Assembly: GCA_029260495.1 (NCBI GenBank)
Contig: JAJDDD010000020.1
Coordinates: 1 to 64,000, forward strand
Direction: 5' to 3'
DNA from: Phycisphaerales bacterium
GTDB taxonomy: Bacteria; Planctomycetota; Phycisphaerae; Phycisphaerales; UBA1924
DNA: 64,000 nt
Part shown: positions 1 through 64,000 of the stretch, one piece after another
Layout: every line of letters starts with the position of its first letter
Numbering within the stretch: position 1 is the first letter of the stretch
Program-made: the position numbers and the translations under genes
The notes under the pieces: model-generated
Database searches by the model: none
Seen by the model: only the letters and a program-made list of their open reading frames with translations
Told to the model about the DNA's origin: nothing

Positions 1-1
1 G

Positions 2-2233
2 CGGACGATTGGTTTGCAGCGCAACTGGTTTTGGTGGGGCGGGATCATGGGATTCATGCTCTGCACGTTCTTTTTTGCCCGACTATGGCGACGGGCCAAT
101 GTGCTCACGGATCAGGAATTCAACGAGTTACGGTATTCGGGCAAGCCTGCGGCCGGTCTGCGAATTTTTCAGGCCAGCTATATCTCGATGATTCGCAACA
201 CATTGACCATGAGCTGGGTCACGTTGGCGATGACGAAGATTCTCGACGTGACGTTGGAAATCCCCACGATCGTTTTTGTCAAAACCCAATGGTTGCCCCT
301 AATTATAGCCAAGGGCGTGGCGGTCGCCTCGGTGGTTGATACGGCCAGCATTGCCAGTTGGCCGATTGTTGGCGAAGCGGTTATCCCCGCCAAAGCTACC
401 GGCATTCTGATTTGCTTCGGCGTAGCGGCAGCATACACGACCATTGCTGGTCTTTGGGGGGTGATGGCCACCGATTTCTTCCAGTTTTTCTTTGCCATGA
501 CTGCCACCATCGTCTTGATGGCGGTGGTTTTGGGGGTTGCCGGCGGTCCGACGAACATGGTGAAACAAGCCAACGAAGCCGTCCAAAGCGGCATCGTGCA
601 AAACCGGGCAGCCGTAATTCGACAGGTGCTTGAGGAGGATGATCTCACCCGTAGTCTGCGCCCAGAATCAGCACCGGGAGATGGCGCAACGGTTGACCAG
701 GGATCGGCCGAGCAGGCTGCGCGAACGGTTGTTTCCAGCCTATTGGCAGACGGTTTGGTAGCCAGAGCTTCGGAACCTGCAGGGGTCTTGCTCTGGCGGG
801 CGGACGGTTTGAACCGTGAGCAGATGGTAGATCGGCTGAAACAACTGGATATCGAACAGAAATCGCAGGACACCTTATTAGCGCTATGGCAAGAAGCCTA
901 CACGTTTAGCAAGTCTTCGCTGACCGACGCTGCCGTGAGCAAAAAGCTGCTGGAAGGTGGGATCTTTTTCGAACTACAAGAGACTGCCAGCCGTTATCGG
1001 TTTGCCAAACTCAACTGGACGGAAGACGAACTGCAAGAAAAAATACGGGATGCGGGGGCCGAAGACGCGGGCGAAATCATGGCGGCTTGGCGCAAAGACC
1101 GGGTGCTTTCGTCCAAGAAGATCACCAGTTTCCTTCCACCTTTCGATCTTGAGGCCGGGTTCTTGGCCGTTTGGGCTTTTATTGTTTTCATCAGTCTGCA
1201 GTGGTGGGCTGGCGGGGCCGGAGATGGGTTTCTTGCCCAACGTATTTTTTCTTGCAAGGACGAGAAGCATTCCGTCTTTGCGATGCTTTGGTACAACTTC
1301 GCCATGTTCGTCATGCGTCCCTGGCCTTGGATTGTCGTGGGCATCGCGTCGCTGTTTCTTGTGCCTGATGTGGCTGCGTACGGGGCGCATTACGACCAAG
1401 AACACGCCTATGTAATCATGCTCATGAAGTATTTGCCGGTGGGTCTCAAAGGTCTGATGGTTGCGGCTCTGATGGCAGCTTATATGTCGACGATTTCGAC
1501 GCATGTGAATTTTGGCGCTTCTTATGTGGTGAACGATCTCTACAAGCGATTTATTCATCCGCAAGGAAGCGAAAAGGAACTAGTGCGAGTTTCACAAATT
1601 GCTTCGATCTTCTTAGCGATCATCGCGGGGATTTGGGCTTTTTATGCCCAGTCGGTCGGCGATCAGTGGTTTATCTACTTCGAGATGATGTCGGGGGCCG
1701 GCATTGTGATCCCGTTGCGATGGTATTGGTGGCGAATCAGCGCCTGGACTGAAATCTCGGCAATGATTTCGTCGCTGGTGATCTTTTTGCTCATGCGATC
1801 GACGACCGTATTTCACTCCCTGTTCAACTTGCTGGGCATGCCCGAATTTTGGCTCGAAGAATATGCCGTTCGGTTTACGGTCAACTTGATACTGACCGCC
1901 GTGGTATGGCTGACGGTCACGTTCCTGACTGGCCCAGAAAACAAGGATCATCTAGTAAAATTCTACAAACGGGTTCGACCTGCCGGTTCTTGGGGACCGA
2001 TTCCCGAATTGGCCGGCAACCCAGACCATCTGACCGTGGGTTGGCGAGAGTGGTTTGCGTGGATCTTGGGCGTGACTGGTTTGTTCTCGATGATCTTCTC
2101 GCTCGGCCACGCCTGCTTTGGCAACTACCCAGCCTCGTTCGGCTTTGCCGGATATGCTGTGGTCGCTACGGTGTTGCTGTTTAGGCAAATCGGCAAGATG
2201 GATTGGACGAGCATCCATACCGAAGCGGAGTAG
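2..2233 (+). CDS. Sodium:solute symporter family protein, copy 1 (5' end outside window)
   Basis: This is a polytopic membrane transporter of the SSS (solute:Na+ symporter) family; the substrate is unknown. The reading frame is open to the left edge (R-T-I-G-L before Q-R-N-W), so about 75 N-terminal residues are missing compared with the neighbouring full-length paralogue. The frame shows hydrophobic helices and the conserved GDGFLAQRIFSCKDEKHS stretch, which is identical or nearly so in copy 2. A soluble insert of roughly 180 residues, rich in charged residues and Gln, interrupts the helices after the VLGVAGG segment; typical SSS proteins lack anything so long there. The gene is followed after about 85 bp by copy 2 on the same strand. 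The family call is strong, the substrate cannot be given. Confidence 0.85.
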   Translation, partial: RTIGLQRNWFWWGGIMGFMLCTFFFARLWRRANVLTDQEFNELRYSGKPAAGLRIFQASYISMIRNTLTMSWVTLAMTKILDVTLEIPTIVFVKTQWLPLIIAKGVAVASVVDTASIASWPIVGEAVIPAKATGILICFGVAAAYTTIAGLWGVMATDFFQFFFAMTATIVLMAVVLGVAGGPTNMVKQANEAVQSGIVQNRAAVIRQVLEEDDLTRSLRPESAPGDGATVDQGSAEQAARTVVSSLLADGLVARASEPAGVLLWRADGLNREQMVDRLKQLDIEQKSQDTLLALWQEAYTFSKSSLTDAAVSKKLLEGGIFFELQETASRYRFAKLNWTEDELQEKIRDAGAEDAGEIMAAWRKDRVLSSKKITSFLPPFDLEAGFLAVWAFIVFISLQWWAGGAGDGFLAQRIFSCKDEKHSVFAMLWYNFAMFVMRPWPWIVVGIASLFLVPDVAAYGAHYDQEHAYVIMLMKYLPVGLKGLMVAALMAAYMSTISTHVNFGASYVVNDLYKRFIHPQGSEKELVRVSQIASIFLAIIAGIWAFYAQSVGDQWFIYFEMMSGAGIVIPLRWYWWRISAWTEISAMISSLVIFLLMRSTTVFHSLFNLLGMPEFWLEEYAVRFTVNLILTAVVWLTVTFLTGPENKDHLVKFYKRVRPAGSWGPIPELAGNPDHLTVGWREWFAWILGVTGLFSMIFSLGHACFGNYPASFGFAGYAVVATVLLFRQIGKMDWTSIHTEAE

Positions 2234-2317
2234 CGAGCATCGGTCACAAACAATGTCCGATCAGTCGGTAGCGACTGTCTTATTCGATTCGTCCGCGTAC
2301 TGAAGGAAATTCATCGG

Positions 2318-4765
2318 ATGCAAACACTCGACCCGCTGGTCTCTTGGGATTGGGCCGTCATTGGAACTTTTTTCGCGATCACCATCGCGATTGGCCTCTA
2401 TTTCTCTCGAAGAGCCGTCAGCAGTTTGTCGGACTATTTTGTGGCCGGGCGGAAGATGACCTGGTGGGTAGCCGGCACGTCGATGGTGGCCACCAGCTTT
2501 GCGGCGGATACACCCTTGTTAATCTCGGGCTGGACGCGGTCGATTGGTATGCAGCGTCATTGGTTTTGGTGGGGCGGGATCATGGGATTCATGCTCTGCA
2601 CGTTCTTTTTTGCCCGACTGTGGCGACGTGCCAATGTGCTTACGGATCAGGAATTCAACGAATTGCGGTACGCGGGAAAACCCGCAGCTGGTTTGCGAAT
2701 TTTCCAGGCCACGTATATCTCGATGATTCGCAACACGCTGACCATGAGCTGGGTCACTTTGGCGATGACGAAGATTCTCGACGTGGCGCTGGATATCCCC
2801 ACGATCGTGTTCGTCAAAACCCAATGGCTGCCGTTGATTGTGGCCAAGGGAGTGGCAGTCGCCTCGGTGGTTGACACCGCCAGCATTGCCAGTTGGCCAG
2901 TCGTCGGCGAGGCGATTATCCCCGCCAAAGCAACCGTCATTCTCGTTTGCTTCGGCGTGGCAGCGGCCTACACGACCCTTGCCGGGCTTTGGGGGGTGAT
3001 GGCCACCGATTTCTTTCAGTTCTTCTTCGCCATGACGGCCACGATCGTTTTGATGGCGGTTGTTCTGGGAGTTGCCGGCGGAGCCACGAGCATGGTGGAA
3101 CAAGCCAACGAGGCCGTTAAGAGCGGTATCGTGAAAAACCGGGCAGCCGTCGAGCGGCAGGTGCTCAAGGAAGAAGTTCTCACGAATAGTTTGCTTCCCA
3201 AACCTAGAAACGGCATACCCATCGATGAACAAGCGTCGCAACAAACTGCACAGGCAGCCATCACGAGCCTGTTAGCCAGTGGCCTGATCGGCAAGACATC
3301 TACTGAAGGCGCGCTGCTTTGGCAGGCGGACGGTTTGAACCGCGAGCAGCTGACTCAGCGGCTTGAGCAACTCGACATTCCACCAGAGCAGAAAAACGCA
3401 TTTTTGTCGCAATGGGAAGATGCCTACACGTTCAGCATGTTGGGGCTGACCAGCACTGCACTGCGTGACAAGTTGCTCGGGAGTGGAATCCTGTTCGAGC
3501 TCCAACCGGTCAAAGCCGGTGGTTCGGTTATCCGCTATCGGTTTGCCAAACTCGACTGGACAGAAGAACAACTCCAACAGGAAATTCGCAAAGCGGGTGT
3601 CGAAGATACCAGCGAGGCGATGGCTGCTTGGCGTAAGGATCAGGTGCTTTCGTCCAATAAAATCACCAGCTTCCTTCCACCTTTCGATCTCAAGGCCGGG
3701 TTCCTCGCTGTTTGGGCATTTATTGTTTTCATCAGCCTGCAGTGGTGGGCTGGCGCAGCCGGGGACGGATTTATCGCACAGCGTATTTTTTCGTGCAAGG
3801 ACGAGAAACACTCGGTCCTTGCGATGCTCTGGTACAACTTCACCATGTTCGTCGTACGACCCTGGCCTTGGATTGTGGTGGGCATTGCATCGCTCTTTCT
3901 CATCCCAGATGTGACTGCTTACGGGGCGCATTACGACGAAGAGCACGCCTATGTGATTATGTTTATGAAATACCTGCCGGTGGGTCTCAAAGGGCTGATG
4001 GTTGCAGCTTTACTGGCGGCTTATATGTCAACGATTTCGACGCACGTGAATTTTGGCGCTTCTTATGTCGTGAACGATCTCTACAAGCGATTCATTCATC
4101 CGCAAGGAAGCGAAAAAGAACTGGTGCGTATTTCGCAGCTTGCTTCGATTTTCTTGGCAACCTTGGCGGGGATTTGGGCTTTTTATTCCAAATCGATTGG
4201 CGATCAGTGGCTTGTCTACTTCGAAATGATGTCGGGGGCAGGCATTGTGATCCCGTTGCGATGGTATTGGTGGCGCATCAACGCCTGGACCGAATTATCG
4301 GCGATGCTTTCGTCGTTGGGAATCTTCTTACTCCTGAAATTTACCGTCGTCATTCACACCCTGCTGGGCATGCCTGAATTTTGGCTCGAGGATTACGCCG
4401 TTCGGTTTACGGTCAACTTGATCCTCACCGCGGCGGTGTGGTTGCCGGTTACCTTCCTCACCGGCCCAGAAAGCAAGGATCATTTGGTGAAATTCTACAA
4501 GCGGGTTCGACCCGCCGGTTCTTGGGGGCCAATCCCCGATTTGGCTGGCAACCCCGACCATCTGACCGTGGGATGGCGAGAGTGGTTAGCGTGGATTTTG
4601 GGCGTCACCGGGCTGTTCTCGATGATCTTCTCGCTCGGCCACGCCTGCTTTGGCAACTACTCGCACTCGTTCGGCTTTGCCGGATATGCTGTGGTCGCTA
4701 CGGTGTTGCTGTTTAGGCAAATCGGCAAGATGGATTGGACGAGCATCCATACCGAAGCGGAGTAG
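2318..4765 (+). CDS. Sodium:solute symporter family protein, copy 2
   Basis: This 815-residue SSS-family transporter is the tandem paralogue of the upstream gene; most residues match outside the insert. The first hydrophobic helix starts near residue 14 (WAVIGTFFAITIAIGLYF) and is followed by a conserved D-Y-F-V-A-G-R-K-M-T-W-W motif typical of the family's N-terminus. A soluble insert lies at about residues 265-455 between membrane segments and is the least conserved part between the copies. The ATG at 2318 has GAAGGAAA about ten bases upstream. The last ~97 nt including the stop are identical to copy 1 although the interiors differ. The gene converges on the secreted protein gene at 4857. 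The substrate is unknown; a sugar or organic acid would fit planctomycete relatives, but that is inference. Confidence 0.9.
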   Translation: MQTLDPLVSWDWAVIGTFFAITIAIGLYFSRRAVSSLSDYFVAGRKMTWWVAGTSMVATSFAADTPLLISGWTRSIGMQRHWFWWGGIMGFMLCTFFFARLWRRANVLTDQEFNELRYAGKPAAGLRIFQATYISMIRNTLTMSWVTLAMTKILDVALDIPTIVFVKTQWLPLIVAKGVAVASVVDTASIASWPVVGEAIIPAKATVILVCFGVAAAYTTLAGLWGVMATDFFQFFFAMTATIVLMAVVLGVAGGATSMVEQANEAVKSGIVKNRAAVERQVLKEEVLTNSLLPKPRNGIPIDEQASQQTAQAAITSLLASGLIGKTSTEGALLWQADGLNREQLTQRLEQLDIPPEQKNAFLSQWEDAYTFSMLGLTSTALRDKLLGSGILFELQPVKAGGSVIRYRFAKLDWTEEQLQQEIRKAGVEDTSEAMAAWRKDQVLSSNKITSFLPPFDLKAGFLAVWAFIVFISLQWWAGAAGDGFIAQRIFSCKDEKHSVLAMLWYNFTMFVVRPWPWIVVGIASLFLIPDVTAYGAHYDEEHAYVIMFMKYLPVGLKGLMVAALLAAYMSTISTHVNFGASYVVNDLYKRFIHPQGSEKELVRISQLASIFLATLAGIWAFYSKSIGDQWLVYFEMMSGAGIVIPLRWYWWRINAWTELSAMLSSLGIFLLLKFTVVIHTLLGMPEFWLEDYAVRFTVNLILTAAVWLPVTFLTGPESKDHLVKFYKRVRPAGSWGPIPDLAGNPDHLTVGWREWLAWILGVTGLFSMIFSLGHACFGNYSHSFGFAGYAVVATVLLFRQIGKMDWTSIHTEAE

Positions 4766-4773
4766 TTTTCGAC

Positions 4774-4833
4774 GGTGGGTTTCGCTTTGCTGCACCCACC
4801 CTACAGCTGACGTTCCCGACCAGGATGGTCGGG
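4774..4833. terminator. Two stem-loops between convergent genes
   Basis: GGTGGGT at 4774-4780 pairs with ACCCACC at 4794-4800, and CCCGACC at 4815-4821 pairs with GGTCGGG at 4827-4833. They lie between two converging genes and could end transcription from both sides, although neither has a strong T-tract. The first resembles the dispersed GGTGGGT...ACCCACC hairpins common in planctomycete genomes, so it may instead be a repeat element. Confidence 0.45.
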
Positions 4834-4856
4834 CTATATAATCCCGTTGCACCGGG

Positions 4857-6359
4857 CTACTTCGCATGCACCGCTTCGGCAAACGGTTCGGCATAGTGGA
4901 TGGCGTATCCTGCACATCCAGGCGTGTGGGTGAGAACTGTTTTGAGTGTGCTTATTTGGCGGTGGAAATACGACCACGGGTAGATTCCCATAGTCGTGCC
5001 TTTGTCGACATCGTCGCCGGTGCCCAATTCCATCGAAGTAAACACGTCGACCTCGTGCTTCTCGCCGAGTTCAAACTCCCTGAGGCAAGTGAACACCAAC
5101 CCGTTGAGGCCGGTCACTCGAACGCGGTAGGACATAATGCCGACGTTGTCCATCAGTGGAAAAAGTGCTTCAAGTATGGGCTGTTTGCCGGTCTCGGTGT
5201 CGTAGGTAAATTTGGCATTTCCGTCCGCATCAAGTTCGTCCCACCAGAAGGGGATATCAACGCCTAGCTCCACGCCCACTTCTTTTGTTTTGCGGCGTAG
5301 TTTTTGGTTTAATTCAATGTAATCGCGAATGATGATCCGTCGCTCATCGTCATCGTGCCAGCCGGGTAATACATAGGGTTCGTTGTCGAGGTGGACTGCC
5401 TGAAACCGCTCGTTTGGGGATCCATCCTCATTGAATTTAGCAAGGGTATCGACTAAATCGAGCATGCGTTGGTGATTCTCTCGGAAGACATAAGAGGGGG
5501 CTCCGTCCAGCGCATGAATGGTGATGCCAAGCGACTCGGCCGATGCGTTGAAAGCCCTATGCTCGTCGGCAAAGCGCATCTCGATTTCGCCATCCTCATA
5601 GTCGTAGTGGATTTGGCAATACAGATCGGTAATACCCTGAGTACGACAAAGCTCAAGCAGGAGATAAGTCCTGCGCCGGTCTGGCAGAACAATATCCGTT
5701 TCCCAAAACCAGAGTGCCTTTCTCAATGTTTTGGATTCCGTTGACTTGGAGGTACTCGGCTCGGTCGCCTCAGAAGAGATCGCCAATGATTCAAGGGCTA
5801 CCCAGGCCGTACCCGATCCCTCGACAAAAATTCGCACAAATCCAGCGCGCTCAGCACCGGTGAAGTCGTTGGGAACAGCAAATCGTAATTCACTCCACTT
5901 GCGCGGGTCGAGTTTGCCGGCGTCAATGGTTCCGATCGTGGTTCCAGCCGCTTCGGGGTTGGTGCCAGCCACGATTTCTACCTTTGCTTGCCGTTGGCCT
6001 AAGCTCCCCAAGATGCGAACACAGATATCAGCCCCCGAGGTAATTTCGAGAAGATCATCGGCAGCGGAAGATCGTTCGTCGAACAATGGGATGATCGCCC
6101 CCATCCCTTCTGCGCGAGCTTGCTCGGCAAGCTCGACTCGCCAAGCGAGGTGCTGAGGTTCGCCTAGCTCGACAATATCGTCGGTCACCTGGTCGGGTTT
6201 TCCGCCCCAAGCGCGATAGAATCCGCCGCGGTCAGTTTGAATAGTATGCCCGAAATCGGCGATCAGCATCATGGAATCGTCCGCTGTGGCGCTAAAAGTC
6301 AGTATTGAAAACAGGGCAAAAAGAACGACGCATCCAGTCGCTGCGATTTTTGTTGACAT
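4857..6359 (-). CDS. Secreted TIM-barrel-like protein, possible glycosidase
   Basis: This exported protein of about 500 residues has an unknown exact role. An ATG at 6359 is preferred because it opens a clean signal peptide (MSTKIAATGCVVLFALFSI...SATA) and has AGGA upstream; an in-frame start at 6407 would add a 16-residue non-signal tail. The N-terminal third looks like a beta-rich carbohydrate-binding-type fold, and the C-terminal part (from about residue 220) reads as a (beta/alpha)-barrel with FQAVHLDNEPY, where the acidic pair sits as in many glycoside hydrolases, and GVDIPFWWDEL. I do not recognise a named family. It converges on the symporter pair, so a role in releasing a solute that the symporter takes up is conceivable, but this is only inference from position. 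Confidence 0.65.
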   Translation of the reverse strand: MSTKIAATGCVVLFALFSILTFSATADDSMMLIADFGHTIQTDRGGFYRAWGGKPDQVTDDIVELGEPQHLAWRVELAEQARAEGMGAIIPLFDERSSAADDLLEITSGADICVRILGSLGQRQAKVEIVAGTNPEAAGTTIGTIDAGKLDPRKWSELRFAVPNDFTGAERAGFVRIFVEGSGTAWVALESLAISSEATEPSTSKSTESKTLRKALWFWETDIVLPDRRRTYLLLELCRTQGITDLYCQIHYDYEDGEIEMRFADEHRAFNASAESLGITIHALDGAPSYVFRENHQRMLDLVDTLAKFNEDGSPNERFQAVHLDNEPYVLPGWHDDDERRIIIRDYIELNQKLRRKTKEVGVELGVDIPFWWDELDADGNAKFTYDTETGKQPILEALFPLMDNVGIMSYRVRVTGLNGLVFTCLREFELGEKHEVDVFTSMELGTGDDVDKGTTMGIYPWSYFHRQISTLKTVLTHTPGCAGYAIHYAEPFAEAVHAK

Positions 6360-6638
6360 CGGTGGTGTCCTGAAAGAATTGGGGAACGGGTTGAAAAAAC
6401 ATGTCAAGCGGATACCTCACGCTACAGGACAGCGGGCAGGAACTCAAGTGACTGCTCTTATTTCTTATTCAGCCGTTAACCTATATTTTTCCAACGCATT
6501 ACCTGACACAGGCACGTACATTTACGTCAACTCTTTGAGAACACGGGATTAGACGACCTGAATGCCCTCTTTAATAGGGAATGCAAAGAGAGGTATAATC
6601 GTCGTCGCGTGGCAATGAGAACGAGGAGCTTGCCAAAG

Positions 6639-8513
6639 TTAGGCAGCTTGGCGCTGTTGAGATTGAAGAGTGCTGCGACTTGGTATGCCCGACTCTTGGA
6701 CGGGAATGATCTGGTGAAGGGCAGCGCGAAGGGTTTCGTTCGGAGCGTTTGTAAGTTCCTCGATTCCACGGATATCGTTGATCACCTGCAACAAGCTTCT
6801 TGGTTCGCCAAGAGCAATTCTTATTTTCTCATGCCGGGTCGGCTGATGTTTTTCACTACTACCATATAGTTCTTCGTACAGTTTTTCGCCGGGGCGTAGC
6901 CCTGTCACTTCGATCTCGATATCGTCTCCCACGCGTAGTCCAGAAAGGCGGATCATGTCTTTGGCTAAGTCCATGATTCTTACGGGATCGCCCATTTCGA
7001 GGACAAATATCTCGCCCCCCTGCCCCATCGCCCCAGCTTGGATAACCAACTGGGCAGCCTCTGGAATCATCATAAAGTAACGAATCATGTCTGGATGCGT
7101 GACGGTAATGGGTCCACCTCGCTCGATTTGCTGGCGAAAAATTGGCACCACACTGCCTGCGGAATCGAGCACGTTGCCAAATCGTACGGTAACCAATCGA
7201 CACGACGAGGTGCTTGCTTTTGCTTGGACATATTGTTCGGCGAGTCGTTTGCAGGATCCCATCACGCTGGTTGGATTCACCGCCTTATCGGTGGAGATCA
7301 TCACGAAGCCTTCCGCCTGATACTCCTCGGCTAAATCGACCAGATTGCGAGTGGCTAGGACAATGTTTTTTACGGCTTCGCCGACGTGTTGTTCCATGAG
7401 CGGGACATGCTTATAAGCGGCAGCATGAAAAATGATGTCGGGCTGATGTTGCTCAAAAACGGCTGCCAAGCGTTCGCGGTCGGTGAGATCGGCCAGGACG
7501 ACTTCGATATGGGCATCGGGCGCGAGTCGACGCAATTCGCGTTCGACAAAAAACTGGCCTGTTTCTGAGCGGTCAACAAGGACTAGCTTCGTGGTGGAGA
7601 GCTTCAATAGTTGCCTGCAAATTTCGGAGCCGATGCTTCCCGCACTTCCTGTAACTAAAACCGTACGTCCAGAAACCCAGTGTTGAATACTCTCGGTGTC
7701 AAGCGTCACCGAAGGTCGGCGCAATAGGTCTGCGATAGCGACGGGTCGCGGGTTGACGGCGACCCGTTCGTGCAAGAGTTGTTCGTAGCTCGGCAAAACT
7801 TTCACACGGAATCGGTGTTGCCCTGCTAATGCGACCAATGCTCGCACTTCTTTACCGGGCAGCGAGCCTGCGGTGATGAGCACTTCATCAATTTTGTGTT
7901 TTTCGGCCAAGTTTGCGATATCGTGATGCTTGCCAAGCACAGGAACGCCGGCAATTCGACGGCCTTGAATATTTGCTCGCTGGTCGACAAAACCAACCGG
8001 ATGATAGTCGAGCCCAGAGCTACCACGAATACTACGCAAGAGTGCCTCGCCCGCATCATTAGCCCCGACTATAAGAGCGGAAGTTCCTCGTCGGGGGGCA
8101 AACATGCGCCAATCGCTATCTCGCATGAGCCGAGGAATCGTACGGAGCGTGGCTAGAAGACACAGGGTGACTCCCCAATCTAATAGAATAATGCTGCGAG
8201 GGATCGTTACCGAAGTGAGTGCAACCGTGTCGACTAAGATAATTCCGATCGAGCTGATCGAAACTGTTCGGGCAATGACGAGGACATCTCGAAAAGTGAC
8301 GTATCGAGAGAACTCAAGATGCAAACGCGAATGGACAAACGCGACGAGCTTCACCCCTAATACCAAGCCGAAAGTTGATAAAAAGATCGACGTTGTAGGG
8401 CGGTCTAAATCACCATCAAAACGCACTAAAAACGCAGCGTAGTAAGCAATAGCGCCCACAGATAGCAAAGCAGCCAGTCCACCTAGGAGGCGTAGGGCGC
8501 GTTTGACGTTCAT
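6639..8513 (-). CDS. CapD/FlaA1-type nucleotide-sugar 4,6-dehydratase (membrane-bound)
   Basis: This is a polysaccharide biosynthesis protein of the CapD/WbpM/FlaA1 extended SDR group, which converts UDP-GlcNAc to 4-keto-6-deoxy sugars. Counting from an upstream in-frame ATG at 8540, it has four N-terminal membrane helices (to about residue 138), a first Rossmann-like region (ALIVGANDAGEAL), then the SDR domain with TGSAGSIGSE at about 297-306, the AAAYKHVPLME motif near 373 and TDKAVNPTSVMGSCKR at about 417-432. The length of about 625-633 residues fits the family. The start at 8513 is chosen because AGGAAAA lies six bases upstream; the ATG at 8540 has no ribosome-binding site. It is the last gene of the leftward polysaccharide block. 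Its product could feed the aminotransferase encoded at 28,704. Confidence 0.9.
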   Translation of the reverse strand: MNVKRALRLLGGLAALLSVGAIAYYAAFLVRFDGDLDRPTTSIFLSTFGLVLGVKLVAFVHSRLHLEFSRYVTFRDVLVIARTVSISSIGIILVDTVALTSVTIPRSIILLDWGVTLCLLATLRTIPRLMRDSDWRMFAPRRGTSALIVGANDAGEALLRSIRGSSGLDYHPVGFVDQRANIQGRRIAGVPVLGKHHDIANLAEKHKIDEVLITAGSLPGKEVRALVALAGQHRFRVKVLPSYEQLLHERVAVNPRPVAIADLLRRPSVTLDTESIQHWVSGRTVLVTGSAGSIGSEICRQLLKLSTTKLVLVDRSETGQFFVERELRRLAPDAHIEVVLADLTDRERLAAVFEQHQPDIIFHAAAYKHVPLMEQHVGEAVKNIVLATRNLVDLAEEYQAEGFVMISTDKAVNPTSVMGSCKRLAEQYVQAKASTSSCRLVTVRFGNVLDSAGSVVPIFRQQIERGGPITVTHPDMIRYFMMIPEAAQLVIQAGAMGQGGEIFVLEMGDPVRIMDLAKDMIRLSGLRVGDDIEIEVTGLRPGEKLYEELYGSSEKHQPTRHEKIRIALGEPRSLLQVINDIRGIEELTNAPNETLRAALHQIIPVQESGIPSRSTLQSQQRQAA

Positions 8514-8578
8514 CGTTTTTCCTAGTGCTTCGAAGTTCATTATTTATAATTCGTTTTGTCTACGCTACCCAAACCAGC

Positions 8579-11266
8579 CTAACGGTTTGTTGTACCACTC
8601 CTGAGAGCACAACCCTTCGCCGCCAAGAGGAATTCATTTCTGATAGAACCGTTTTCAGGCGCACGTGTCAGGCACCATTTAAGGTGTATTTTTGCTAATT
8701 GGTAATCTTTGTGATTGAGCAGTGCATGCCCAAAAGCTCGATGCGCTGCGAAGTCGTTAGGACCAAAATCGCAAGCCATTTTCAAGCTTACTAAGGCACC
8801 ATCATTGTCCTCGATCGATTGTTGCATCGAAGCAACAGACTGCCACAATTTCGACGCATTATAGTGCGTATACGCCTGTTCTTCCCGTTCTGTAAGTGCT
8901 TTCGAGTACTGCACAATACTTTCCAGGTCTTCCTGCAGGCCTCTCTCGCTGTAACGTTGCCACACTGAATCTAGAGTACTCCAGTCTGGGTTAAATACTT
9001 CCAAAAAGTATTCTGCTGGAATTTCCCCAGCCAAAAGCTGTACGATTTGAAGTTGGTGTAATCCCTTGTCATTGTAAATTTTCTGCCACAAATTGAGCGC
9101 GTCTTCAGCACGTCCGAGTATTAATTGCTGGCGTCCAGTTTCAAAAATTACCGAGCTACTATAGGGTCGAACATTGACTGCTTGTTCTAGGTAAGTTTCA
9201 ATCGCATCATGACCATGACCTTCAAGGAAGCAGAGCTCGGCAAGATAGACATAGCCCTCGCCTTGCAGCGGGCAAAGCTGCAAAGATCTACGAGTATGTT
9301 GATAAGCGAGGTAGAGTAGCTTGCTCCTCTCTCCAAAAGCACGCTCCAGCCATTGTTTGAGTAGCTCAGCCGAAGCAAATTGCGATGCGATTGCCGCACC
9401 GCGAATCTGATCGACTGTTAAAGCATTCTCCGAATCTCGCTGTACTTCATTGAAGATGTGTAAGTAGTGGCCAGCTAGTCGAAGATGAGCGCGGGCGGCG
9501 ACAGGATTTCGAGCAATAACTTTCCTAAGATGTTGGATCGAAATATTAGTCAGTAGTTGCTTACGTTTGGTATCACTCTCATCTTGATAATATCCTCTCA
9601 TTTTTTGTGTTGTGATTTCTTTCCTTTCACTAGAGGTCGCCAGATAGTTATCCCATTGCACGGATGCAGAGGCAGGGCCTGATAACGTAGAGATGGTCCA
9701 AAATGCTGAAAAAGCAGAGAGAGCGGTCAAGCCAACCCACCATGACTGTTGCCTATGACAGACAGATGTCGACTTCACCACTTTGCCAGACAATTGGGCA
9801 AGTCGCAGCATGCAGGCAGCAAGCAGGAGGGTGCAAGACATGCAGGCGGGAATAAACCAGACGAAATCAACAATCGAGTGAACAACACTGGCCGAAAGGC
9901 TTGCTGCAATCCCACCCGCTAAAGCAGTTTCCTTCATTCCAGAAGAATAAAAAAGTGCTTGAAAGCACCAGTAGCCCAGCATGATAATTGCGCAACCGAG
10001 CAAGAGGCCACCAAAGTAACCATTCTCGGAAACAATTTGCAAATATCCATTCTCGGCATGCGTATATTCAAGAGGATACGATTTTTTTAGATAGATTGGA
10101 TAGATTTCACGATGCGATCCGGCCCCACTTCCAAGCAAGCCGCCATCTTTGATTGCATCTAAGTTAGCGGCCCAAATTAGCCGTCGCCCTTCTTGATTGT
10201 CTAACACCTCAATAGAACCGGAAGTCAGATCATCAAGTCGATCTGCTACTTGGTCGTAACCATAGATCGAAAGTACACCAACAACGAGTATCCCTCCAAA
10301 ACCAACCAAACCTCCAAGATAATTTTTAGAGACCAATCCCCCCCAACTGTAAATCGCTAAGGCAACTGAACAAGCAACGAGGAGGGCGATAGCACCGCCG
10401 CGTGAAAAAGTGAAAAGTGTAGCAATCACAACCAACAGCAACATTACATGCAAGGTCATTACAGAAGTTGCAGGCAATGACCCCGCAGCGATCTGTTCCC
10501 TGCGTTTTTTGTCGCGATGAGAATTTGCTAGCAATACAAGCCATGCAAAAATGGGGCCGATGCTAAGTGTCAGGAAATGCGCAAAATGATTTCGGCAAGA
10601 AAAGCTGCCGGTTGCCGCATTATTAGTTGTCGAATAAGGGTGCTCGTAGAACCAGAAAAACCGCCCGTTGGAGAAGAAGAATTGTAGCAGCCCGAACAGA
10701 GCCATCCCGGTAGCGGCAATAGCGATTGTCTTTAGTAATCGTTCGATGTCCGCCAGGCTTTCAAGTCGTTGTACGGCAGTCACAAAAAGCAACCCATAAG
10801 CAATAAGCACTGCTAAGGCAATTCTAGTGGCACTGGGAGTCAACGATACCGTTTCCCAGGCACCCAATTGAGGGCCACTGTCAGCTCCTGCTGTCCAAAG
10901 GGTCAGCAACCTAGCATTACGAGGAGCAATGCTTTCTAGCCAATTTTGCGGGAGAGAAACCAATTGAATCACTACAAGAGCAACAGCGGCGAGGACAATC
11001 GCGTAGCTCCAAGAGCTTGTCCAGGTTGTTCTCTTTAGGAGAATTTGTCGCACTAGCCATGCAAAATTTGCAGTACATGCAAGGACGACTAGTATCAATC
11101 GCCCCGAGTCGTGTCTTCCGCCAAAGAACAGTGGCATCACAAAAAGAGTGCCGACCAGGCATAGATCGACAATCTGTAGACATGCGGATGCAGCCAACGG
11201 TTCTGGTTTTTTGACCGTTGCCGAATGAAATGTGCTTTGCGGAAATTGGAAGTGCCGACTTGGCAT
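8579..11266 (-). CDS. O-antigen ligase/polymerase-like membrane protein with C-terminal TPR region
   Basis: This 895-residue protein belongs to the Wzy/WaaL-like superfamily, which joins or polymerises lipid-linked glycans at the periplasmic face. The first half (about residues 30-510) holds around a dozen hydrophobic helices with the large loop typical of the family (near residues 340-400, including GSGAGSHREIYP). The second half is soluble and helical with repeated A-x-x-H-x-R-L and tetratricopeptide-like spacing, suggesting a protein-binding platform. It lies 24 bp downstream of the Wzc-type gene and is probably co-transcribed with it. A second Wzy-like protein is encoded at 22,104, so one may be a ligase and the other a polymerase; the sequence alone does not say which. 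Confidence 0.8.
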   Translation of the reverse strand: MPSRHFQFPQSTFHSATVKKPEPLAASACLQIVDLCLVGTLFVMPLFFGGRHDSGRLILVVLACTANFAWLVRQILLKRTTWTSSWSYAIVLAAVALVVIQLVSLPQNWLESIAPRNARLLTLWTAGADSGPQLGAWETVSLTPSATRIALAVLIAYGLLFVTAVQRLESLADIERLLKTIAIAATGMALFGLLQFFFSNGRFFWFYEHPYSTTNNAATGSFSCRNHFAHFLTLSIGPIFAWLVLLANSHRDKKRREQIAAGSLPATSVMTLHVMLLLVVIATLFTFSRGGAIALLVACSVALAIYSWGGLVSKNYLGGLVGFGGILVVGVLSIYGYDQVADRLDDLTSGSIEVLDNQEGRRLIWAANLDAIKDGGLLGSGAGSHREIYPIYLKKSYPLEYTHAENGYLQIVSENGYFGGLLLGCAIIMLGYWCFQALFYSSGMKETALAGGIAASLSASVVHSIVDFVWFIPACMSCTLLLAACMLRLAQLSGKVVKSTSVCHRQQSWWVGLTALSAFSAFWTISTLSGPASASVQWDNYLATSSERKEITTQKMRGYYQDESDTKRKQLLTNISIQHLRKVIARNPVAARAHLRLAGHYLHIFNEVQRDSENALTVDQIRGAAIASQFASAELLKQWLERAFGERSKLLYLAYQHTRRSLQLCPLQGEGYVYLAELCFLEGHGHDAIETYLEQAVNVRPYSSSVIFETGRQQLILGRAEDALNLWQKIYNDKGLHQLQIVQLLAGEIPAEYFLEVFNPDWSTLDSVWQRYSERGLQEDLESIVQYSKALTEREEQAYTHYNASKLWQSVASMQQSIEDNDGALVSLKMACDFGPNDFAAHRAFGHALLNHKDYQLAKIHLKWCLTRAPENGSIRNEFLLAAKGCALRSGTTNR

Positions 11267-11290
11267 TTTTGTAGCTACCTTTAGAAACCA

Positions 11291-13675
11291 CTACGCGGCC
11301 CGGCGTGGCCGAATAGGTTCAGGTGAAGCCTTTGACAATGGATAGGGGGCGTCTGCATTAGTTGCGGTTTGTCTGGGTACTAATTTGTTCTGATCAAAGT
11401 CAAGTGCTGCCTGGAAGTCTACAGCGATCTGTGCATCTGACTCCTCTTCGTGGCCGTAATCATCGCCATAGCCGTACCCATAGCCATATCCGTACCCATA
11501 ACCATACTCACTTGCTTCGTTCGACAAACCGTTGAGAACCACACCAAGTAACCGGCAGCCAGCAGCTTGAAAGCTTTCGGCGGCACGCATTACGGAACGA
11601 CGATGATTTTTCTCGGGACGAACCACAAGAATGGCCGCATCGACGACCTGACCGACAATATGCGCATCGCTGACTGCCAAAACTGGCGGACAGTCGACGA
11701 TAATTCGATCGTATTTCGAATCGGCCCAAGCGAGTAGTTCAGCAAATGCTTTCCCACTAAGAAGTTCCGAGGGATTTGGCCTTCGCAATCCGACGGGCAA
11801 AACATCAAGACCTTGAACCTCGGTCTTTTGAATTAATGGGGGAGCGGTTACTTCTGGCGGATGGTCTGAAGCAAGGATATCTGCGACCCCTGGTATTCCT
11901 TTGAGGTTTGCCAGTGCTGTAAAACCTGGTTTACGCAAATCGGCATCGATGAGTAAAGTTCGATTACCCGCTTGCGCCAGTGCTACCGACAAATTTGCAG
12001 AGATGGTTGTCTTTCCATCACCGGGCTCAGAGCTTGAGATCAAAATGCGATCGCACACCTCGCCACTCAGAGAGATAGAAGTACGCAACGTTCGAAACGC
12101 CTCGGCCTCGACAGAACTTGGTATCGCATGGGTGTGGATTGTGGCAAGGCCCTCGCCGGGCAGCTGATCGAGTTTGCGTACCATCGCCAAGATGGAAACA
12201 CCTAGCTGACTGGATAACTCTTCAGGCGACGTAAATCGATCGTCGAGGATGTCTCGCACGTAAACGATAAGACAACCGACGAATGTTCCGCCGATTAGAC
12301 TCACGAAGACAACCAGGCGTAATTGAGGTGAGATGGGCTTGTCATTAGGAAGAGGTTCGCTGACGACTGTTGCTTTGATCGGAGCTTGAACCTGACTAAT
12401 GTCAAAATTTGCGATTTTATTGGAGAGCGAATCATAGAATGCTTCTTTCCGTGTCACATCGCGCTCGAGCATTCTCAGTTTTACGAGCGCATCGCTATGT
12501 GCTGCCGCTTCGGATCGCGCTAATTCAAACGAGTCGCGAAGTTGTTTTTCCTTCTGCTGCGCTTGCCGAAAGGATTGGCGGAGCATGTCGACAATCACCT
12601 TACCTGGCACGGATTTCCCTATGGCATCGAAGCGTTGCCCGGCTCCCGAGTGGTAGTTGCTTAGGTATTGCTGTAGTGTTTTCGATTGCTGCTGCAATTC
12701 TGTGATACGAGGATGGTTAGGTCCGTACTCCGAAGAGAGGCTTTGCAGCTCTTCCTCAACCGCCAAGAGCTTTTTTTGTTGTTCGCTCAAAACCTGCATG
12801 TCTTGCGAACTGAGACCCATGGAGGAAAGCAAGATTTGTCTTCCGAGTGTCGCTTCAATGCTCATTAACTGCTGGCTAATGTCTTCACCGTTAGCGAGCG
12901 AAGTTTCCACAGAGACTAAGGTTGCTTGTAATTCGAGTCGTTTCTCTTGGGCAATGAGCAGGGCTTCGTTGAGGTGGATTGCCCTTTGAATCATTGGCTC
13001 GACAATTCCATCGTCGGGTGTAATTCCTAGGTGGCCTACCCGGCGTCGAAATTCCTGAAGCTCGCTTTGTCTTCCATTGAGGGTCTCTTGGAGCTGATTT
13101 CGCTCTTCGGTGAGGATGGTAATGATGTCGCTTGCAGTCCCTTTATGATTTTCATCCACAAATTGCAGATACGACTGAATGATGGCGTCCACGATGGCGG
13201 AAGCGGCTTCTGGGTGACGAGAGCTGTAAGCGACTTCAATAAGATTTGTTTTACGAGTCACTCGAGCAGTTAGCCGACTCGTAATAATTTCGACCCATCG
13301 TCGGGGAGGTTGATTCACAAGATCGACCCGATGCTTTGGGTCGAGGATCTCGATGGCTTGCTTAATGACCCGAGGACTTGTCACCAACTCGCGATGAGTT
13401 GCCATCGTATTGGCGGTATTGTCATAGTCGCCTACGGTCGAAATTTGGTCGAGTTTCTGCTCGACAATGAGCAATTTTGCAGAGGATTGATAGTAGCGAG
13501 GAGCCAAAAGATAAAAGACCACACCCGCTAGGCCGAAGCAGTAAATCGTGGCAAGAATCACCTTTTTTCGATAGCGAAACGTGCGAAGCAGTCGCATGAT
13601 GACGGGAATAAGTTCACCGGCAGATGCGGACTGATGCTCTACTTCGATCAGTTGGTTTGGCTCTTGAGATGTCAC
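11291..13675 (-). CDS. Wzc-type polysaccharide co-polymerase with tyrosine autokinase domain
   Basis: This inner-membrane protein controls chain length and export of capsular or exopolysaccharide and autophosphorylates on C-terminal tyrosines. It has a Wzz domain with a first membrane helix at about residues 37-58, a long periplasmic coiled-coil part (about 190-430), a second membrane helix at about 452-474, then a BY-kinase domain with Walker A (SEPGDGKT, 549-556), Walker A' (LLIDADLRKP, 574-583) and Walker B (RIIVDCPPVL, 657-666). The tyrosine cluster is a run of seven Tyr-Gly pairs (from residue 724) followed by DDYG. The start is a GTG. The Wza-type gene lies just upstream, the usual pairing. 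Confidence 0.93.
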   Translation of the reverse strand: MTSQEPNQLIEVEHQSASAGELIPVIMRLLRTFRYRKKVILATIYCFGLAGVVFYLLAPRYYQSSAKLLIVEQKLDQISTVGDYDNTANTMATHRELVTSPRVIKQAIEILDPKHRVDLVNQPPRRWVEIITSRLTARVTRKTNLIEVAYSSRHPEAASAIVDAIIQSYLQFVDENHKGTASDIITILTEERNQLQETLNGRQSELQEFRRRVGHLGITPDDGIVEPMIQRAIHLNEALLIAQEKRLELQATLVSVETSLANGEDISQQLMSIEATLGRQILLSSMGLSSQDMQVLSEQQKKLLAVEEELQSLSSEYGPNHPRITELQQQSKTLQQYLSNYHSGAGQRFDAIGKSVPGKVIVDMLRQSFRQAQQKEKQLRDSFELARSEAAAHSDALVKLRMLERDVTRKEAFYDSLSNKIANFDISQVQAPIKATVVSEPLPNDKPISPQLRLVVFVSLIGGTFVGCLIVYVRDILDDRFTSPEELSSQLGVSILAMVRKLDQLPGEGLATIHTHAIPSSVEAEAFRTLRTSISLSGEVCDRILISSSEPGDGKTTISANLSVALAQAGNRTLLIDADLRKPGFTALANLKGIPGVADILASDHPPEVTAPPLIQKTEVQGLDVLPVGLRRPNPSELLSGKAFAELLAWADSKYDRIIVDCPPVLAVSDAHIVGQVVDAAILVVRPEKNHRRSVMRAAESFQAAGCRLLGVVLNGLSNEASEYGYGYGYGYGYGYGDDYGHEEESDAQIAVDFQAALDFDQNKLVPRQTATNADAPYPLSKASPEPIRPRRAA
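11465..11506 (-). repeat. Seven tandem 6-bp units coding (Tyr-Gly)7
   Basis: The autokinase gene contains seven consecutive near-identical hexamers of the form TAT/TAC GGN on the minus strand, encoding the C-terminal phosphotyrosine cluster. In-frame hexamer gain or loss would change the number of tyrosines without a frameshift. Confidence 0.85.
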
Positions 13676-13718
13676 GCGTGATACTCTGGCAAGTTAGTGG
13701 GATTACGAAAAACCTTTA

Positions 13719-14909
13719 CTAGAAAGCAGTACTAGCCACGCCGAATGAAAATCGGAAGAACTGCCTGACTACGTCGACGATTGCGGTAGAGGGAGTTTGT
13801 TCGATAGTGATCGTGTCGCCTGCAGCGAGTCGGAGATTTTCTAGGCCATTTTGCTTTGCTTGGGAAATGCTTGCTTGAATCACGACTGGCTCTGGGCGGT
13901 TCTTTACCCGTCGAATCACATAGACTTTATCTGCCACCGGTGAGCTACGTCCGCCGGCCATCGCGATGGCGTCTAATAGATGAATGTCTTGATCTGTCGG
14001 AAGTTCAAAATTCCCTGGCTTTCGTACAAGTCCTGAAACATAAATGGCTTCTTCCACACGTGGCACGATTCGGACGACATCTCGATCGCTGAGCCTGGCT
14101 TCTTCACGACTCACCGAACGCCCGCTCGCGAGGTCGAGACGCAAGGTAGATTGATTGGGCCGTCGTGTTGCATAATTACCCATAACCTGCAAGGGAGAAT
14201 GCTGTCCTAATCCCTGATAAGCAGCAAGCTGAATTTCCTCTGCTTCGTTCGTGGTTGAGGCAGGCGCTTCGTTTTCGTTTGAAGCAAGACCGACCACGGA
14301 CTGTCGAATAATTTCTACTTCCGTACCCGCTTTGTCCGTCAACCCACCCGCAGCAGCAATCGCGCTCACTAAGTCGCTGCTGCCACGAGGTATTTCATGA
14401 ACACCTGGCTCGTTGACTGCTCCAAGAACCGTAATACGATTGACCGCCTTCAATTTAATTTCGACTGTGATGAGCGGATTTCGATACATTCCCCGTTGGA
14501 TTGCTAAGTTGGCAATATTCTGCCCCGCCTCAAGAGCTTCAAGCCCCGCAACTGGAACAGGACCAATAACAGGCACCAAGACTGTTCCGTCTTCGGCTAC
14601 ACGGGCTGCCACGGGACGGATTTTTTCGTCTTCTCTTCCGGTAGCAATGGTGAGCTCTAAGAGATCACTGGGGGCAATGATCGAGTCACTTGTGCCGGAG
14701 GAAGCTACACGGGAAAAGTCAATCTTTCGCTGACCGCTACTGGCCGTGGCACGAAATTCTGACGGCAATCCTCCGGCGCGATAGGCAGGCGACTGACATC
14801 CTGATGCCAACACGAGGATTACGAAGAGGAGAAGAGTGACTCCCCTTTTGGGTATCGTTACCGCAACAAAAGACGTTTTCGATTTCTTCTGGTCGAAGAT
14901 TCGGATCAT
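13719..14909 (-). CDS. Wza-type outer-membrane polysaccharide export lipoprotein (SLBB)
   Basis: This 396-residue exporter carries a lipoprotein signal peptide ending LASGC, with the acylated cysteine at residue 38. Downstream come a Poly_export domain (IAPSDLLELTI near residue 80, with VPVIGPVPVAG) and two SLBB-like beta-grasp regions (ITVLGAVNEPGVHEIP and IYVSGLVRKPGNFELP), the standard arrangement for Wza/BexD proteins that form the outer-membrane exit pore. The Wzc-type gene follows 43 bp downstream on the same strand, and the two products normally contact each other. The 272-bp gap upstream separates it from the dehydrogenase gene, so it may have its own promoter. Confidence 0.92.
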   Translation of the reverse strand: MIRIFDQKKSKTSFVAVTIPKRGVTLLLFVILVLASGCQSPAYRAGGLPSEFRATASSGQRKIDFSRVASSGTSDSIIAPSDLLELTIATGREDEKIRPVAARVAEDGTVLVPVIGPVPVAGLEALEAGQNIANLAIQRGMYRNPLITVEIKLKAVNRITVLGAVNEPGVHEIPRGSSDLVSAIAAAGGLTDKAGTEVEIIRQSVVGLASNENEAPASTTNEAEEIQLAAYQGLGQHSPLQVMGNYATRRPNQSTLRLDLASGRSVSREEARLSDRDVVRIVPRVEEAIYVSGLVRKPGNFELPTDQDIHLLDAIAMAGGRSSPVADKVYVIRRVKNRPEPVVIQASISQAKQNGLENLRLAAGDTITIEQTPSTAIVDVVRQFFRFSFGVASTAF

Positions 14910-15181
14910 TGCCTGCTCGGAAAATACGAAACAAAAGCCCTGTGACTAGAGCCAGTATCTAAGGTGAGCCAGGAGGGCGGAGTGCAAACCGGATGGCTAC
15001 ACAACACCCCCTAGAACTACGGGGTGGGAGTAATTACTATTTCCCGCACCTTCGTGCAAGGTCTTTTCTGATCGCAACAAGGCTCAGAGACTCGTTGCCG
15101 CTACCAGATTATCCGCAAATTACGCGAATCATCACAAAAGAAGCTCTCTCCGCTAGCTTGGGGAAGGCGCGGGTACCACCT
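14910..15181. other. Intergenic region with small hairpin, no gene seen
   Basis: This gap in the leftward block contains the inverted pair CACCCC/GGGGTG around 15,003-15,027 but no convincing coding frame, tRNA or JUMPStart/ops element on either strand. It probably holds the end of one transcript and the promoter of the Wza-Wzc unit. Confidence 0.4.
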
Positions 15182-16516
15182 CTATGCCTTCACGATCTTT
15201 TCACGACCGGCGACAACGTCACGCGTAGCATTTCTGGTATCAACGACTAGCTGAGAATGCTCTACAACGAAATCGTAGCTATAGTCATCGTGGTTGGTAG
15301 CAATGAGTACGCAATCTTGCTTCGAGAGGTACTCTGGAGTGAGCTCGTTGCTTGCCATATCGGGCAGATCATGTGCTCGCATTGCTGGCAGACGAGGCAC
15401 ATAGGGGTCGTTGTAAGTCACTTCAGCCCCTAGGGCCAAAAGTTGATCGATAAGGATGAAAGAGGGACTCTCTCGTGGATCGTCCACGTTAGGTTTATAA
15501 GCAACTCCTAGAACAGCGATTTTACTACCTCGCACAGGTTTGCCCGCATCGTTCAGCGCCTCACTAACACGGTTCAGAACGTACTGGGGCATGGATGAAT
15601 TGATTTCGCCTGCAAGTTCAATAAATCGCGTTGACATGCCATGCTTGCGAGCCACCCAACTGAGATAGAAGGGATCGATCGGAATACAATGTCCACCTAG
15701 CCCCGGGCCTGGGTAAAAGGCAGTGAAGCCGAAGGGTTTGGTTTTGGCTGCATCAATCACTTCCCAGACGTCAATCCCCATTCGATCGCAGAGAACTTTG
15801 AGCTCGTTAACAAGCGCGATATTCACGGCTCGGTAGGTGTTTTCCAGAATTTTGCAAGCCTCCGCGACTTCGCAAGACGAAACGGGCACGACTTCTGAAA
15901 CGGCTGTCTCGTAGAGATGCTCTGCGAGTCTACAACTAGGCTCATCATAGCCGCCAACTACTTTGGGTATTTTTGCCGCCGAGAAATCTGGATTTCCAGG
16001 ATCTTCTCGTTCGGGGCTGTAGGCCAAAAAGAAGTCTTTCCCGACCTCCAATCCCGAGCTAGCAAGTTCGGGCAAAACCACATCGCGAGTCGTTCCAGGA
16101 TAGGTGGTGCTTTCTAAAACAATAATCTGGCCAGGCCTCAGGATAGTTGCAATCGTCTGGACAGTAGAAACAACATAGCTAAGATCTGGATCACGTGTTT
16201 CTGTAAGAGGCGTCGGCACGCAGATCAATAGGGCATCGGCCTCGGCCAGAACTTGGGGATCGGTTGAGGCCTTAAACTGCTTACGTTCTAGCCAAGAAGT
16301 GAGCCATTCGGAGGGGAGGTGCCCTATATAACTCTCTCCTTGGTTGAGCTTATCAATCTTGGTTTGATCGACGTCGTAGCCAAGGGTCTGGAAACCGGCT
16401 TCGACAAATGCATGCACCAATGGCAAACCCACATAACCAAGGCCGATGACCCCAATGGTCGCTTTTTTTTCAATGATCCGGCTCTTCAAGGTCTCGAATG
16501 GTGTTATTTTGGGCAT
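15182..16516 (-). CDS. wbpA: UDP-N-acetylglucosamine 6-dehydrogenase (WbpA type)
   Basis: This NAD-dependent enzyme oxidises C6 of UDP-GlcNAc (or a related UDP-HexNAc) to the uronic acid, the first step towards UDP-2,3-diacetamido uronic acids. It has an N-terminal Rossmann motif GVIGLGYVGLPLV and the catalytic cysteine in GPGLGGHCIPIDPFYLSW; the IDPFYL form is characteristic of WbpA/TviB rather than of UDP-glucose dehydrogenase. The ATG at 16,516 is preferred over one 24 bp upstream because AAGGGAAG sits nine bases before it. The length of about 444 residues is normal. It is divergent from the epimerase gene, and the later pathway steps are encoded in the rightward block. Confidence 0.9.
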   Translation of the reverse strand: MPKITPFETLKSRIIEKKATIGVIGLGYVGLPLVHAFVEAGFQTLGYDVDQTKIDKLNQGESYIGHLPSEWLTSWLERKQFKASTDPQVLAEADALLICVPTPLTETRDPDLSYVVSTVQTIATILRPGQIIVLESTTYPGTTRDVVLPELASSGLEVGKDFFLAYSPEREDPGNPDFSAAKIPKVVGGYDEPSCRLAEHLYETAVSEVVPVSSCEVAEACKILENTYRAVNIALVNELKVLCDRMGIDVWEVIDAAKTKPFGFTAFYPGPGLGGHCIPIDPFYLSWVARKHGMSTRFIELAGEINSSMPQYVLNRVSEALNDAGKPVRGSKIAVLGVAYKPNVDDPRESPSFILIDQLLALGAEVTYNDPYVPRLPAMRAHDLPDMASNELTPEYLSKQDCVLIATNHDDYSYDFVVEHSQLVVDTRNATRDVVAGREKIVKA

Positions 16517-16603
16517 GACTATGCTTCCCTTGGGATTCACTACACAATATACGAAATGCAGTCGGAAGTCAGAGCTTATCGGGCTTTGCCCGGGCTGTCG
16601 ACC

Positions 16604-16631
16604 TTGTCTAGTTTTCCAGGATCAGTATGCT
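16604..16631 (+). promoter_or_regulatory. Candidate promoter for the rightward polysaccharide block
   Basis: TTGTCT at 16,604 and TATGCT at 16,626 are separated by 16 bp in the divergent intergenic region, about 50 bp before the epimerase ATG. The match to a sigma-70 consensus is partial. Confidence 0.35.
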
Positions 16632-16681
16632 CTCGAAGCACAAGAAAATTTCTGTAAACGACCTTAAAAAATAGGGTAGGT

Positions 16682-17617
16682 ATGAAAAAGTATCTTGTAA
16701 CCGGTGGTGCTGGATTTATTGGGTCGCATATTGCCACCGCATTGGTCGAGCGAGGCGATTCAGTGCGGGTTTTAGACAATTTGAGCACGGGAACGAAAGC
16801 GAATCTCGCTCACCTCGGAGGAAAAGTCGACTTAATCGAGGGCGATCTTCTCGACCGCAGTGCCGTCGACCAAGCGGTCGAAGGAGTCGACGTCGTCTAT
16901 CATCAGGCCGCTTTAGCGTCGGTGCCCCGTAGTGTGCTCAAACCCCTTGATACGAACGCTGCCTGCGTCACCGGGACACTGAATGTGTTGGATGCCTCGA
17001 AAGAAGCTGGTGTTGGCCGCGTGGTCTATGCAGGCTCGAGCAGTGCCTACGGCAATCAGCCCCACATGTCGAAGCGCGAGAGCGACTTAGCAATGCCACT
17101 CTCGCCTTACGCAGCGGCTAAATTGGCTGGCGAACTCTACTGCCGAGCTTTTACAGCGACTTATGGGTTGGAAACCGTGGTGATTCGGTACTTCAACGTA
17201 TTTGGCCCGCGACAAGACCCTAAGAGCGAGTACTCGGCAGTGATCCCTTTGTTTGTGACAGCAATGCTAGCGGGGAAACGCCCAACCGTATTTGGAGATG
17301 GGCTGCAATCGCGCGATTTCACTTACATCGATAATGTGGTTGCAGGAAATCTGGCCGCCGCAGACGCCCCCAATGCGGCGGGCAAGGTGTTTAACGTCGC
17401 TTGCGGACGTCAGTTTAGTCTCTTAGATTTGCTAGCATCAATAAACCGCGTACTAGAAACCAACATTGAACCGATTTTTGCCGACGCACGCGCGGGCGAT
17501 GTCAAAGAAAGCCTAGCTGATATCACCGCCGCGAGAGGCGTACTCGGATATGAGCCAGTTGTCAGTTTCGAAGAGGGGCTACGGAGATCGATTGAATACT
17601 ATCGGTCGCTGGTTTAG
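16682..17617 (+). CDS. NAD-dependent UDP-sugar epimerase (GalE/WbpP-like)
   Basis: This is a 311-residue extended SDR enzyme. It has the Gly-rich cofactor loop [10 protein letters not shown] near the N-terminus, a [12 protein letters not shown] segment, a catalytic serine context AGSSSAYG and the Y-x-x-x-K pair in [22 protein letters not shown] follows as in UDP-hexose or UDP-N-acetylhexosamine 4-epimerases. TAGGGTAGG just before the ATG is a good ribosome-binding site. It opens the rightward block and shares the divergent promoter region with wbpA. Whether it acts on UDP-GlcNAc, UDP-GlcNAcA or UDP-Glc cannot be decided from motifs. Confidence 0.88.
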
Positions 17618-17719
17618 ACAAATCGAGCGATTCTGCAGTTGGGATTGTAACTTTTCTCGCTCTACTCTAACTTTGCCCGCCACTAGCATAGGCCCCTACC
17701 ATCGGCAAGGAAAGCGAAC

Positions 17720-18712
17720 ATGAATTTCGGTCTCATTGGAGCAGCAGGTTTCATTGCACCCAAGCATATCAAGGCAATCCACGACACGGGAAATTCGCTC
17801 GTTGCTGCAGCCGACCCTCATGACTGCGTGGGAAGACTCGATAGCTTCTTTCCCGACGCACGTTTTTTTACTGAGATCGAGCGATTTGATCGTTATCTAG
17901 AAAAGTGTCGTCGTAGTACCGAAGAAAACCGTGTTCGATACGTGAGCATTTGCTCTCCGAACTACCTACATGATGCGCATGTTCGTTTAGCGTTACGAGT
18001 CAAGGCGGACGCAATTTGCGAAAAGCCGTTAGTGATATCACCATGGAACCTAGACGCCCTTGAGGAGCTAGAGGAAGAACACGGGCAGCGAGTTTACAGC
18101 GTATTGCAGCTTCGCCTGCTACCTTCGCTCATCAAGTTGAAAGCTGAATTAGAAGCTCAGACGGCGAATCAGCGTGCCGATGTCTGCCTAACCTACATCA
18201 CTCGACGAGGCCGTTGGTACGACGCTTCGTGGAAAGGTTCGCCTGAGAAATCGGGCGGAGTAGCGCTCAACATTGGCATTCACTTTTTCGACCTTTTGCA
18301 TTGGTTGTTCGGCGAAGTCGAGCAAAGCAATGTCCATCTTCGACGTTCGCGCCAAATGGGCGGGACGCTCGAATTCGAACGAGCCCGAGTGCGGTGGTTT
18401 CTTTCTACAGATGCCAATGACCTTCCGGACAAAGTAGTCGAGGAGGGCGGTTATGCTTATCGCTCGATGACCTACGACGGGCAGGAAATTGAATTCTCTG
18501 GCGGATTCAAAGATCTACACACACGTGTGTATGAGGAAATACTGGCGGGACGTGGCACCGGCATTCGTGAGACTCGCCCTGCAATTGAAATTGCCCACAC
18601 GATCAACCGGTCCAAGATAAAAATGAATCTGTCCGATGCCCATCCACTCGTGTCTCGAGTTTCGACAGTGAGCATGCCATTGATGGCTACCAGTGCTAGC
18701 AAAGTCGCCTGA
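17720..18712 (+). CDS. wbpB: Gfo/Idh/MocA oxidoreductase, WbpB/WlbA type
   Basis: This 330-residue NAD-dependent enzyme is predicted to oxidise C3 of UDP-GlcNAcA to give the 3-keto sugar. The N-terminus reads FGLIGAAGFIAPKHIKAI, the WlbA/WbpB variant of the Rossmann loop, and CEKPLVISPWNLDAL carries the conserved E-K-P motif. GVALNIGIHFFDLLHWLFG is the family's C-terminal active-site helix with the conserved His. AAGGAAA lies seven bases before the ATG. The next two genes encode the transaminase and acetyltransferase that complete the same pathway, which makes this assignment firmer than the domain alone would allow. Confidence 0.9.
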   Translation: MNFGLIGAAGFIAPKHIKAIHDTGNSLVAAADPHDCVGRLDSFFPDARFFTEIERFDRYLEKCRRSTEENRVRYVSICSPNYLHDAHVRLALRVKADAICEKPLVISPWNLDALEELEEEHGQRVYSVLQLRLLPSLIKLKAELEAQTANQRADVCLTYITRRGRWYDASWKGSPEKSGGVALNIGIHFFDLLHWLFGEVEQSNVHLRRSRQMGGTLEFERARVRWFLSTDANDLPDKVVEEGGYAYRSMTYDGQEIEFSGGFKDLHTRVYEEILAGRGTGIRETRPAIEIAHTINRSKIKMNLSDAHPLVSRVSTVSMPLMATSASKVA

Positions 18713-18805
18713 TTCTATTATTGCAGCGTCACCCTAAGGCTGGGTACACTGCTGCCACAGGTCTAAACAGGCAGACTTCAGTTTAAGCATTTAGTCAGGG
18801 AAGCC

Positions 18806-19408
18806 ATGGATGGCACTTCAAGATTTGTAGTTCACGAATCGTCCTACCTTGATGAAGATGTGATTGTCGGTGATGGCACCTCGATCTGGCATTTCTGCCA
18901 CGTCCTTAGCGGTTCTCGAATCGGAGAACGATGTCGCATCGGACAAAACGTGGTCATCGGACCTCGGGTAAAAATAGGCAGCAACGTCAAAATACAAAAT
19001 AACGTATCAGTGTACGAAGGGGTGACGTTGGAAGATGACGTCTTTTGTGGTCCTTCGATTGTTTTCACAAATATCAATACCCCGCGATCTGCCTTTCCAC
19101 GAAATCGAAGCGAAGACAATTTGCCCACTCTAGTGAAACGTGGGGCCAGTATCGGCGCGAACGCCACGATTGTGTGTGGCAACACAATCGGTCGGCACGC
19201 TTTGATTGGCGCAGGATCGGTGATTACCAAGGATGTGCCGGACCATGCCATCGTCTATGGAAACCCAGCTCGACAGCATGGCTGGGCGTGCGAGTGCGGA
19301 TTGAGTTTAACGTTTCAGGTAAAAGTCGCCGTTTGCTCGGATTGCGGTAGACGCTTTCAGGAAACGGATACTGGTAAGATCAGGCCGCAAAGTCAGGCAG
19401 TGGCATAG
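18806..19408 (+). CDS. wbpD: Left-handed beta-helix N-acetyltransferase, WbpD/WlbB type
   Basis: This 200-residue acyltransferase is built from hexapeptide repeats (IGERCRIGQNVVIGPRVKIG and following). The IWHFCHVLSGSRIG opening and the FTNINTPRSAFPRN loop are hallmarks of WbpD/WlbB enzymes, which acetylate the 3-amino group of UDP-GlcNAc3NA. Four cysteines near the C-terminus (CECG...CSDCG) could bind zinc; I do not know this as a standard family feature. AGGGAAG precedes the ATG. The aminotransferase gene follows after 18 bp, consistent with one transcript. Confidence 0.92.
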   Translation: MDGTSRFVVHESSYLDEDVIVGDGTSIWHFCHVLSGSRIGERCRIGQNVVIGPRVKIGSNVKIQNNVSVYEGVTLEDDVFCGPSIVFTNINTPRSAFPRNRSEDNLPTLVKRGASIGANATIVCGNTIGRHALIGAGSVITKDVPDHAIVYGNPARQHGWACECGLSLTFQVKVAVCSDCGRRFQETDTGKIRPQSQAVA

Positions 19409-19426
19409 CATTCAGGAGACGTTTAA

Positions 19427-20608
19427 GTGATTCCACTCTGTGATCTAAAACAGCAATACCTCCAAATTAAGGAGGAAATCGATGCCATCATGCAGGAAGT
19501 TGCTGCTTCGGGGTACTTTATTTTGGGGCCACAGGTAAAGGCGTTTGAGCAAGAAATGGCCCACTACTGCGGTTGCAAATATGCGATTGGTGTCGGCAGT
19601 GGCACCGACGCGCTGCACCTCTCACTCCGTGCCATGGAGATCGGCCCGGGCGACGAAGTGATCACCACGCCTTTTACTTTTATCGCGACGACCGAAGCAA
19701 TTGGTATGGTAGGCGCGACACCGGTGTTCGTTGACATTGATCCGCGTACTTTTAATATCGATGTCCAACAAATCGAAGCGGCTATCACGCCACACACAAG
19801 GGCTATTTTGCCGGTGCATCTATACGGCCAACCCTGCGAGATGGATGCGATCATGGAAATCGCAAGCCAGCATTCACTGCATGTGATTGAAGATGCCGCT
19901 CAGGCAATAGGAGCTACTTACAAAGACCGCAAGGTGGGGACCTTTGGAACAACCGGGTGTTTCAGCTTTTTTCCGAGCAAGAACTTGGGCTGCTTTGGTG
20001 ATGGCGGAATGGTTGTGACCAATAATAAGAAGATTTATGAGCAGGTCGAAATGCTACGTCGCCACGGTGGCAGGGTGAAGTATCATCACTCTGAACTTGG
20101 GCTCAACAGCAGGTTAGATGAACTTCAAGCAGCCATTCTCCGGGTAAAGCTTCGCCACCTCGACTCATGGAACCGTTTGCGCCGCAAACATGCCTACAAG
20201 TACAACCAACTTTTGACCGAAGTGCCAGAGGTCCAACAGCCTAGAGAGATTGGCTCGCATGGAATCACCTCCCCTGTGGCATCTCGAGTTACAGGAGAGC
20301 TGATCGAAGCTGTTTACCATCAATACACGGTACTCGTCGAAGACCGTGAGACCGTTCAATCTGAGTTGGGCAAGGCCAACATCAGTAGCGCAATTTACTA
20401 CCCGGTTCCGCTCCACCTTCAAGAAGTACACCATGATTTGCAATTTGCGCTAGGTTCGTTCCCCGTCGCCGAACATGCCAGCAACCATTGCTTGAGCCTG
20501 CCGATGTTTCCAGAGCTGCAGGAAACCCAGCAGGAATATATCGCCGGAAAGATGCGTGGGAGCAGTCGTTCAAGCCAATTTGATTCGGAAAACAAAAAGG
20601 CTGGGTAA
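19427..20608 (+). CDS. wbpE: DegT/DnrJ aminotransferase, WbpE/WlbC type
   Basis: This 393-residue PLP enzyme is predicted to transaminate the 3-keto product of WbpB. The internal aldimine lysine lies in FFPSKNLGCFGDGG, and EDAAQAIGA carries the PLP ring-stacking and Asp region; GSGTDALHL is the phosphate-binding loop. The start is GTG with AGGAG eleven bases upstream. Wedged between wbpD and the flippase, it completes a WbpB-WbpD-WbpE triplet; with WbpA across the divergent promoter this suffices for UDP-2,3-diacetamido-2,3-dideoxy-D-glucuronate. A WbpI-type 2-epimerase was not seen. Confidence 0.92.
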   Translation: MIPLCDLKQQYLQIKEEIDAIMQEVAASGYFILGPQVKAFEQEMAHYCGCKYAIGVGSGTDALHLSLRAMEIGPGDEVITTPFTFIATTEAIGMVGATPVFVDIDPRTFNIDVQQIEAAITPHTRAILPVHLYGQPCEMDAIMEIASQHSLHVIEDAAQAIGATYKDRKVGTFGTTGCFSFFPSKNLGCFGDGGMVVTNNKKIYEQVEMLRRHGGRVKYHHSELGLNSRLDELQAAILRVKLRHLDSWNRLRRKHAYKYNQLLTEVPEVQQPREIGSHGITSPVASRVTGELIEAVYHQYTVLVEDRETVQSELGKANISSAIYYPVPLHLQEVHHDLQFALGSFPVAEHASNHCLSLPMFPELQETQQEYIAGKMRGSSRSSQFDSENKKAG

Positions 20609-20708
20609 ATATAACTGCCGATCCTGATTTGCCCGAAGAGAAAAACTCAATCAGCGCTAGTCTACTCCCCGCCCGCCCTTGACAGCGACATGACGAAATT
20701 GCCATCGA

Positions 20709-21983
20709 ATGATACCTTCAAAAATACAAGGCGTTCCCGTGCTGAAGTTCGTCTGGCCGTATTTATCCTCTGCGATTGTGCTGGTATGCGGATTGCTTGT
20801 CTACTTTCTCGCCGCGCGGCAATTTGGAATTGAGGGATTTTCGGAATACGCTCTTTCACGACGCTCCGTCTCGCTTTTGCAACCGGTACTATTTCAAGGA
20901 TTTGGCATAGCTCTATCTCGGCAGGTTGCTAAGGCGGAATCTATTTCAGGTAGCAGATCGCCCTTCTCCTATCTACTTGCGACCATAACGATATTCTCAG
21001 TGGTACTCCTTGCCATAGGCGCGGTTTCTTTTTTTTATGCGTCTACTATGTCAAAGGTTTTCTTTGGCTCCGAAGCTTACCACCACTGTATAGGCCCGAT
21101 AGTGTTTGTGCTTCTTGGCTGTATGTTGCATTGTATCGCATGGCCCTACTGGCAGGGAAAAATGCGAATCGCTCAGGCTTGTGTTTTAGAGTCACTCAAT
21201 ATCGGAATACTTCCTCTGGCGGCCTTTGCCGTTGGAGACAGTCCTGCGGATATTCTTTGGTGGACGGGCTGTTTCACGACAATCTGCTCCGCTGGAGCGA
21301 TCTTGTGGATCGTTTACAATGAGTGGAGGCCAACAACGTTGTTGCGCGAGCATACGAATGACCTTTTTCAATATGCAATTCCAAGGATTCCGGGAGCGTT
21401 CGCTTTAGCCGCATTATTATCGCTTCCCGCAACGATCTGTGCTCATGTTGCCGATGTTCGCATTGCCGGTTTTGTCGCATTCGGTTGCTCGCTGCTAGGC
21501 ATGGCGGGGTCGCTTATATCTCCCTTGGGTATCGTGCTACTGCCTCACAGCACGAAAATGATGGCAAATGGTAGAGTCCGTGATATCAAGCGTCTTGTTC
21601 CCAGGCTATTGGGAATTGGCATCGGTGTTTCTCTTATCGTTGTGTTCGTTGTAGAACTCTGTGCAAAACCTGCCGTCGCTTTGTTTATGAGCTCAGAGGA
21701 TGCTGATCTAGTTAGCATAATTCGCCTTATGATTTGCTCCGCTATCCCGTTCTTAATCTACATATCCTTGCGAAGTGTGTTAGATGGCGTAACGCGCAAG
21801 GCCCTCAATTCAAAAAACTGCGTTTTGGCACTATTCTCATTGCTGGTGTTCTTAGCTGTTTCGTATAGCCTGGGGGGAGGGGTTAACCTGATTATTGCTG
21901 GCTCCATAGGCTCGATGTGCATACTGGCAATGCTAACTCTATTCGAAACATATCGCGTTCTGAAAAGGCCCCAGACTGAGTAG
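20709..21983 (+). CDS. Wzx-like polysaccharide flippase/transporter
   Basis: This 424-residue polytopic membrane protein has about twelve hydrophobic segments (for example YLSSAIVLVCGLLVYFLAA near the N-terminus and a final IIAGSIGSMCILAMLTLF) and a charged loop after the first pair. The pattern fits the MOP-superfamily Wzx flippases that move lipid-linked repeat units across the inner membrane, although sequence conservation in this family is low. Its place between sugar-nucleotide genes and a Wzy-like gene supports the call. The start ATG is internal to the run of genes with 100 bp before it. Confidence 0.75.
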   Translation: MIPSKIQGVPVLKFVWPYLSSAIVLVCGLLVYFLAARQFGIEGFSEYALSRRSVSLLQPVLFQGFGIALSRQVAKAESISGSRSPFSYLLATITIFSVVLLAIGAVSFFYASTMSKVFFGSEAYHHCIGPIVFVLLGCMLHCIAWPYWQGKMRIAQACVLESLNIGILPLAAFAVGDSPADILWWTGCFTTICSAGAILWIVYNEWRPTTLLREHTNDLFQYAIPRIPGAFALAALLSLPATICAHVADVRIAGFVAFGCSLLGMAGSLISPLGIVLLPHSTKMMANGRVRDIKRLVPRLLGIGIGVSLIVVFVVELCAKPAVALFMSSEDADLVSIIRLMICSAIPFLIYISLRSVLDGVTRKALNSKNCVLALFSLLVFLAVSYSLGGGVNLIIAGSIGSMCILAMLTLFETYRVLKRPQTE

Positions 21984-22103
21984 TGACGTCAGCGCCCATT
22001 TTTTTATTTTTTGGTTCGACTTCGGATAAACTTGGCTACTGTACGTTCCTTCTAGCAAAGGGCTATCACTATCCGATCTAATTACCTATTTCAATCTAAG
22101 CCT

Positions 22104-23426
22104 TTGCAAGCCCAAAGTAAATTGACTGTGCCCCGCCCTGACTATGCAATGCTTAGCGCCAAAGTAGCTGGTGCTACAACAGCATTTTTTTTGCTTGTTG
22201 GTCGCTGGAATCCAGAACGACTTCTAGGGATCGAATCTCAACGATACTTTGGACTGAATCGTTCCATGCTCCTAGAGCCTCGCCAATGGGTCCTACCGAT
22301 ACTCGTATTCACCGCTCTGCTGATAAAATTCCCCCGACGACGCTTAGTAACAAAGCAGGATCTGGCGGCATCTCACTATGGCAGGTCAGCTTTCGGATAT
22401 CTTGTATTGCTATACCTATACATGATGTGTTCCGTGGCGTGGGCACCCGAACTTGACCTTAGCCTTCTGAAAGCCTACGACACCTTTCTTACCTTTGGCG
22501 CACTAATAGTGATTGGCCTTTGGCACCTATCTACCGATGCAGAGCTGTTTCATCGGGCTTTCTGGAAATCATTGGTGTTCTTGACCGGGATTTTGATGCT
22601 GTGTGCTTTGATCTCACTAGGTAGCGGAAGACTTGCTGTCTTGGGCGGTGGACCGAATGTTTTTGCGAGGCTAATGTTCTTATTCGCTGCAGGGTGTATG
22701 GGCTTATCACAACGACGCAACTTCATGCAACTGTTTCTTGCGGTGATTGCAATAGCCTTGGTTGTTCTTTCAGGTTCCCGTGGAGGAATGTTGGCTTCGG
22801 CAATTGGGGCCTTGGTCTATCTCTGGGCGGACAGAACTAGAATTTCTTCGAAACTCTTTCTCGTCACCGGCGGAATGGCTGTAGGGGTCTTACTGCTTTT
22901 CCTTACCCCATTGGGTAATCGAGTCTACGAAACGTTCTCTTATCGAATCATCGAGCTTACCCTTCAGGATGGCTATACCTCTGAACGTGACATCTTGGTC
23001 GAGGAGGCTATTGGAATTTGGAAAGACTACCCAGTTTGTGGCACAGGCATCTCCGGGTGGGCTGCTTTGAAACTTGCAGCAGACGAAAGTAATAGCACGC
23101 ATCCTCATAACCTATTCTGTGAATTGCTGTGTGAAGGGGGTGTCATTGCTGTCTGCTTGCTGGTGGTGACGATATGGAAGTTTTTGCAATATGCGATTCG
23201 AATCCACTGGCGATTGCACATCCCTAGCCTAGCATGCGCGGCAATGTTTCTCGTGGCGAGTCAATTCAGTGGCGATTTCTTCGACAGTCGAGGGGTATTT
23301 ATCTGTGCGATGCTCTCTTCGTTCCCTTGTTCAATGAAGGCGAGAAACATCGCAGGCATGACTAAACTGACATCGAATCACACAAAAGTGACGAATTCTC
23401 GACGTTTCCAAAGTGCTGTTTGGTAG
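22104..23426 (+). CDS. Wzy/O-antigen ligase-like membrane protein
   Basis: This is a polytopic protein of up to 440 residues with ten to twelve predicted membrane helices and a periplasmic loop containing YPVCGTGISGW and STHPHNLFCELLCEGG. The H-P-H-N-x-x-x-E element is characteristic of the Wzy_C/WaaL family. The start is uncertain: the frame opens with TTG at 22,104, while the first ATG (15 codons later) also gives a sensible first helix; no clear ribosome-binding site decides it. It probably polymerises or ligates the repeat unit made by this locus, alongside the TPR-bearing homologue at 8,579. Confidence 0.78.
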   Translation: MQAQSKLTVPRPDYAMLSAKVAGATTAFFLLVGRWNPERLLGIESQRYFGLNRSMLLEPRQWVLPILVFTALLIKFPRRRLVTKQDLAASHYGRSAFGYLVLLYLYMMCSVAWAPELDLSLLKAYDTFLTFGALIVIGLWHLSTDAELFHRAFWKSLVFLTGILMLCALISLGSGRLAVLGGGPNVFARLMFLFAAGCMGLSQRRNFMQLFLAVIAIALVVLSGSRGGMLASAIGALVYLWADRTRISSKLFLVTGGMAVGVLLLFLTPLGNRVYETFSYRIIELTLQDGYTSERDILVEEAIGIWKDYPVCGTGISGWAALKLAADESNSTHPHNLFCELLCEGGVIAVCLLVVTIWKFLQYAIRIHWRLHIPSLACAAMFLVASQFSGDFFDSRGVFICAMLSSFPCSMKARNIAGMTKLTSNHTKVTNSRRFQSAVW

Positions 23427-23492
23427 CATCGCACTTTTGCGATACAACAATCGGAGCAAAATGTCCACCGTTGTCCTTTGGGTACTTCAACT

Positions 23493-24344
23493 ATGAATAA
23501 CCTATCGCCCGAACAGATCGTCTCCGATTTGAGAGAGCTCGGCCTAGGTCCTACTGACAAGGTTCTCGTGCGAGCTGATATGGGAAAAATTGGTCGAATG
23601 AAACCAAACCCCAAACGCATGTTGATTGATGCTTTGCTAGAGGTTGTTGGTAATGAAGGTGCCATTATTGGGCTTTCTTTTACTAAAACGCAAACCCTAT
23701 TCCGAAGAAGTAAGGCTTGGCCCTTTACAAAAGACGAGCAGCCGATAACTGGTGCTTTTGCCAAGCAACTGTTGGCGTACCCCGGTGCATATCGATCGTC
23801 CCATCCAACAAATTCATTTGTGGCAATTGGAAATTTTCGAGAGGCAATTGAAAATCACAGCTCTCGAAAACACTGCTTTGAACCAATGTCACATTTGATA
23901 GATCAAAATGGAAAGATGCTACTAATTGGATGTACATATTCCGGACCTGGATTTAGCACCGTCCATCTGGCTCAACACGCTTTGGGATACTCCACCAAGA
24001 ATTTTATTTCTAATCTAATAGGTCGCTATCACTGGGATGAAAATTCCGGGGCATTAAGTTGGTATAGCAAAAAGGACATACCAGGATGCAGCATGGGCTT
24101 TGCGAAATTTTACCCCTACTATGAAGAAGCCCGTATTTTAAAAAAGGGGAAGATTGGAAATGCAGAAGCCTTTCTTGTTGATGCAAGCAGCGCCTATAAA
24201 ATAGAACACGCCATATTGAAGCAAAACCCTAAGTTTGCATTGTGCGACCGCGACGAATGTGAATCTTGCCGGTTATTCGTAACGCTCAAATTACTAGAGC
24301 CAGTGCGTTATGCCAAAAGTCGATTAAAAAGGGTTGCTGGGTAA
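23493..24344 (+). CDS. AAC(3)-family N-acetyltransferase
   Basis: This protein of about 283 residues resembles aminoglycoside 3-N-acetyltransferases and their sugar-modifying relatives, which move an acetyl group from acetyl-CoA to an amino group. The family shape is visible in DKVLVRADMGKIGR, the HPTNSFVAIG segment (with the conserved H-P-x-x-S-x-x-A) and the GCTYSGPGFSTVHLAQHAL helix that carries the catalytic His. The ATG at 23,493 is chosen over an upstream TTG. Its stop overlaps the start of the next gene (TAATG), implying translational coupling. This pair looks richer in A+T than its neighbours, hinting at separate acquisition. In a polysaccharide locus it more likely modifies an amino sugar than confers drug resistance. 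Confidence 0.82.
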   Translation: MNNLSPEQIVSDLRELGLGPTDKVLVRADMGKIGRMKPNPKRMLIDALLEVVGNEGAIIGLSFTKTQTLFRRSKAWPFTKDEQPITGAFAKQLLAYPGAYRSSHPTNSFVAIGNFREAIENHSSRKHCFEPMSHLIDQNGKMLLIGCTYSGPGFSTVHLAQHALGYSTKNFISNLIGRYHWDENSGALSWYSKKDIPGCSMGFAKFYPYYEEARILKKGKIGNAEAFLVDASSAYKIEHAILKQNPKFALCDRDECESCRLFVTLKLLEPVRYAKSRLKRVAG

Positions 24345-25630
24345 TGGCCCATTTTGCAATTGTCTGCGACAGAGAGGATATTACACCAAGCCATTCCGTT
24401 CCTCTTGCCGGTTTTGGGGCTGGTGTCGGATTTTCAGATGTCCATGACAAACTCGAAATAAACGCAGCGATCATCTACCAAGGACAATCCAAAGTTGCCC
24501 TGATTTCAATCGACGCATTGTTTGTAGGCTGGGAGTTGCGCAGAATTGCCGAACGCGAGCTCTCAGAGTTTCCGCCAGAAGCAATATTATTTGGTGCCAG
24601 CCACACCCATTTTGCCCCAGCAACCGACCGGGTACTGCCACTTCTTGGGAAAGTAGACGAAGACCATTTTGCATCAGTTTGTGAAAAATTAGTGTGTCTG
24701 CTCCGGCGATTGCAGAACGCTGAACGCATTGATGTCGCGCTGAAATATACCAATGCCGAAGCCCATCACTCAATAAATAGACGAATGAAGCGACTATGGT
24801 GGCCCAGAAAAAAACCTTTCCCGCACTTGAAATTCAACTACTACTCACTTAATCCAAATGAAAGCGGGCTGAAAAACGAAACCGTACATACGGTTGGTTT
24901 TTTCCCGATAGACAACGATGAAATTTCATCCACACCAATATTGGTACTGTGGTCCTATACATGCCATCCGGTCAGCCAACCTTTTCCAAACTGCGTCAGT
25001 GCAGATTACCCCGGCGTTGTCCGAGAAACTTTAAGAAACACCTTTGGCAAAGATCTAGCATGTCTGTTTTTCCAAGGATTTACCGGTGATATCCGCCCAC
25101 GAATTATTGCCCGGTCACGATCCTATAAATCGCGGCTGAAAAAGATTCTTCTGCATGGTGATCAATTTGGTTCTTTTACTCCTGAAACTTGGGATGACTG
25201 GGCAGGCTCACTGGCAAACGTCGTGACATCCACGGTTCTTGAAAATGGTGTCTCAACAGAACGCTACGTCAACATTTCGGGAACCATGCTGGCAACAGGC
25301 ACTTATTTACCACTGTCAGAGCTACAGGATAAAGATTGTGACCGTCCTGATATGCATTTCCAACAAATTGTTTTTGGGCAGGACATCGCAATTGTTGCCG
25401 TCTCAGCAGAGGCTGTTCAGGGAGTTGTTGCACTTCTTCCAGATTCAGCTCAAATTCAGATACCAATTGGCTACACAGATCACACCTTTGGTTACTTGCC
25501 AACAAACGAAATTGTGAAGGAGGGCGGTTACGAGGCGCACGAATTCCGTGAAGCATTCTCGTTACCGGGTCGTTATATTCCAGATGTGGATACTGTATTG
25601 CGCGCTCAATTCAACAAATTATCTGGATAG
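24344..25630 (+). CDS. Neutral ceramidase-like amidohydrolase
   Basis: This protein of about 428 residues resembles the N-terminal catalytic domain of neutral/alkaline ceramidases, zinc amidases that cut N-acyl bonds. FGASHTHFAP matches the H-x-H zinc motif, YTCHPVSQPF and VSADYPGVVRET match the second metal and substrate region, and FQGFTGDIRPR matches the G-x-x-G-D-x-x-P segment around the active site. No signal peptide is visible and the C-terminal immunoglobulin-like domain of classical ceramidases is absent, so it should be cytoplasmic. The ATG at 24,344 overlaps the previous stop as TAATG; an upstream in-frame start inside the previous gene is less likely. A coupled acetyltransferase suggests the natural substrate is an N-acylated sugar. 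Confidence 0.78.
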   Translation: MAHFAIVCDREDITPSHSVPLAGFGAGVGFSDVHDKLEINAAIIYQGQSKVALISIDALFVGWELRRIAERELSEFPPEAILFGASHTHFAPATDRVLPLLGKVDEDHFASVCEKLVCLLRRLQNAERIDVALKYTNAEAHHSINRRMKRLWWPRKKPFPHLKFNYYSLNPNESGLKNETVHTVGFFPIDNDEISSTPILVLWSYTCHPVSQPFPNCVSADYPGVVRETLRNTFGKDLACLFFQGFTGDIRPRIIARSRSYKSRLKKILLHGDQFGSFTPETWDDWAGSLANVVTSTVLENGVSTERYVNISGTMLATGTYLPLSELQDKDCDRPDMHFQQIVFGQDIAIVAVSAEAVQGVVALLPDSAQIQIPIGYTDHTFGYLPTNEIVKEGGYEAHEFREAFSLPGRYIPDVDTVLRAQFNKLSG

Positions 25631-25812
25631 GAAATCAAATTGGTGTCGACGAGGTAGTATTTTTTGAAAGATGCCCTCTAGTGATCTTTGCGACAGGAAC
25701 GTTACGCAGAAAAACTTTCCTGCACTGCTATTTTACGTCAATGATTGCTGGTAAGTAAACTTTTGCAGGTAGATCAATAGTGCGGAAATGCTTCTTGAGA
25801 CCGGGATTTTTC

Positions 25813-25841
25813 TTGACGCCTTAGTGTTGCTTCCGTAATTC
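25813..25841 (+). promoter_or_regulatory. Candidate promoter of the glycosyltransferase-transketolase segment
   Basis: TTGACG at 25,813-25,818 and TAATTC at 25,836-25,841 are 17 bp apart, about 40 bp before the glycosyltransferase ATG, in a 252-bp gap that otherwise shows no gene. Confidence 0.5.
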
Positions 25842-25882
25842 ACAGCCCTCCTGAATCACTTCATCGCTAACGAATTTACGAC

Positions 25883-27157
25883 ATGAATATCTGGCTAATC
25901 ACCATCGGGGAACCGTTACCAACCGACGGCAGCAACGAACGACTTCTGAGAACAGGAATTCTAGCAGATTACTTGAACCATCAAGGCCACGAAGTGCTGT
26001 GGTGGACCTCGTCGTTCGACCATTCCCGAAAACGGCAGCGCACAGACCGCGACAAACGAATCAGCGTCCGTGACCGATACGACATTTTCTTACTTGCCGC
26101 AAACAGCTACTCAAGCAATGTCTCTTTGCGTCGCATGAGAAACCATCGGGCCGTTGCTCGAAAATTCAGGACGCTGGCTCCATACGAACCCTTGCCCGAT
26201 GCCATCATTTGCTCTTGGCCTCTTGTTGAGCTTTGCACCCAGGCAGTCCAGTTTGGGAACGCTCGAAACGTGCCCGTGGTGCTCGATTTTCGCGACATGT
26301 GGCCAGACGCGATAGTCGACCTCGTCCCAGGCTTCGTGCGTCCTGCAGCCAAGTTGGCGCTGCGTTCAACCTATCGAGATGCCAGATATGCGGCCTCTCA
26401 CGCAACGGCTATCACCGGCATTACGGAGAAGATTGTCGACTGGGGGCTCGGTTTCGCAGACCGCCCACAATCGGGCCTGGATCAGGCTTTTCCAATGGGG
26501 TATCGAAAACAAGCCGTCGGAGAGGAGGATCTCGAAGAGGGCATCAGGTTCTGGCGTTCCCAGGGCATTGATGAAGGGAAGTCCGAATTTGTCGTGTGCT
26601 TTTTTGGCTGCATCGGACGGCACTTCGAAATCAAGCCTATTATCAAAGCGGCCCGTCGTCTGGAACTATCGAAACGCCGCTTCAAATTTGTGCTGTGTGG
26701 CGATGGTCCTCACTTGGCTCAGTGGCGACGATTGGCAGCGGGATGCCCCAACATCGTCTTGCCAGGATGGGTCGATGCAGCAAAGATTCGCTCCCTAATG
26801 AGCCTTTCCTCAGCAGGCTTGGCTCCCTACCACAGCAGCTGGGATTTTACGATCAGCCTTCCCAACAAGCCGATTGAATATCTTTCCGCGGGACTGCCCG
26901 TCATCTCTAGCTTGCAAGGTGAACTAGCGGCGTTGCTAGCAAAAAACGACTGTGGCTTGACTTATCAGAACGGGTCGGCTGATGATCTTGTCCGGGTTTT
27001 GAGCGATTGCTACGATAGCCGAGAGTACTGTGCCAGGATGGCCAAAAACGCTGCTGCTCTTTACCGCGAGCAATTTGTCGCCGAGACCGTTTACGGCCAA
27101 ATGTGCGATTACTTGACACAGCTTGCCCGCAACAAGAATGGGCAGCGCGTCACATGA
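25883..27157 (+). CDS. Glycosyltransferase family 4 (WbuB-like)
   Basis: This 424-residue GT-B glycosyltransferase is predicted to add a sugar to the lipid-linked acceptor at the cytoplasmic face. The N-terminus WLITIGEPLPTDGSNERLLRTG is the acceptor-side loop seen in WbuB-like GT4 enzymes; FVVCFFGCIGRHFEIKPIIKAA opens the donor domain and GLAPYHSSWDFTISLPNKPIEYLSAG carries the donor-binding E-x-x-x-G region (K-P-I-E-Y-L-S-A-G-L-P-V). It is the only free-standing classical glycosyltransferase I can identify in the locus, so the repeat unit is either short or needs enzymes encoded elsewhere. Its 3' end lies close to, or overlaps, the start of the next gene. Confidence 0.88.
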   Translation: MNIWLITIGEPLPTDGSNERLLRTGILADYLNHQGHEVLWWTSSFDHSRKRQRTDRDKRISVRDRYDIFLLAANSYSSNVSLRRMRNHRAVARKFRTLAPYEPLPDAIICSWPLVELCTQAVQFGNARNVPVVLDFRDMWPDAIVDLVPGFVRPAAKLALRSTYRDARYAASHATAITGITEKIVDWGLGFADRPQSGLDQAFPMGYRKQAVGEEDLEEGIRFWRSQGIDEGKSEFVVCFFGCIGRHFEIKPIIKAARRLELSKRRFKFVLCGDGPHLAQWRRLAAGCPNIVLPGWVDAAKIRSLMSLSSAGLAPYHSSWDFTISLPNKPIEYLSAGLPVISSLQGELAALLAKNDCGLTYQNGSADDLVRVLSDCYDSREYCARMAKNAAALYREQFVAETVYGQMCDYLTQLARNKNGQRVT

Positions 27158-27182
27158 GAAACAATCGCAAGGAAGCAAAGTT

Positions 27183-28628
27183 GTGGTCAAAAGGATCTTT
27201 GACATCGTCTGCAGCGCAATGGGGATACTGGCCCTAAGTCCGGTGTTGTTGCTGCTTGCAATCACGATCAAAATGGGATCTAAGGGATCGGTATTCTATC
27301 GAGGTAAGCGGGCGGGGCTTCACGGCAAACCATTTCATATCTTCAAGTTCCGCAGTATGGTCACCGATGCCGAGCAGTTGGGCGGCCCTTCGACCAGCGA
27401 TGAAGACCCTCGCATCACGGGCGTTGGAAATTTCATGCGGAAGCTTAAGCTCGATGAGTTGCCACAATTACTAAACGTACTAGTTGGGGAAATGAGTCTC
27501 GTTGGGCCTCGTCCCCAAGTGTTAGACTACGTTTCTCGCTATAACGAAAAAGAACAAGCGGTATTGCAGATGCGACCTGGAATCACCGATTGGGCCTCGA
27601 TATGGAATTCGGATGAAGGGGCTATCTTGACCGGGTGTGCTGACCCAGACAAAGCCTACGATGAGCTGATACACCCCACAAAGATGAAGCTCCAGTTACT
27701 TTATGCTGGGCAGCATAGTTTGTGGGTCGATTTGAAAATTCTAGCGTACACGCTCTATGGCCTTATACACAGGGGTTGGATTCCGCCAGAAATCCGGCGC
27801 TATCCCATGCCAGGCAAAACGAGCAACACCGACTTGCAAGGTTACGAAACAGTGACCGAGCTGCCAGGTGCTGCGGTTAATTCTGAACAGATCAAGATGC
27901 TCAATACACGTTATGGTTGGGCTGGTGAGTTGGCGGAGGGAAAGGAAGTTCTCGAAGTTGCCTGCGGCTCAGGGATTGGACTTGGACATCTTGCCACTCG
28001 AGCAAAACGGGTTGTGGGTGGAGACTACGACCCTAAGTTGACAGCAGTTGCCAAGAAGCAGTACGGCGGGCGTATTGAGGTGCAAGAGATGGACGCCCAG
28101 TCGCTTCCTTTCCCCGATGCTTCTTTTGACGTCGTCATGCTTTTCGAAGCAATCTACTACTTAGATCGTCCTGAATTGTTTGTGCAAGAGGCCCATCGCG
28201 TGTTGCGTCCGGGCGGATCCGTCTTAATTTGTTCTGCCAATCGCGAGCGACCTGATTTTAATGTGAGCCCGTTTAGCACTCAGTATTTCTCAGCAAAGGA
28301 GCTGCGAGAGCTATTAGAAAGAAACGGTTTTAGCGCAACTATTCACGCAGGTTTTCTGTTGGAGCCGCAAGGATGGAAGAATCGGAGTCGGCAAGCGGTT
28401 CGGACGGTTGCGGTCAAGTTGCGACTGATCCCTAAGACAATGAAGTGGAAGGCCCGTTTCAAACGGGTTTTCTTTGGCAAACTCCAATGCCTACCTACCG
28501 CGCTGGGACATCAATTATCAGAGAGAGAGCCGATGACAACAATTGATGTGACCCAGCCAGCAACCAACCACAAGGTGCTTTATGCTCTCGGGAATCGAGA
28601 GGCTGCGGCTAGTCGAGTGGCGGCCTAG
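27183..28628 (+). CDS. Phosphoglycosyl transferase (PglC/WcaJ type) fused to SAM-dependent methyltransferase
   Basis: This is a two-domain protein. The N-terminal part (about 200 residues) is a bacterial sugar transferase that starts a glycan by moving a phosphosugar to undecaprenyl phosphate: [21 protein letters not shown] is the re-entrant membrane helix, [32 protein letters not shown] and RPGITDWA are the family signatures. The C-terminal part has a class I methyltransferase core with [16 protein letters not shown] (SAM motif I), GGDYDPKL and a [11 protein letters not shown] motif. GTG at 27,183 is chosen because AAGGAAG lies just upstream and the protein then begins like other PglC enzymes; an in-frame ATG at 27,138 inside the previous gene is the alternative. 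Such a fusion is unusual. Confidence 0.85.
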
Positions 28629-28703
28629 CGAAGTACGAATTTAAATCTGTCGAGACCTCTGTCAATCCAATCACACCCGAATCATCCTGCCAAGGAGGGC
28701 ATC

Positions 28704-29840
28704 GTGGCGGCGACACCAAAAGTTCCTTTTTTCGACTATCCTGATGTCTTCTGCTCCGACGAAGAGCAGCTCATGGAGATTTTCTCGGATGTGGGACGTC
28801 GTGGAGCGTTCATTCAACAGCGGGATTTGAAAGAATTTGAAGGCCGACTTGCCGAGTATATTGGCGCAAAATACGTTCTGGGAATTGCCAATGCAACCGA
28901 TGCACTACACTTGGCTTTTCGCGCAATCGGAATTGGCGCGAAGGACGAAGTGATCTTCTGCTCGCACACGATGGTTGCGACCGCTGCGGCTGTACATTTC
29001 GCAGGTGGCACACCTGTCCCGGTGGATTGCCGCGAAGATCATTTGATTGATCCAGACGCAGTGAAGAGAGCGATTACTCCCCGCACCAAGGCGATCGTCC
29101 CGACGCAACTCAACGGTCGCACGGCGGACATGGATGCCTTACAAACGATCGCTGACGAACACGGGCTTGAGATCATTGAGGATTCGGCACAAGCACTAGG
29201 ATCGAAGTTTAAAGGCCGTTGTGCCGGGACGTTTGGCAAAGCAGGCTGCATTAGTTTCTATCCCGCGAAAACGCTAGGCTGCTTGGGAGATGGTGGTTGT
29301 GTGATTACCAACGATGATGAGATGCATCGCAAGCTACAGATGCTTCGTGACCATGGTCGGGGCGAAGATGGCGAAGTGCGGATGTGGGGCCTAAACTCGA
29401 GGCTAGATAACTTGCAGGCGGCCATACTCAATCGAAAACTTGATAGCTATGACCAGGCTGTTACACGGCGTCGGGAGGTCGCAGCGATCTATGACCAGCA
29501 ACTGACGGGTCTTTCGCAGCTTGCCTTGCCTCCTGCCCCCGACTCTCACCCCAGCCATTTCGATATATTTCAGAATTACGAAATCGAGGCAGAGCACCGC
29601 AACCAGCTGCAAGCCCACTTAAAGAGCAACGGTATAGGAACGCTTCTACCGTGGGGAGGAAAGGCGGTTCATCAATTTCGAAACTTAGGATTTTCTCAAG
29701 AACTACCGTTTACCAATAGGCTCTTCGACCGTGTGCTAATGCTTCCGCTGAATACCTCTTTAAGTGACGACGACGTCTTGTATGTATGCGGCAGCATACG
29801 GGAGTTCTATGCTGTGGAAAGAATTGCGGACGCGGCGTAG
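28704..29840 (+). CDS. DegT/DnrJ/EryC1/StrS sugar aminotransferase
   Basis: This 378-residue PLP-dependent enzyme transfers an amino group to a keto sugar nucleotide. The catalytic lysine is in SFYPAKTLGCLGDGG, IIEDSAQALGS holds the PLP contacts, and ANATDALHL is the phosphate loop. The start is GTG with AGGAGG seven bases before it. It is distinct from the WbpE-like enzyme at 19,427 and may act on a different sugar; the 4-keto product of the CapD-type dehydratase is a candidate. It opens a tight run with TylF-like and transketolase genes, whose joint function is unknown. Confidence 0.88.
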   Translation: MAATPKVPFFDYPDVFCSDEEQLMEIFSDVGRRGAFIQQRDLKEFEGRLAEYIGAKYVLGIANATDALHLAFRAIGIGAKDEVIFCSHTMVATAAAVHFAGGTPVPVDCREDHLIDPDAVKRAITPRTKAIVPTQLNGRTADMDALQTIADEHGLEIIEDSAQALGSKFKGRCAGTFGKAGCISFYPAKTLGCLGDGGCVITNDDEMHRKLQMLRDHGRGEDGEVRMWGLNSRLDNLQAAILNRKLDSYDQAVTRRREVAAIYDQQLTGLSQLALPPAPDSHPSHFDIFQNYEIEAEHRNQLQAHLKSNGIGTLLPWGGKAVHQFRNLGFSQELPFTNRLFDRVLMLPLNTSLSDDDVLYVCGSIREFYAVERIADAA

Positions 29841-29899
29841 ACACCGCCATAAAAACCGACATCCTCACAAATCGAAATGCCACCAAGATGGAGACCCTG

Positions 29900-30664
29900 A
29901 TGAGTGTAGCAACAACTACCAGAAACTTCCGAACGGAAAGCGAGCTTCAGGTAGGCGAGGCAATTGCCAACATTTTTGAAGCCTGCAGCGACAGTACCGA
30001 AGAAAAACTGGAGAATTTTCCTAAGTATGTGCGTCGACAGCATCTAAAGCGATTCTTGGCGCACTACGAAATCTTCAAGATGGCGCTGCCTGTGAAAGGG
30101 TCGGTTATTGAGTGCGGGGTCTTCCGAGGTTTCGGACTGATGTCTTGGGCGAAGCTGAGCACCATTCTCGAACCCGAGAATTTCACGCGACGCATTTATG
30201 GCTTCGATACCTTTAGTGGCTTTCCTTCCATCGACGACAAGGATGAGAACTTGGTGGCGTCCGACGTGGTGGCTCTACCGCATACTGGAGATCTCTCATC
30301 GAATTCCAAAAATGAACTGGAAGCTCTGGTCGATCAGTACGACAAAGATCGGTTTCTTGGTCACATGGACAAAGTTCACCTAGTTGAAGGCGATGCCAGC
30401 GAAACGATACCCAAGTTTGTTGAAGAGCATCCACACTTAGTTGTTAGCTTATTATTCTTGGATTTCGACCTCTATGAGCCCACCAAGACGGCGATCGAGC
30501 AACTTGTCCCGCGAATGCCGAAGGGAAGCATCCTGGCATTTGACGAACTAGATAACCCCATCTGGCCAGGTGAAACACAAGCGCTGATCGATACGCTGGG
30601 CATCAACAATGTCCAAATCGAGCGTCTACCGTGGGATCCCTATATTGGCTATGTAAGGATGTAA
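29900..30664 (+). CDS. TylF-like (macrocin O-methyltransferase family) methyltransferase
   Basis: This protein of about 254 residues belongs to the TylF family of SAM-dependent O-methyltransferases that act on sugars. GSVIECGVFRGFGLMSWAK is the SAM-binding loop, YGFDTFSGFPSID is the second motif and LFLDFDLYEPTKTAIEQL carries the acidic metal-binding residues typical of TylF. The ATG at 29,900 is chosen because GGAG lies six bases upstream; an ATG four codons earlier (29,888) is possible, and longer in-frame extensions into the previous gene are not credible. Only about 5 bp separate it from the transketolase pair, so all four genes from 28,704 are probably one transcript. Confidence 0.85.
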   Translation: MSVATTTRNFRTESELQVGEAIANIFEACSDSTEEKLENFPKYVRRQHLKRFLAHYEIFKMALPVKGSVIECGVFRGFGLMSWAKLSTILEPENFTRRIYGFDTFSGFPSIDDKDENLVASDVVALPHTGDLSSNSKNELEALVDQYDKDRFLGHMDKVHLVEGDASETIPKFVEEHPHLVVSLLFLDFDLYEPTKTAIEQLVPRMPKGSILAFDELDNPIWPGETQALIDTLGINNVQIERLPWDPYIGYVRM

Positions 30665-30669
30665 CCAAC

Positions 30670-31479
30670 ATGGATACTAAGGAACTGGCTCGAAAAATAC
30701 GAATTCACACGCTGGAAATGACCAGCCGTGGGGGGAGTTCGCATGTAGGGGCAGCTTTTTCGATGGCTGACATCGTTGCAGTTTTGTACGGGAACGTGCT
30801 AAACGTTGACCCGAACGATCCGAAAAAACCCTCGCGGGACCGATTTATCTTGAGTAAGGGGCACGCAGGGGCAGCGATTTACGCGGCCTTAGCTGAAACC
30901 GGTTTTTTCCCCGTCGAAAAATTAAAAACTCACTACCAAGATGGCTCCAATCTAAGCGGCCATGTCTCGCACAAAGGAATTCCCGGCGTCGAGTTGTCTA
31001 CGGGTTCGTTAGGGCATGGGCTGCCCGTTGGGACCGGAATGGCAAAAGCGGCAAAATTGCGAAACGATTCCCATCGAGTCATTGTCTTACTGGGTGATGG
31101 CGAATGTGACGAAGGTTCGAATTGGGAAGCGATTTTGTTCGCCGCACACCATAAGCTTGACAACCTAGTGGCAATCGTCGACTACAACAAAATCCAAAGT
31201 CTGGCCACGGTCTCCGAAACGCTAGGACTGGAACCCTTCACCGACAAGTGGCAAAGCTTCGGTTGGAATGTGGTCGAGGTGGATGGGCACGATCATGTGA
31301 GCCTGAAAAATAGTCTCTCGGCTGAGGCAAGAGTTCCAGGAAAGCCAACCTGCGTGCTCGCGCATACCATCAAAGGCCGCGGTGTCTCGTTTATGGAAAA
31401 CAGCGTTTTGTGGCATTACCGCACTGCCCGCGGCGAAGAGTTTGACGCCGCGCTCAAAGAACTGGAGGATGCTGCATGA
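30670..31479 (+). CDS. Transketolase, N-terminal (TPP pyrophosphate-binding) subunit
   Basis: This subunit of about 269 residues matches the first third of transketolase: SKGHAGAAIYAALAE with the catalytic His, STGSLGHGLPVGTGMA, and GDGECDEGSNWEAI, which binds the Mg-diphosphate of thiamine diphosphate, followed by VAIVDYNKIQS. Split transketolases transfer two-carbon ketol units. The ATG at 30,670 is chosen; an upstream in-frame start lies inside the tylF-like gene. Its stop overlaps the next start as ATGA. In a glycan locus such a pair more likely extends or branches a sugar nucleotide than serves central metabolism. Confidence 0.92.
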   Translation: MDTKELARKIRIHTLEMTSRGGSSHVGAAFSMADIVAVLYGNVLNVDPNDPKKPSRDRFILSKGHAGAAIYAALAETGFFPVEKLKTHYQDGSNLSGHVSHKGIPGVELSTGSLGHGLPVGTGMAKAAKLRNDSHRVIVLLGDGECDEGSNWEAILFAAHHKLDNLVAIVDYNKIQSLATVSETLGLEPFTDKWQSFGWNVVEVDGHDHVSLKNSLSAEARVPGKPTCVLAHTIKGRGVSFMENSVLWHYRTARGEEFDAALKELEDAA

Positions 31480-32432
31480 GAGATCATTTCATAGAACGTT
31501 TGTCCCTAATGGCGGAACAAGATCCCCGCATCATGCTGATCACGGGCGATTTGGGGTTCTGCGTATTTGACGACTACCGCGATCGCTTCCCAAACCAATT
31601 CATCAATGCGGGAATAGCCGAACAAAACATGGTCGGGCTTGCCACTGGATTGGCACTGGAAGGGCATATTGTTTTCACCTACTCGATCGCGAATTTTGTC
31701 TTTATGCGATGTTTAGAACAAATTCGTAACGACGCCTCATATCACGATTGCAACGTGAATGTCGTTTGCGTAGGAGGTGGGTTTAGTTACGGAGCTTTGG
31801 GTGTTTCGCATCATGCGACTGAAGACTTGGCAATCATGCGATCGTTGCCTGGACTTACCGTCGTCTCTCCATGCGATCACTGGGAAGCTTCAGAAGCTAC
31901 TGAAGCCGTAGCAGATACGGCGGGCGTTTCGTATCTTCGTTTAGATAAATCGTCTGCTCCTAATTCTTACGAAAATGGCGAGGAGTTCCGACTGGGGAAA
32001 ACCAGACGAGTGCGCGATGGATTTGATGTCACACTCGCTGCTACAGGTGGCATTCTTTCAAACGCCTTGGCAGCAGCCGAGGAACTAGCGAAGCATGGCA
32101 TCCAAGCTCGTGTTCTTAGCGTTCACACCCTGAAGCCTCTCGACGCAGAAGCGCTCGTTTCGGCAGCGAAAGAAACCACTGGCATAGTGACTATCGAAGA
32201 ACACACCGTTGATGGTGGCCTTGGAGGTGCTGTTGCTGAGTCTTTGCTAGAGAGTGGCGTAATGCCTGGATTTTTTCACCGCATCGGACTTCGAGAAGGG
32301 TTTTCATCGATTGTGGGTAGTCAAAACTACCTACGGACGCATTATGGCATGGATCACGAAGCAATTGTTGCCAAGGTTATACAATTGCTCGGGGCCAGAA
32401 AGACAAGACTCATGGAAAAGCATGTTGCTTAG
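31476..32432 (+). CDS. Transketolase, C-terminal subunit
   Basis: This 318-residue partner holds the pyrimidine-binding and C-terminal domains of transketolase: FINAGIAEQNMVGLATGLAL contains the glutamate that activates the thiazolium cofactor, and the last part is the regulatory-type domain (GIQARVLSVHTLKPLD, IVTIEEHTVDGGLGGA). The ATG overlaps the preceding stop by four bases (ATGA), giving equal synthesis of the two subunits. It is the last gene of the rightward polysaccharide block and converges on the protease gene. Confidence 0.92.
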   Translation: MRDHFIERLSLMAEQDPRIMLITGDLGFCVFDDYRDRFPNQFINAGIAEQNMVGLATGLALEGHIVFTYSIANFVFMRCLEQIRNDASYHDCNVNVVCVGGGFSYGALGVSHHATEDLAIMRSLPGLTVVSPCDHWEASEATEAVADTAGVSYLRLDKSSAPNSYENGEEFRLGKTRRVRDGFDVTLAATGGILSNALAAAEELAKHGIQARVLSVHTLKPLDAEALVSAAKETTGIVTIEEHTVDGGLGGAVAESLLESGVMPGFFHRIGLREGFSSIVGSQNYLRTHYGMDHEAIVAKVIQLLGARKTRLMEKHVA

Positions 32433-32477
32433 CAGAAGCTACAAACTCTGTTTGCCGTAAAGAATTCTGCAAATAGG

Positions 32478-34967
32478 TCAGGCCAATCCTCCCATGTTCT
32501 CAAACAGCGAATCGATTGCGCCTTCGTCAATCCATGCGTTCTGATCTTCAGCAAGGTGATCAGTGTACAATTCGAAGTCGTCCCCACCGTTGTCTCGCTG
32601 TACGTCATACTCTGCGAGCGAGCTTTCCCAAACAGAAAATGCATCGCCACCATCGTCGTTTTGAGAAAACGCCTGCAAGTGGCCCTGATTGATAGTGTTT
32701 GACTCACCATAGAAGACCATTTCCAAGGTAGAGACACGACTATTTATCGCCTGAAGGAAGCCTTGAGCCGCATAACTCTCGAAAGCACTAGAGTTTACTG
32801 ATTCTCCTACCGACTGACTGGCTGTCGAAGTGCTCTGCAATGCTAAACTGCTACTAAGTGCAAAGCTGCCTGCTTCATAATGAAGGCTTCCGTCATTGTT
32901 TACAACTACTAGTTGCCCGGCACTGTCAAGTTGCAAGTCATTGATGCCTGCCCAAGTTTGTGCCCCGTCTACGGTGACATTCCCATCGGCAGTCAAGGCG
33001 AATGCAGCACCATCGTGACGGACGGCAAATTCTATTACTGCAGTATCTAACGTCTGCCAAGGCCCTCCGTTCGGAAGTCTTTGCAATAATCCGTTCGAGC
33101 TCTGCCAATAGATTGCCATGTCATCGGCGATGTGAAAATCGTTGGTTCCACCCCAGACTCCCGATCCATTAATGCTCAGAATATTATCTGACCCTAAAGA
33201 GTATACTCTCGAATTGGCACCAACCATGTGTTTTGTTGCATCGGTATCGAGGGTCTCCCATCCCGCAGCAGAGTACCTTTGGAGAATTCCGCTCGTGCTC
33301 TGCCAAACGAAATTTTGGTTGCTCGCAATAGAAAAATCTTGCGTTCCAGACCAAAGACGATTTCCGTTGATGCTCAACCAATTTTCTGAATCCAGTGAAT
33401 AAGTGTTTCCGTTTGATGCAACGACCGTCTTCACCGTCACCGGTGCAATGGGTACCTGAGGAATCTCAGAGGCAACCAACGCAAGGTCGAGGTCGTAGTT
33501 TCCGATGCCGTGCCCTGCAGCAGTTTCTAAGGACAATGTGTACGACTCACCGGCGACGACGTCAAACGAAAGAACATTGTTCGCAAGTGTCCCATTAACA
33601 TCTATCACAGAGCAATTGGGAAGCAAGCCATGGTCGCCCGTGACTGACATGGAAACGGTCCCAGCTACATCTGCTGTAAACGTAAAGAAGTCTTTATCGT
33701 TAAGCGTGCCAATGTGCCCAGATAACGAAATGTTGCTACTCAACGTACCTAGTGAATAGGCTCCAGCCTCGGTGGAGCCGTAGTCGTCGGTTGGCATCAG
33801 GGCATCGATGGCGGCTTCGAGATTGAGTCGGCTGTAGGATTGGTTGGTCGCTGAGTCGAAAAACGAGTCAGATGTCGCGATCATGTGGTTATAGATCGTA
33901 TCTTGCGTGATGTTTGTGTAACCGACGAACTCCATCGCTTCGCGAACAAGTACGCTTGCGCCAGCGACATAAGGCGAGGCCATGCTCGTGCCAGACATCG
34001 TCGCGTAGTCGTCGGTAATGCCGTTATTATTGCCAGCGTAATCGGGCACGGTGCTGGTGATCGAGCGACCTGGGGCGGCGATCGCTCGCGAGCTACGTTG
34101 ACTGAAATAACTGAGTAGCCCGCTATCGTCGGTCGACATGACGGGGATGACATGCGAACTTGCTGCAGGATAGCTCAGCCCCGAGGCATTGTAGCTGGTG
34201 AAACTGTTGCCGGCCGAAACGGCGATAAAGATCCCATCGGCCTCGAGTTGAGCGAACTCATCTTCTAGATTTGCCCAGCTGGGAATGGTTTCAGCATTCC
34301 AGCCCGAAACTCCCAGCGACAAGTTAATAGCTGTGATGGGATTTTCGAAATTGTTTCGATTGGTATGAACCCAGTCGAGAGCATTCTCGACCCAAGAAAA
34401 ATACCCGGCCCCCACATCATCGAAGACTCGCAGGGCGACAAGATCGACGCCCGGTGCGACACCCGTGTCGTTGCCTGAGTCGCCACCCACAATTCCCGCC
34501 ACGTGGGTGCCGTGTGAACCCGAGGGTCCATCGTCGTAGGGGTTAGCGTCGTTTTCACCGGTGAAGTCCCAGCCTCCTACCACACGATAGTTTGAACCGA
34601 AGCCGTTCCCCAAGGCGAAATGATCGTACGCAATCCCGCTATCAATCACCGCAACGGTTTGTCCGATGCCAGTAAAACCATAGTCGGTACGCACATTGTT
34701 GAGCCCTGTCTGGTTATGGGCCTCTGCCAATGCAGTATCAATTTGCCGGAACTGATCTTCGAGCGATTCTTGATCTCTTGTCTCGATCCAAAAGTCGGGA
34801 GTCGATTCAACGCTTTGATGAATCGCGGGGATTTCGTCAACGATCGCATGGTGGCTGATGGCACCACCCAGAAATCCGCCTACTGGATCGGCGGACATGA
34901 AAAGTCGGTCTTCGAGTTGCTCTAAGCTACCAGTCCAATCGAACTGTTTGTTGGTGTCCATCCGCAT
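32478..34967 (-). CDS. Subtilisin-like (S8) serine protease with LEPR-XLL-like N-terminus
   Basis: This 829-residue exported peptidase has the full catalytic triad: Asp109 in VAVIDSGIA, His155 in SHGTHVAGIV and Ser328 in MSGTSMASPYVAGA. The N-terminus contains LEQLEDRLFMSADP, an LEPR-XLL-like element found at the start of large extracellular proteins of planctomycetes, in place of a normal signal peptide. After the protease domain come a pre-peptidase C-terminal-like beta domain (about 400-510) and then tectonin-like repeats in which the phrase LSINGxxLW/VWxGTxDF recurs about every 50 residues. AGGGA lies just before the ATG. The tail after residue 720 is acidic. Substrate unknown. Confidence 0.88.
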   Translation of the reverse strand: MRMDTNKQFDWTGSLEQLEDRLFMSADPVGGFLGGAISHHAIVDEIPAIHQSVESTPDFWIETRDQESLEDQFRQIDTALAEAHNQTGLNNVRTDYGFTGIGQTVAVIDSGIAYDHFALGNGFGSNYRVVGGWDFTGENDANPYDDGPSGSHGTHVAGIVGGDSGNDTGVAPGVDLVALRVFDDVGAGYFSWVENALDWVHTNRNNFENPITAINLSLGVSGWNAETIPSWANLEDEFAQLEADGIFIAVSAGNSFTSYNASGLSYPAASSHVIPVMSTDDSGLLSYFSQRSSRAIAAPGRSITSTVPDYAGNNNGITDDYATMSGTSMASPYVAGASVLVREAMEFVGYTNITQDTIYNHMIATSDSFFDSATNQSYSRLNLEAAIDALMPTDDYGSTEAGAYSLGTLSSNISLSGHIGTLNDKDFFTFTADVAGTVSMSVTGDHGLLPNCSVIDVNGTLANNVLSFDVVAGESYTLSLETAAGHGIGNYDLDLALVASEIPQVPIAPVTVKTVVASNGNTYSLDSENWLSINGNRLWSGTQDFSIASNQNFVWQSTSGILQRYSAAGWETLDTDATKHMVGANSRVYSLGSDNILSINGSGVWGGTNDFHIADDMAIYWQSSNGLLQRLPNGGPWQTLDTAVIEFAVRHDGAAFALTADGNVTVDGAQTWAGINDLQLDSAGQLVVVNNDGSLHYEAGSFALSSSLALQSTSTASQSVGESVNSSAFESYAAQGFLQAINSRVSTLEMVFYGESNTINQGHLQAFSQNDDGGDAFSVWESSLAEYDVQRDNGGDDFELYTDHLAEDQNAWIDEGAIDSLFENMGGLA

Positions 34968-35695
34968 AGCGTTCCCTCGTGAGCAACCAGCGCTCTCAAT
35001 TCAAGGGGAACGTACAAAACGATGCCCTTGAAGCGAACTTGGTGCTTGTCGGTTTTAGATGAGTTGGGTGACGAAGCCGCGTGGAGAGGCGAGGGCTAGG
35101 TCGAGAAAAGCCTGTTTCCAGGGTGTTTTTCAGTCGAGGGGATTCCTTCACAGAAGGAGCTCGACCGGTGACACATCAAAAGCCTAGTTCAAATTCGCTA
35201 GGCAGGCGGGTGACTTTCAAAGACTTTGCGAGAGATTTCCCCTAACAACCGCGGCTGATGGCCCTTTCCCTAGAGCGTGTTGACGGCAGTCCACGTTTGC
35301 CGTTCGTCGCGCTGATTCTGGACAACATGCTGTTGTCCTTGTGCCACATCAACTCCAACTCATTTGCATCTAAGTACGTCTGTCGATCAAAACAGTTCGA
35401 CCGAGTCGCCCCAGGACGACTGCAAAGTTGAAACTACTGAAAAATAAATACCAATTTATTTGAACCACAGAGGTCACGGAGGACACGGAGAAAGACTTAT
35501 TTCCTAGGTACTCTGTGCTGCTCTGTGTTCTCTGTGGTAATCTTATTTCCTGCTTTGATTGAGCTGGGCAACTTTTCAGCCCGCCTGTTGAAGAAGCAAT
35601 ATCACGGAATGGCGAGACAATGTCTAGCAGCCAAATTGGCCGGCATGCTAGCATCAAAAATGAATGCTAGCACTTCGTGATTGACGAGAATGGCG
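34968..35695. other. Gene-free stretch with hairpins and a dispersed-type repeat
   Basis: No convincing gene lies here. Visible structures are a perfect 8-bp hairpin (GGACAACA/TGTTGTCC, 35,320-35,338), a CACAGAGG-type repeat (35,464-35,538) and a 9-bp stem (TGCTAGCAT/ATGCTAGCA, 35,646-35,672) just downstream of the PEP-CTERM gene that may help end its transcript. Confidence 0.6.
35464..35538. repeat. CACAGAGG/CTCTGTGG imperfect inverted repeat
   Basis: ACCACAGAGG... at the left end pairs with ...CTCTGTGGT at the right, and the arms contain further CACGGAG and CTCTGTG units. This word family is widespread as dispersed palindromic repeats in environmental bacteria. A decayed relative (CGCAGAGGTCGCTGAGAG...) lies at about 36,678-36,710. 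Confidence 0.7.
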
Positions 35696-36490
35696 TTACC
35701 GCGAGGAACGCAAATAACGAGGCCGCCATGCGCTAACGATGAGGCAGACCAATAAGCTGCTTGACGATGGCTCGGGTACCGCAGCCGCCGCAATTGCTGG
35801 GCCGCTCGTTGTGCCGAAGTTGGTTTGCCAATCTGCGAGGTCTAAGCTACTAAGGACATTTGGCGATTCGCCTCGTTGCCACTTCAAAAAGTCGCCGCCG
35901 TCGACATCGCCATCTTGGTCAAAGTCTCCAGGCGTGAAAAAATCGAATGCAATATTCAGCACCGGTGTGTCCGTAAAATTATCGAAACCTGCTTGGTGAT
36001 TGTTCGCGTCCCCGATAAGCAAGAGCCCAAGGTGCGTCGAGATGCCAAGTAAACCTTCGATGTAATTGGTACTGAGATCAATAGTAATAGGGCCCAGCTG
36101 GGTAATTGGATTGCTTGCCCCAAGTAAGTTAGGGGTGACAGCAGCATCATTAATTTCAGCGAAGCCATCGCCCGCGTAACCAAAAACAGGAACGATGGGA
36201 AAACTACCACCCGAAAACGAAAAGAGACTTACGTCTAAATCAAGTGTTGCCGCTGTGATCGCCGTACCCGACGGAATCGACGTGAGCGGGAATTCTAAAA
36301 TACTCCTCGCATCAATACCACTAGTAAGAATCTGCTGAGTGACTAACAAAGACGGGTTGGTCTCGATGGCGAAACTCCCCAAATCGAGTTTGACGTTCGC
36401 AGTGATCGAGGGATCAATTGCCCGGCAAGCTTTGGGGGATGCGACCCAGAAGGAGCACAGCAGAAAGAAGAACCAAACTCTCGACTTCAT
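35696..36490 (-). CDS. Secreted protein with dockerin-like repeat and PEP-CTERM-like tail
   Basis: This protein of about 264 residues starts with a signal peptide (MKSRVWFFFLLCSFWVASPKACRA) if the ATG at 36,490 is used, which has GGAAA six bases upstream; an earlier start at 36,520 adds ten residues before the signal. The middle is a beta-rich domain of unknown function (DLGSFAIETNP... to about residue 190). DFDQDGDVDGGDFLKWQRG and the following DLADWQTNFG form a dockerin-like calcium-binding pair of the kind typical of Pirellulales. The end, AAVPEPSSSSLLVCLIVSA, is a PEP-CTERM-type sorting signal with a short hydrophobic helix and Arg-rich tail, although the helix is short. It is probably exported and processed at the surface. 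Confidence 0.8.
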   Translation of the reverse strand: MKSRVWFFFLLCSFWVASPKACRAIDPSITANVKLDLGSFAIETNPSLLVTQQILTSGIDARSILEFPLTSIPSGTAITAATLDLDVSLFSFSGGSFPIVPVFGYAGDGFAEINDAAVTPNLLGASNPITQLGPITIDLSTNYIEGLLGISTHLGLLLIGDANNHQAGFDNFTDTPVLNIAFDFFTPGDFDQDGDVDGGDFLKWQRGESPNVLSSLDLADWQTNFGTTSGPAIAAAAVPEPSSSSLLVCLIVSAWRPRYLRSSR

Positions 36491-36495
36491 GAACA

Positions 36496-36596
36496 TTTCC
36501 ACAGCAAATCCTTGACACATCGACCGAAGGTGCGATTCAGAATTGATTCGCCGAGTTTAACCGATTTAGACTACGGTTGCGAATTTGCTGTGGAAA
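36496..36596 (-). promoter_or_regulatory. 15-bp inverted repeat in the 5' leader that could hide the ribosome-binding site
   Basis: ATTTGCTGTGGAAAT and its exact complement lie at 36,583-36,597 and 36,495-36,509, 73 bp apart, in the leader of the PEP-CTERM gene. The arm nearest the gene contains the GGAAA ribosome-binding sequence, so a folded leader would block translation. Confidence 0.45.
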
Positions 36597-36740
36597 TTAG
36601 TGTCTTTCATGGGGTTTTGAGCCGAATCTGCCTGAAAAACAAAGCTGGTCACGGCCTTTGACGGAGCAGGTTTTTTACCGCAGAGGTCGCTGAGAGCGCC
36701 GAGAAAACTTTTGCTATGCTATGGCAGAAGCAGCGAAAAA

Positions 36741-36768
36741 CCCCGCCTGGGAGTGAATCCCGGCGGGG
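36741..36768 (-). terminator. Second copy of the rRNA-type terminator
   Basis: The stem CCCCGCC...GGCGGGG followed on the minus strand by a run of five T matches the terminator behind the intact 5S gene (38,376-38,402) almost base for base, including the adjoining ATTGTTGTAAAA. It lies directly downstream of the decayed 5S copy. Confidence 0.8.
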
Positions 36769-36782
36769 TTATTGTTGTAAAA

Positions 36783-36906
36783 GGTGATACCTGCGTTAGC
36801 TGTCTTCTTTCAGGATTGCCGCCTCGCACGATTTATCTGCCCTAGGGAGTGCTTAGTTAATGGAGGGCGCACTAGGAGCAGGTGTTTCCAGCACAATATG
36901 GTCGCT
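36783..36906 (-). pseudogene. Decayed duplicate of the 5S rRNA gene
   Basis: Read on the plus strand, GGTGATACCT, then GTGCTTAGTTAA, AGCAGGTGTTTCCA and ATATGGTCGCT appear in the same order and spacing as GGCGATACCT, GTGCTTAACTAC, AACAGGTGTTTCCA and GTATGGTCGCC of the intact 5S gene. About 20 extra bases lie after the 3'-end motif and many helix positions have changed without compensation, so it should not fold as 5S rRNA. It keeps its terminator. Together with the intact 5S it forms a direct repeat around 37.0-38.3 kb. Confidence 0.75.
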
Positions 36907-36926
36907 AATAAAGTTGTTCTCAGCAA

Positions 36927-37163
36927 TTACCGTATTCCCGCTCGCTTGAGAAAGTCACTGAGGGAAATGCCGTAAACCTTGCAAAAATCGGCCAGTTCGA
37001 CGACATCCACTCGACGATCCCCTGCCTCGCATTTGGAGACGAAGGTAGCGTAAACGCCGAGCCTGCGAGCCACGTCAGATTGTCGCAAACCACGCTCCTC
37101 ACGCAATTGGCGCAGCAACTGCAATACGCGGCGATATTTGGTGGAATGGCGAGATTTCTTCAT
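36927..37163 (-). CDS. XRE-family helix-turn-helix regulator
   Basis: This is a 78-residue single-domain DNA-binding protein. The helix-turn-helix is plain: LRQLREERGLRQSDVARRLG, then TFVSKCEAGDRRVDVVELADF with the conserved E-x-G-x-R and the final hydrophobic helix. There is no second domain, so it is of the size of antitoxin-like or phage-type repressors. It is divergent from the 107-residue gene at 37,249 and shares an 85-bp control region with it that contains inverted repeats, so it probably regulates itself and that neighbour. Confidence 0.85.
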   Translation of the reverse strand: MKKSRHSTKYRRVLQLLRQLREERGLRQSDVARRLGVYATFVSKCEAGDRRVDVVELADFCKVYGISLSDFLKRAGIR

Positions 37164-37188
37164 GGCAGTTATCGCAAAGGTTGGAGGG

Positions 37189-37250
37189 TTGCAACAGTCT
37201 GCGCTAAACGCCTATAATTTCCCAAATTAGGAAATCCCACGATGGGAAAT
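37189..37250 (+). promoter_or_regulatory. Promoter with overlapping operator-like inverted repeat
   Basis: TTGCAA (37,189) and TATAAT (37,213) are 18 bp apart. Overlapping the -10 box and the start region, ATTTCCC (37,217-37,223) is the exact complement of GGGAAAT (37,244-37,250), with a further GGAAA at 37,230. The XRE regulator encoded next door is the obvious candidate ligand. Confidence 0.5.
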
Positions 37251-37572
37251 GGGGTGGGCTCGCAACCGCAAGATATTTCGCATGCCTACAGACGAAGAGA
37301 AAAGACAACTGCTCCGGCAGCTCTACGGAGATGCCACGATCAACAACAGGCTGCCGCTAGAGATCGACGACCCTGACGTGGCCGTTCTGCGCTCGTTATC
37401 GATGCTGACGGTAGGCCGCCCGACGGACTTTTGCGATCACCGCTTGCCACCGAGTGACATTCTTAGTTGGCTGCGCCGGGCCAAAATGCAAGACGTCAAA
37501 GGCACGCTGGTTGCTGCGCTGCGTCGATGGCATGAGCTGCGGAAAGAAGAGCGCGAAAAACGCCACCGATAG
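37249..37572 (+). CDS. Small protein of unknown function (107 residues)
   Basis: I do not recognise a family. The protein is mostly helical with a charged C-terminus (ALRRWHELRKEEREKRHR) and a conserved-looking core DDPDVAVLRSLSML...DFCDHRLPPSDILSWLRRAKM. The first ATG of the frame is used; a second at 37,282 would remove 11 basic residues and neither has a ribosome-binding site, so a leaderless or near-leaderless message from the TATAAT promoter is possible. It stands alone, divergent from the XRE regulator and converging on the HEPN-like gene. Confidence 0.55.
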   Translation: MGWARNRKIFRMPTDEEKRQLLRQLYGDATINNRLPLEIDDPDVAVLRSLSMLTVGRPTDFCDHRLPPSDILSWLRRAKMQDVKGTLVAALRRWHELRKEEREKRHR

Positions 37573-37614
37573 CTGGCCGTTGGTGCGCACTTGACTAACA
37601 AGGCCATACAGATG

Positions 37615-38205
37615 TTATGACGCGGTCGCTGCGGCTTGGAGCCGCTTGTTTTCGTCGACCACATCCAAGAGCCACAGTAATTCATCACGGCAGCCCCACA
37701 GTTTGTTTATTGGAATCGGAAAACCACCAAGATTCAACGTGCTTTTCTTTGGAACGTGTTCACCGCAATTTACAGGCGATACAACGACCGCGATAATCAA
37801 TCCGTAGATCAGAGCAGACGGCAAAACCAACACGCCATCCTTGGTTCGGATTTGCCTTTCATCGGTGAATTTGAGGTCTTTTGGGAGCGATGCATCGTGA
37901 TACAAGCCACAACGAACCACGTGATAAAGGATTTCCTGCACGGGAACACAGCCATCGGTATTCTTTTTGAGTTTAGGATGATCGTATTCGAGATGCAAAT
38001 TGAGAATCTTGCAACCACCAAAGGCAATGTCGGTAATCAACCCAAGGTTTTGGTGGATGAAGTTCTTGTAGCTACTACCGCCGGACTTACCGAACTCGGT
38101 TTTTGCGGTAGCGTCGATAGCCGCGCAGATCTGGAACAGAGCACCTTCCGGATCACTAATTTCCATCTTGTCGATTGTGTCCGACACTCGTGTTCCGACA
38201 GTCAT
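37615..38205 (-). CDS. HEPN-like protein of unknown function
   Basis: This 196-residue protein shows the element EILYHVVRCGLYHDAS, in which R-x4-H (RCGLYH) matches the HEPN RNase motif and sits on a predicted helix. The N-terminal part (ALFQICAAIDATAKTEFG) is a second helix as in HEPN folds, and FGGCKILNLHLE follows. ATG at 38,205 is chosen since GGAG lies eight bases upstream; the in-frame GTG three codons earlier overlaps that site. No nucleotidyltransferase (MNT) partner is next to it, so a standard HEPN-MNT toxin-antitoxin pair is not indicated. HEPN assignment rests on one motif and is tentative. Confidence 0.55.
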   Translation of the reverse strand: MTVGTRVSDTIDKMEISDPEGALFQICAAIDATAKTEFGKSGGSSYKNFIHQNLGLITDIAFGGCKILNLHLEYDHPKLKKNTDGCVPVQEILYHVVRCGLYHDASLPKDLKFTDERQIRTKDGVLVLPSALIYGLIIAVVVSPVNCGEHVPKKSTLNLGGFPIPINKLWGCRDELLWLLDVVDENKRLQAAATAS

Positions 38206-38370
38206 GTCTAGCACTCCTGCATGTACCGTTCTATGTCAGCAACATTCCTGAAGTGCAATAACTGCTTGCGTTCCCGGAGAAACGATAGCTACCGCTCTTC
38301 CCGTCCCACGTCCTTCAATTCTCGTCAACTATAACGACACAGACAAGCATTCAATCGACACTATCCATCA

Positions 38371-38402
38371 AAAAACCCCGCTCGGGACGAATCCCGGCGG
38401 GG
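38371..38402 (-). terminator. rRNA operon terminator
   Basis: On the minus strand CCCCGCCGGGA, a short loop, TCCCGAGCGGGG and then six T follow the 5S gene by about 16 bases: a textbook intrinsic terminator. Confidence 0.92.
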
Positions 38403-38418
38403 TTATTGTTGTAAAAAA

Positions 38419-38526
38419 TTTGGCGATACCTACTTTCGCGCGTGCTCGCACTATCATCGGCCCGGGGTGCTTAACTACTGTGTTCGGAATGGGAACAGGT
38501 GTTTCCACCACGGTATGGTCGCCAAA
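38419..38526 (-). rRNA. rrf: 5S ribosomal RNA
   Basis: The 108-nt minus-strand sequence has the terminal helix TTTGGCGA/TCGCCAAA, the loop word CCATTCCGAACACAG and AGTTAAGC, all diagnostic of bacterial 5S rRNA. It lies about 170 bp downstream of the 23S gene and is followed by the rRNA terminator. Confidence 0.96.
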
Positions 38527-38594
38527 AAAAGTAGGTAGCAGCGGTAGCCGACTACCTACTTGTTTGACTTGGTGTGTATTAGCAAGAGTGAACC

Positions 38595-38677
38595 AAATGT
38601 GAGATTTTTGATTTGCGATTTAAGATGTGAAGAATGAATTCTTACATCATCAATCTTAGATCTTCAATCTCACATTT
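38595..38677. repeat. Long imperfect hairpin in the 23S-5S spacer
   Basis: AAATGTGAGATT (38,595-38,606) pairs exactly with AATCTCACATTT (38,666-38,677), and the inner arms (GATGTGAAGAAT/ATTCTTACATC around a GAATTC centre) continue the pairing. It could be an RNase III processing stem or a dispersed A+T-rich palindromic repeat that has entered the spacer. Confidence 0.65.
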
Positions 38678-39092
38678 CTTACCTTTGTCCTTTGATTGAA
38701 ATCAAAAAGCATTGGATAAATGTGGCCAAGCGTTCGTCCATTAGTACCGGTTAGCTGAATGCATTGCTGCACTTACACATCCGGCCTATCAACCTGGTCG
38801 TCTTCCAGGGGACTTTCGGGCATTGCCCTACGAAACCTAATCTTGGAGAGGGCTTCACGCTTAGATGCTTTCAGCGTTTATCCTTTCCGACCTTAGCTAC
38901 CCTGCCGTGCCGCTAGCGCGACAACAGGAACACCAGAGGGTCGTCCTTCTAAATCCTCTCGTACTAAAGAAGAACCTCCTCAAGTTTCGTCCGCCCACAG
39001 TAGATAGGGACCGACCTGTCTCTCGACGGTCTGAACCCAGCTCACGTACCACTTTCATTGGCGAACAGCCAAACCCTTGGGAGCTTCTCCAC

Positions 39093-39130
<38 letters not shown>

Positions 39131-39157
39131 GCTCCGCCGCTATGGACGCTCGGGAGC

Positions 39158-39190
<33 letters not shown>

Positions 39191-39215
39191 TGTTGAGCGA
39201 TGGCCCTTCCATACG

Positions 39216-39251
<36 letters not shown>

Positions 39252-39356
39252 TTCGACTGATAAGTCTCACAGTTTAGCACCCTTCTACCTTTACGCTCGA
39301 TGCCTGATTGCCAACCAGGCTGAGGGTACCTAATTGGGCTCCTCCGTTACTCTTTA

Positions 39357-39398
<42 letters not shown>

Positions 39399-39582
39399 GT
39401 TGCCCGGTTTCACGGGAATCAACGTTAGAACTAAACCATGAACAGGGTGGTATTTCACCAATGACTCCCCCTGGACTAGCGCCCAGGGATCAAAGTCTCC
39501 CACCTATCCTACACAGTACATAGCACAGCCCAATATCAGCCTACAGTAAAGGTTCACGGGGTCTTTCCGTCTAGCTGCGGGA

Positions 39583-39620
<38 letters not shown>

Positions 39621-39672
39621 ACTGGTTGAGACAGTACTTCTCTCGTTACGCCTTTCATGCAGGTCGGAACTT

Positions 39673-40395
39673 CACGTAATTCCACGGTTTCCCGTGGCGT
39701 AGACTATACCTTCACCTGTTCAAAGCGAGTTGAGAATCTCGTCTTTTGTATATCTACGTTTGCCCGATGAGTTCATACTCACCGCCACCTCAACGATCTT
39801 TTTAAAACCCTCAAGTTGCAAATGCTGTTTGGCGGAAACCAAACGACACACAAGGTCAAACTTCTTGACATCGTCCTGCTTGGACGAAAGAAGCGGATAT
39901 TTCTGAAAATGGGGAAGAACGTTCTTCACCAAGTCATCAATTTTCCGAACCTCGAACTTAAGAGTGTTATCCGATCGATCAGGACGTATGGAGCCACAAT
40001 CCCACAATTCTTGGAGTTGATTCAGTATTTCAGCCCGATCAGCATTCTGACTGACTGAAAAACTAGGTCGTACCTCCCAGCCATAGCAATGACGCTTGCT
40101 AGGAGTGAAAGAGATGCAAAAACATCCCTCCCCGTCGACAAAACCAGAAATGTAAGAAAGCAAGTCCATGACAAAGAACAGGGCCGGCGTGTTAGGCAAT
40201 CTTTCGATAGCCTCTAGGGTTCTCACACCCTAAGTCGTTACAGGGATTCGCTGTCCTCGCGAACAGCGATCTTACCCTCGGTATTGCCCTCAGCAAACAG
40301 AGCTTTCCGCTAGGAAATCTAAGTTTCAGTTAGGGTTTCACCGATTTGAGCCGGTGCATGCAACACGATTGCTCGTGCGCTGGGCAAGGTTTCTT
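39673..40395 (-). other. Group I intron in 23S rRNA (site equivalent to E. coli 1931)
   Basis: The exons join as ...GTCGGGT|AAGTTCCGACC, an uninterrupted 23S sequence. The intron obeys group I rules: the last 5'-exon base is U, the last intron base is G, and an internal guide GCCC (40,382-40,385) pairs with the exon GGGU as P1. R-like ACGACTTA (about 40,231-40,238) and S-like GGTATAGTC (39,702-39,710) can form P7. CCACGG-GAAA-CCGTGG (39,681-39,696) is a P9 hairpin with a GNRA loop. The endonuclease gene lies between R and S, in P8. Site 1931 introns are known in a few bacteria and in organelles. Confidence 0.9.
39720..40169 (-). CDS. LAGLIDADG homing endonuclease in the 23S intron
   Basis: This protein of about 149 residues has one LAGLIDADG motif, YISGFVDGEGCF, close to the N-terminus, followed by the beta-rich DNA-binding face (WEVRPSFSVSQN, LKFEVRKIDDL) and helical tail (LLSSKQDDVKKFDLV), as in I-CreI-type enzymes that act as homodimers. 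The acidic active-site residue in the motif (D of VDGEG) is intact. The ATG at 40,169 is chosen because it puts the motif at residues 6-16; the frame extends upstream to a GTG at 40,226 but that part overlaps intron core sequence. It presumably cuts intron-less 23S genes near position 1931 to spread the intron. Confidence 0.88.
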   Translation of the reverse strand: MDLLSYISGFVDGEGCFCISFTPSKRHCYGWEVRPSFSVSQNADRAEILNQLQELWDCGSIRPDRSDNTLKFEVRKIDDLVKNVLPHFQKYPLLSSKQDDVKKFDLVCRLVSAKQHLQLEGFKKIVEVAVSMNSSGKRRYTKDEILNSL

Positions 40396-40409
40396 ACCCG
40401 ACAAGGAAC

Positions 40410-40453
<44 letters not shown>

Positions 40454-41135
40454 TGCTTAGGTTGCGAGCTTCGCCGAAGCTAACCCACTTCCGTGACATT
40501 CCGGCACCGGGCAAGCGTCACTCTGTATACATCCTCTTGCGAGTTAGCACAGAGCTGTGTTTTTGATAAACAGTCGCCAGAGCCTATTCTCTGCGCCCTT
40601 TCCCCGAAGGGAGGAGGGCCCCCTTATTGCTAACGTACGGGGTCAATTTGCCTAGTTCCTTCACAACCGTTCTCTCGAGCGCCTGAGGCTATTCGCCTCG
40701 CCCACCTGTGTCAGTTTTGGTACGGACTCTGCTTTGCCCCCAGAGCTTTTCTCGGAACTCCCTCCCCCAGTATCGGCCTCGAGGGCCTCAGCATGCTGAT
40801 GCTTCCACTGAGCTTGGAAATTCGCACTCTGGTTTGATCTCCACAGAGGCGCAGGAATATTAACCTGCTGTCCATCGACTACGCCTTTCGGCCTCGCCTT
40901 AGGATCCGGCTAACCCTGGGCGGATTTCCCTTCCCCAGGAACCCTTGGGCTTACGGCGAGCGGGATTTTCACCCGCTTTATCGTTACTCAAGCCGGCATA
41001 TTCACTTCCTGACGCTCCAGCGACCCTTCCGGGACGCCTTCAATGCTGACAGGAACGCTCTCCTACCGCTCGCATAAATGCGAGCCCGCAGCTTCGGTTC
41101 TCCGCTTATTCCCGATCATTATCGGCACCAGATTC

Positions 41136-41167
<32 letters not shown>

Positions 41168-41453
41168 TGGTGGCTGCTTCTAAGCCAACATCCTGGCTGT
41201 CACGGCAATCTGACTTCCTTTCGAACTTAGCGGAGATCTGGGACCTTAGCTGGCGGTCTGGATTGTTTTCCTTTTGTCCACGGATATTATCACCCCTGGA
41301 CTGACTCCCACGTCTTGGCTGTTGGTATTCGGAGTTTGGTTGCCCCGGGTACCCGGGCAGGGCCCCAAAGGCATCCAGTAGCTCTACCCCCAACAGTTGC
41401 ATCGTGAGGCTAGCCCGAAAGCTATTTCGGAGAGAACGAGCTATCTCCGAGTA

Positions 41454-41486
<33 letters not shown>

Positions 41487-42009
41487 GCCCAACTTTTCAA
41501 CGTTGGTGCGTTCGGTCCTCCAGGCGGCTTTACCCGCCCTTCAACCTGCCCATGGGTAGATCACTCGGTTTCGCGTCTGCCCCATGCGACTCAGCGCCCA
41601 TTTCAGACTCGCTTTCGCTCCGGCTCCGGCCCGTTAGGCCTTAGCCTCGCCGCATAGAGCAACTCGCCGGCTCATTATGCAAAAGGCACGCCGTCACCCC
41701 GGCAAGCGGGGCTCCGACTGCTTGTAAGCGTATGGTTTCAGGTACTATTTCACTCCCTTAACAAGGGTGCTTGTCATCATTCAGTCACCTTACTGATTCA
41801 CTATCGGTTGTCGAGGAGTACTTAGGCTTGGAGGGTGGACCCCCCATGTTCAATCCGGGTTCCACGAGCCCGAATCTACTCTATGCCTCACCAGCTATGA
41901 CACTACAGGGCCATCACCTTCTTTGGCCCGGCTTTCCAACCGGTTCATGTCACTACTGGCTAATCCGCTTTCGCTCGCCGCTACTTACGGAGTCGCGGTT
42001 GCTTTCCTT

Positions 42010-42046
<37 letters not shown>

Positions 42047-42218
42047 GCTTCACACGCCTATGCATTCAGCGTGTGATGACCCTCAACGGGCCGGGTTGCC
42101 CCATTCGGAGATCCCAGGATCACAGCTTAGTTACCAGCTCCTCTGGGCATTTCGCAGGTTCTCGCGTCCTTCATCGCCTCTCGACACCAAGACATCCACC
42201 ATACGCTCTTATTGATTT

Positions 42219-42598
42219 CGTCACGTCAACCGGACGCCGCCGGACTTTCATCCAACGACCGCCAATCTCTGTGACAAACCGTATAATCGCTCTTTTCTAA
42301 AAACTTACTAACTAACTACATGCTCGCGTTGCTTTCTGCTGCATCTATCCCGACTGGATCTTTCGATCGAGCTAAGAGAAATACGACAAGAAGCAAACAC
42401 GACGCAGGCGTTCGATCTCGGCTCGCAGTCCTTTGGGCACGTTGGAAAGACCTTGAAAAGTCGCGTGCTTGGGGACTGCGAAATATTTCCGCATCCATCA
42501 TCCGGTTTTCAAAGAAACGCAAGGGCCAGGAAAGCACGCCTCAGGAGGCGAGATTGCCCGGCCCGGTGATCCCGCCCCTTGTCAGGAGCGAGCCGCAG
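42219..42598 (-). other. Leader of the 23S-5S transcript
   Basis: No gene is seen. On the minus strand a boxA-like TTTCTTTGAAAAC stands at about 42,513-42,525, followed by the short stem GCGGAAATATTTCGC. Base composition changes in this stretch: the part next to the promoter is G+C-rich like the right half of the window, the part next to 23S is near 48% G+C. Confidence 0.5.
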
Positions 42599-42626
42599 AG
42601 TGTATTCAAGCTCGCGGCTGTGTCAA
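42599..42626 (-). promoter_or_regulatory. Strong promoter of the 23S-5S unit
   Basis: On the minus strand a perfect TTGACA (42,621-42,626) is 16 bp from TACACT (42,599-42,604), ending about 40 bp after the stop of the preceding operon and reading towards the 23S gene. Confidence 0.7.
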
Positions 42627-42666
42627 GGCGTGCAGCGGGGCCTGTGGAAAAAACTCCAAATCCGCC

Positions 42667-44748
42667 TCATCCGCCGCCCACTCGCCCGCGATTCATGGAG
42701 GATGGCGGACGCCCATCTCTGCTTTCGCGGTCATCCCGCTCTTGGCGTCCAGGGCCTCCGAGCCCCGTCGTTCCGGCGTTGGGCCGGCTGGCTGGACTCA
42801 GTTGATCTCCGACCGGGTCGAGGACGCTGGCCATCTGACCAAGGGCGGCGCTGTCGCGGAGACGCTGAAGACTTTCGAGGCGAATATCACTCTGCTGTTC
42901 GCGGACGATTACGTCGCCGACGTCGTTGCGAAAGATTGCGGCGTACTGCTCGGCGCCCCTGCCCGAGCCGATCGCGGGCTTGGTGATGATGTCGAGTAGA
43001 AACCACCCTGCGGCTCCCACCGGCACGTTGTCAGGCGACGTGTCCATGACTTGGGCGACGGCGGGGCTGTCCTCGTTTTGTTGAATATCAAAGAACGGCA
43101 GACGCATGTCATTCAGCGCCAACTCGCCGATGACGGCGTCGCCGGGTCGCAATCGGAGCCCCTGGTTGCGCCAATAGCCGTAGTAGAACTCGAAGAGTTC
43201 GACGGTGGCGGTGGGCAGGCTGCGCTCTGCGCCGATGCCGGCGCCGAGCCCTGCGTTGGTGACAAAGAGGTAGGAGTTGGGGTCGACGATGACGGGCTCG
43301 CTCCAGTCAGAAGGCTCGCTGACCATGACGGGCTCTTGAGCGAGAGGGAGGGCTTCCTCGGCGATGTAGTCGCTGAATCCATAGAGGGGATTGGGGATGG
43401 TGACGCGAATTTGATATTGATAGGTCTTGCCAGCCTGGACTGTGATGTCATGGGCCCAAACCTGAACGGATTGACCATCACGGAGCCTGCCAATTGGGGC
43501 CTCAAGCGCGTCCTGAGCCGGGGAGGCGACGATGGCGTTCTCGACATCGATGCCGGCAGCCTGGAGAGTTGTGCGGAGCTGGCTGAGCTCTTGTTGGCGA
43601 GTCTGGATTTGATCGCGGATGCGATCAAGCGGGTCTTGCTTTGTTTCCTTCGGCCTGGTGTCTGATTCGCGATCGCGATCACGGGGGCCTCCGCCTCCGG
43701 GCCTTCCCACCTGGGCGACCCACTCCGGTCCAAGGGAAGAGAGGCCGGCGTCGGAGCGCTTGTCTTGCTGGGAATCTAGCCTTCGTTCCAATGTTTGGAT
43801 TTCTGCTTCGAGCTGGAGGTATCGCTTCCAGGTTCGGAGGTTGTTCTTGAATGCTTTGCTGGCGTCGCTGGCGGCGGCGGGGGGAATCCAGGGTTCGCCG
43901 GCGATCATGGTGTAGAAAGCAGGCTGAACGAGTTGCCGTTCTGCTTCGCGGGTGAGGTTGATGAGATCGACGAGCGCTTTGGGATCGGATATTTCATCAA
44001 TCACAGCCCGGGTGTTCATGCGCCCCGGCGGGGGCGCGATGAGCGCTGCGCTGCTGTAGCTTCCATCGGGATAGAGCTCACGCCGAAAGAGCTGAACATC
44101 GACGATGGCCAATCTCTTTTGCCACCAACGCAGGGGCACAGGTTTTTTCGGCCCGGCGCCATCGGGGTCGGCGCGCAGGGCGGCGATGAGCGGCGCTGCG
44201 TTGAACGAGGCCTCCACCGAGACGGCGCGCATGTCGTAAGGCTGTTCAGGGCGGATGTTGGATGATCGGTCAAGCACATCCGGAATCGCTGCAATGACGA
44301 GTGGATCGATTGTGCCGGCGAAGGCTCGAGCGCTGACCTGACTTGGCGCCGGAACGACAGCGAGTTCGACGAGCAGTTTCTCATCAGGGGGAAGGTCTTC
44401 ATCCGCACCGACATCTCCAGCGGGCGGGCCAAGGGGGATGTCAATGAGAGCGATCTCGGTCGGCTCTTGTTCAAGCGCAGCAGCGAAACGCCCACTCAGT
44501 TTCGGGGCTTCCTGAGGCGCTTGTGGATCAGGCTCGGGCTGTTCGAGCTGGCGCAGCTTGGATTGGGCAGCGCTGGCGACGCGCTGGAAGGCCTCATCAA
44601 TGGGCACACCTTCATCAGTGTGGACCTTGATGGTGTTGGGGCCGCCGCCGAACTGCATGGTGAGCACGGTAAAGAGGGCGAGAGCCATCAGAGCGAAGAA
44701 CACCTTTTCAGCATGTTTCTCGATAGTGCTGATTCGTCGCAGCTTCAT
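42667..44748 (-). CDS. Membrane-anchored protein of the PilM-like operon, unknown function
   Basis: This 693-residue protein has one N-terminal membrane helix (VFFALMALALFTVLTM, about residues 15-30) after a basic start, then a large presumably periplasmic part. A coiled coil spans about 310-400 (LEAEIQTLERRLDSQQD and DQIQTRQQELSQLRTTLQ), a beta-rich domain follows (VWAHDITVQAGKTYQYQIRV), and the tail is Arg/Gly/Asp-rich and disordered. The family is not recognised. Its ATG overlaps the stop of the upstream gene (ATGA), and both are coupled to the PilM-PilN fusion, so it may play the PilP-like part of an inner-membrane alignment complex. Confidence 0.65.
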   Translation of the reverse strand: MKLRRISTIEKHAEKVFFALMALALFTVLTMQFGGGPNTIKVHTDEGVPIDEAFQRVASAAQSKLRQLEQPEPDPQAPQEAPKLSGRFAAALEQEPTEIALIDIPLGPPAGDVGADEDLPPDEKLLVELAVVPAPSQVSARAFAGTIDPLVIAAIPDVLDRSSNIRPEQPYDMRAVSVEASFNAAPLIAALRADPDGAGPKKPVPLRWWQKRLAIVDVQLFRRELYPDGSYSSAALIAPPPGRMNTRAVIDEISDPKALVDLINLTREAERQLVQPAFYTMIAGEPWIPPAAASDASKAFKNNLRTWKRYLQLEAEIQTLERRLDSQQDKRSDAGLSSLGPEWVAQVGRPGGGGPRDRDRESDTRPKETKQDPLDRIRDQIQTRQQELSQLRTTLQAAGIDVENAIVASPAQDALEAPIGRLRDGQSVQVWAHDITVQAGKTYQYQIRVTIPNPLYGFSDYIAEEALPLAQEPVMVSEPSDWSEPVIVDPNSYLFVTNAGLGAGIGAERSLPTATVELFEFYYGYWRNQGLRLRPGDAVIGELALNDMRLPFFDIQQNEDSPAVAQVMDTSPDNVPVGAAGWFLLDIITKPAIGSGRGAEQYAAIFRNDVGDVIVREQQSDIRLESLQRLRDSAALGQMASVLDPVGDQLSPASRPNAGTTGLGGPGRQERDDRESRDGRPPSSMNRGRVGGG

Positions 44749-46067
44749 CCTTGCATCCTCTCTCTGCGGCTTCGTGTTGAGGCCGGCGGGGCTTGCTCTT
44801 CACTCGTTGCCTCAACGGGTGTCCCCGGGAGGGGGATGCCGAGTGTCTGCTTTACAGAACTGGGCATGTACTCGGCCATCCATTGTCGCAACCAGAGGGT
44901 TTCGATAAGCAGTTTGGCCCGGACGACATGACCGGGGCCGTAGACATACCCCTGGGCGTAGTGTGCGTTGGCGTCAATTTCTTCAAGATCAACATCCAAC
45001 ACAGTCATGAAGTTCACTGTGCTGAACGCATTGAGCACCGCGGGGAGCTGTTTGCTGGAGACGATCAGGGAGAGATCGACGTACCGCACGTCGTAAAGGG
45101 GATTGGCTCTGAGGGGCCAACCGGCGCGTCCGGAGAGGGAGGCTTCGTAGTCAGGCATCATGCGCACGGAAGCGTCGAGGCCGACCGAGGCGGTTGGCGC
45201 CGCGTCTGCGAGATCCCATGCAGCCACGGAGATTTGTTCGACGCGCTTGACCGGCGCCTGGGCGATGGGCTCAGCCTGAAACGCGACGGTGTTGGCCTGG
45301 ACCAGAGCATCGAGGATGTCCTGATGCACCCAGTATTGGTGTTGCCAACTCCAGATCGTCTCGATTGACGGCAGGAAGGATTGTTCCCAAGGGGTGACAC
45401 CCCTGAACACGTTGTCATCAGCATAGAACGTGAGATACTTGGATTTCTCGATGTAGACATTGCGTCGTATTTCCGAGAGTTTGGTGCGAATCTGCGCTCG
45501 TTCGTCCGGGTCCTCTTCGCGACCCTGGCTGGCGAGCCGGTCAAGCATGTCGGTCCGGCGATCTTGAAGTAGTTGCAAAACGAACTCGGCGTCTGGCGGA
45601 CTGCCGGCGCCCACATTGTTAATGAGTTGGCGATGAGCTTCTGCGCGAATCGCCGGCGCGGCCTGCCTTATGCGCGTTTCTCTCGCGGCATCGGGCTCCG
45701 GGAAGAGACCATCAAAAAGGATTCTGCGATCGCGCTTGTTGTGCTCCTGCGCGAGTTGGACGATGGCGTCACTCTCTTTTTTGAGCACCTTGACATAGGC
45801 GCGGATGGCTTCTGTTGTCGGTTCATTGGGCGGACGGTTGAATGGAATTGGCGAGGAGTTCGGGTCCAACACGGGGGCTGTGTATGTGACGCTGATCTGT
45901 TGAATTTTTCGCGAATCCTCCCCCACTTCCTGCTCGACTTTCTCGCGCAGCGCCGCGTTTTGTTTGGCGCTGAAGAACATGAGGACCGGCATGGACACAA
46001 GACTGATTACAACGAATATGACGATGAACACATTGGCTTTGACCAGTTCGAGAACCTTCTTCATCAC
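44745..46067 (-). CDS. PilO-like membrane protein
   Basis: This 440-residue protein has one N-terminal membrane helix (ANVFIVIFVVISLVSMPVLMFF, about residues 10-31), a coiled-coil stretch (QNAALREKVEQEVGEDSRK) and a C-terminal ferredoxin-like region (YVDLSLIVSSKQLPAVLNAFSTVNFMTVLDVDLEEID). Helix, coiled coil and two-layer alpha/beta domain is the PilO layout, although it is longer than typical PilO (about 200 residues) and the match is by architecture, not close sequence. It overlaps both neighbours by ATGA junctions, so the three products are probably made in fixed ratio as one membrane complex. Confidence 0.6.
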   Translation of the reverse strand: MMKKVLELVKANVFIVIFVVISLVSMPVLMFFSAKQNAALREKVEQEVGEDSRKIQQISVTYTAPVLDPNSSPIPFNRPPNEPTTEAIRAYVKVLKKESDAIVQLAQEHNKRDRRILFDGLFPEPDAARETRIRQAAPAIRAEAHRQLINNVGAGSPPDAEFVLQLLQDRRTDMLDRLASQGREEDPDERAQIRTKLSEIRRNVYIEKSKYLTFYADDNVFRGVTPWEQSFLPSIETIWSWQHQYWVHQDILDALVQANTVAFQAEPIAQAPVKRVEQISVAAWDLADAAPTASVGLDASVRMMPDYEASLSGRAGWPLRANPLYDVRYVDLSLIVSSKQLPAVLNAFSTVNFMTVLDVDLEEIDANAHYAQGYVYGPGHVVRAKLLIETLWLRQWMAEYMPSSVKQTLGIPLPGTPVEATSEEQAPPASTRSRRERMQG

Positions 46068-48196
46068 TCAGCCTCCCCGGCCATCGCGCGTTGACCCTCG
46101 TTGAGTTTTAGTGCTGGCTGGGGCGGGTTAAGAGGCGCATCCAGCTCAATGGTGTACTGATAGACAACGGCGCCCTGGTTGGGATCTTCGGGCAGGGTGA
46201 GCGGCGCCAATGCGTCAAGCGATCCGGCAGGCGCCGCTGAATCCGACCCCTGGTTTCCGGAGCGGGCAGTTCCTCCAAATGTTGAACTTGTCCCCGAGCG
46301 ACCGTCGCGTGCATTTGTGCCGCCAGTTTGCCTATCACCACCGACTTCGACTACCACGATGGCGTCAATCCCGATCGGGCGGATGGAGTAGGGCCAGTTT
46401 TCGCGTTCGGCGTTTTCGCGAACCCACTCAAGAACAGTGTTGTCGACAAAATCGAGCCTGCCGGCGTTGGTGGATTTCACAACAAGCGTGAGACGCATCA
46501 TCCCGTTGATATTGGCGGGTTGGCCTTCCTGCGGAGCGGGCTGCTCGCGTCTGCGTTCTTCGGATCGACGTGAATCACCGCCAATCCTGTTTTCGCCACC
46601 TCCGAGTTGGGAAGAACTGCGACCGCGACCGCCCGTTGCTCCCGTATTGCTTGAGCTGTTGCTTCGTCCTGATTTGCCGCCGGCGCTGGCGTTCGGACCC
46701 TTCGACGAGCCGCCGGAGGGGGTGAAGTAATCGACATCCAAGCTGACGAGATCAAACATTTGGCGTTGGTCTGGTGGAATTTTTTCGATTTCGCCACGCA
46801 ATAGCTCGTCCTGCGGCTCTGCAGCGGCGAGCATGGCGCCGACATCAGAAAGGATCCGTTGATACACGTCCCGGCGATTGAGCAAGCTCATTACGTTGGC
46901 GGCTGCGAAGCCCAGATTGGTTTCTTGTTCAACCTCCTGCCAGGCGCGTTGGAGTTCGTTGCCTTTGCTGACGGTGCGATTGATCTGATTGAGCTCCGGA
47001 TTACTGCGCGCCTGCTCGACGCTGCGCGCATCCATGAAGGGGCGATAGAAGCTGACGCCGCCTGCTGCGATCGCGAGTGTCGCCGCCGCTGCAAACCAAG
47101 GGGTTTTGCGTTTCCAGATCGCGTGGCGAATGACCGGGAGCGGCACGAGGTTGGCGTCAATCGTCGCGAGTCCAACGCCCTGCAGCGCCAGTCCGTAGGC
47201 CGTCGCCATATTGAGCGTGACGGCCTGGAAGTCGGCCTCGCGCGCGCCCTCGGCGCCGAGCCTGTTGAAGTTGTCCAGACGCGCGATATCCATCCCGAGC
47301 TGCTGTGCGAGATACTTGCGCAATCCGAGCAGCCTGAATGTGGACCCGACGCCGATGAGGCGCTTCAGATCCGCTTCGGGGTGAAGCTGCCTGTAATAGG
47401 TGAGGGAACGCTGGATGTCCTGCGTGAGATCGGAGAAGACAGGGCGCATCGCCTGGAAAAGGTGTTTTTTGTGGCTCGAGCGCTCCGCTTCGCGCTTCAG
47501 TTTGTCCGCCTTCGCATAAGGCAGCTTGAAAGATTGCACGAGCGCTTCGGTGAACTGATGCCCACCGACCGGGAAAGTGCGAATCCATACGCGGCCGGCC
47601 TCGGCGATGATCAAATCCGTCGCGGTCGTGCCGATGTCGAGAATGACAGTTCCGGGCGTCTCGACGGTGAAGGCTTCGTCGTAGGCGATCGCGTTGTAGA
47701 CCGCCAGGGGGCTGATGGTGAGCATGCGAGCTTCGACGCCGACATTGGCGAGGCGACCCAGTTGCTCCATGACCCTTTCGCGCGTGATTGCGAAGATGCC
47801 GCACTCGATTTCGGGGTCGTCATCCTTTGCGAAGGTCTGGTAGTCCCACTCCACCTCTTCGATCGGGTAGGGGATTTGCTGGACAGCTTCAAACTTCACG
47901 ATGTCAGGCACTTTTTTGGGCTCGACGGGTGGAAGTTTCGCAAAGCGGGCGAAGGAGGCGTGCCCGGGGGCTGAGATCGCGATGTTCGCCTTGGAGAGAT
48001 CATGCTGATTCACGAGCGCTCCCAGCGCCACGCGGATCGCGTCGTTGGGGTCGATATCAGGTGTTGATAGAGGCCGGGCGTGTGGAATGACCGCGAAGTC
48101 CTCCACCGTGACCGAATCACCATCGCGGACCAGTTTCAAGGCTTTGACTGCCCCGGCGCCTATTTCGACGCCCCAGCAAATATTCGAGGAGGCCAT
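46064..48196 (-). CDS. pilM: PilM-PilN fusion, type IV pilus/type II secretion-like inner-membrane platform
   Basis: This 710-residue protein joins two normally separate parts. Residues 1-345 are an actin-like PilM ATPase: WGVEIGAGAVKALKL (phosphate 1), KFEAVQQIPYPIEEVEWDYQ (PilM signature), TVILDIGTTATDLII (phosphate 2) and LIGVGSTFRLLGLRKYL (adenosine). The PilN part starts at DANLVPLPVIRHAIWKRK, the short cytoplasmic sequence by which PilN binds PilM, followed by a membrane helix (about 368-386) and a periplasmic domain with a disordered Gly/Ser/Arg-rich segment near 520-570. It is first in a three-gene coupled operon. No pilin, ATPase or secretin gene is in view, so pilus or secretion function remains open. 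Confidence 0.82.
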   Translation of the reverse strand: MASSNICWGVEIGAGAVKALKLVRDGDSVTVEDFAVIPHARPLSTPDIDPNDAIRVALGALVNQHDLSKANIAISAPGHASFARFAKLPPVEPKKVPDIVKFEAVQQIPYPIEEVEWDYQTFAKDDDPEIECGIFAITRERVMEQLGRLANVGVEARMLTISPLAVYNAIAYDEAFTVETPGTVILDIGTTATDLIIAEAGRVWIRTFPVGGHQFTEALVQSFKLPYAKADKLKREAERSSHKKHLFQAMRPVFSDLTQDIQRSLTYYRQLHPEADLKRLIGVGSTFRLLGLRKYLAQQLGMDIARLDNFNRLGAEGAREADFQAVTLNMATAYGLALQGVGLATIDANLVPLPVIRHAIWKRKTPWFAAAATLAIAAGGVSFYRPFMDARSVEQARSNPELNQINRTVSKGNELQRAWQEVEQETNLGFAAANVMSLLNRRDVYQRILSDVGAMLAAAEPQDELLRGEIEKIPPDQRQMFDLVSLDVDYFTPSGGSSKGPNASAGGKSGRSNSSSNTGATGGRGRSSSQLGGGENRIGGDSRRSEERRREQPAPQEGQPANINGMMRLTLVVKSTNAGRLDFVDNTVLEWVRENAERENWPYSIRPIGIDAIVVVEVGGDRQTGGTNARDGRSGTSSTFGGTARSGNQGSDSAAPAGSLDALAPLTLPEDPNQGAVVYQYTIELDAPLNPPQPALKLNEGQRAMAGEAE

Positions 48197-48570
48197 ATGT
48201 GCTCCCGTGCTTGTTTTGGCGAGCGCGAGCCTGTCACTGACCGGGGTCTTCGCCCGATCCGAGCCTGAGCACGCGCTGTCACCACGTCTGAACGCCCATA
48301 CACGGAACGCCCACCATTTATCTTCTACGAGCCCGCCGACGCTTCGGTTCCCGCAATCGGCGTTCCGCCGTCAAAGCGGATTGGCATTCCACCACCCATG
48401 CGGAGCCCTGTCAACGAACCATCTCCCGCATCTGCGACTCCGTGCGCTTGCGGGGGACGGTACACTTTTATATCTCGCGGCGATCGCGTCACGAGGGCAT
48501 ATCCTTCCAGTGGGTTGAGAACTCAACCACCTCACCAACGCACGGCTCACAGTTTCAGGTTCAATAAGTC
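48197..48570. other. Divergent intergenic region, no gene seen
   Basis: The 374-bp gap between the PilM-like operon and the S1-domain gene must hold both promoters. TACACT at 48,461-48,466 recalls the -10 box of the rRNA promoter, but no matching -35 box is evident. I find no RNA gene or repeat. Confidence 0.4.
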
Positions 48571-50022
48571 ATGATGAGCGATACGACCGGCCAGCCTTCT
48601 CAGCCCATGTCATCAGTGCCGCCAGCTTCCGAAGCGACACCAGACGTGGCTCCCAACGCAGCTCCGGCGGCGTCACCCCCTCAAACACCAGCGCCGCAGC
48701 AGCCGGCCGCAGCGGGCCCCGCTGCGCCGACAGTGAATGATCTTCCCGCTGACCTTGCCCAACAGGCTGAAGCGGCGATGAAAGCTGCGAGCGCGGCGCC
48801 GGCGCCCAAGCCTGCGATCCGCGGGCCTCGCGTGGTGCAGGCTGGCAGAGAGCATCGGCATGGTCGCGTTGTTTCAGTTGGGCCGGATGACATTTTCGTT
48901 GAGTTCAGCCCGAAGGAGCTTGGCGTCGCGAAGCGATCCCAGTGGCCGGAAGAAGAACTTCCCAAAGTCAACGATGATCTTGAAGTTGTGGTTGATCGCC
49001 ATGACGCCAATGAGCAGCTCTTTATCTGCTCGCGCCCCGGCGCGGTGCAAAAGGCGGACTGGGAGCTGCTCCAGCCCGGGCAGGTTGTTGAAGCGCGCGT
49101 CACCGGCGTCAACAAGGGCGGGCTTGAGCTGGAAGTCGCGGGACACCGGGCATTCATGCCGGCGTCGCGGGTTGATGTTCACCCAATCGCTGACCCATCT
49201 GTTTTTGTAGGCGAAAAGCTCACTTGCAAGATTCGCGCCGTCGATCGGGCTGGAAAAGGCAATATCGTTCTTTCGCGGCGTGAGCTCCTCGAGCAGGATC
49301 GCAAAGAGCAGCTTGGAAAGCTCAAGGAGACACTCAAGGAAGGCCAGACTGTCTCCGGCGTTGTCAAGAAGATCATGCCCTTCGGCGCTTTCATCGACAT
49401 TGGCGGCGTGGACGGGCTCGTGCACATCTCGGACCTCGCTCACGATCGCGTACACAATGTCGAGAGTGTGCTGAAAGAGGGACAGGAAGTCACAGCGAAG
49501 ATTCTCAAGATCGACTGGGACGCCAATCGCATCTCGCTTGGCATGAAGCAAGCGATGGAGGATCCCTTCAAGTCGGCGTCAACGCAGGTGACAGCTGGCG
49601 AAGAAGTGACCGGTCGCGTCACCAAGATCATGGACTTCGGCGCGTTTATTGAGATTGCGCCGGGAGTCGAGGGGCTTGTCCACATCTCCGAAGTTTCCTG
49701 GCAGCGGATTGCGACTGTCGAGAGCGCGCTCAAGCCTGATGAGGTTGTGAAGGTCAAGGTGCTTGAGGTTGATTCGGATCGCCGGCGCATCAGCTTGTCG
49801 ATTAAGCAGCTCACCGAAGCGCCAGCCTCCAGCCGCAAGGGGCGTGGGGGCCGCGGCGAGGAAGGCCGTTCGGAAGAGGAAATTCGGCACGAGACTCCGG
49901 CTCAGCGTCGCCTTCGCGAGCAGTTCCAGGCCAAGCAGAAGGGCAAAGACAAGCTCAAGAGCGGGCTTGGCAATGTTGAAGGCGTGGGTCTGGGCGAGCT
50001 TGGCGATCTCAAGCTCGGATAA
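48571..50022 (+). CDS. rpsA: S1 RNA-binding domain protein (ribosomal protein S1-like)
   Basis: This 483-residue protein has four S1 (OB-fold) repeats: at about 90-155, 172-238, 253-325 (VSGVVKKIMPFGAFIDIGG...GLVHISDL) and 340-412 (VTGRVTKIMDFGAFIEIAPG...GLVHISEV). The first 80 residues are Pro/Ala-rich and disordered, and the end is basic. It should bind single-stranded mRNA and help start translation at weak ribosome-binding sites, or act more generally on RNA. E. coli S1 has six repeats; four-repeat forms are common elsewhere. A second ATG lies directly after the first. An RNA-binding paralogue rather than true S1 cannot be excluded. Confidence 0.85.
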   Translation: MMSDTTGQPSQPMSSVPPASEATPDVAPNAAPAASPPQTPAPQQPAAAGPAAPTVNDLPADLAQQAEAAMKAASAAPAPKPAIRGPRVVQAGREHRHGRVVSVGPDDIFVEFSPKELGVAKRSQWPEEELPKVNDDLEVVVDRHDANEQLFICSRPGAVQKADWELLQPGQVVEARVTGVNKGGLELEVAGHRAFMPASRVDVHPIADPSVFVGEKLTCKIRAVDRAGKGNIVLSRRELLEQDRKEQLGKLKETLKEGQTVSGVVKKIMPFGAFIDIGGVDGLVHISDLAHDRVHNVESVLKEGQEVTAKILKIDWDANRISLGMKQAMEDPFKSASTQVTAGEEVTGRVTKIMDFGAFIEIAPGVEGLVHISEVSWQRIATVESALKPDEVVKVKVLEVDSDRRRISLSIKQLTEAPASSRKGRGGRGEEGRSEEEIRHETPAQRRLREQFQAKQKGKDKLKSGLGNVEGVGLGELGDLKLG

Positions 50023-50244
50023 ATTTCACGACACCGGTGGAACCCCTCAGGGATCTGCCCCATATTGCTGAACAGATTGGCGAAAAGAGGCATTCAGCCC
50101 GGCTTTTCTCTCGCCGACACCCCTCGGGCGCTCTATTCTTGCTGCGAGAGCTTTTCTGAGATTTCTCCAGCGTTGATCGGTCCGGTCAGGCGAGCTGAGT
50201 TTTCGGACCCGAGACTTGCTGGAATCCAAAAATAGGGATCACTT

Positions 50245-52659
50245 ATGCTTCATCAAGACTTCGGTCTGCCTGCATTTCGATTTGGTCGGGCTGTCCGCGT
50301 CGCGTCTATGTGCGCCATCGCGATCGCTTTTGTAATGATAGTGCATACATCTCTGATCGCCGCAGCGCCGGCGCCGAGAATTGAAGAAGACGAACTGCTG
50401 GCTGACTCACCTGACGCAGTTGGCTGCGGAAACGTCGGCTGCTCGTGCGGCGCCGCGTGCGGGTGCGGCGCTGGTTGCGGTTGCGGGACACCCTTCGGCT
50501 CCCTGCCGCTCTCCGGCGCTTCGGAGTTCACCTACGAGAACATCGTCCTCTCGAGCAACGTGACGCTGGCGGACTTTGGCGCCTTTGCTGGAACCACGTT
50601 TTCCATGGGCAACGATTGCTGGGGATACACATCGCCATCTGGTCGCGAGTACGCGCTCATGGGCCTGCGCACCGCGACCGCGTTTGTTGAAATCACGGAC
50701 CCCGCCAACCCGGTCATTCTCAACACCATTTCCCACAGCAATAGCTTGTGGAGCGACATCAAGACGTATCAAGACCACGCCTATGTGATGACGGATCAGA
50801 ACGGCGTCGGCCTGCAGGTGGTTGATCTTTCCAACATCGACGCCGGCGTCGTCACACTTGTCAACACTGTCACGACGGGCGGGCTCACGACCTCGCACAA
50901 CCTTGTGGTCAATGAAGACTCCGGCTTCCTCTACATCACCGGCGCCAACCTCGGTTTCGGCGGCCTGCTTGGGTATGATCTTTCTGACCCTGTCACCCCA
51001 GTCTTCGCGGGCTCATACACGCTGACCTATGTGCATGATGCGCAGGTTGTGAACATGATGGTGGGCGAACCGCCGGAGCTTCGCGAGATCGCATTCTGCT
51101 ACGCGGGCGGCAATGGTGTCGATATCGTCGATGTCACCGACAAGGGGAACATGACGCGTCTCTCGCGCACGCCCTATGCAGGTCTGGCGTACACACACCA
51201 GGGGTGGTACGACGCGGACACCCAGCTCATCTACACCAACGATGAGCTTGATGAAATGGAGGGGCTCGTCGGCGTCACCACGACGCGCATCTTCGATGTC
51301 TCTGATCTTTCCAACCCGCAGTTCATGGGCGTTTTCTCCAATGGCATGGGCGCGATCGACCACAACCTCTACGTTCGTGACGGGTTCATTTATGAATCCA
51401 ATTACCGCACGGGCTTGCGCATCTTCGACGCCAACACCGATCCCCTGAATCCGGTTGAGGTTGGCTTCTTTGACACCTTCCCCAATGGGGATGGCCCGGA
51501 CTTCAACGGCGCCTGGTCGAACTATCCGTATTTCGCGTCGGGCACGGTAATTGTCTCGGATATCGAACGCGGGCTGTTTGTCTTTGATCCATCCTTTGCG
51601 CTGGCTGGAGGCACGCCGCTCGACTTCACGTTCCCCGGGGGCCTGCCCGCATCACTCGGGCTCTCCACCGGCATGATTGATGTGGATATCGCAGCCTTTG
51701 GAAACAACACGCTCGACCCTGCCTCACCCATGCTTGTCTATGACGACGGCAGCGGCTTTCAGACCTCGCCGATGACAGAGATCGCGCCAGGCCAGTACCG
51801 CGCTTCGTTCGGCGCCATCCCATGCGAACAAACAATTTCGTATTACTTCACGGCGCAGACCACCGCGGGCCTGACGGTCACGAGTCCGCTTGGAGCGCCG
51901 ATGGTCACGCACACCGCGATCGCTGCGGAAAACCTCGATGTGACCTTCGATGACGACTTTGAGCTTGTCACAGGCTGGACTGTCGGCGATCCGAGCGATA
52001 CTGCCTCGACAGGTGTGTGGGTGCGGGCTGACCCGGTCGGCACCATCGCGCAACCTGAAGATGACAACTCCGCCGATGGCACGCTTTGTTTCATCACCGG
52101 CAACGCCAACCCCGGCGACAGTGTCGGAACGAATGACATCGACAACGGCGCCACCACGCTGACATCGCCGCTCATGGACGCCATCGGCGCGGGTGGCGAC
52201 GCCTTCCTCAGCTACGCGGTTTGGTACAGCAACGATGCGAACGCCGCCATCGACGACACAATGACCGTCGAAATCTCCAATGACGACGGCCAGAGCTGGA
52301 CCACGCTGGAGCAGCTTTCTCAGGCCAACACGATCTGGCTTGAGCGTTCGTTCCGTGTCGCGGATTTCGTCACGCCGACCAATCAGATGCGCGTGCGTTT
52401 CATCGCCAGTGACTTGGGCTCGCCTTCGATTGTTGAAGCGGGCGTCGATGAGTGCGGCATCACAATCGTTCAGTGCGCAGCGCAAGGCCCCATCGCGGAT
52501 TTGAACGGCGACGGCTTTGTCGGCAGCGCGGACTTTGCGCTGCTTCTCGGGGCCTGGGGACCATGCCCGGCGCCTCCCGCGAACTGCATCTCTGATCTTG
52601 ATGGAGATGGAAACGTCGGCGCTTCCGACGCCGCCATCATGCTGGGCAGTTGGGGCTGA
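50245..52659 (+). CDS. Secreted LVIVD-repeat (choice-of-anchor B) protein with Cys-Gly tract and dockerin-like tail
   Basis: This 804-residue exported protein has a signal peptide (about residues 20-42, ASMCAIAIAFVMIVHTSLIAAA). It is followed by a short Cys-Gly tract at about 58-80 in which CGNVGCSCGAACGCGAGCGC packs nine cysteines. Next is a beta-propeller of LVIVD-type repeats (LQVVDLSNIDAGVVTLVNTV; GVDIVDVTDKGNMTRLS; RIFDVSDLSNPQFMGVF; LRIFDANTDPLNPVEVGFF), then a beta-sandwich region. The C-terminus has two EF-hand-like repeats, DLNGDGFVGSADF and DLDGDGNVGASDA, ending in the ML-GSWG style typical of Phycisphaerae. It is probably a surface or secreted protein. The Cys tract could bind metal or cross-link; that is inference. 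Confidence 0.82.
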   Translation: MLHQDFGLPAFRFGRAVRVASMCAIAIAFVMIVHTSLIAAAPAPRIEEDELLADSPDAVGCGNVGCSCGAACGCGAGCGCGTPFGSLPLSGASEFTYENIVLSSNVTLADFGAFAGTTFSMGNDCWGYTSPSGREYALMGLRTATAFVEITDPANPVILNTISHSNSLWSDIKTYQDHAYVMTDQNGVGLQVVDLSNIDAGVVTLVNTVTTGGLTTSHNLVVNEDSGFLYITGANLGFGGLLGYDLSDPVTPVFAGSYTLTYVHDAQVVNMMVGEPPELREIAFCYAGGNGVDIVDVTDKGNMTRLSRTPYAGLAYTHQGWYDADTQLIYTNDELDEMEGLVGVTTTRIFDVSDLSNPQFMGVFSNGMGAIDHNLYVRDGFIYESNYRTGLRIFDANTDPLNPVEVGFFDTFPNGDGPDFNGAWSNYPYFASGTVIVSDIERGLFVFDPSFALAGGTPLDFTFPGGLPASLGLSTGMIDVDIAAFGNNTLDPASPMLVYDDGSGFQTSPMTEIAPGQYRASFGAIPCEQTISYYFTAQTTAGLTVTSPLGAPMVTHTAIAAENLDVTFDDDFELVTGWTVGDPSDTASTGVWVRADPVGTIAQPEDDNSADGTLCFITGNANPGDSVGTNDIDNGATTLTSPLMDAIGAGGDAFLSYAVWYSNDANAAIDDTMTVEISNDDGQSWTTLEQLSQANTIWLERSFRVADFVTPTNQMRVRFIASDLGSPSIVEAGVDECGITIVQCAAQGPIADLNGDGFVGSADFALLLGAWGPCPAPPANCISDLDGDGNVGASDAAIMLGSWG

Positions 52660-52716
52660 AACCCGCGACGCACGCAACGCGGCATGCGGCCGCATCAAAA
52701 TTCTAAGCGTCAATAC

Positions 52717-52755
52717 AACAAGGGCGACCCTTCGCAAGAAAGGGTCGCCCTTGTT
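52717..52755. terminator. Bidirectional terminator
   Basis: AACAAGGGCGACCCTT (52,717-52,732) and AAGGGTCGCCCTTGTT (52,740-52,755) form a perfect 16-bp stem with a 7-nt loop between two converging genes, with A/T at each outer end. Confidence 0.85.
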
Positions 52756-52816
52756 CATTCAGTCAGCGTCGATTTTCATCGACGGCGCTTGTGCGCTTCG
52801 TGCACTCGCCGGGCTG

Positions 52817-53800
52817 TCACGCAGCTTCGCGGTGCATCTGGGGGCTGGTCGGGGAAGAGGCGTGCGGGCTGACCTGCGTAGTGACGGTCACCTTGCCATC
52901 CTTGTCCACCTGACCCGGGCCATAGAACGGGTGATAGCCATAGCCAAAGGGCATGGGGGAGTTCATCATGTTCATCGACGGCTGCGGCTGAAAACCGAAG
53001 GGGACACTGGGGTTGACGCCGAAAGGGACGCCGGTCAGGCCGAAGGGGATCGATGAGTTCACATTGCTCGCGAAGGGAGTCACGTTGTGACCGCTGAACG
53101 GAACAGTGTTGTTGTAGCCGAAGGGCGTGTTGACGCCGCCGACGAACGGGCTGGCGCCGACACCGTTGAAGATCGGGCTATTGAACATGCTGGGAATGGA
53201 CGGGAACTGGCCGAGGCCCGCGATTGAGGAGCCGACATGGTTCCACGGTGAAGCGATGTTGCTGTAGCCGATGCCGCTGGGGCAGACACCGGGGAAGCTG
53301 TTGACACCGGGAACGGTGTTGAAGCCGGGCGCGACGGACTGGCCGGCGCCATAGGTGTTGATCGGGTTGATCCAGTTGGTGTTCAAGCCGCCGAAGGGGA
53401 GGCTGTTCATAACGCCGGGAAACTGGCCGCCGACGGGTGAGCTGAGGTTCGGCGTGAAGCCGGGGGTGACGCCGGCGAAGGGCGCAGCGTTGGACCACGG
53501 GGTGTTGCCGCCGATGCCGTTGTAGCTGGTGCTGAAGGGCGGGCAGCAAGCGCCAGCGCCATAGGAAGCACCAGCGAAGGAGCTGTACGGGCTGAAGCCG
53601 TAGGGGAATCCGCCGGTCAGGTTCTGCGGGAAGCTGCCAAGGCCGGGAACGAAGCCGGGGCCGAAACCCTGACCAAGGCCCTGACCAAAGCCGAAGCCCT
53701 GCGGAGCGCCGAGGCTCGAACCGATCGGGCTATAACCACCAGGCTGACCACCGAAGCCGCCGAAACCACCAAAGCCGAAGTTATTAGGGAAAAACTGCAT
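52817..53800 (-). CDS. Phe-Gly-rich low-complexity protein
   Basis: This protein of about 327 residues consists almost entirely of Gly, Phe, Pro, Asn, Ser and Gln with few charges. The N-terminus is FFPNNFGFGGFGGFGGQPGG, then GFGFGQGLGQGFGPGF, and the second half repeats a P-F-G word (TPFGYN, IPFGLT, VPFGVN, VPFGFQ, MPFGYG) about every 9-15 residues. The ATG at 53,800 is preferred because CAGGAG precedes it; the frame continues upstream to 53,884. No domain or signal peptide is recognised. A phase-separating, adhesive or coat-forming protein is possible; resemblance to FG nucleoporins is compositional only. Confidence 0.7.
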   Translation of the reverse strand: MQFFPNNFGFGGFGGFGGQPGGYSPIGSSLGAPQGFGFGQGLGQGFGPGFVPGLGSFPQNLTGGFPYGFSPYSSFAGASYGAGACCPPFSTSYNGIGGNTPWSNAAPFAGVTPGFTPNLSSPVGGQFPGVMNSLPFGGLNTNWINPINTYGAGQSVAPGFNTVPGVNSFPGVCPSGIGYSNIASPWNHVGSSIAGLGQFPSIPSMFNSPIFNGVGASPFVGGVNTPFGYNNTVPFSGHNVTPFASNVNSSIPFGLTGVPFGVNPSVPFGFQPQPSMNMMNSPMPFGYGYHPFYGPGQVDKDGKVTVTTQVSPHASSPTSPQMHREAA

Positions 53801-54087
53801 GCGCAAGACTCCTGAGCGAAATAGATCTCGATGCCCGAACGACGAGTCGGCCCACGCTGGCCGATCTTCCGTGATCCGGTCCATTCTTCTTCAACTGAAA
53901 CAAATGCCTCCCGATTCGCCGGCCCGCTCGCCCGCGCTGATTTGTCGCGTCAGGTGAAATCACCTCGCGATGGATCAGCGCCAATGTCCGCGCGGGATTA
54001 ACGCCCCGGGAGATGGTGGACCTATCGACAGCGATCCGGCGCGACTTTCGCGCTCTTTACAGATTTTTACTTGACTTTTAAAATTAC

Positions 54088-54109
54088 CCCGCCGACCACA
54101 AGAGGCGGG
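54088..54109 (-). terminator. Terminator-like hairpin behind the yjbQ-like gene
   Basis: CCCGCC and GGCGGG (54,088-54,093 and 54,104-54,109) pair across ten bases; on the minus strand the stem is followed by GTAATTTT, about 25 bp after the stop codon. Confidence 0.55.
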
Positions 54110-54133
54110 CTCTTCACAGACGTTCTCGGACGT

Positions 54134-54550
54134 CTACGAGCGCGCCGACTCTATGATCTGCACCGCAAGACGCCGGGTGTGCGGCGATCGGCGATGCTCC
54201 CACACATAAACTCCCTGCCATGTCCCTAGCGCAAGCCCGCTGTTCATCACCGGGATTGAAAGGCTCGTCGCTGTCAGCGCCGCCTTGATGTGCGAAGGCA
54301 TATCGTCGGGCCCCTCGGAGGTGTGCGTAAACAGCGGATCATTCTCCGGCGCCAAGCGATTGAGCCAGGTTTCAAGGTCTCGCCGCGCGGAAGGATCAGC
54401 GTTTTCTTGAATTGTCAGGCTCGCCGACGTGTGCTGGATAAAGACAACGCACACACCCTCGCGCACGCCTGATTCGCGCACAATCTCCTGCACGAGCGAA
54501 GTGATCTCATGGAGCCCCTGCCGATCGGTGCGCACAGAAAGCGTTGCCAT
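54134..54550 (-). CDS. YjbQ/UPF0047 family protein
   Basis: This 138-residue protein has the whole family signature: VFIQHTSASLTIQENADPSARRDLE in the middle (positions of the conserved H-T-S-A-S and N-x-D) and SGLALGTWQGVYVWEHR at the end. Some members have weak thiamin-phosphate synthase activity, but the cellular role is not settled. The ATG at 54,550 shares bases with the pyrG stop (TGATG), so translation is coupled; an in-frame start 33 bp upstream lies inside pyrG. Its place behind pyrG may be simply operonic. Confidence 0.9.
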   Translation of the reverse strand: MATLSVRTDRQGLHEITSLVQEIVRESGVREGVCVVFIQHTSASLTIQENADPSARRDLETWLNRLAPENDPLFTHTSEGPDDMPSHIKAALTATSLSIPVMNSGLALGTWQGVYVWEHRRSPHTRRLAVQIIESARS

Positions 54551-56445
54551 CAGGCGCGGGCCTTGACGATTGGCTGTGTCCAACCTGCAGCGTCGGCGTC
54601 TGGATGCCGTCGTGCGACAGCGGCTGCAATCAATCCCATAAAGGACGGCTCGGGTCGAAGCGGACGACTCACCAGCTCAGGATGCGATTGCAACGCGAAG
54701 AAATAGGGATGCCCGGGCAGTTCCAGCGCCTGCATGATGGGCTGCTGCGGATGCCTCCCCGAAAAGACCATCCCTCCCGATTCCAGCTGATCGACATACG
54801 TTGGGTCCACTTCGTAGCGATGGCGAAAGCGCTGGCGAATCGTAAACGGCGCCCCACTCGACTTTCCTGCCTTCGCTGACGACCTGCCGTACAGGAACGC
54901 CGCCAATGTTCCCGGCGTGATGACCACATCCTGCCCGCCGAGCCGCATGGTTCCCCCCAGTTGCTCGATGCGCTTTTGCTCTGGGAGCTCACTGATCACG
55001 GGGTCGGTGCAGTCGCGGACAAACTCCGTCGAGTTTGCCCCTTCAAGCCCAAGCATGTGTCGGGCGAACTCGATCACGGCGACCTGGAACCCCAGACAAA
55101 TCCCAAGGTAGGGCAGGTGATGTTCCCGACAGTGGCGCACGCACGCGATCTTGCCCTCTACGCCGCGCGTGCCGAAGCCGCCGGGCACGATCACCCCGTC
55201 GAGCTCGGCCAGCGCGTGAGCGACGTTGCGATCGGTAATGTCGCTCGTTTCAATCCAGCGCAACTCGACGATGCAACTCAGATGCGAAGAGCAATGCTCC
55301 ACTGCTTTGTCGATCGAAGCGTAGGAATCGCGCAGCGCTGCATACTTGCCTGTGACGCCGATCGTCACACGACGCCGATCCGGCTTCGTTAGATTGCGCA
55401 CAAACTCGCGCCACTGGGCCCGCGCCTCATCCTCGCGCACCGTATCAACGCGCCCGTGCAGATTCAGAATCGAAAGAACCTCCCGATCCAGGCCTTCTGC
55501 CCGCATGGCTTCGGGAATCTGATAGATGCTCACGCGATCGTGCATCGAAAAGACGCGATTCAGCGGCACATTCGAGAACATTGCGATCTTCTGCATCGCG
55601 GACGGCTCGCACGGATTGTGGGCCCGGCAGGCGACGATGTGCGGCTGAACACCCGCTTCCATAAGACGCTTGATTCCAAGCTGGGCGGCTTTGGACTTCT
55701 GCTCCCCCAGCGCCGGCGGCTCGATCACATAAGTGAGCGCGACGAAGCAGGCGGAGTCCGTCCCTTCCTCAAACGCCAACTCGCGCAGCGCTTCGATGTA
55801 GAACCCGTTTTCATAGTCCCCGGCTGTTCCGCCAACTTCAACGAAGACGACATCCGCAGGTCCGGAGCCATCGCCAGCCATCGCCACCTCGCGGAGCTTG
55901 CGCTTCACCTCGCCCGTCACATGCGGAATCATCTGCACATCGCGCCCCAGATATTCCCCGTGGCGCTCGCGCGTGAGAATCTCCGAGAACACCTGCCCGG
56001 CGGTGACAAAGTTTTCACGCGTCAGGTCCTGATCCAGCATTCGCTCATAGGTGCCGAGATCCATATCGCACTCGGCGCCGTCATCAAGCACGAAGACCTC
56101 GCCGTGCCGGTAGGGATTCAGCGTGCCCGCATCGATATTCAAATACCCCTCAAGCTTGATCGGCGCCACGATCAGCCCCTTGCCTTTGAGAAGCTTGGCA
56201 AGTGAGGAGGAAAAGATGCCCTTCCCGAGCCCGGACATCACCGTCCCAAAGACCGCGACGTATTTATGACGCCCTCTGACGTACCCGTCCGGCACGGGGC
56301 TGTAGAACTCGCTGGTTTCCAGGCTTTCGCCGGCATCAGCGAGCAAGTCGTCCCCTCGCGCGGGCGCTGACTCCTGGTTCGGCTCATCGCCCAAAGAGCT
56401 GCGTTTGGTGCTCTTTGAGTGAGTTGGGTTTGTGTTTGGGGGCAT
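54550..56445 (-). CDS. pyrG: CTP synthase with N-terminal extension
   Basis: PyrG makes CTP from UTP, ATP and glutamine. This 631-residue form has the synthetase domain from about residue 62 (FGTVMSGLGKGIFSSSLAKLL) with the P-loop lysine, RHGEVFVLDDGAECDMDLGTYER, and VEVGGTAGD, followed by the class I glutamine amidotransferase domain with the oxyanion loop PGGFGTRGVEG, catalytic Cys in YLGICLGFQ and the His-Glu pair in SHPELVS. Compared with E. coli PyrG (545 residues) it carries about 60 extra disordered N-terminal residues. It also has KLEGYLNIDAGT where KLDPYINVDPGT is usual near the UTP site. Catalytic residues remain, so it should be active. Confidence 0.93.
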   Translation of the reverse strand: MPPNTNPTHSKSTKRSSLGDEPNQESAPARGDDLLADAGESLETSEFYSPVPDGYVRGRHKYVAVFGTVMSGLGKGIFSSSLAKLLKGKGLIVAPIKLEGYLNIDAGTLNPYRHGEVFVLDDGAECDMDLGTYERMLDQDLTRENFVTAGQVFSEILTRERHGEYLGRDVQMIPHVTGEVKRKLREVAMAGDGSGPADVVFVEVGGTAGDYENGFYIEALRELAFEEGTDSACFVALTYVIEPPALGEQKSKAAQLGIKRLMEAGVQPHIVACRAHNPCEPSAMQKIAMFSNVPLNRVFSMHDRVSIYQIPEAMRAEGLDREVLSILNLHGRVDTVREDEARAQWREFVRNLTKPDRRRVTIGVTGKYAALRDSYASIDKAVEHCSSHLSCIVELRWIETSDITDRNVAHALAELDGVIVPGGFGTRGVEGKIACVRHCREHHLPYLGICLGFQVAVIEFARHMLGLEGANSTEFVRDCTDPVISELPEQKRIEQLGGTMRLGGQDVVITPGTLAAFLYGRSSAKAGKSSGAPFTIRQRFRHRYEVDPTYVDQLESGGMVFSGRHPQQPIMQALELPGHPYFFALQSHPELVSRPLRPEPSFMGLIAAAVARRHPDADAAGWTQPIVKARA

Positions 56446-56618
56446 GATCTATCGTACCGCATTGGGCGATTGACACCAAGAGCTCCGGGTTCAATCCGCT
56501 ACACTTCATGTCGGCAAGAACAAAAAAGCCTCCTGCTTGTTTCATTGCCCTCCCGCTGTGCGATCCTCGCCAACCCCGCTTCTTAAAAATCGACCCTTCT
56601 ATTGGAGATATCAGAGCC

Positions 56619-59294
56619 ATGACGCCACGCCTTCTCCCTCTGCTCGCGGCTGCTTCAACCACCGCGATCGCCGCCGTCGCGATCGCGTCCGGTGAGGAAG
56701 CTGCCTTCCACCATGAGTGCCTGAACGGCAAGCTCCATCGAACTCGCTCGCTCGCTGCTCCGTTTGATGACAAACGCTTCGACGCTGCGACCGGAGAAGA
56801 TGCCGCCAACTACCCGCCCGACCGCCTCGTCGACTATCAGCACATGCGCCTCGAAGTTGACATCCCGGATATGAACACTCCGGAGATGAGTGCGACGCAA
56901 ACCTTTTCACTGGCTGCGATCGCGGAGCCCGTCGGCTCTCTCTCGCTCAACGCGGAGCAGCTCAACATCAAATCTGTCGCTGATCTGCAGCGAGGGCAGG
57001 CGGTCATGTTCTCCCAAAATGGCTCGACGCTTGATCTACGCTTCGACCCGCCGCTTGAGCCCGGCGTCACCCATCAGGTGCGCATAAACTATGAGGTTGC
57101 TCATCCTGTTGACGGCTTGTTCTGGACCGTTGAAACCCCTGAATGGCAAGGCCGGCCGCCGCAAATCCACTCACAGGGCCAACCCGAAACCAACCGCTTC
57201 TGGTTTCCATCGCACGACTTCCCCAACGAGCGCATGAGCACCGAAATCATCGCGACCGTCCCCGATGGTTTCCTCGCCAGCTCCAATGGCAAGCTTGTCA
57301 GCCAAACCTCTTCCGGCGGCGCCACCACCTTCCACTGGAATCAGGAAAAGCCACACGTCAGCTACCTCGTTTCGCTCGTCGTTGGCAAGTTCGATGTTGT
57401 CAATATCGGCCAGGGCGAGCTCGACATGCCCGTCTATGTCCCGCCGGGCAAGGCGAATCTCGTTGAAAAATCCTACGGCAAGACGCTGGACATGGTCCGT
57501 GTCTTCGAAAATCGCCTCGGTGAGGACTACCCCTGGGAGCGCTACGCCCAACTCGTGGTGTGGAACTTCGGCGCCGGCGGCATGGAAAATACGTCCGCAA
57601 CCACTATGTACGACACGGCGATCCTTGATGACATCGCGCTCCAGGACGCCGACCTCGAATCGCTGATCGCCCACGAACTCGCCCACCAATGGTTCGGCGA
57701 CCTCATCACCTGCGACTCCTGGGCCCACATCTGGCTTAACGAGGGGTTTGCAACCTTCTGCGAGTCCCTTTGGTTTGAAGAGCGCGACGGGTTCGATCGG
57801 GGCTACCTCAGCGACATGTACACAAGCAACTACGAGCGCCTGCTGCGCGTTGACAGTCTCTCGGCCGACGCCCCCGACAGCGCCCACAGGCCAGGCATGG
57901 TCTCCCGCCTGTACGAGCATCCGTGGGAAGTCTTCCGCCGTCGCTCAAATCCCTATCCCAAAGGCGCGAGCATCATGCACATGCTGCGCATGAATCTTGG
58001 CGATGACGTCTTCTTTGAATCGCTGCAAACCTATGTAGATCGCTTCAAGGGCAAAACTGTTGAGACATCCGATCTGCGCAAGACTTTCGAGGAAGTCTCG
58101 GGCAGACGCCTGGAGTGGTTCTTCGAGCAGTGGGCCCACCGCCCCGGCACGCCTGAGCTTGATATCACCGCGAAATGGAGCGAAGCCGACCGTGAACTCA
58201 CCATCGCGGTCGAGCAGAAGCAACTCATCTCCGCTGACACTCCCGCCTACCGCTTTAAGCTGCCGATTCTGATCGACACAGGCGCCGGGGAGCGAACCGT
58301 GACGATGAAGATTGATGGTCGACGTCACGAGCGCGTGATTGCGCTCGACTCCGACCCGGCGATGGTTGTGATTGATCCAAACATCACCGTACTCGCCACG
58401 ATCAATGTGAATCAGCCTGCCGGTCGATTCATCGCCCAGCTTCAACGCGGCCCAACCGTGCCATCGCGGATTCGCGCCGCCAACGCGCTGCAGGAGCACG
58501 CCGGCGAGGACACCGTCGCTGCGCTACACAATGCCTTACAGAACGCCAGCCAATTCCGCACTGTTCGCGCCGCTGTTGCTGAATCTCTCGGCGAACTGGG
58601 CGAAGCCAAAACCCTGCTCTCAGCCCTCGACCATGGAATCACCGACGCCCGCGTCCGCCGCGCCGTTGTTCGATCGCTCGGCGTCGCCGGCGGTGAGGAG
58701 GCAGTCAGCCGCCTAGCGCTTGTTGCGCAAAACGATGCGGAGACTTACGCCGTCCGTGCCGAAGCCATCGACGCACTGGGTGAGAACGACGACTCTCAGC
58801 ACATGGATATTCTCTTCAACGCGCTGAAGGTCGATTCTCAACACGAGCAGATCCGCGCCGCCGCCATCCGCGCGCTGGCTGACCTCGACGAACCAGAAGC
58901 GCTCGAAGCGGTCATCCCGTTCACGAAGCCAGGCTGGCTTCATCGCCTGCGCCCGACCGCAATTAGAGCGGTCGGCGAGCTTGGTCATCACGACGAAGAC
59001 GCCGCCTACCGCGCCATCGCCCCCCTGCTCTCCGATCACGAAGAGCGAGCCCGCATGACGGCTGGCGCGGCGCTGATCGAAATTGGCGATGAACGCGCCA
59101 TCAAAGACCTGCGCCGCGTCGCCAAGACACACCGGCACCCCGTGATGCGCGAAAGCGCCGCTGAGTGGGCTGACAAACTCGCAGCCAGGAAAGGCGAGGA
59201 TGAAGCCTCCCGATCGCTGCGCGAAGAAGTTGAGCGCCTGAAGCGCGAGCTGGAGGACCTGAAAGAAAAGGTCGAATCCAAGGAAGAAAAGTAA
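56619..59294 (+). CDS. M1 family metallo-aminopeptidase with C-terminal HEAT repeats
   Basis: This 891-residue exported zinc peptidase removes N-terminal residues from peptides. It has a signal peptide (LLPLLAAASTTAIAAVAIASG), an N-terminal beta domain, a substrate-binding GGMEN (in place of the usual GAMEN), the zinc motif HELAH at 352-356 and the third ligand Glu375 in WLNEGFATFCE. After the catalytic part come about five HEAT-like repeats (from about residue 610; for example AVAESLGELGEAKTLLSAL, AVVRSLGVAGGEEAVSRLA) and a charged C-terminal coiled coil. The ATG at 56,619 is preferred because it opens the signal peptide and has GGAG upstream; the frame extends upstream without signal character. 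Confidence 0.9.
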   Translation: MTPRLLPLLAAASTTAIAAVAIASGEEAAFHHECLNGKLHRTRSLAAPFDDKRFDAATGEDAANYPPDRLVDYQHMRLEVDIPDMNTPEMSATQTFSLAAIAEPVGSLSLNAEQLNIKSVADLQRGQAVMFSQNGSTLDLRFDPPLEPGVTHQVRINYEVAHPVDGLFWTVETPEWQGRPPQIHSQGQPETNRFWFPSHDFPNERMSTEIIATVPDGFLASSNGKLVSQTSSGGATTFHWNQEKPHVSYLVSLVVGKFDVVNIGQGELDMPVYVPPGKANLVEKSYGKTLDMVRVFENRLGEDYPWERYAQLVVWNFGAGGMENTSATTMYDTAILDDIALQDADLESLIAHELAHQWFGDLITCDSWAHIWLNEGFATFCESLWFEERDGFDRGYLSDMYTSNYERLLRVDSLSADAPDSAHRPGMVSRLYEHPWEVFRRRSNPYPKGASIMHMLRMNLGDDVFFESLQTYVDRFKGKTVETSDLRKTFEEVSGRRLEWFFEQWAHRPGTPELDITAKWSEADRELTIAVEQKQLISADTPAYRFKLPILIDTGAGERTVTMKIDGRRHERVIALDSDPAMVVIDPNITVLATINVNQPAGRFIAQLQRGPTVPSRIRAANALQEHAGEDTVAALHNALQNASQFRTVRAAVAESLGELGEAKTLLSALDHGITDARVRRAVVRSLGVAGGEEAVSRLALVAQNDAETYAVRAEAIDALGENDDSQHMDILFNALKVDSQHEQIRAAAIRALADLDEPEALEAVIPFTKPGWLHRLRPTAIRAVGELGHHDEDAAYRAIAPLLSDHEERARMTAGAALIEIGDERAIKDLRRVAKTHRHPVMRESAAEWADKLAARKGEDEASRSLREEVERLKRELEDLKEKVESKEEK

Positions 59295-59348
59295 AGTCAA
59301 GGCAGTGTCGTTCGCACCCCGTTTTGATCTCCCGCAGGAGCACTGTCT

Positions 59349-61241
59349 ATGCCGCGCCGCATAAACCACATGCCCGCTGTCGTCTTCGCTGCATTTGTTT
59401 TTCTGATTACGCCAATCGCGCTGACACCGGCGCGCGCTCAAACAGCTGTCGCCGACCTGCTTACTGTTGATCCCCCAGCGACATCACTTAAAGACCACGT
59501 CCATCAGGCTGTCGCTCAAATACTCGATCCCAAAGTAGGCCCGGAGGCAGACTGGGAAGCTCGGTGGGAGGCGGCGCGCAAGCTCCAACTCGCGGTTGTG
59601 ATGTCTTCAGACCCCCGCCGCGAGCGTGAGGCATGGATCGAGGCGGAATCCTGCAAGATGACAGCGCACCTCATCGTGACTGCTGAGGGGTCGGTGCGCC
59701 CCCGCCTGCTTGAAGTCGTCCATAAGGAACCCGTTGCGATGCGCGAAGTGGCGCTCACTCTCTACGCCGACGAAAACCTGCCCGGCGCTATCAATATCCT
59801 CATCAACCTCTACGAAACCTATGGATCGGCGATCAGCGAGTTTGCCCCTCTCACCGCAGCCCTCTGTGTGGTTCACGACTCGCCACTCGCGTACAAGTTT
59901 GACGAAGTCACTGTGCAACCCCCTTCCGCTGAAGCTCTCTTTGCCTTTTATGTCGCCCGCGAGAACAAACTCCTCATCAACATCCGCTCGGGTTCTCCCG
60001 AGATGATCGCCTACGTCGTCGATGTCGCTGCCACCATCGAAGACATGCAATGGGCCTTCTCGACATATGGCGGCCAGCGCAACCTCCGCACCATCATGGA
60101 CAACGTTCGCTGGACCAGTCAAAACAACGACCCGTGGCAACATCGCTCTTCCCGCCCCGATTTTACTCTCCAAAACATTCTTGCCCACGGCGGTGACATT
60201 CGAAAACGAGCCTACTTCGGCGCTATGGTCGGAAAGTCTGTCGGCGTCCCCAGTGTGTGGGTTTCAGGCCAGCACGGCGAAGGCCTCTACTACAATTGGT
60301 CCGGGTTTCTCTCGCAGGAGAGAAATGGTTTCAAGTGGATCGCTCGCAACAAGGATCGCGAAGATTACGAAGATGTCATTTCCAGTGAAACCTACCATCC
60401 GCGATGGTCCACAGAAGCAAGCCTCGCCTTCGTTGGCGCCGAGGCAAGTCTCTACAGCCTCTCTACCGAAGATCGCTGGCTCAGCCGCGCCCTGATTGGC
60501 GCGACATATGTGCTGCGAACCCTGGACGCTGATCCGGCGCCAATCACAATCGCACAGGCGCGCAAAAAAGACGCCGTGCGAAAACTTCCATTCATCAACA
60601 AGCGCGGCGCCGACACTGCCAACAAACTTCTCCAGACCGCAGCCCGAATCTGCCCAACCAACAACGCTCTCTGGGCCGCCGTCGGCCAGCTCGGCGCCGG
60701 CCTTGATTCACGCGAACTCGTCAAATGGATCGGCGTCGCTCACAAATCAACGCTCCGCGAGTGGCCCGCCTATACATTGACCGCCGCCAGACTTGCGCTG
60801 ACCGGCGTCGCCGATGACAAAACCGCTTACAGGGTCCTGTCCAAAGTCGCCGACTTATTCAAGAGTCGCCCCGACCTCGCTGCCCAGGCCTACGTCCAGC
60901 TCGCCGATCGCGCTGCACAGGCTGGTGACAACGACATCGCATTCCAGTCATACCGCGACGCCGTCAACACTTCCATAGATGCTGGCGCCTATGTGCTGAC
61001 AGCAATCGGTCGCGCCAAGGCTTTCCTCGCTGATCAGGGCCGTCCCGGCATGCTCCTGGAACTCACAACTCCCGTGTGGGCCGGGCTCAAGCAGCCGCGT
61101 CTTCAAGACCAAACGAAAATTCCCCACACTCTCTGGTATCGCGTCGGCCTTCTTCACGCCGACGCGCTCTCCGCTGCTGGAAGATCTGGAGACGCCCGGG
61201 ACATCCTCGATCGCATCAAAGGCGCCGCGGGCATCCGCTGA
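59349..61241 (+). CDS. Secreted helical protein with transglutaminase-like but Cys-less core
   Basis: This 630-residue exported protein has a signal peptide (MPAVVFAAFVFLITPIALTPARA, starting at residue 8). The first half is alpha-helical. Residues about 278-310 (GGDIRKRAYFGAMVGKSVGVPSVWVSGQHGEGLYYNW) have the spacing of a transglutaminase-like core, in which a catalytic Cys near the helix start and a His before the final Trp are expected; here Cys is absent and Tyr occupies the His place. The C-terminal half is a TPR-like helical array. It starts 54 bp after the aminopeptidase gene on the same strand and is probably co-transcribed. Function unknown. Confidence 0.6.
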   Translation: MPRRINHMPAVVFAAFVFLITPIALTPARAQTAVADLLTVDPPATSLKDHVHQAVAQILDPKVGPEADWEARWEAARKLQLAVVMSSDPRREREAWIEAESCKMTAHLIVTAEGSVRPRLLEVVHKEPVAMREVALTLYADENLPGAINILINLYETYGSAISEFAPLTAALCVVHDSPLAYKFDEVTVQPPSAEALFAFYVARENKLLINIRSGSPEMIAYVVDVAATIEDMQWAFSTYGGQRNLRTIMDNVRWTSQNNDPWQHRSSRPDFTLQNILAHGGDIRKRAYFGAMVGKSVGVPSVWVSGQHGEGLYYNWSGFLSQERNGFKWIARNKDREDYEDVISSETYHPRWSTEASLAFVGAEASLYSLSTEDRWLSRALIGATYVLRTLDADPAPITIAQARKKDAVRKLPFINKRGADTANKLLQTAARICPTNNALWAAVGQLGAGLDSRELVKWIGVAHKSTLREWPAYTLTAARLALTGVADDKTAYRVLSKVADLFKSRPDLAAQAYVQLADRAAQAGDNDIAFQSYRDAVNTSIDAGAYVLTAIGRAKAFLADQGRPGMLLELTTPVWAGLKQPRLQDQTKIPHTLWYRVGLLHADALSAAGRSGDARDILDRIKGAAGIR

Positions 61242-61304
61242 CTCAACCAAAGTCAACGGAAGAATCGTGACGGGCTCCCCCGCGCTTGCTTCACTGAGCG
61301 GCGT

Positions 61305-62063
61305 CTATCCCTCGCGTTGTCTCTTGACAAACTCAGCGTACTGCTCCGGCGTGTCGATCCCGTGATGCTCCGCCTTCGCAACTCCCACCGCAATCTCATA
61401 CCCATGCTCCAGCGCGCGAAGCTGCTCCAGGCGCTCTGTGCGCTCAAGCGGCGTCTCGGAAAGTTCCGCAAACTCCCGCAAAAACCACCGGCGATACGCA
61501 TAGACACCCACATGCTTGAGAACGATCTCACCCCCGCTCCCAGTTTTCATTCCTGATCCATCACGATTAAACGGCACAAGTGCGCGAGAAAAATAGAGCG
61601 CCCGACCATCAAGGCGTCGCACAACTTTCACAATGTTGGGATTCCCCGCGTTCTCCCGTTCTGCAAATGGAGATCCGACGGTCGCCATCGGCGCCTGGCT
61701 GCTCTCCAGCGCTTCAATCACTGCTTCGATCACGGCAGCCTCGATCTCAGGCTCATCCCCCTGCACATTTACGATGGTCCGCTCATCTTCAAGCTCAAGC
61801 GCCGTCGCAGCCTCCGCCAGCCGGCTTGTTCCGTTCGGATGTTCACTCTGGGTCATAACGCACTCGCCGCCGAACCCGCGCACCGCAGTTGCGATGCGAT
61901 CATCATCCGTCGCGACGACGACGCGCTCCACCCGGCGGCACTTCAGCGCCGCTTCCACCACATGTTGAATAAGAGGCTTGCCTGTCTCGCTCGCAAGCGG
62001 CTTTCCCGGAAACCGCTCCGAACCGAACCGGGCCGGAATAATGATGACCGCGCCCTGCGCCAT
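61305..62063 (-). CDS. kdsB: 3-deoxy-manno-octulosonate cytidylyltransferase (CMP-Kdo synthetase)
   Basis: This 252-residue enzyme activates Kdo with CTP for lipopolysaccharide core assembly. IIPARFGSERFPGKPLA is the nucleotide-binding loop, VVATDDDRI the second motif, SEHPNGTSRLAEA the ribose/Kdo contact, VNVQGDEPEI the metal-binding Asp region and KHVGVYAYRRWFLREFA the C-terminal signature, with LERTERLEQLRALEHGY. Size and all motifs are typical. Its ATG follows the stop of the TPR gene within a few bases, so it belongs to the smpB-TPR-kdsB transcript. It implies a Kdo-containing outer membrane. Confidence 0.95.
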   Translation of the reverse strand: MAQGAVIIIPARFGSERFPGKPLASETGKPLIQHVVEAALKCRRVERVVVATDDDRIATAVRGFGGECVMTQSEHPNGTSRLAEAATALELEDERTIVNVQGDEPEIEAAVIEAVIEALESSQAPMATVGSPFAERENAGNPNIVKVVRRLDGRALYFSRALVPFNRDGSGMKTGSGGEIVLKHVGVYAYRRWFLREFAELSETPLERTERLEQLRALEHGYEIAVGVAKAEHHGIDTPEQYAEFVKRQREG

Positions 62064-62065
62064 CC

Positions 62066-63622
62066 CTACGCCGTCTTCGCTTTGAGCTCAGTCACCAACT
62101 GCTTGATCTGATCGCGCTTCGCGCGGATGTCTTTGTATCCGATATCCCGCATCGCGATTCCCGACGCCAGCGCCCCCGCTTCCTGCGCATCTGCGATGTC
62201 TCCCGAATCCGCCGCCTTGCGCAGGAGCGCCGTCATCAGCGCATATCGAAGCTCAATCCCCAGATTGTCATCGGGGGAGTCATACGCTTGCAGGGCTCCG
62301 CGCAGCGTTTCCACCGCTTCGGTATGCCAGCCGACTGCGTCAAACGCCTGCCCCAGGTACACCTGCGAAACAAACCGTGACTTCGCATCATTCTGCGATT
62401 GCTGAAAATACTCGATCGCTTGATCGTAGTTTTCAAGCGTAAAGTGACGCTTCCCGAGCTGAAACTTGAATCCCAGGTCCGTCGGGTACGCATGAACGCA
62501 AAGCTCCAGCTCCTTAATCTCCATCTCTATATATTTTGTCTCTGCTTGCTCAAGTGTCTGCTCGGCGTCAGCATCTCCGTTCTTCGCCGCCTCGCGCAGC
62601 TGCCGAAGCTTCCGTCGCGCCCGCCGAAGCTGCACGTCTCCAGCCTTCTGCCGAAAACGAAACTCGCTGAGGTCTTTGTGCGCCTTGAGAAGAATCTCCA
62701 TCGCCAGCTTCTCGCCCGCAGATGTTCCTCCGTCAATGAGCGCATTGGCGTACTTCAACACCGCCGCTGAATCAGACGGCCTTGCTTCATAGTCCTGCTT
62801 CGCAGCCGCAAGCAGCCGCGACTGGGCATCCTCGGTTTTGACAATGCGGTCCCCCTCTTCAAGCAGCCGCTGCTCTTCGTCATCGCGAATGTTCTTCCGG
62901 AAACCGCCTGTATCCCCCGTCGCGTCATACCCGCCGCTCGTCATGGTCGCCTGTGCGCTCAGGTTGCGCAGCTGCGCCTCAAGCGCCGTATCCGTCCGAT
63001 CCAGAGACAACGCGTCATTCCCCGCCTGCACCGCCAGGTCATACGCGCCAAGCTCAAGAAAAAGATCCTTAAGCTTCACAAACGTCTCTTTCTTCGGCTT
63101 CTCATCACCGCGGGCCCGGTTCAGCACGCGCTCACCAATCCAATACGCCCCCTCAGCCACACCCAGCTTTGTCCCCGCAGCAATTGCCTTCATCCCCGCT
63201 GGCACATCCGCAGGCCTTGCCCCCCACACCAGGAGCGCCCTCAGGTACCGATCAACCCCATCCTTGCCGTCAAAGTTCTTGAGTTGATCCTTCGTCGCGC
63301 CCGGCTTCTTCGCCCGCGCTGCAAAATCCAGCGCGCTCTTCATGAACAACTCCAGCCCCGTCTGGCTCGCCGGATCCTGTCGCAATCCCTGAAGCCACAA
63401 TGTCATCGCGTACTCATAGTTCCCCGTGTCGTGAACGGACTGAGCATGCTTGTAAAACTTCGCTGCTCGGGCGGAGTCAGAAGGCAGCCCCCCGCTGCCC
63501 GGCGATCCGGCGTCCACAGAGCCTTCGCCGGCGCCGCCAGCCTCATTCGGCTCATCCGATTTTTTCCGAAACAACGCCAACTGATGATCTCCCGTATGCC
63601 CTTCCTGACAGGCATGACTCAT
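62066..63622 (-). CDS. Tetratricopeptide repeat protein of unknown function
   Basis: This 518-residue, presumably cytoplasmic protein begins with a Gly/Ser-rich linker. A first TPR-like unit follows at about 52-85 (AAKFYKHAQSVHDTGNYEYAMTLWLQGL), a long charged coiled coil at about 320-385 (RRARRKLRQLREAAK...EIKELE), and clear TPR units near 390-450 (FQLGKRHFTLENYDQAIEYFQQ; VYLGQAFDAVGWHTEAVETLRG). No enzymatic motif or signal peptide is seen. It sits between smpB and kdsB in a tight leftward operon. I cannot assign a function. Confidence 0.75.
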   Translation of the reverse strand: MSHACQEGHTGDHQLALFRKKSDEPNEAGGAGEGSVDAGSPGSGGLPSDSARAAKFYKHAQSVHDTGNYEYAMTLWLQGLRQDPASQTGLELFMKSALDFAARAKKPGATKDQLKNFDGKDGVDRYLRALLVWGARPADVPAGMKAIAAGTKLGVAEGAYWIGERVLNRARGDEKPKKETFVKLKDLFLELGAYDLAVQAGNDALSLDRTDTALEAQLRNLSAQATMTSGGYDATGDTGGFRKNIRDDEEQRLLEEGDRIVKTEDAQSRLLAAAKQDYEARPSDSAAVLKYANALIDGGTSAGEKLAMEILLKAHKDLSEFRFRQKAGDVQLRRARRKLRQLREAAKNGDADAEQTLEQAETKYIEMEIKELELCVHAYPTDLGFKFQLGKRHFTLENYDQAIEYFQQSQNDAKSRFVSQVYLGQAFDAVGWHTEAVETLRGALQAYDSPDDNLGIELRYALMTALLRKAADSGDIADAQEAGALASGIAMRDIGYKDIRAKRDQIKQLVTELKAKTA

Positions 63623-63711
63623 CCGCCCATGCGCCCGGACATGGATGCTATGACACCCTGCGCCCCACCGCCAATCTGAGCCGAAAAAGAACCTGTTTCG
63701 TATTCATCACC

Positions 63712-64000
63712 CTAAATCCGCTTGGACATCGCCCGCTGGATGTCTCGTTCATCCTCGCGCTTGCGGAGGTCTTCGCGCTTGTCTGAGCGGCGCTTCCCCC
63801 GGGCGACCGCCACCTGCAGCTTAATGCGCCCATCCTTGAAATACATCTTCAGCGGCACCAGCGTCACGCCTTTGCCCGCAGACTCCATCACAAGCTTCTC
63901 CATCTCGCGCTTGTGAGCAAGAAGCCGCCGGGGACGAGTGGGTTTGTGATTGTGGGCGGTCGCGGGGGGATATTCCGCAATGTGAGCGCCGATCAGCGTC
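63712..64000 (-). CDS. smpB: SsrA-binding protein SmpB (5' end outside window)
   Basis: SmpB binds tmRNA and brings it to stalled ribosomes for trans-translation. The visible part, about 96 residues to the stop, contains LIGAHIAEYPPATAHNHKPTRPRRLLAH (residues just inside the right edge), LVPLKMYFKDGRIKLQVAVARGKR and the basic tail DKREDLRKREDERDIQRAM that enters the mRNA channel, all diagnostic. About 50-60 N-terminal residues should lie beyond position 64,000. The TPR gene follows after about 90 bp. Confidence 0.93.
   Translation of the reverse strand, partial: TLIGAHIAEYPPATAHNHKPTRPRRLLAHKREMEKLVMESAGKGVTLVPLKMYFKDGRIKLQVAVARGKRRSDKREDLRKREDERDIQRAMSKRI

Follow-up and report, generated by a model that had tools for sequence, protein, structure and literature searches.

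A ceramidase-fold protein clade in bacterial polysaccharide loci, with a tentative role as amino-sugar N-deacylase

Introduction

What would a ceramidase-like protein do inside a locus for polysaccharide assembly? The question is raised by the window, the whole stretch of 64,000 nucleotides of a Phycisphaerales bacterium analysed here (contig JAJDDD010000020.1), in which two overlapping genes, hereafter AAC and CER, lie among genes for glycan synthesis and export. An initial annotation had described their products as an AAC(3)-like acetyltransferase and a ceramidase-like amidase that could together swap the N-acyl group on an amino sugar of the repeat unit. Characterised ceramidases carry an export signal and a C-terminal domain, and we know of no tested activity besides ceramidase in the neutral-ceramidase family. 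Sugar N-deacylation in polysaccharide assembly is usually credited to other enzyme families. No literature linking ceramidase with Wzx, Wzy, O-antigen or exopolysaccharide clusters was found among the matches listed, which leaves its absence unproven.

The gene pair and its locus

A Wzy-like gene and a GT4 gene flank the pair, which belongs to a large polysaccharide locus. The features of this locus are (window coordinates):

11291..14909, minus strand: Wzc-like and Wza-like export genes
15182..16540, minus strand: nucleotide-sugar dehydrogenase, WbpA/WecC type
16682..17617, plus strand: nucleotide-sugar epimerase (best NCBIfam match TviC, under its cut-off)
17720..18712, plus strand: Gfo/Idh/MocA oxidoreductase, WbpB-like by context
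18806..19408, plus strand: hexapeptide acyltransferase, WbpD-like by context
19427..20608, plus strand: DegT/DnrJ/EryC1 aminotransferase (best NCBIfam match PseC, under its cut-off)
20709..21983, plus strand: Wzx-like flippase
22104..23426, plus strand: Wzy/O-antigen-ligase-like membrane protein
23493..24344, plus strand: AAC (gene 1), ATG 23493 to TAA 24344, 283 aa, Antibiotic_NAT (PF02522)
24342..24346, plus strand: TAATG stop/start overlap of AAC and CER, with one common base (the A)
24344..25630, plus strand: CER (gene 2), ATG 24344 to TAG 25630, 428 aa, neutral-ceramidase fold, catalytic domain only
25883..27157, plus strand: GT4-type glycosyltransferase
27147..28628, plus strand: initiating sugar transferase (Bac_transf) and methyltransferase domain, one-frame fusion
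28704..29840, plus strand: second DegT-family aminotransferase

The glycan setting claimed by the initial annotation is borne out by the family matches to Wzx-, Wzy-, Wza- and Wzc-like genes around the pair. The dehydrogenase, oxidoreductase, aminotransferase and acyltransferase of the locus resemble the WbpA/B/E/D set, which we take to be the maker of 2,3-diacetamido uronic acids. Two different O-antigen-ligase (Wzy_C) proteins, one of them of 895 aa, are encoded at 8579-11266 and 22104-23426. The run at 28704-32432 comprises, in order, a DegT aminotransferase, a TylF-type methyltransferase and a split transketolase-like pair (an N-terminal half, then pyrimidine-binding and C-terminal domains), and is possibly a pathway to an amino sugar that is branched or unusual. 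The gene of an 829-aa subtilisin-family (S8) protein, on the minus strand, marks the end of the locus (32478-34967).

AAC and CER overlap by a single base, as had been noted, and this suggests that they are co-translated. They had also been held to be more A+T-rich than their surroundings, and indeed their GC3 values (0.398 for AAC, 0.415 for CER) are the lowest two among the 17 locus genes measured and fall below every one of 176 background ORFs of at least 250 aa, sampled over 340 kb of this contig. The remaining 15 locus genes are low as well, at 0.46-0.60 against a background mean of 0.69. In a comparison of codon usage with the background ORFs AAC proved outlying (98.9th percentile of distance), CER less so (89.2nd). 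Joint import of AAC and CER is a fair inference from their low GC3 values, if no proof. On a larger scale, GC is about 0.45-0.55 at window positions 8000-42000 versus about 0.58-0.63 in the window's last 20 kb, a sign that the polysaccharide region may be atypical as a whole. Promoter- and terminator-like sites at 23300-26000 showed no excess over shuffled sequence, and a tandem-repeat scan of 20000-40000 gave a single row, outside AAC and CER.

The composition bears on an alternative in which CER and AAC act on separate sugars and became neighbours through one imported A+T-rich segment; AAC, or a derivative lacking the usual transferase activity, would serve the amine of the second DegT enzyme, and CER would act elsewhere. 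Such a division of labour is consistent with the two DegT aminotransferases and two acyltransferase-type genes of the locus, with the GC3 of AAC and CER being unlike that of their neighbours, and with a related CER that has no AAC in the Azospirillum region fetched (see below). The one-base overlap, however, argues against it through the co-translation that it suggests, and we regard this alternative as rather unlikely.

The ceramidase-like protein

CER alone has no NCBIfam match, and only insignificant ones in Pfam (0.035, a different family) and in the PDB sequence set (0.28); a single-protein scan of the genome contigs with it found no relative. Matches to CER are nevertheless present in 77 of the 298 class-sample genomes, its own counted, and a 25-row alignment of CER with class-sample relatives matches the neutral ceramidases 2zws (6.4e-39) and 4wgk (5.3e-34). 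PF04734 is matched by 24 of these 25 rows at E 0.01, the sole non-matching row being CER itself.

The fold predicted from the single sequence was not usable (pLDDT 32.5). The model used was built from ten sequences; it has a pLDDT of 70 and a pTM of 0.78, and is weak (pLDDT below 50) at residues 141-176, 209-214 and 250-303. Foldseek returned high scores for neutral ceramidases only (E 3.4e-18). In the VIA comparison the model aligned to the Pseudomonas ceramidase 2zws with a Z of 30.9 over 357 residues, at 3.2 A and 15% identity, the next unrelated fold having a Z of 4.2. Only residues 2-484 of 2zws are covered, without the C-terminal domain. Judged by the profile of its relatives and by its predicted fold, CER is a neutral-ceramidase (PF04734) catalytic domain.

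Active-site residues were compared in human numbering, which is chain position plus an offset of 98, at H194, H196, R257, H303, S354, E540, Y579 and Y591. By alignment, H87, H89, R146, H208, E356, Y384 and Y396 of CER correspond to human H194, H196, R257, H303, E540, Y579 and Y591; R146 and R251 were placed by sequence alignment only, because the model is weak there. We take residues 194, 303, 540 and 579 of human neutral ceramidase to be the zinc ligands. H87, H89, H208 and E356 are invariant in all 25 alignment rows. The review PMC6952831 names His196, Arg257, Tyr579 and Tyr591 as critical catalytic-pocket residues of the human enzyme, which are H89, R146, Y384 and Y396 in CER, and states that Ser354 stabilises Arg257. 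The active-site Ser is not kept, its position being occupied by Arg251 in CER. Retention of the zinc-site and pocket residues suggests that CER is an amidase.

The substitution of Ser354 leads to a different possibility, that hydrolysis has been lost or changed and that CER carries out some other reaction on the repeat unit, for example cleavage of an ester or lactam or synthesis of an amide. CER and three related proteins from the phylum Gemmatimonadota have Arg at this position, the Azospirillum protein has Ile, and the wider family varies, as would fit an altered reaction; but the remaining catalytic residues checked are all kept, and we think such a change quite improbable.

CER is like the neutral ceramidases of Pseudomonas aeruginosa (2zws) and human (ASAH2, 4wgk) in the fold of its catalytic domain and at H194/H196/R257/H303/E540/Y579/Y591. 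It differs from them in having neither a signal-like N-terminus nor a C-terminal domain, in the replacement of Ser354 by Arg, in the 15% identity of its structural alignment with 2zws, and in its setting in a glycan locus. The strongest 19-residue hydropathy mean near the N-terminus is 1.23 in CER (from residue 51) and 1.44 in AAC (from residue 43), and the comparison relatives L003, L007 and L009 reach 1.98, 2.41 and 1.57 from residues 5, 9 and 2. Judged by hydropathy only, neither protein of the pair has a signal-like N-terminus, in agreement with the initial annotation.

The ceramidase clade and its loci

The best named plasmid relative of CER is encoded on a megaplasmid of Azospirillum ramasamyi (28% over 97%, E 9e-35). 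A 41-row tree groups CER, this protein and the relatives at loci L104, L121 and L122, from three Gemmatimonadota-phylum genomes, as a five-member clade (support 100/99). It replaces a 36-row tree with long-branch rows, from which six rows (L076, L077, L015, L030, L065 and L018) were removed and to which eleven others were added. All five clade genes adjoin polysaccharide genes. The Azospirillum gene lies directly downstream of an oligosaccharide flippase gene, in a region that also contains a sugar transferase, two nucleotide-sugar dehydrogenases, two Gfo/Idh and three DegT proteins, an O-antigen ligase and a tyrosine autokinase. L104, a Gemmatimonadetes contig of genome G649 whose product matches CER at 37% (E 2e-73), has the gene order GT4-GT4-CER, and L121 (genome G760) has GT4 followed by CER, its GT4 being 84% identical to that of L104; both are short contigs (5.3 and 6.9 kb) with few neighbours and unsure CER starts. 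L122 carries genes for a nucleotidyltransferase, Wzx, a pectate-lyase-like protein, Antibiotic_NAT, a methyltransferase, CER, GT4, RmlC, RmlD, a Wzy-like protein (weak match), RmlB, an epimerase and Wzz. In three of the four other clade members the gene immediately before CER encodes a flippase or GT4, so that outside the window, too, proteins of this kind are encoded next to flippases and glycosyltransferases. The N-termini of the three members checked by hydropathy (window, Azospirillum, L122) are not signal-like. A clade of ceramidase-fold proteins in polysaccharide biosynthesis loci of distant bacteria is the firm new element of this analysis.

The clade has few members in the genomes searched. 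Seven of 298 genomes of G649's phylum match at E 1e-20; G649, G760 and G740 reach clade level and the next stands at 5.0e-32, and a class-level search centred on G740 yielded no new member (2 of 295 genomes, both already found). The window's phylum has matches in 17 of 392 genomes at E 1e-15, own genome counted (best other 3.5e-24), and the relatives of the window's genome in 9 of 121 at 1e-8, own again counted; the best other of these, 2.4e-36, is not near clade scores. We therefore reject the view that genomes close to the window's commonly carry the clade, the weaker matches lying far from the clade's own scores. Viral contigs searched with the clade gave no relative. Longer surroundings of nine other CER loci (L061-L066 and L075-L077), in seven stretches of 18-20 kb, one of 12 kb and one of 5 kb, were compared with the window-locus proteins only, and gave no match beyond single DegT or Gfo/Idh neighbours and the AAC of L077. 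Elsewhere in the family, a Chitinophagaceae contig carries six ceramidase-family ORFs within about 14 kb (L108:4262-18557).

The Antibiotic_NAT protein

AAC matches PF02522 (Antibiotic_NAT) over its full length (E 2.2e-28, 99.9 bits against a cut-off of 25) and has relatives in the PDB (E 5.8e-12); with this match, and with the profile and fold evidence for CER, both family names given by the initial annotation stand. Against the equivalog of AAC(3) aminoglycoside resistance, NF033082 (AAC_3), it scores 82.9 bits, under the curated cut-off of 270. PMC8956665 describes a catalytic dyad of His and Glu, both completely conserved in the sequences analysed there, within a T-x-hydrophobic-H-hydrophobic-A-E motif. 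The corresponding motif of AAC is S-T-V-H-L-A-Q: the dyad His is kept (His158) and the dyad Glu is replaced by Gln161. A 35-row comparison was made after removal of duplicate stretches and of matches no longer than about 200 residues. Of the 34 rows besides AAC, 33 keep that Glu, and all 34 have a His ahead of the S-S motif where AAC has Arg27. AAC is like the Antibiotic_NAT/AAC(3) family in its full-length match and its dyad His, and differs in the change of the dyad Glu to Gln, of His27 to Arg, and in falling under the AAC_3 cut-off. In a quick tree of AAC proteins no branch is longer than its terminal one (2.23), and its nearest group, weakly supported (89), is haloarchaeal and not the L122 protein.

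Because the dyad Glu is Gln and the conserved His is Arg, acetyl transfer by AAC is not to be assumed, and the replacement of the dyad Glu is evidence against the simple acetyl transfer that had been claimed for gene 1. Annotations of the Antibiotic_NAT type have been placed in glycan loci before: PMC8003790 tables an 'aminoglycoside 3-N-acetyltransferase' among polysaccharide-cluster genes of Porphyromonas gingivalis.

Recurrence of the pair

Of the four other clade loci, two of which (L104 and L121) are short contigs that give little view of the neighbourhood, one has both families close together: at L122 the Antibiotic_NAT gene is one gene away from CER and convergent, on the opposite strand. 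In the Azospirillum region no Antibiotic_NAT is annotated and none was found by profile in 31 kb. The single Antibiotic_NAT match in the genome of L104 (G649) lies on an unrelated contig; its candidacy as a glycan-locus AAC was rejected, the four other ORFs scanned on that contig being AMP-binding, luciferase-like, pyridine-nucleotide oxidoreductase and ATP-grasp. The genome of L121 (G760) has no such match. In the class sample, within flanks of up to 1.5 kb, an AAC partner occurs at none of the other 29 CER loci fetched, which were the best-scoring among many more matches, and a CER partner at one of the other 29 AAC loci fetched (of 30 matches).

That one is L077, where AAC and CER genes separated by 13 bases form an operon (L077:9763-11983) that adjoins a GH42-type (beta-galactosidase-type) glycosidase, a DUF4434 protein and an alpha-L-rhamnosidase. 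The operon lies in a degradation-type locus, and its CER, very divergent, belongs to a distant subfamily; a search at E 1e-30 found this CER-type protein in none of the 34 further genomes of the family. Both families are also present on the haloarchaeal plasmid islands L079, L080 and L082, kilobases apart, with sulfatases, PIG-L deacetylases, DegT and Gfo/Idh genes between them.

Such a pair could act by acyl swap, CER removing an N-acetyl group and AAC adding a different acyl group to the same amine. The overlap of the genes and their common, unusually low GC3 fit this view, as does the presence of both families in the L122 glycan locus, the L077 operon and, kilobases apart, the haloarchaeal carbohydrate islands. 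Against it stand the change of the AAC dyad Glu to Gln and of a His found in 34 of 34 relatives to Arg, the partner counts at the CER loci (0/29, the best of many more matches) and AAC loci (1/29), the restriction of the L077 CER type (0 of the other 34 family genomes at E 1e-30) and the AACs of window and L122 not being sisters in the quick tree. We consider the swap unlikely; the pairing is suggestive and not established.

Proposed function

Our own reading, a tentative one held with somewhat less than even confidence, is that CER is a cytosolic zinc N-deacylase acting on an amino sugar of the repeat unit in Wzx/Wzy assembly, with AAC as an accessory. A neutral-ceramidase-fold amidase would have been recruited into this assembly, with CER as the core of the module. 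The location and stage are suggested by the N-termini, not signal-like in three members, and by the Wzx and GT4 neighbours, which point to a cytosolic protein working on the precursor or the repeat unit. The fold, the kept active-site residues, the clade membership and the glycan-locus setting are computed results; the deacylation, its substrate, the order of the steps and the role of AAC we infer as follows. CER would strip the N-acyl group from the amino sugar before export, at the stage of the nucleotide-sugar precursor or else, on the lipid-linked unit, between GT4 addition of that sugar and flipping by Wzx, and the amine, free or re-acylated, would end up in the repeat unit. It is possible that AAC re-acylates the CER product by adding another acyl group to the freed amine; it may also serve another amine, or be a non-catalytic partner. 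Several points weigh against the deacylase reading: the replacement of Ser354 by Arg251, the weakness of the model where R146 and R251 lie, the inconsistent link with AAC among the clade loci, the short contigs and unsure CER starts of L104 and L121, and the family's record, in which ceramidase is the one tested activity known to us. The fuller claim, that an undescribed cytosolic branch of the neutral ceramidases deacylates amino sugars in Wzx/Wzy assembly and, in concert with an Antibiotic_NAT protein bearing a rebuilt active site, swaps the N-acyl group of a repeat-unit sugar, we regard as improbable.

Pairs of a GT4 glycosyltransferase and a PIG-L-type zinc deacetylase are familiar from mycothiol (MshA/MshB) and bacillithiol (BshA/BshB) synthesis. 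By analogy, L104 and L121 may be compared with them in having a gene of metal-deacylase type adjoining a GT4 gene, but CER has an unrelated fold and lies in a polysaccharide locus rather than in the synthesis of a small-molecule thiol.

Significance

The clade defined here, comprising the window, Azospirillum and three Gemmatimonadota-phylum genomes, can be tested as it stands. If our reading of CER is true, the ceramidase-fold superfamily would extend from lipids to glycans, and unannotated genes in exopolysaccharide loci would be explained.
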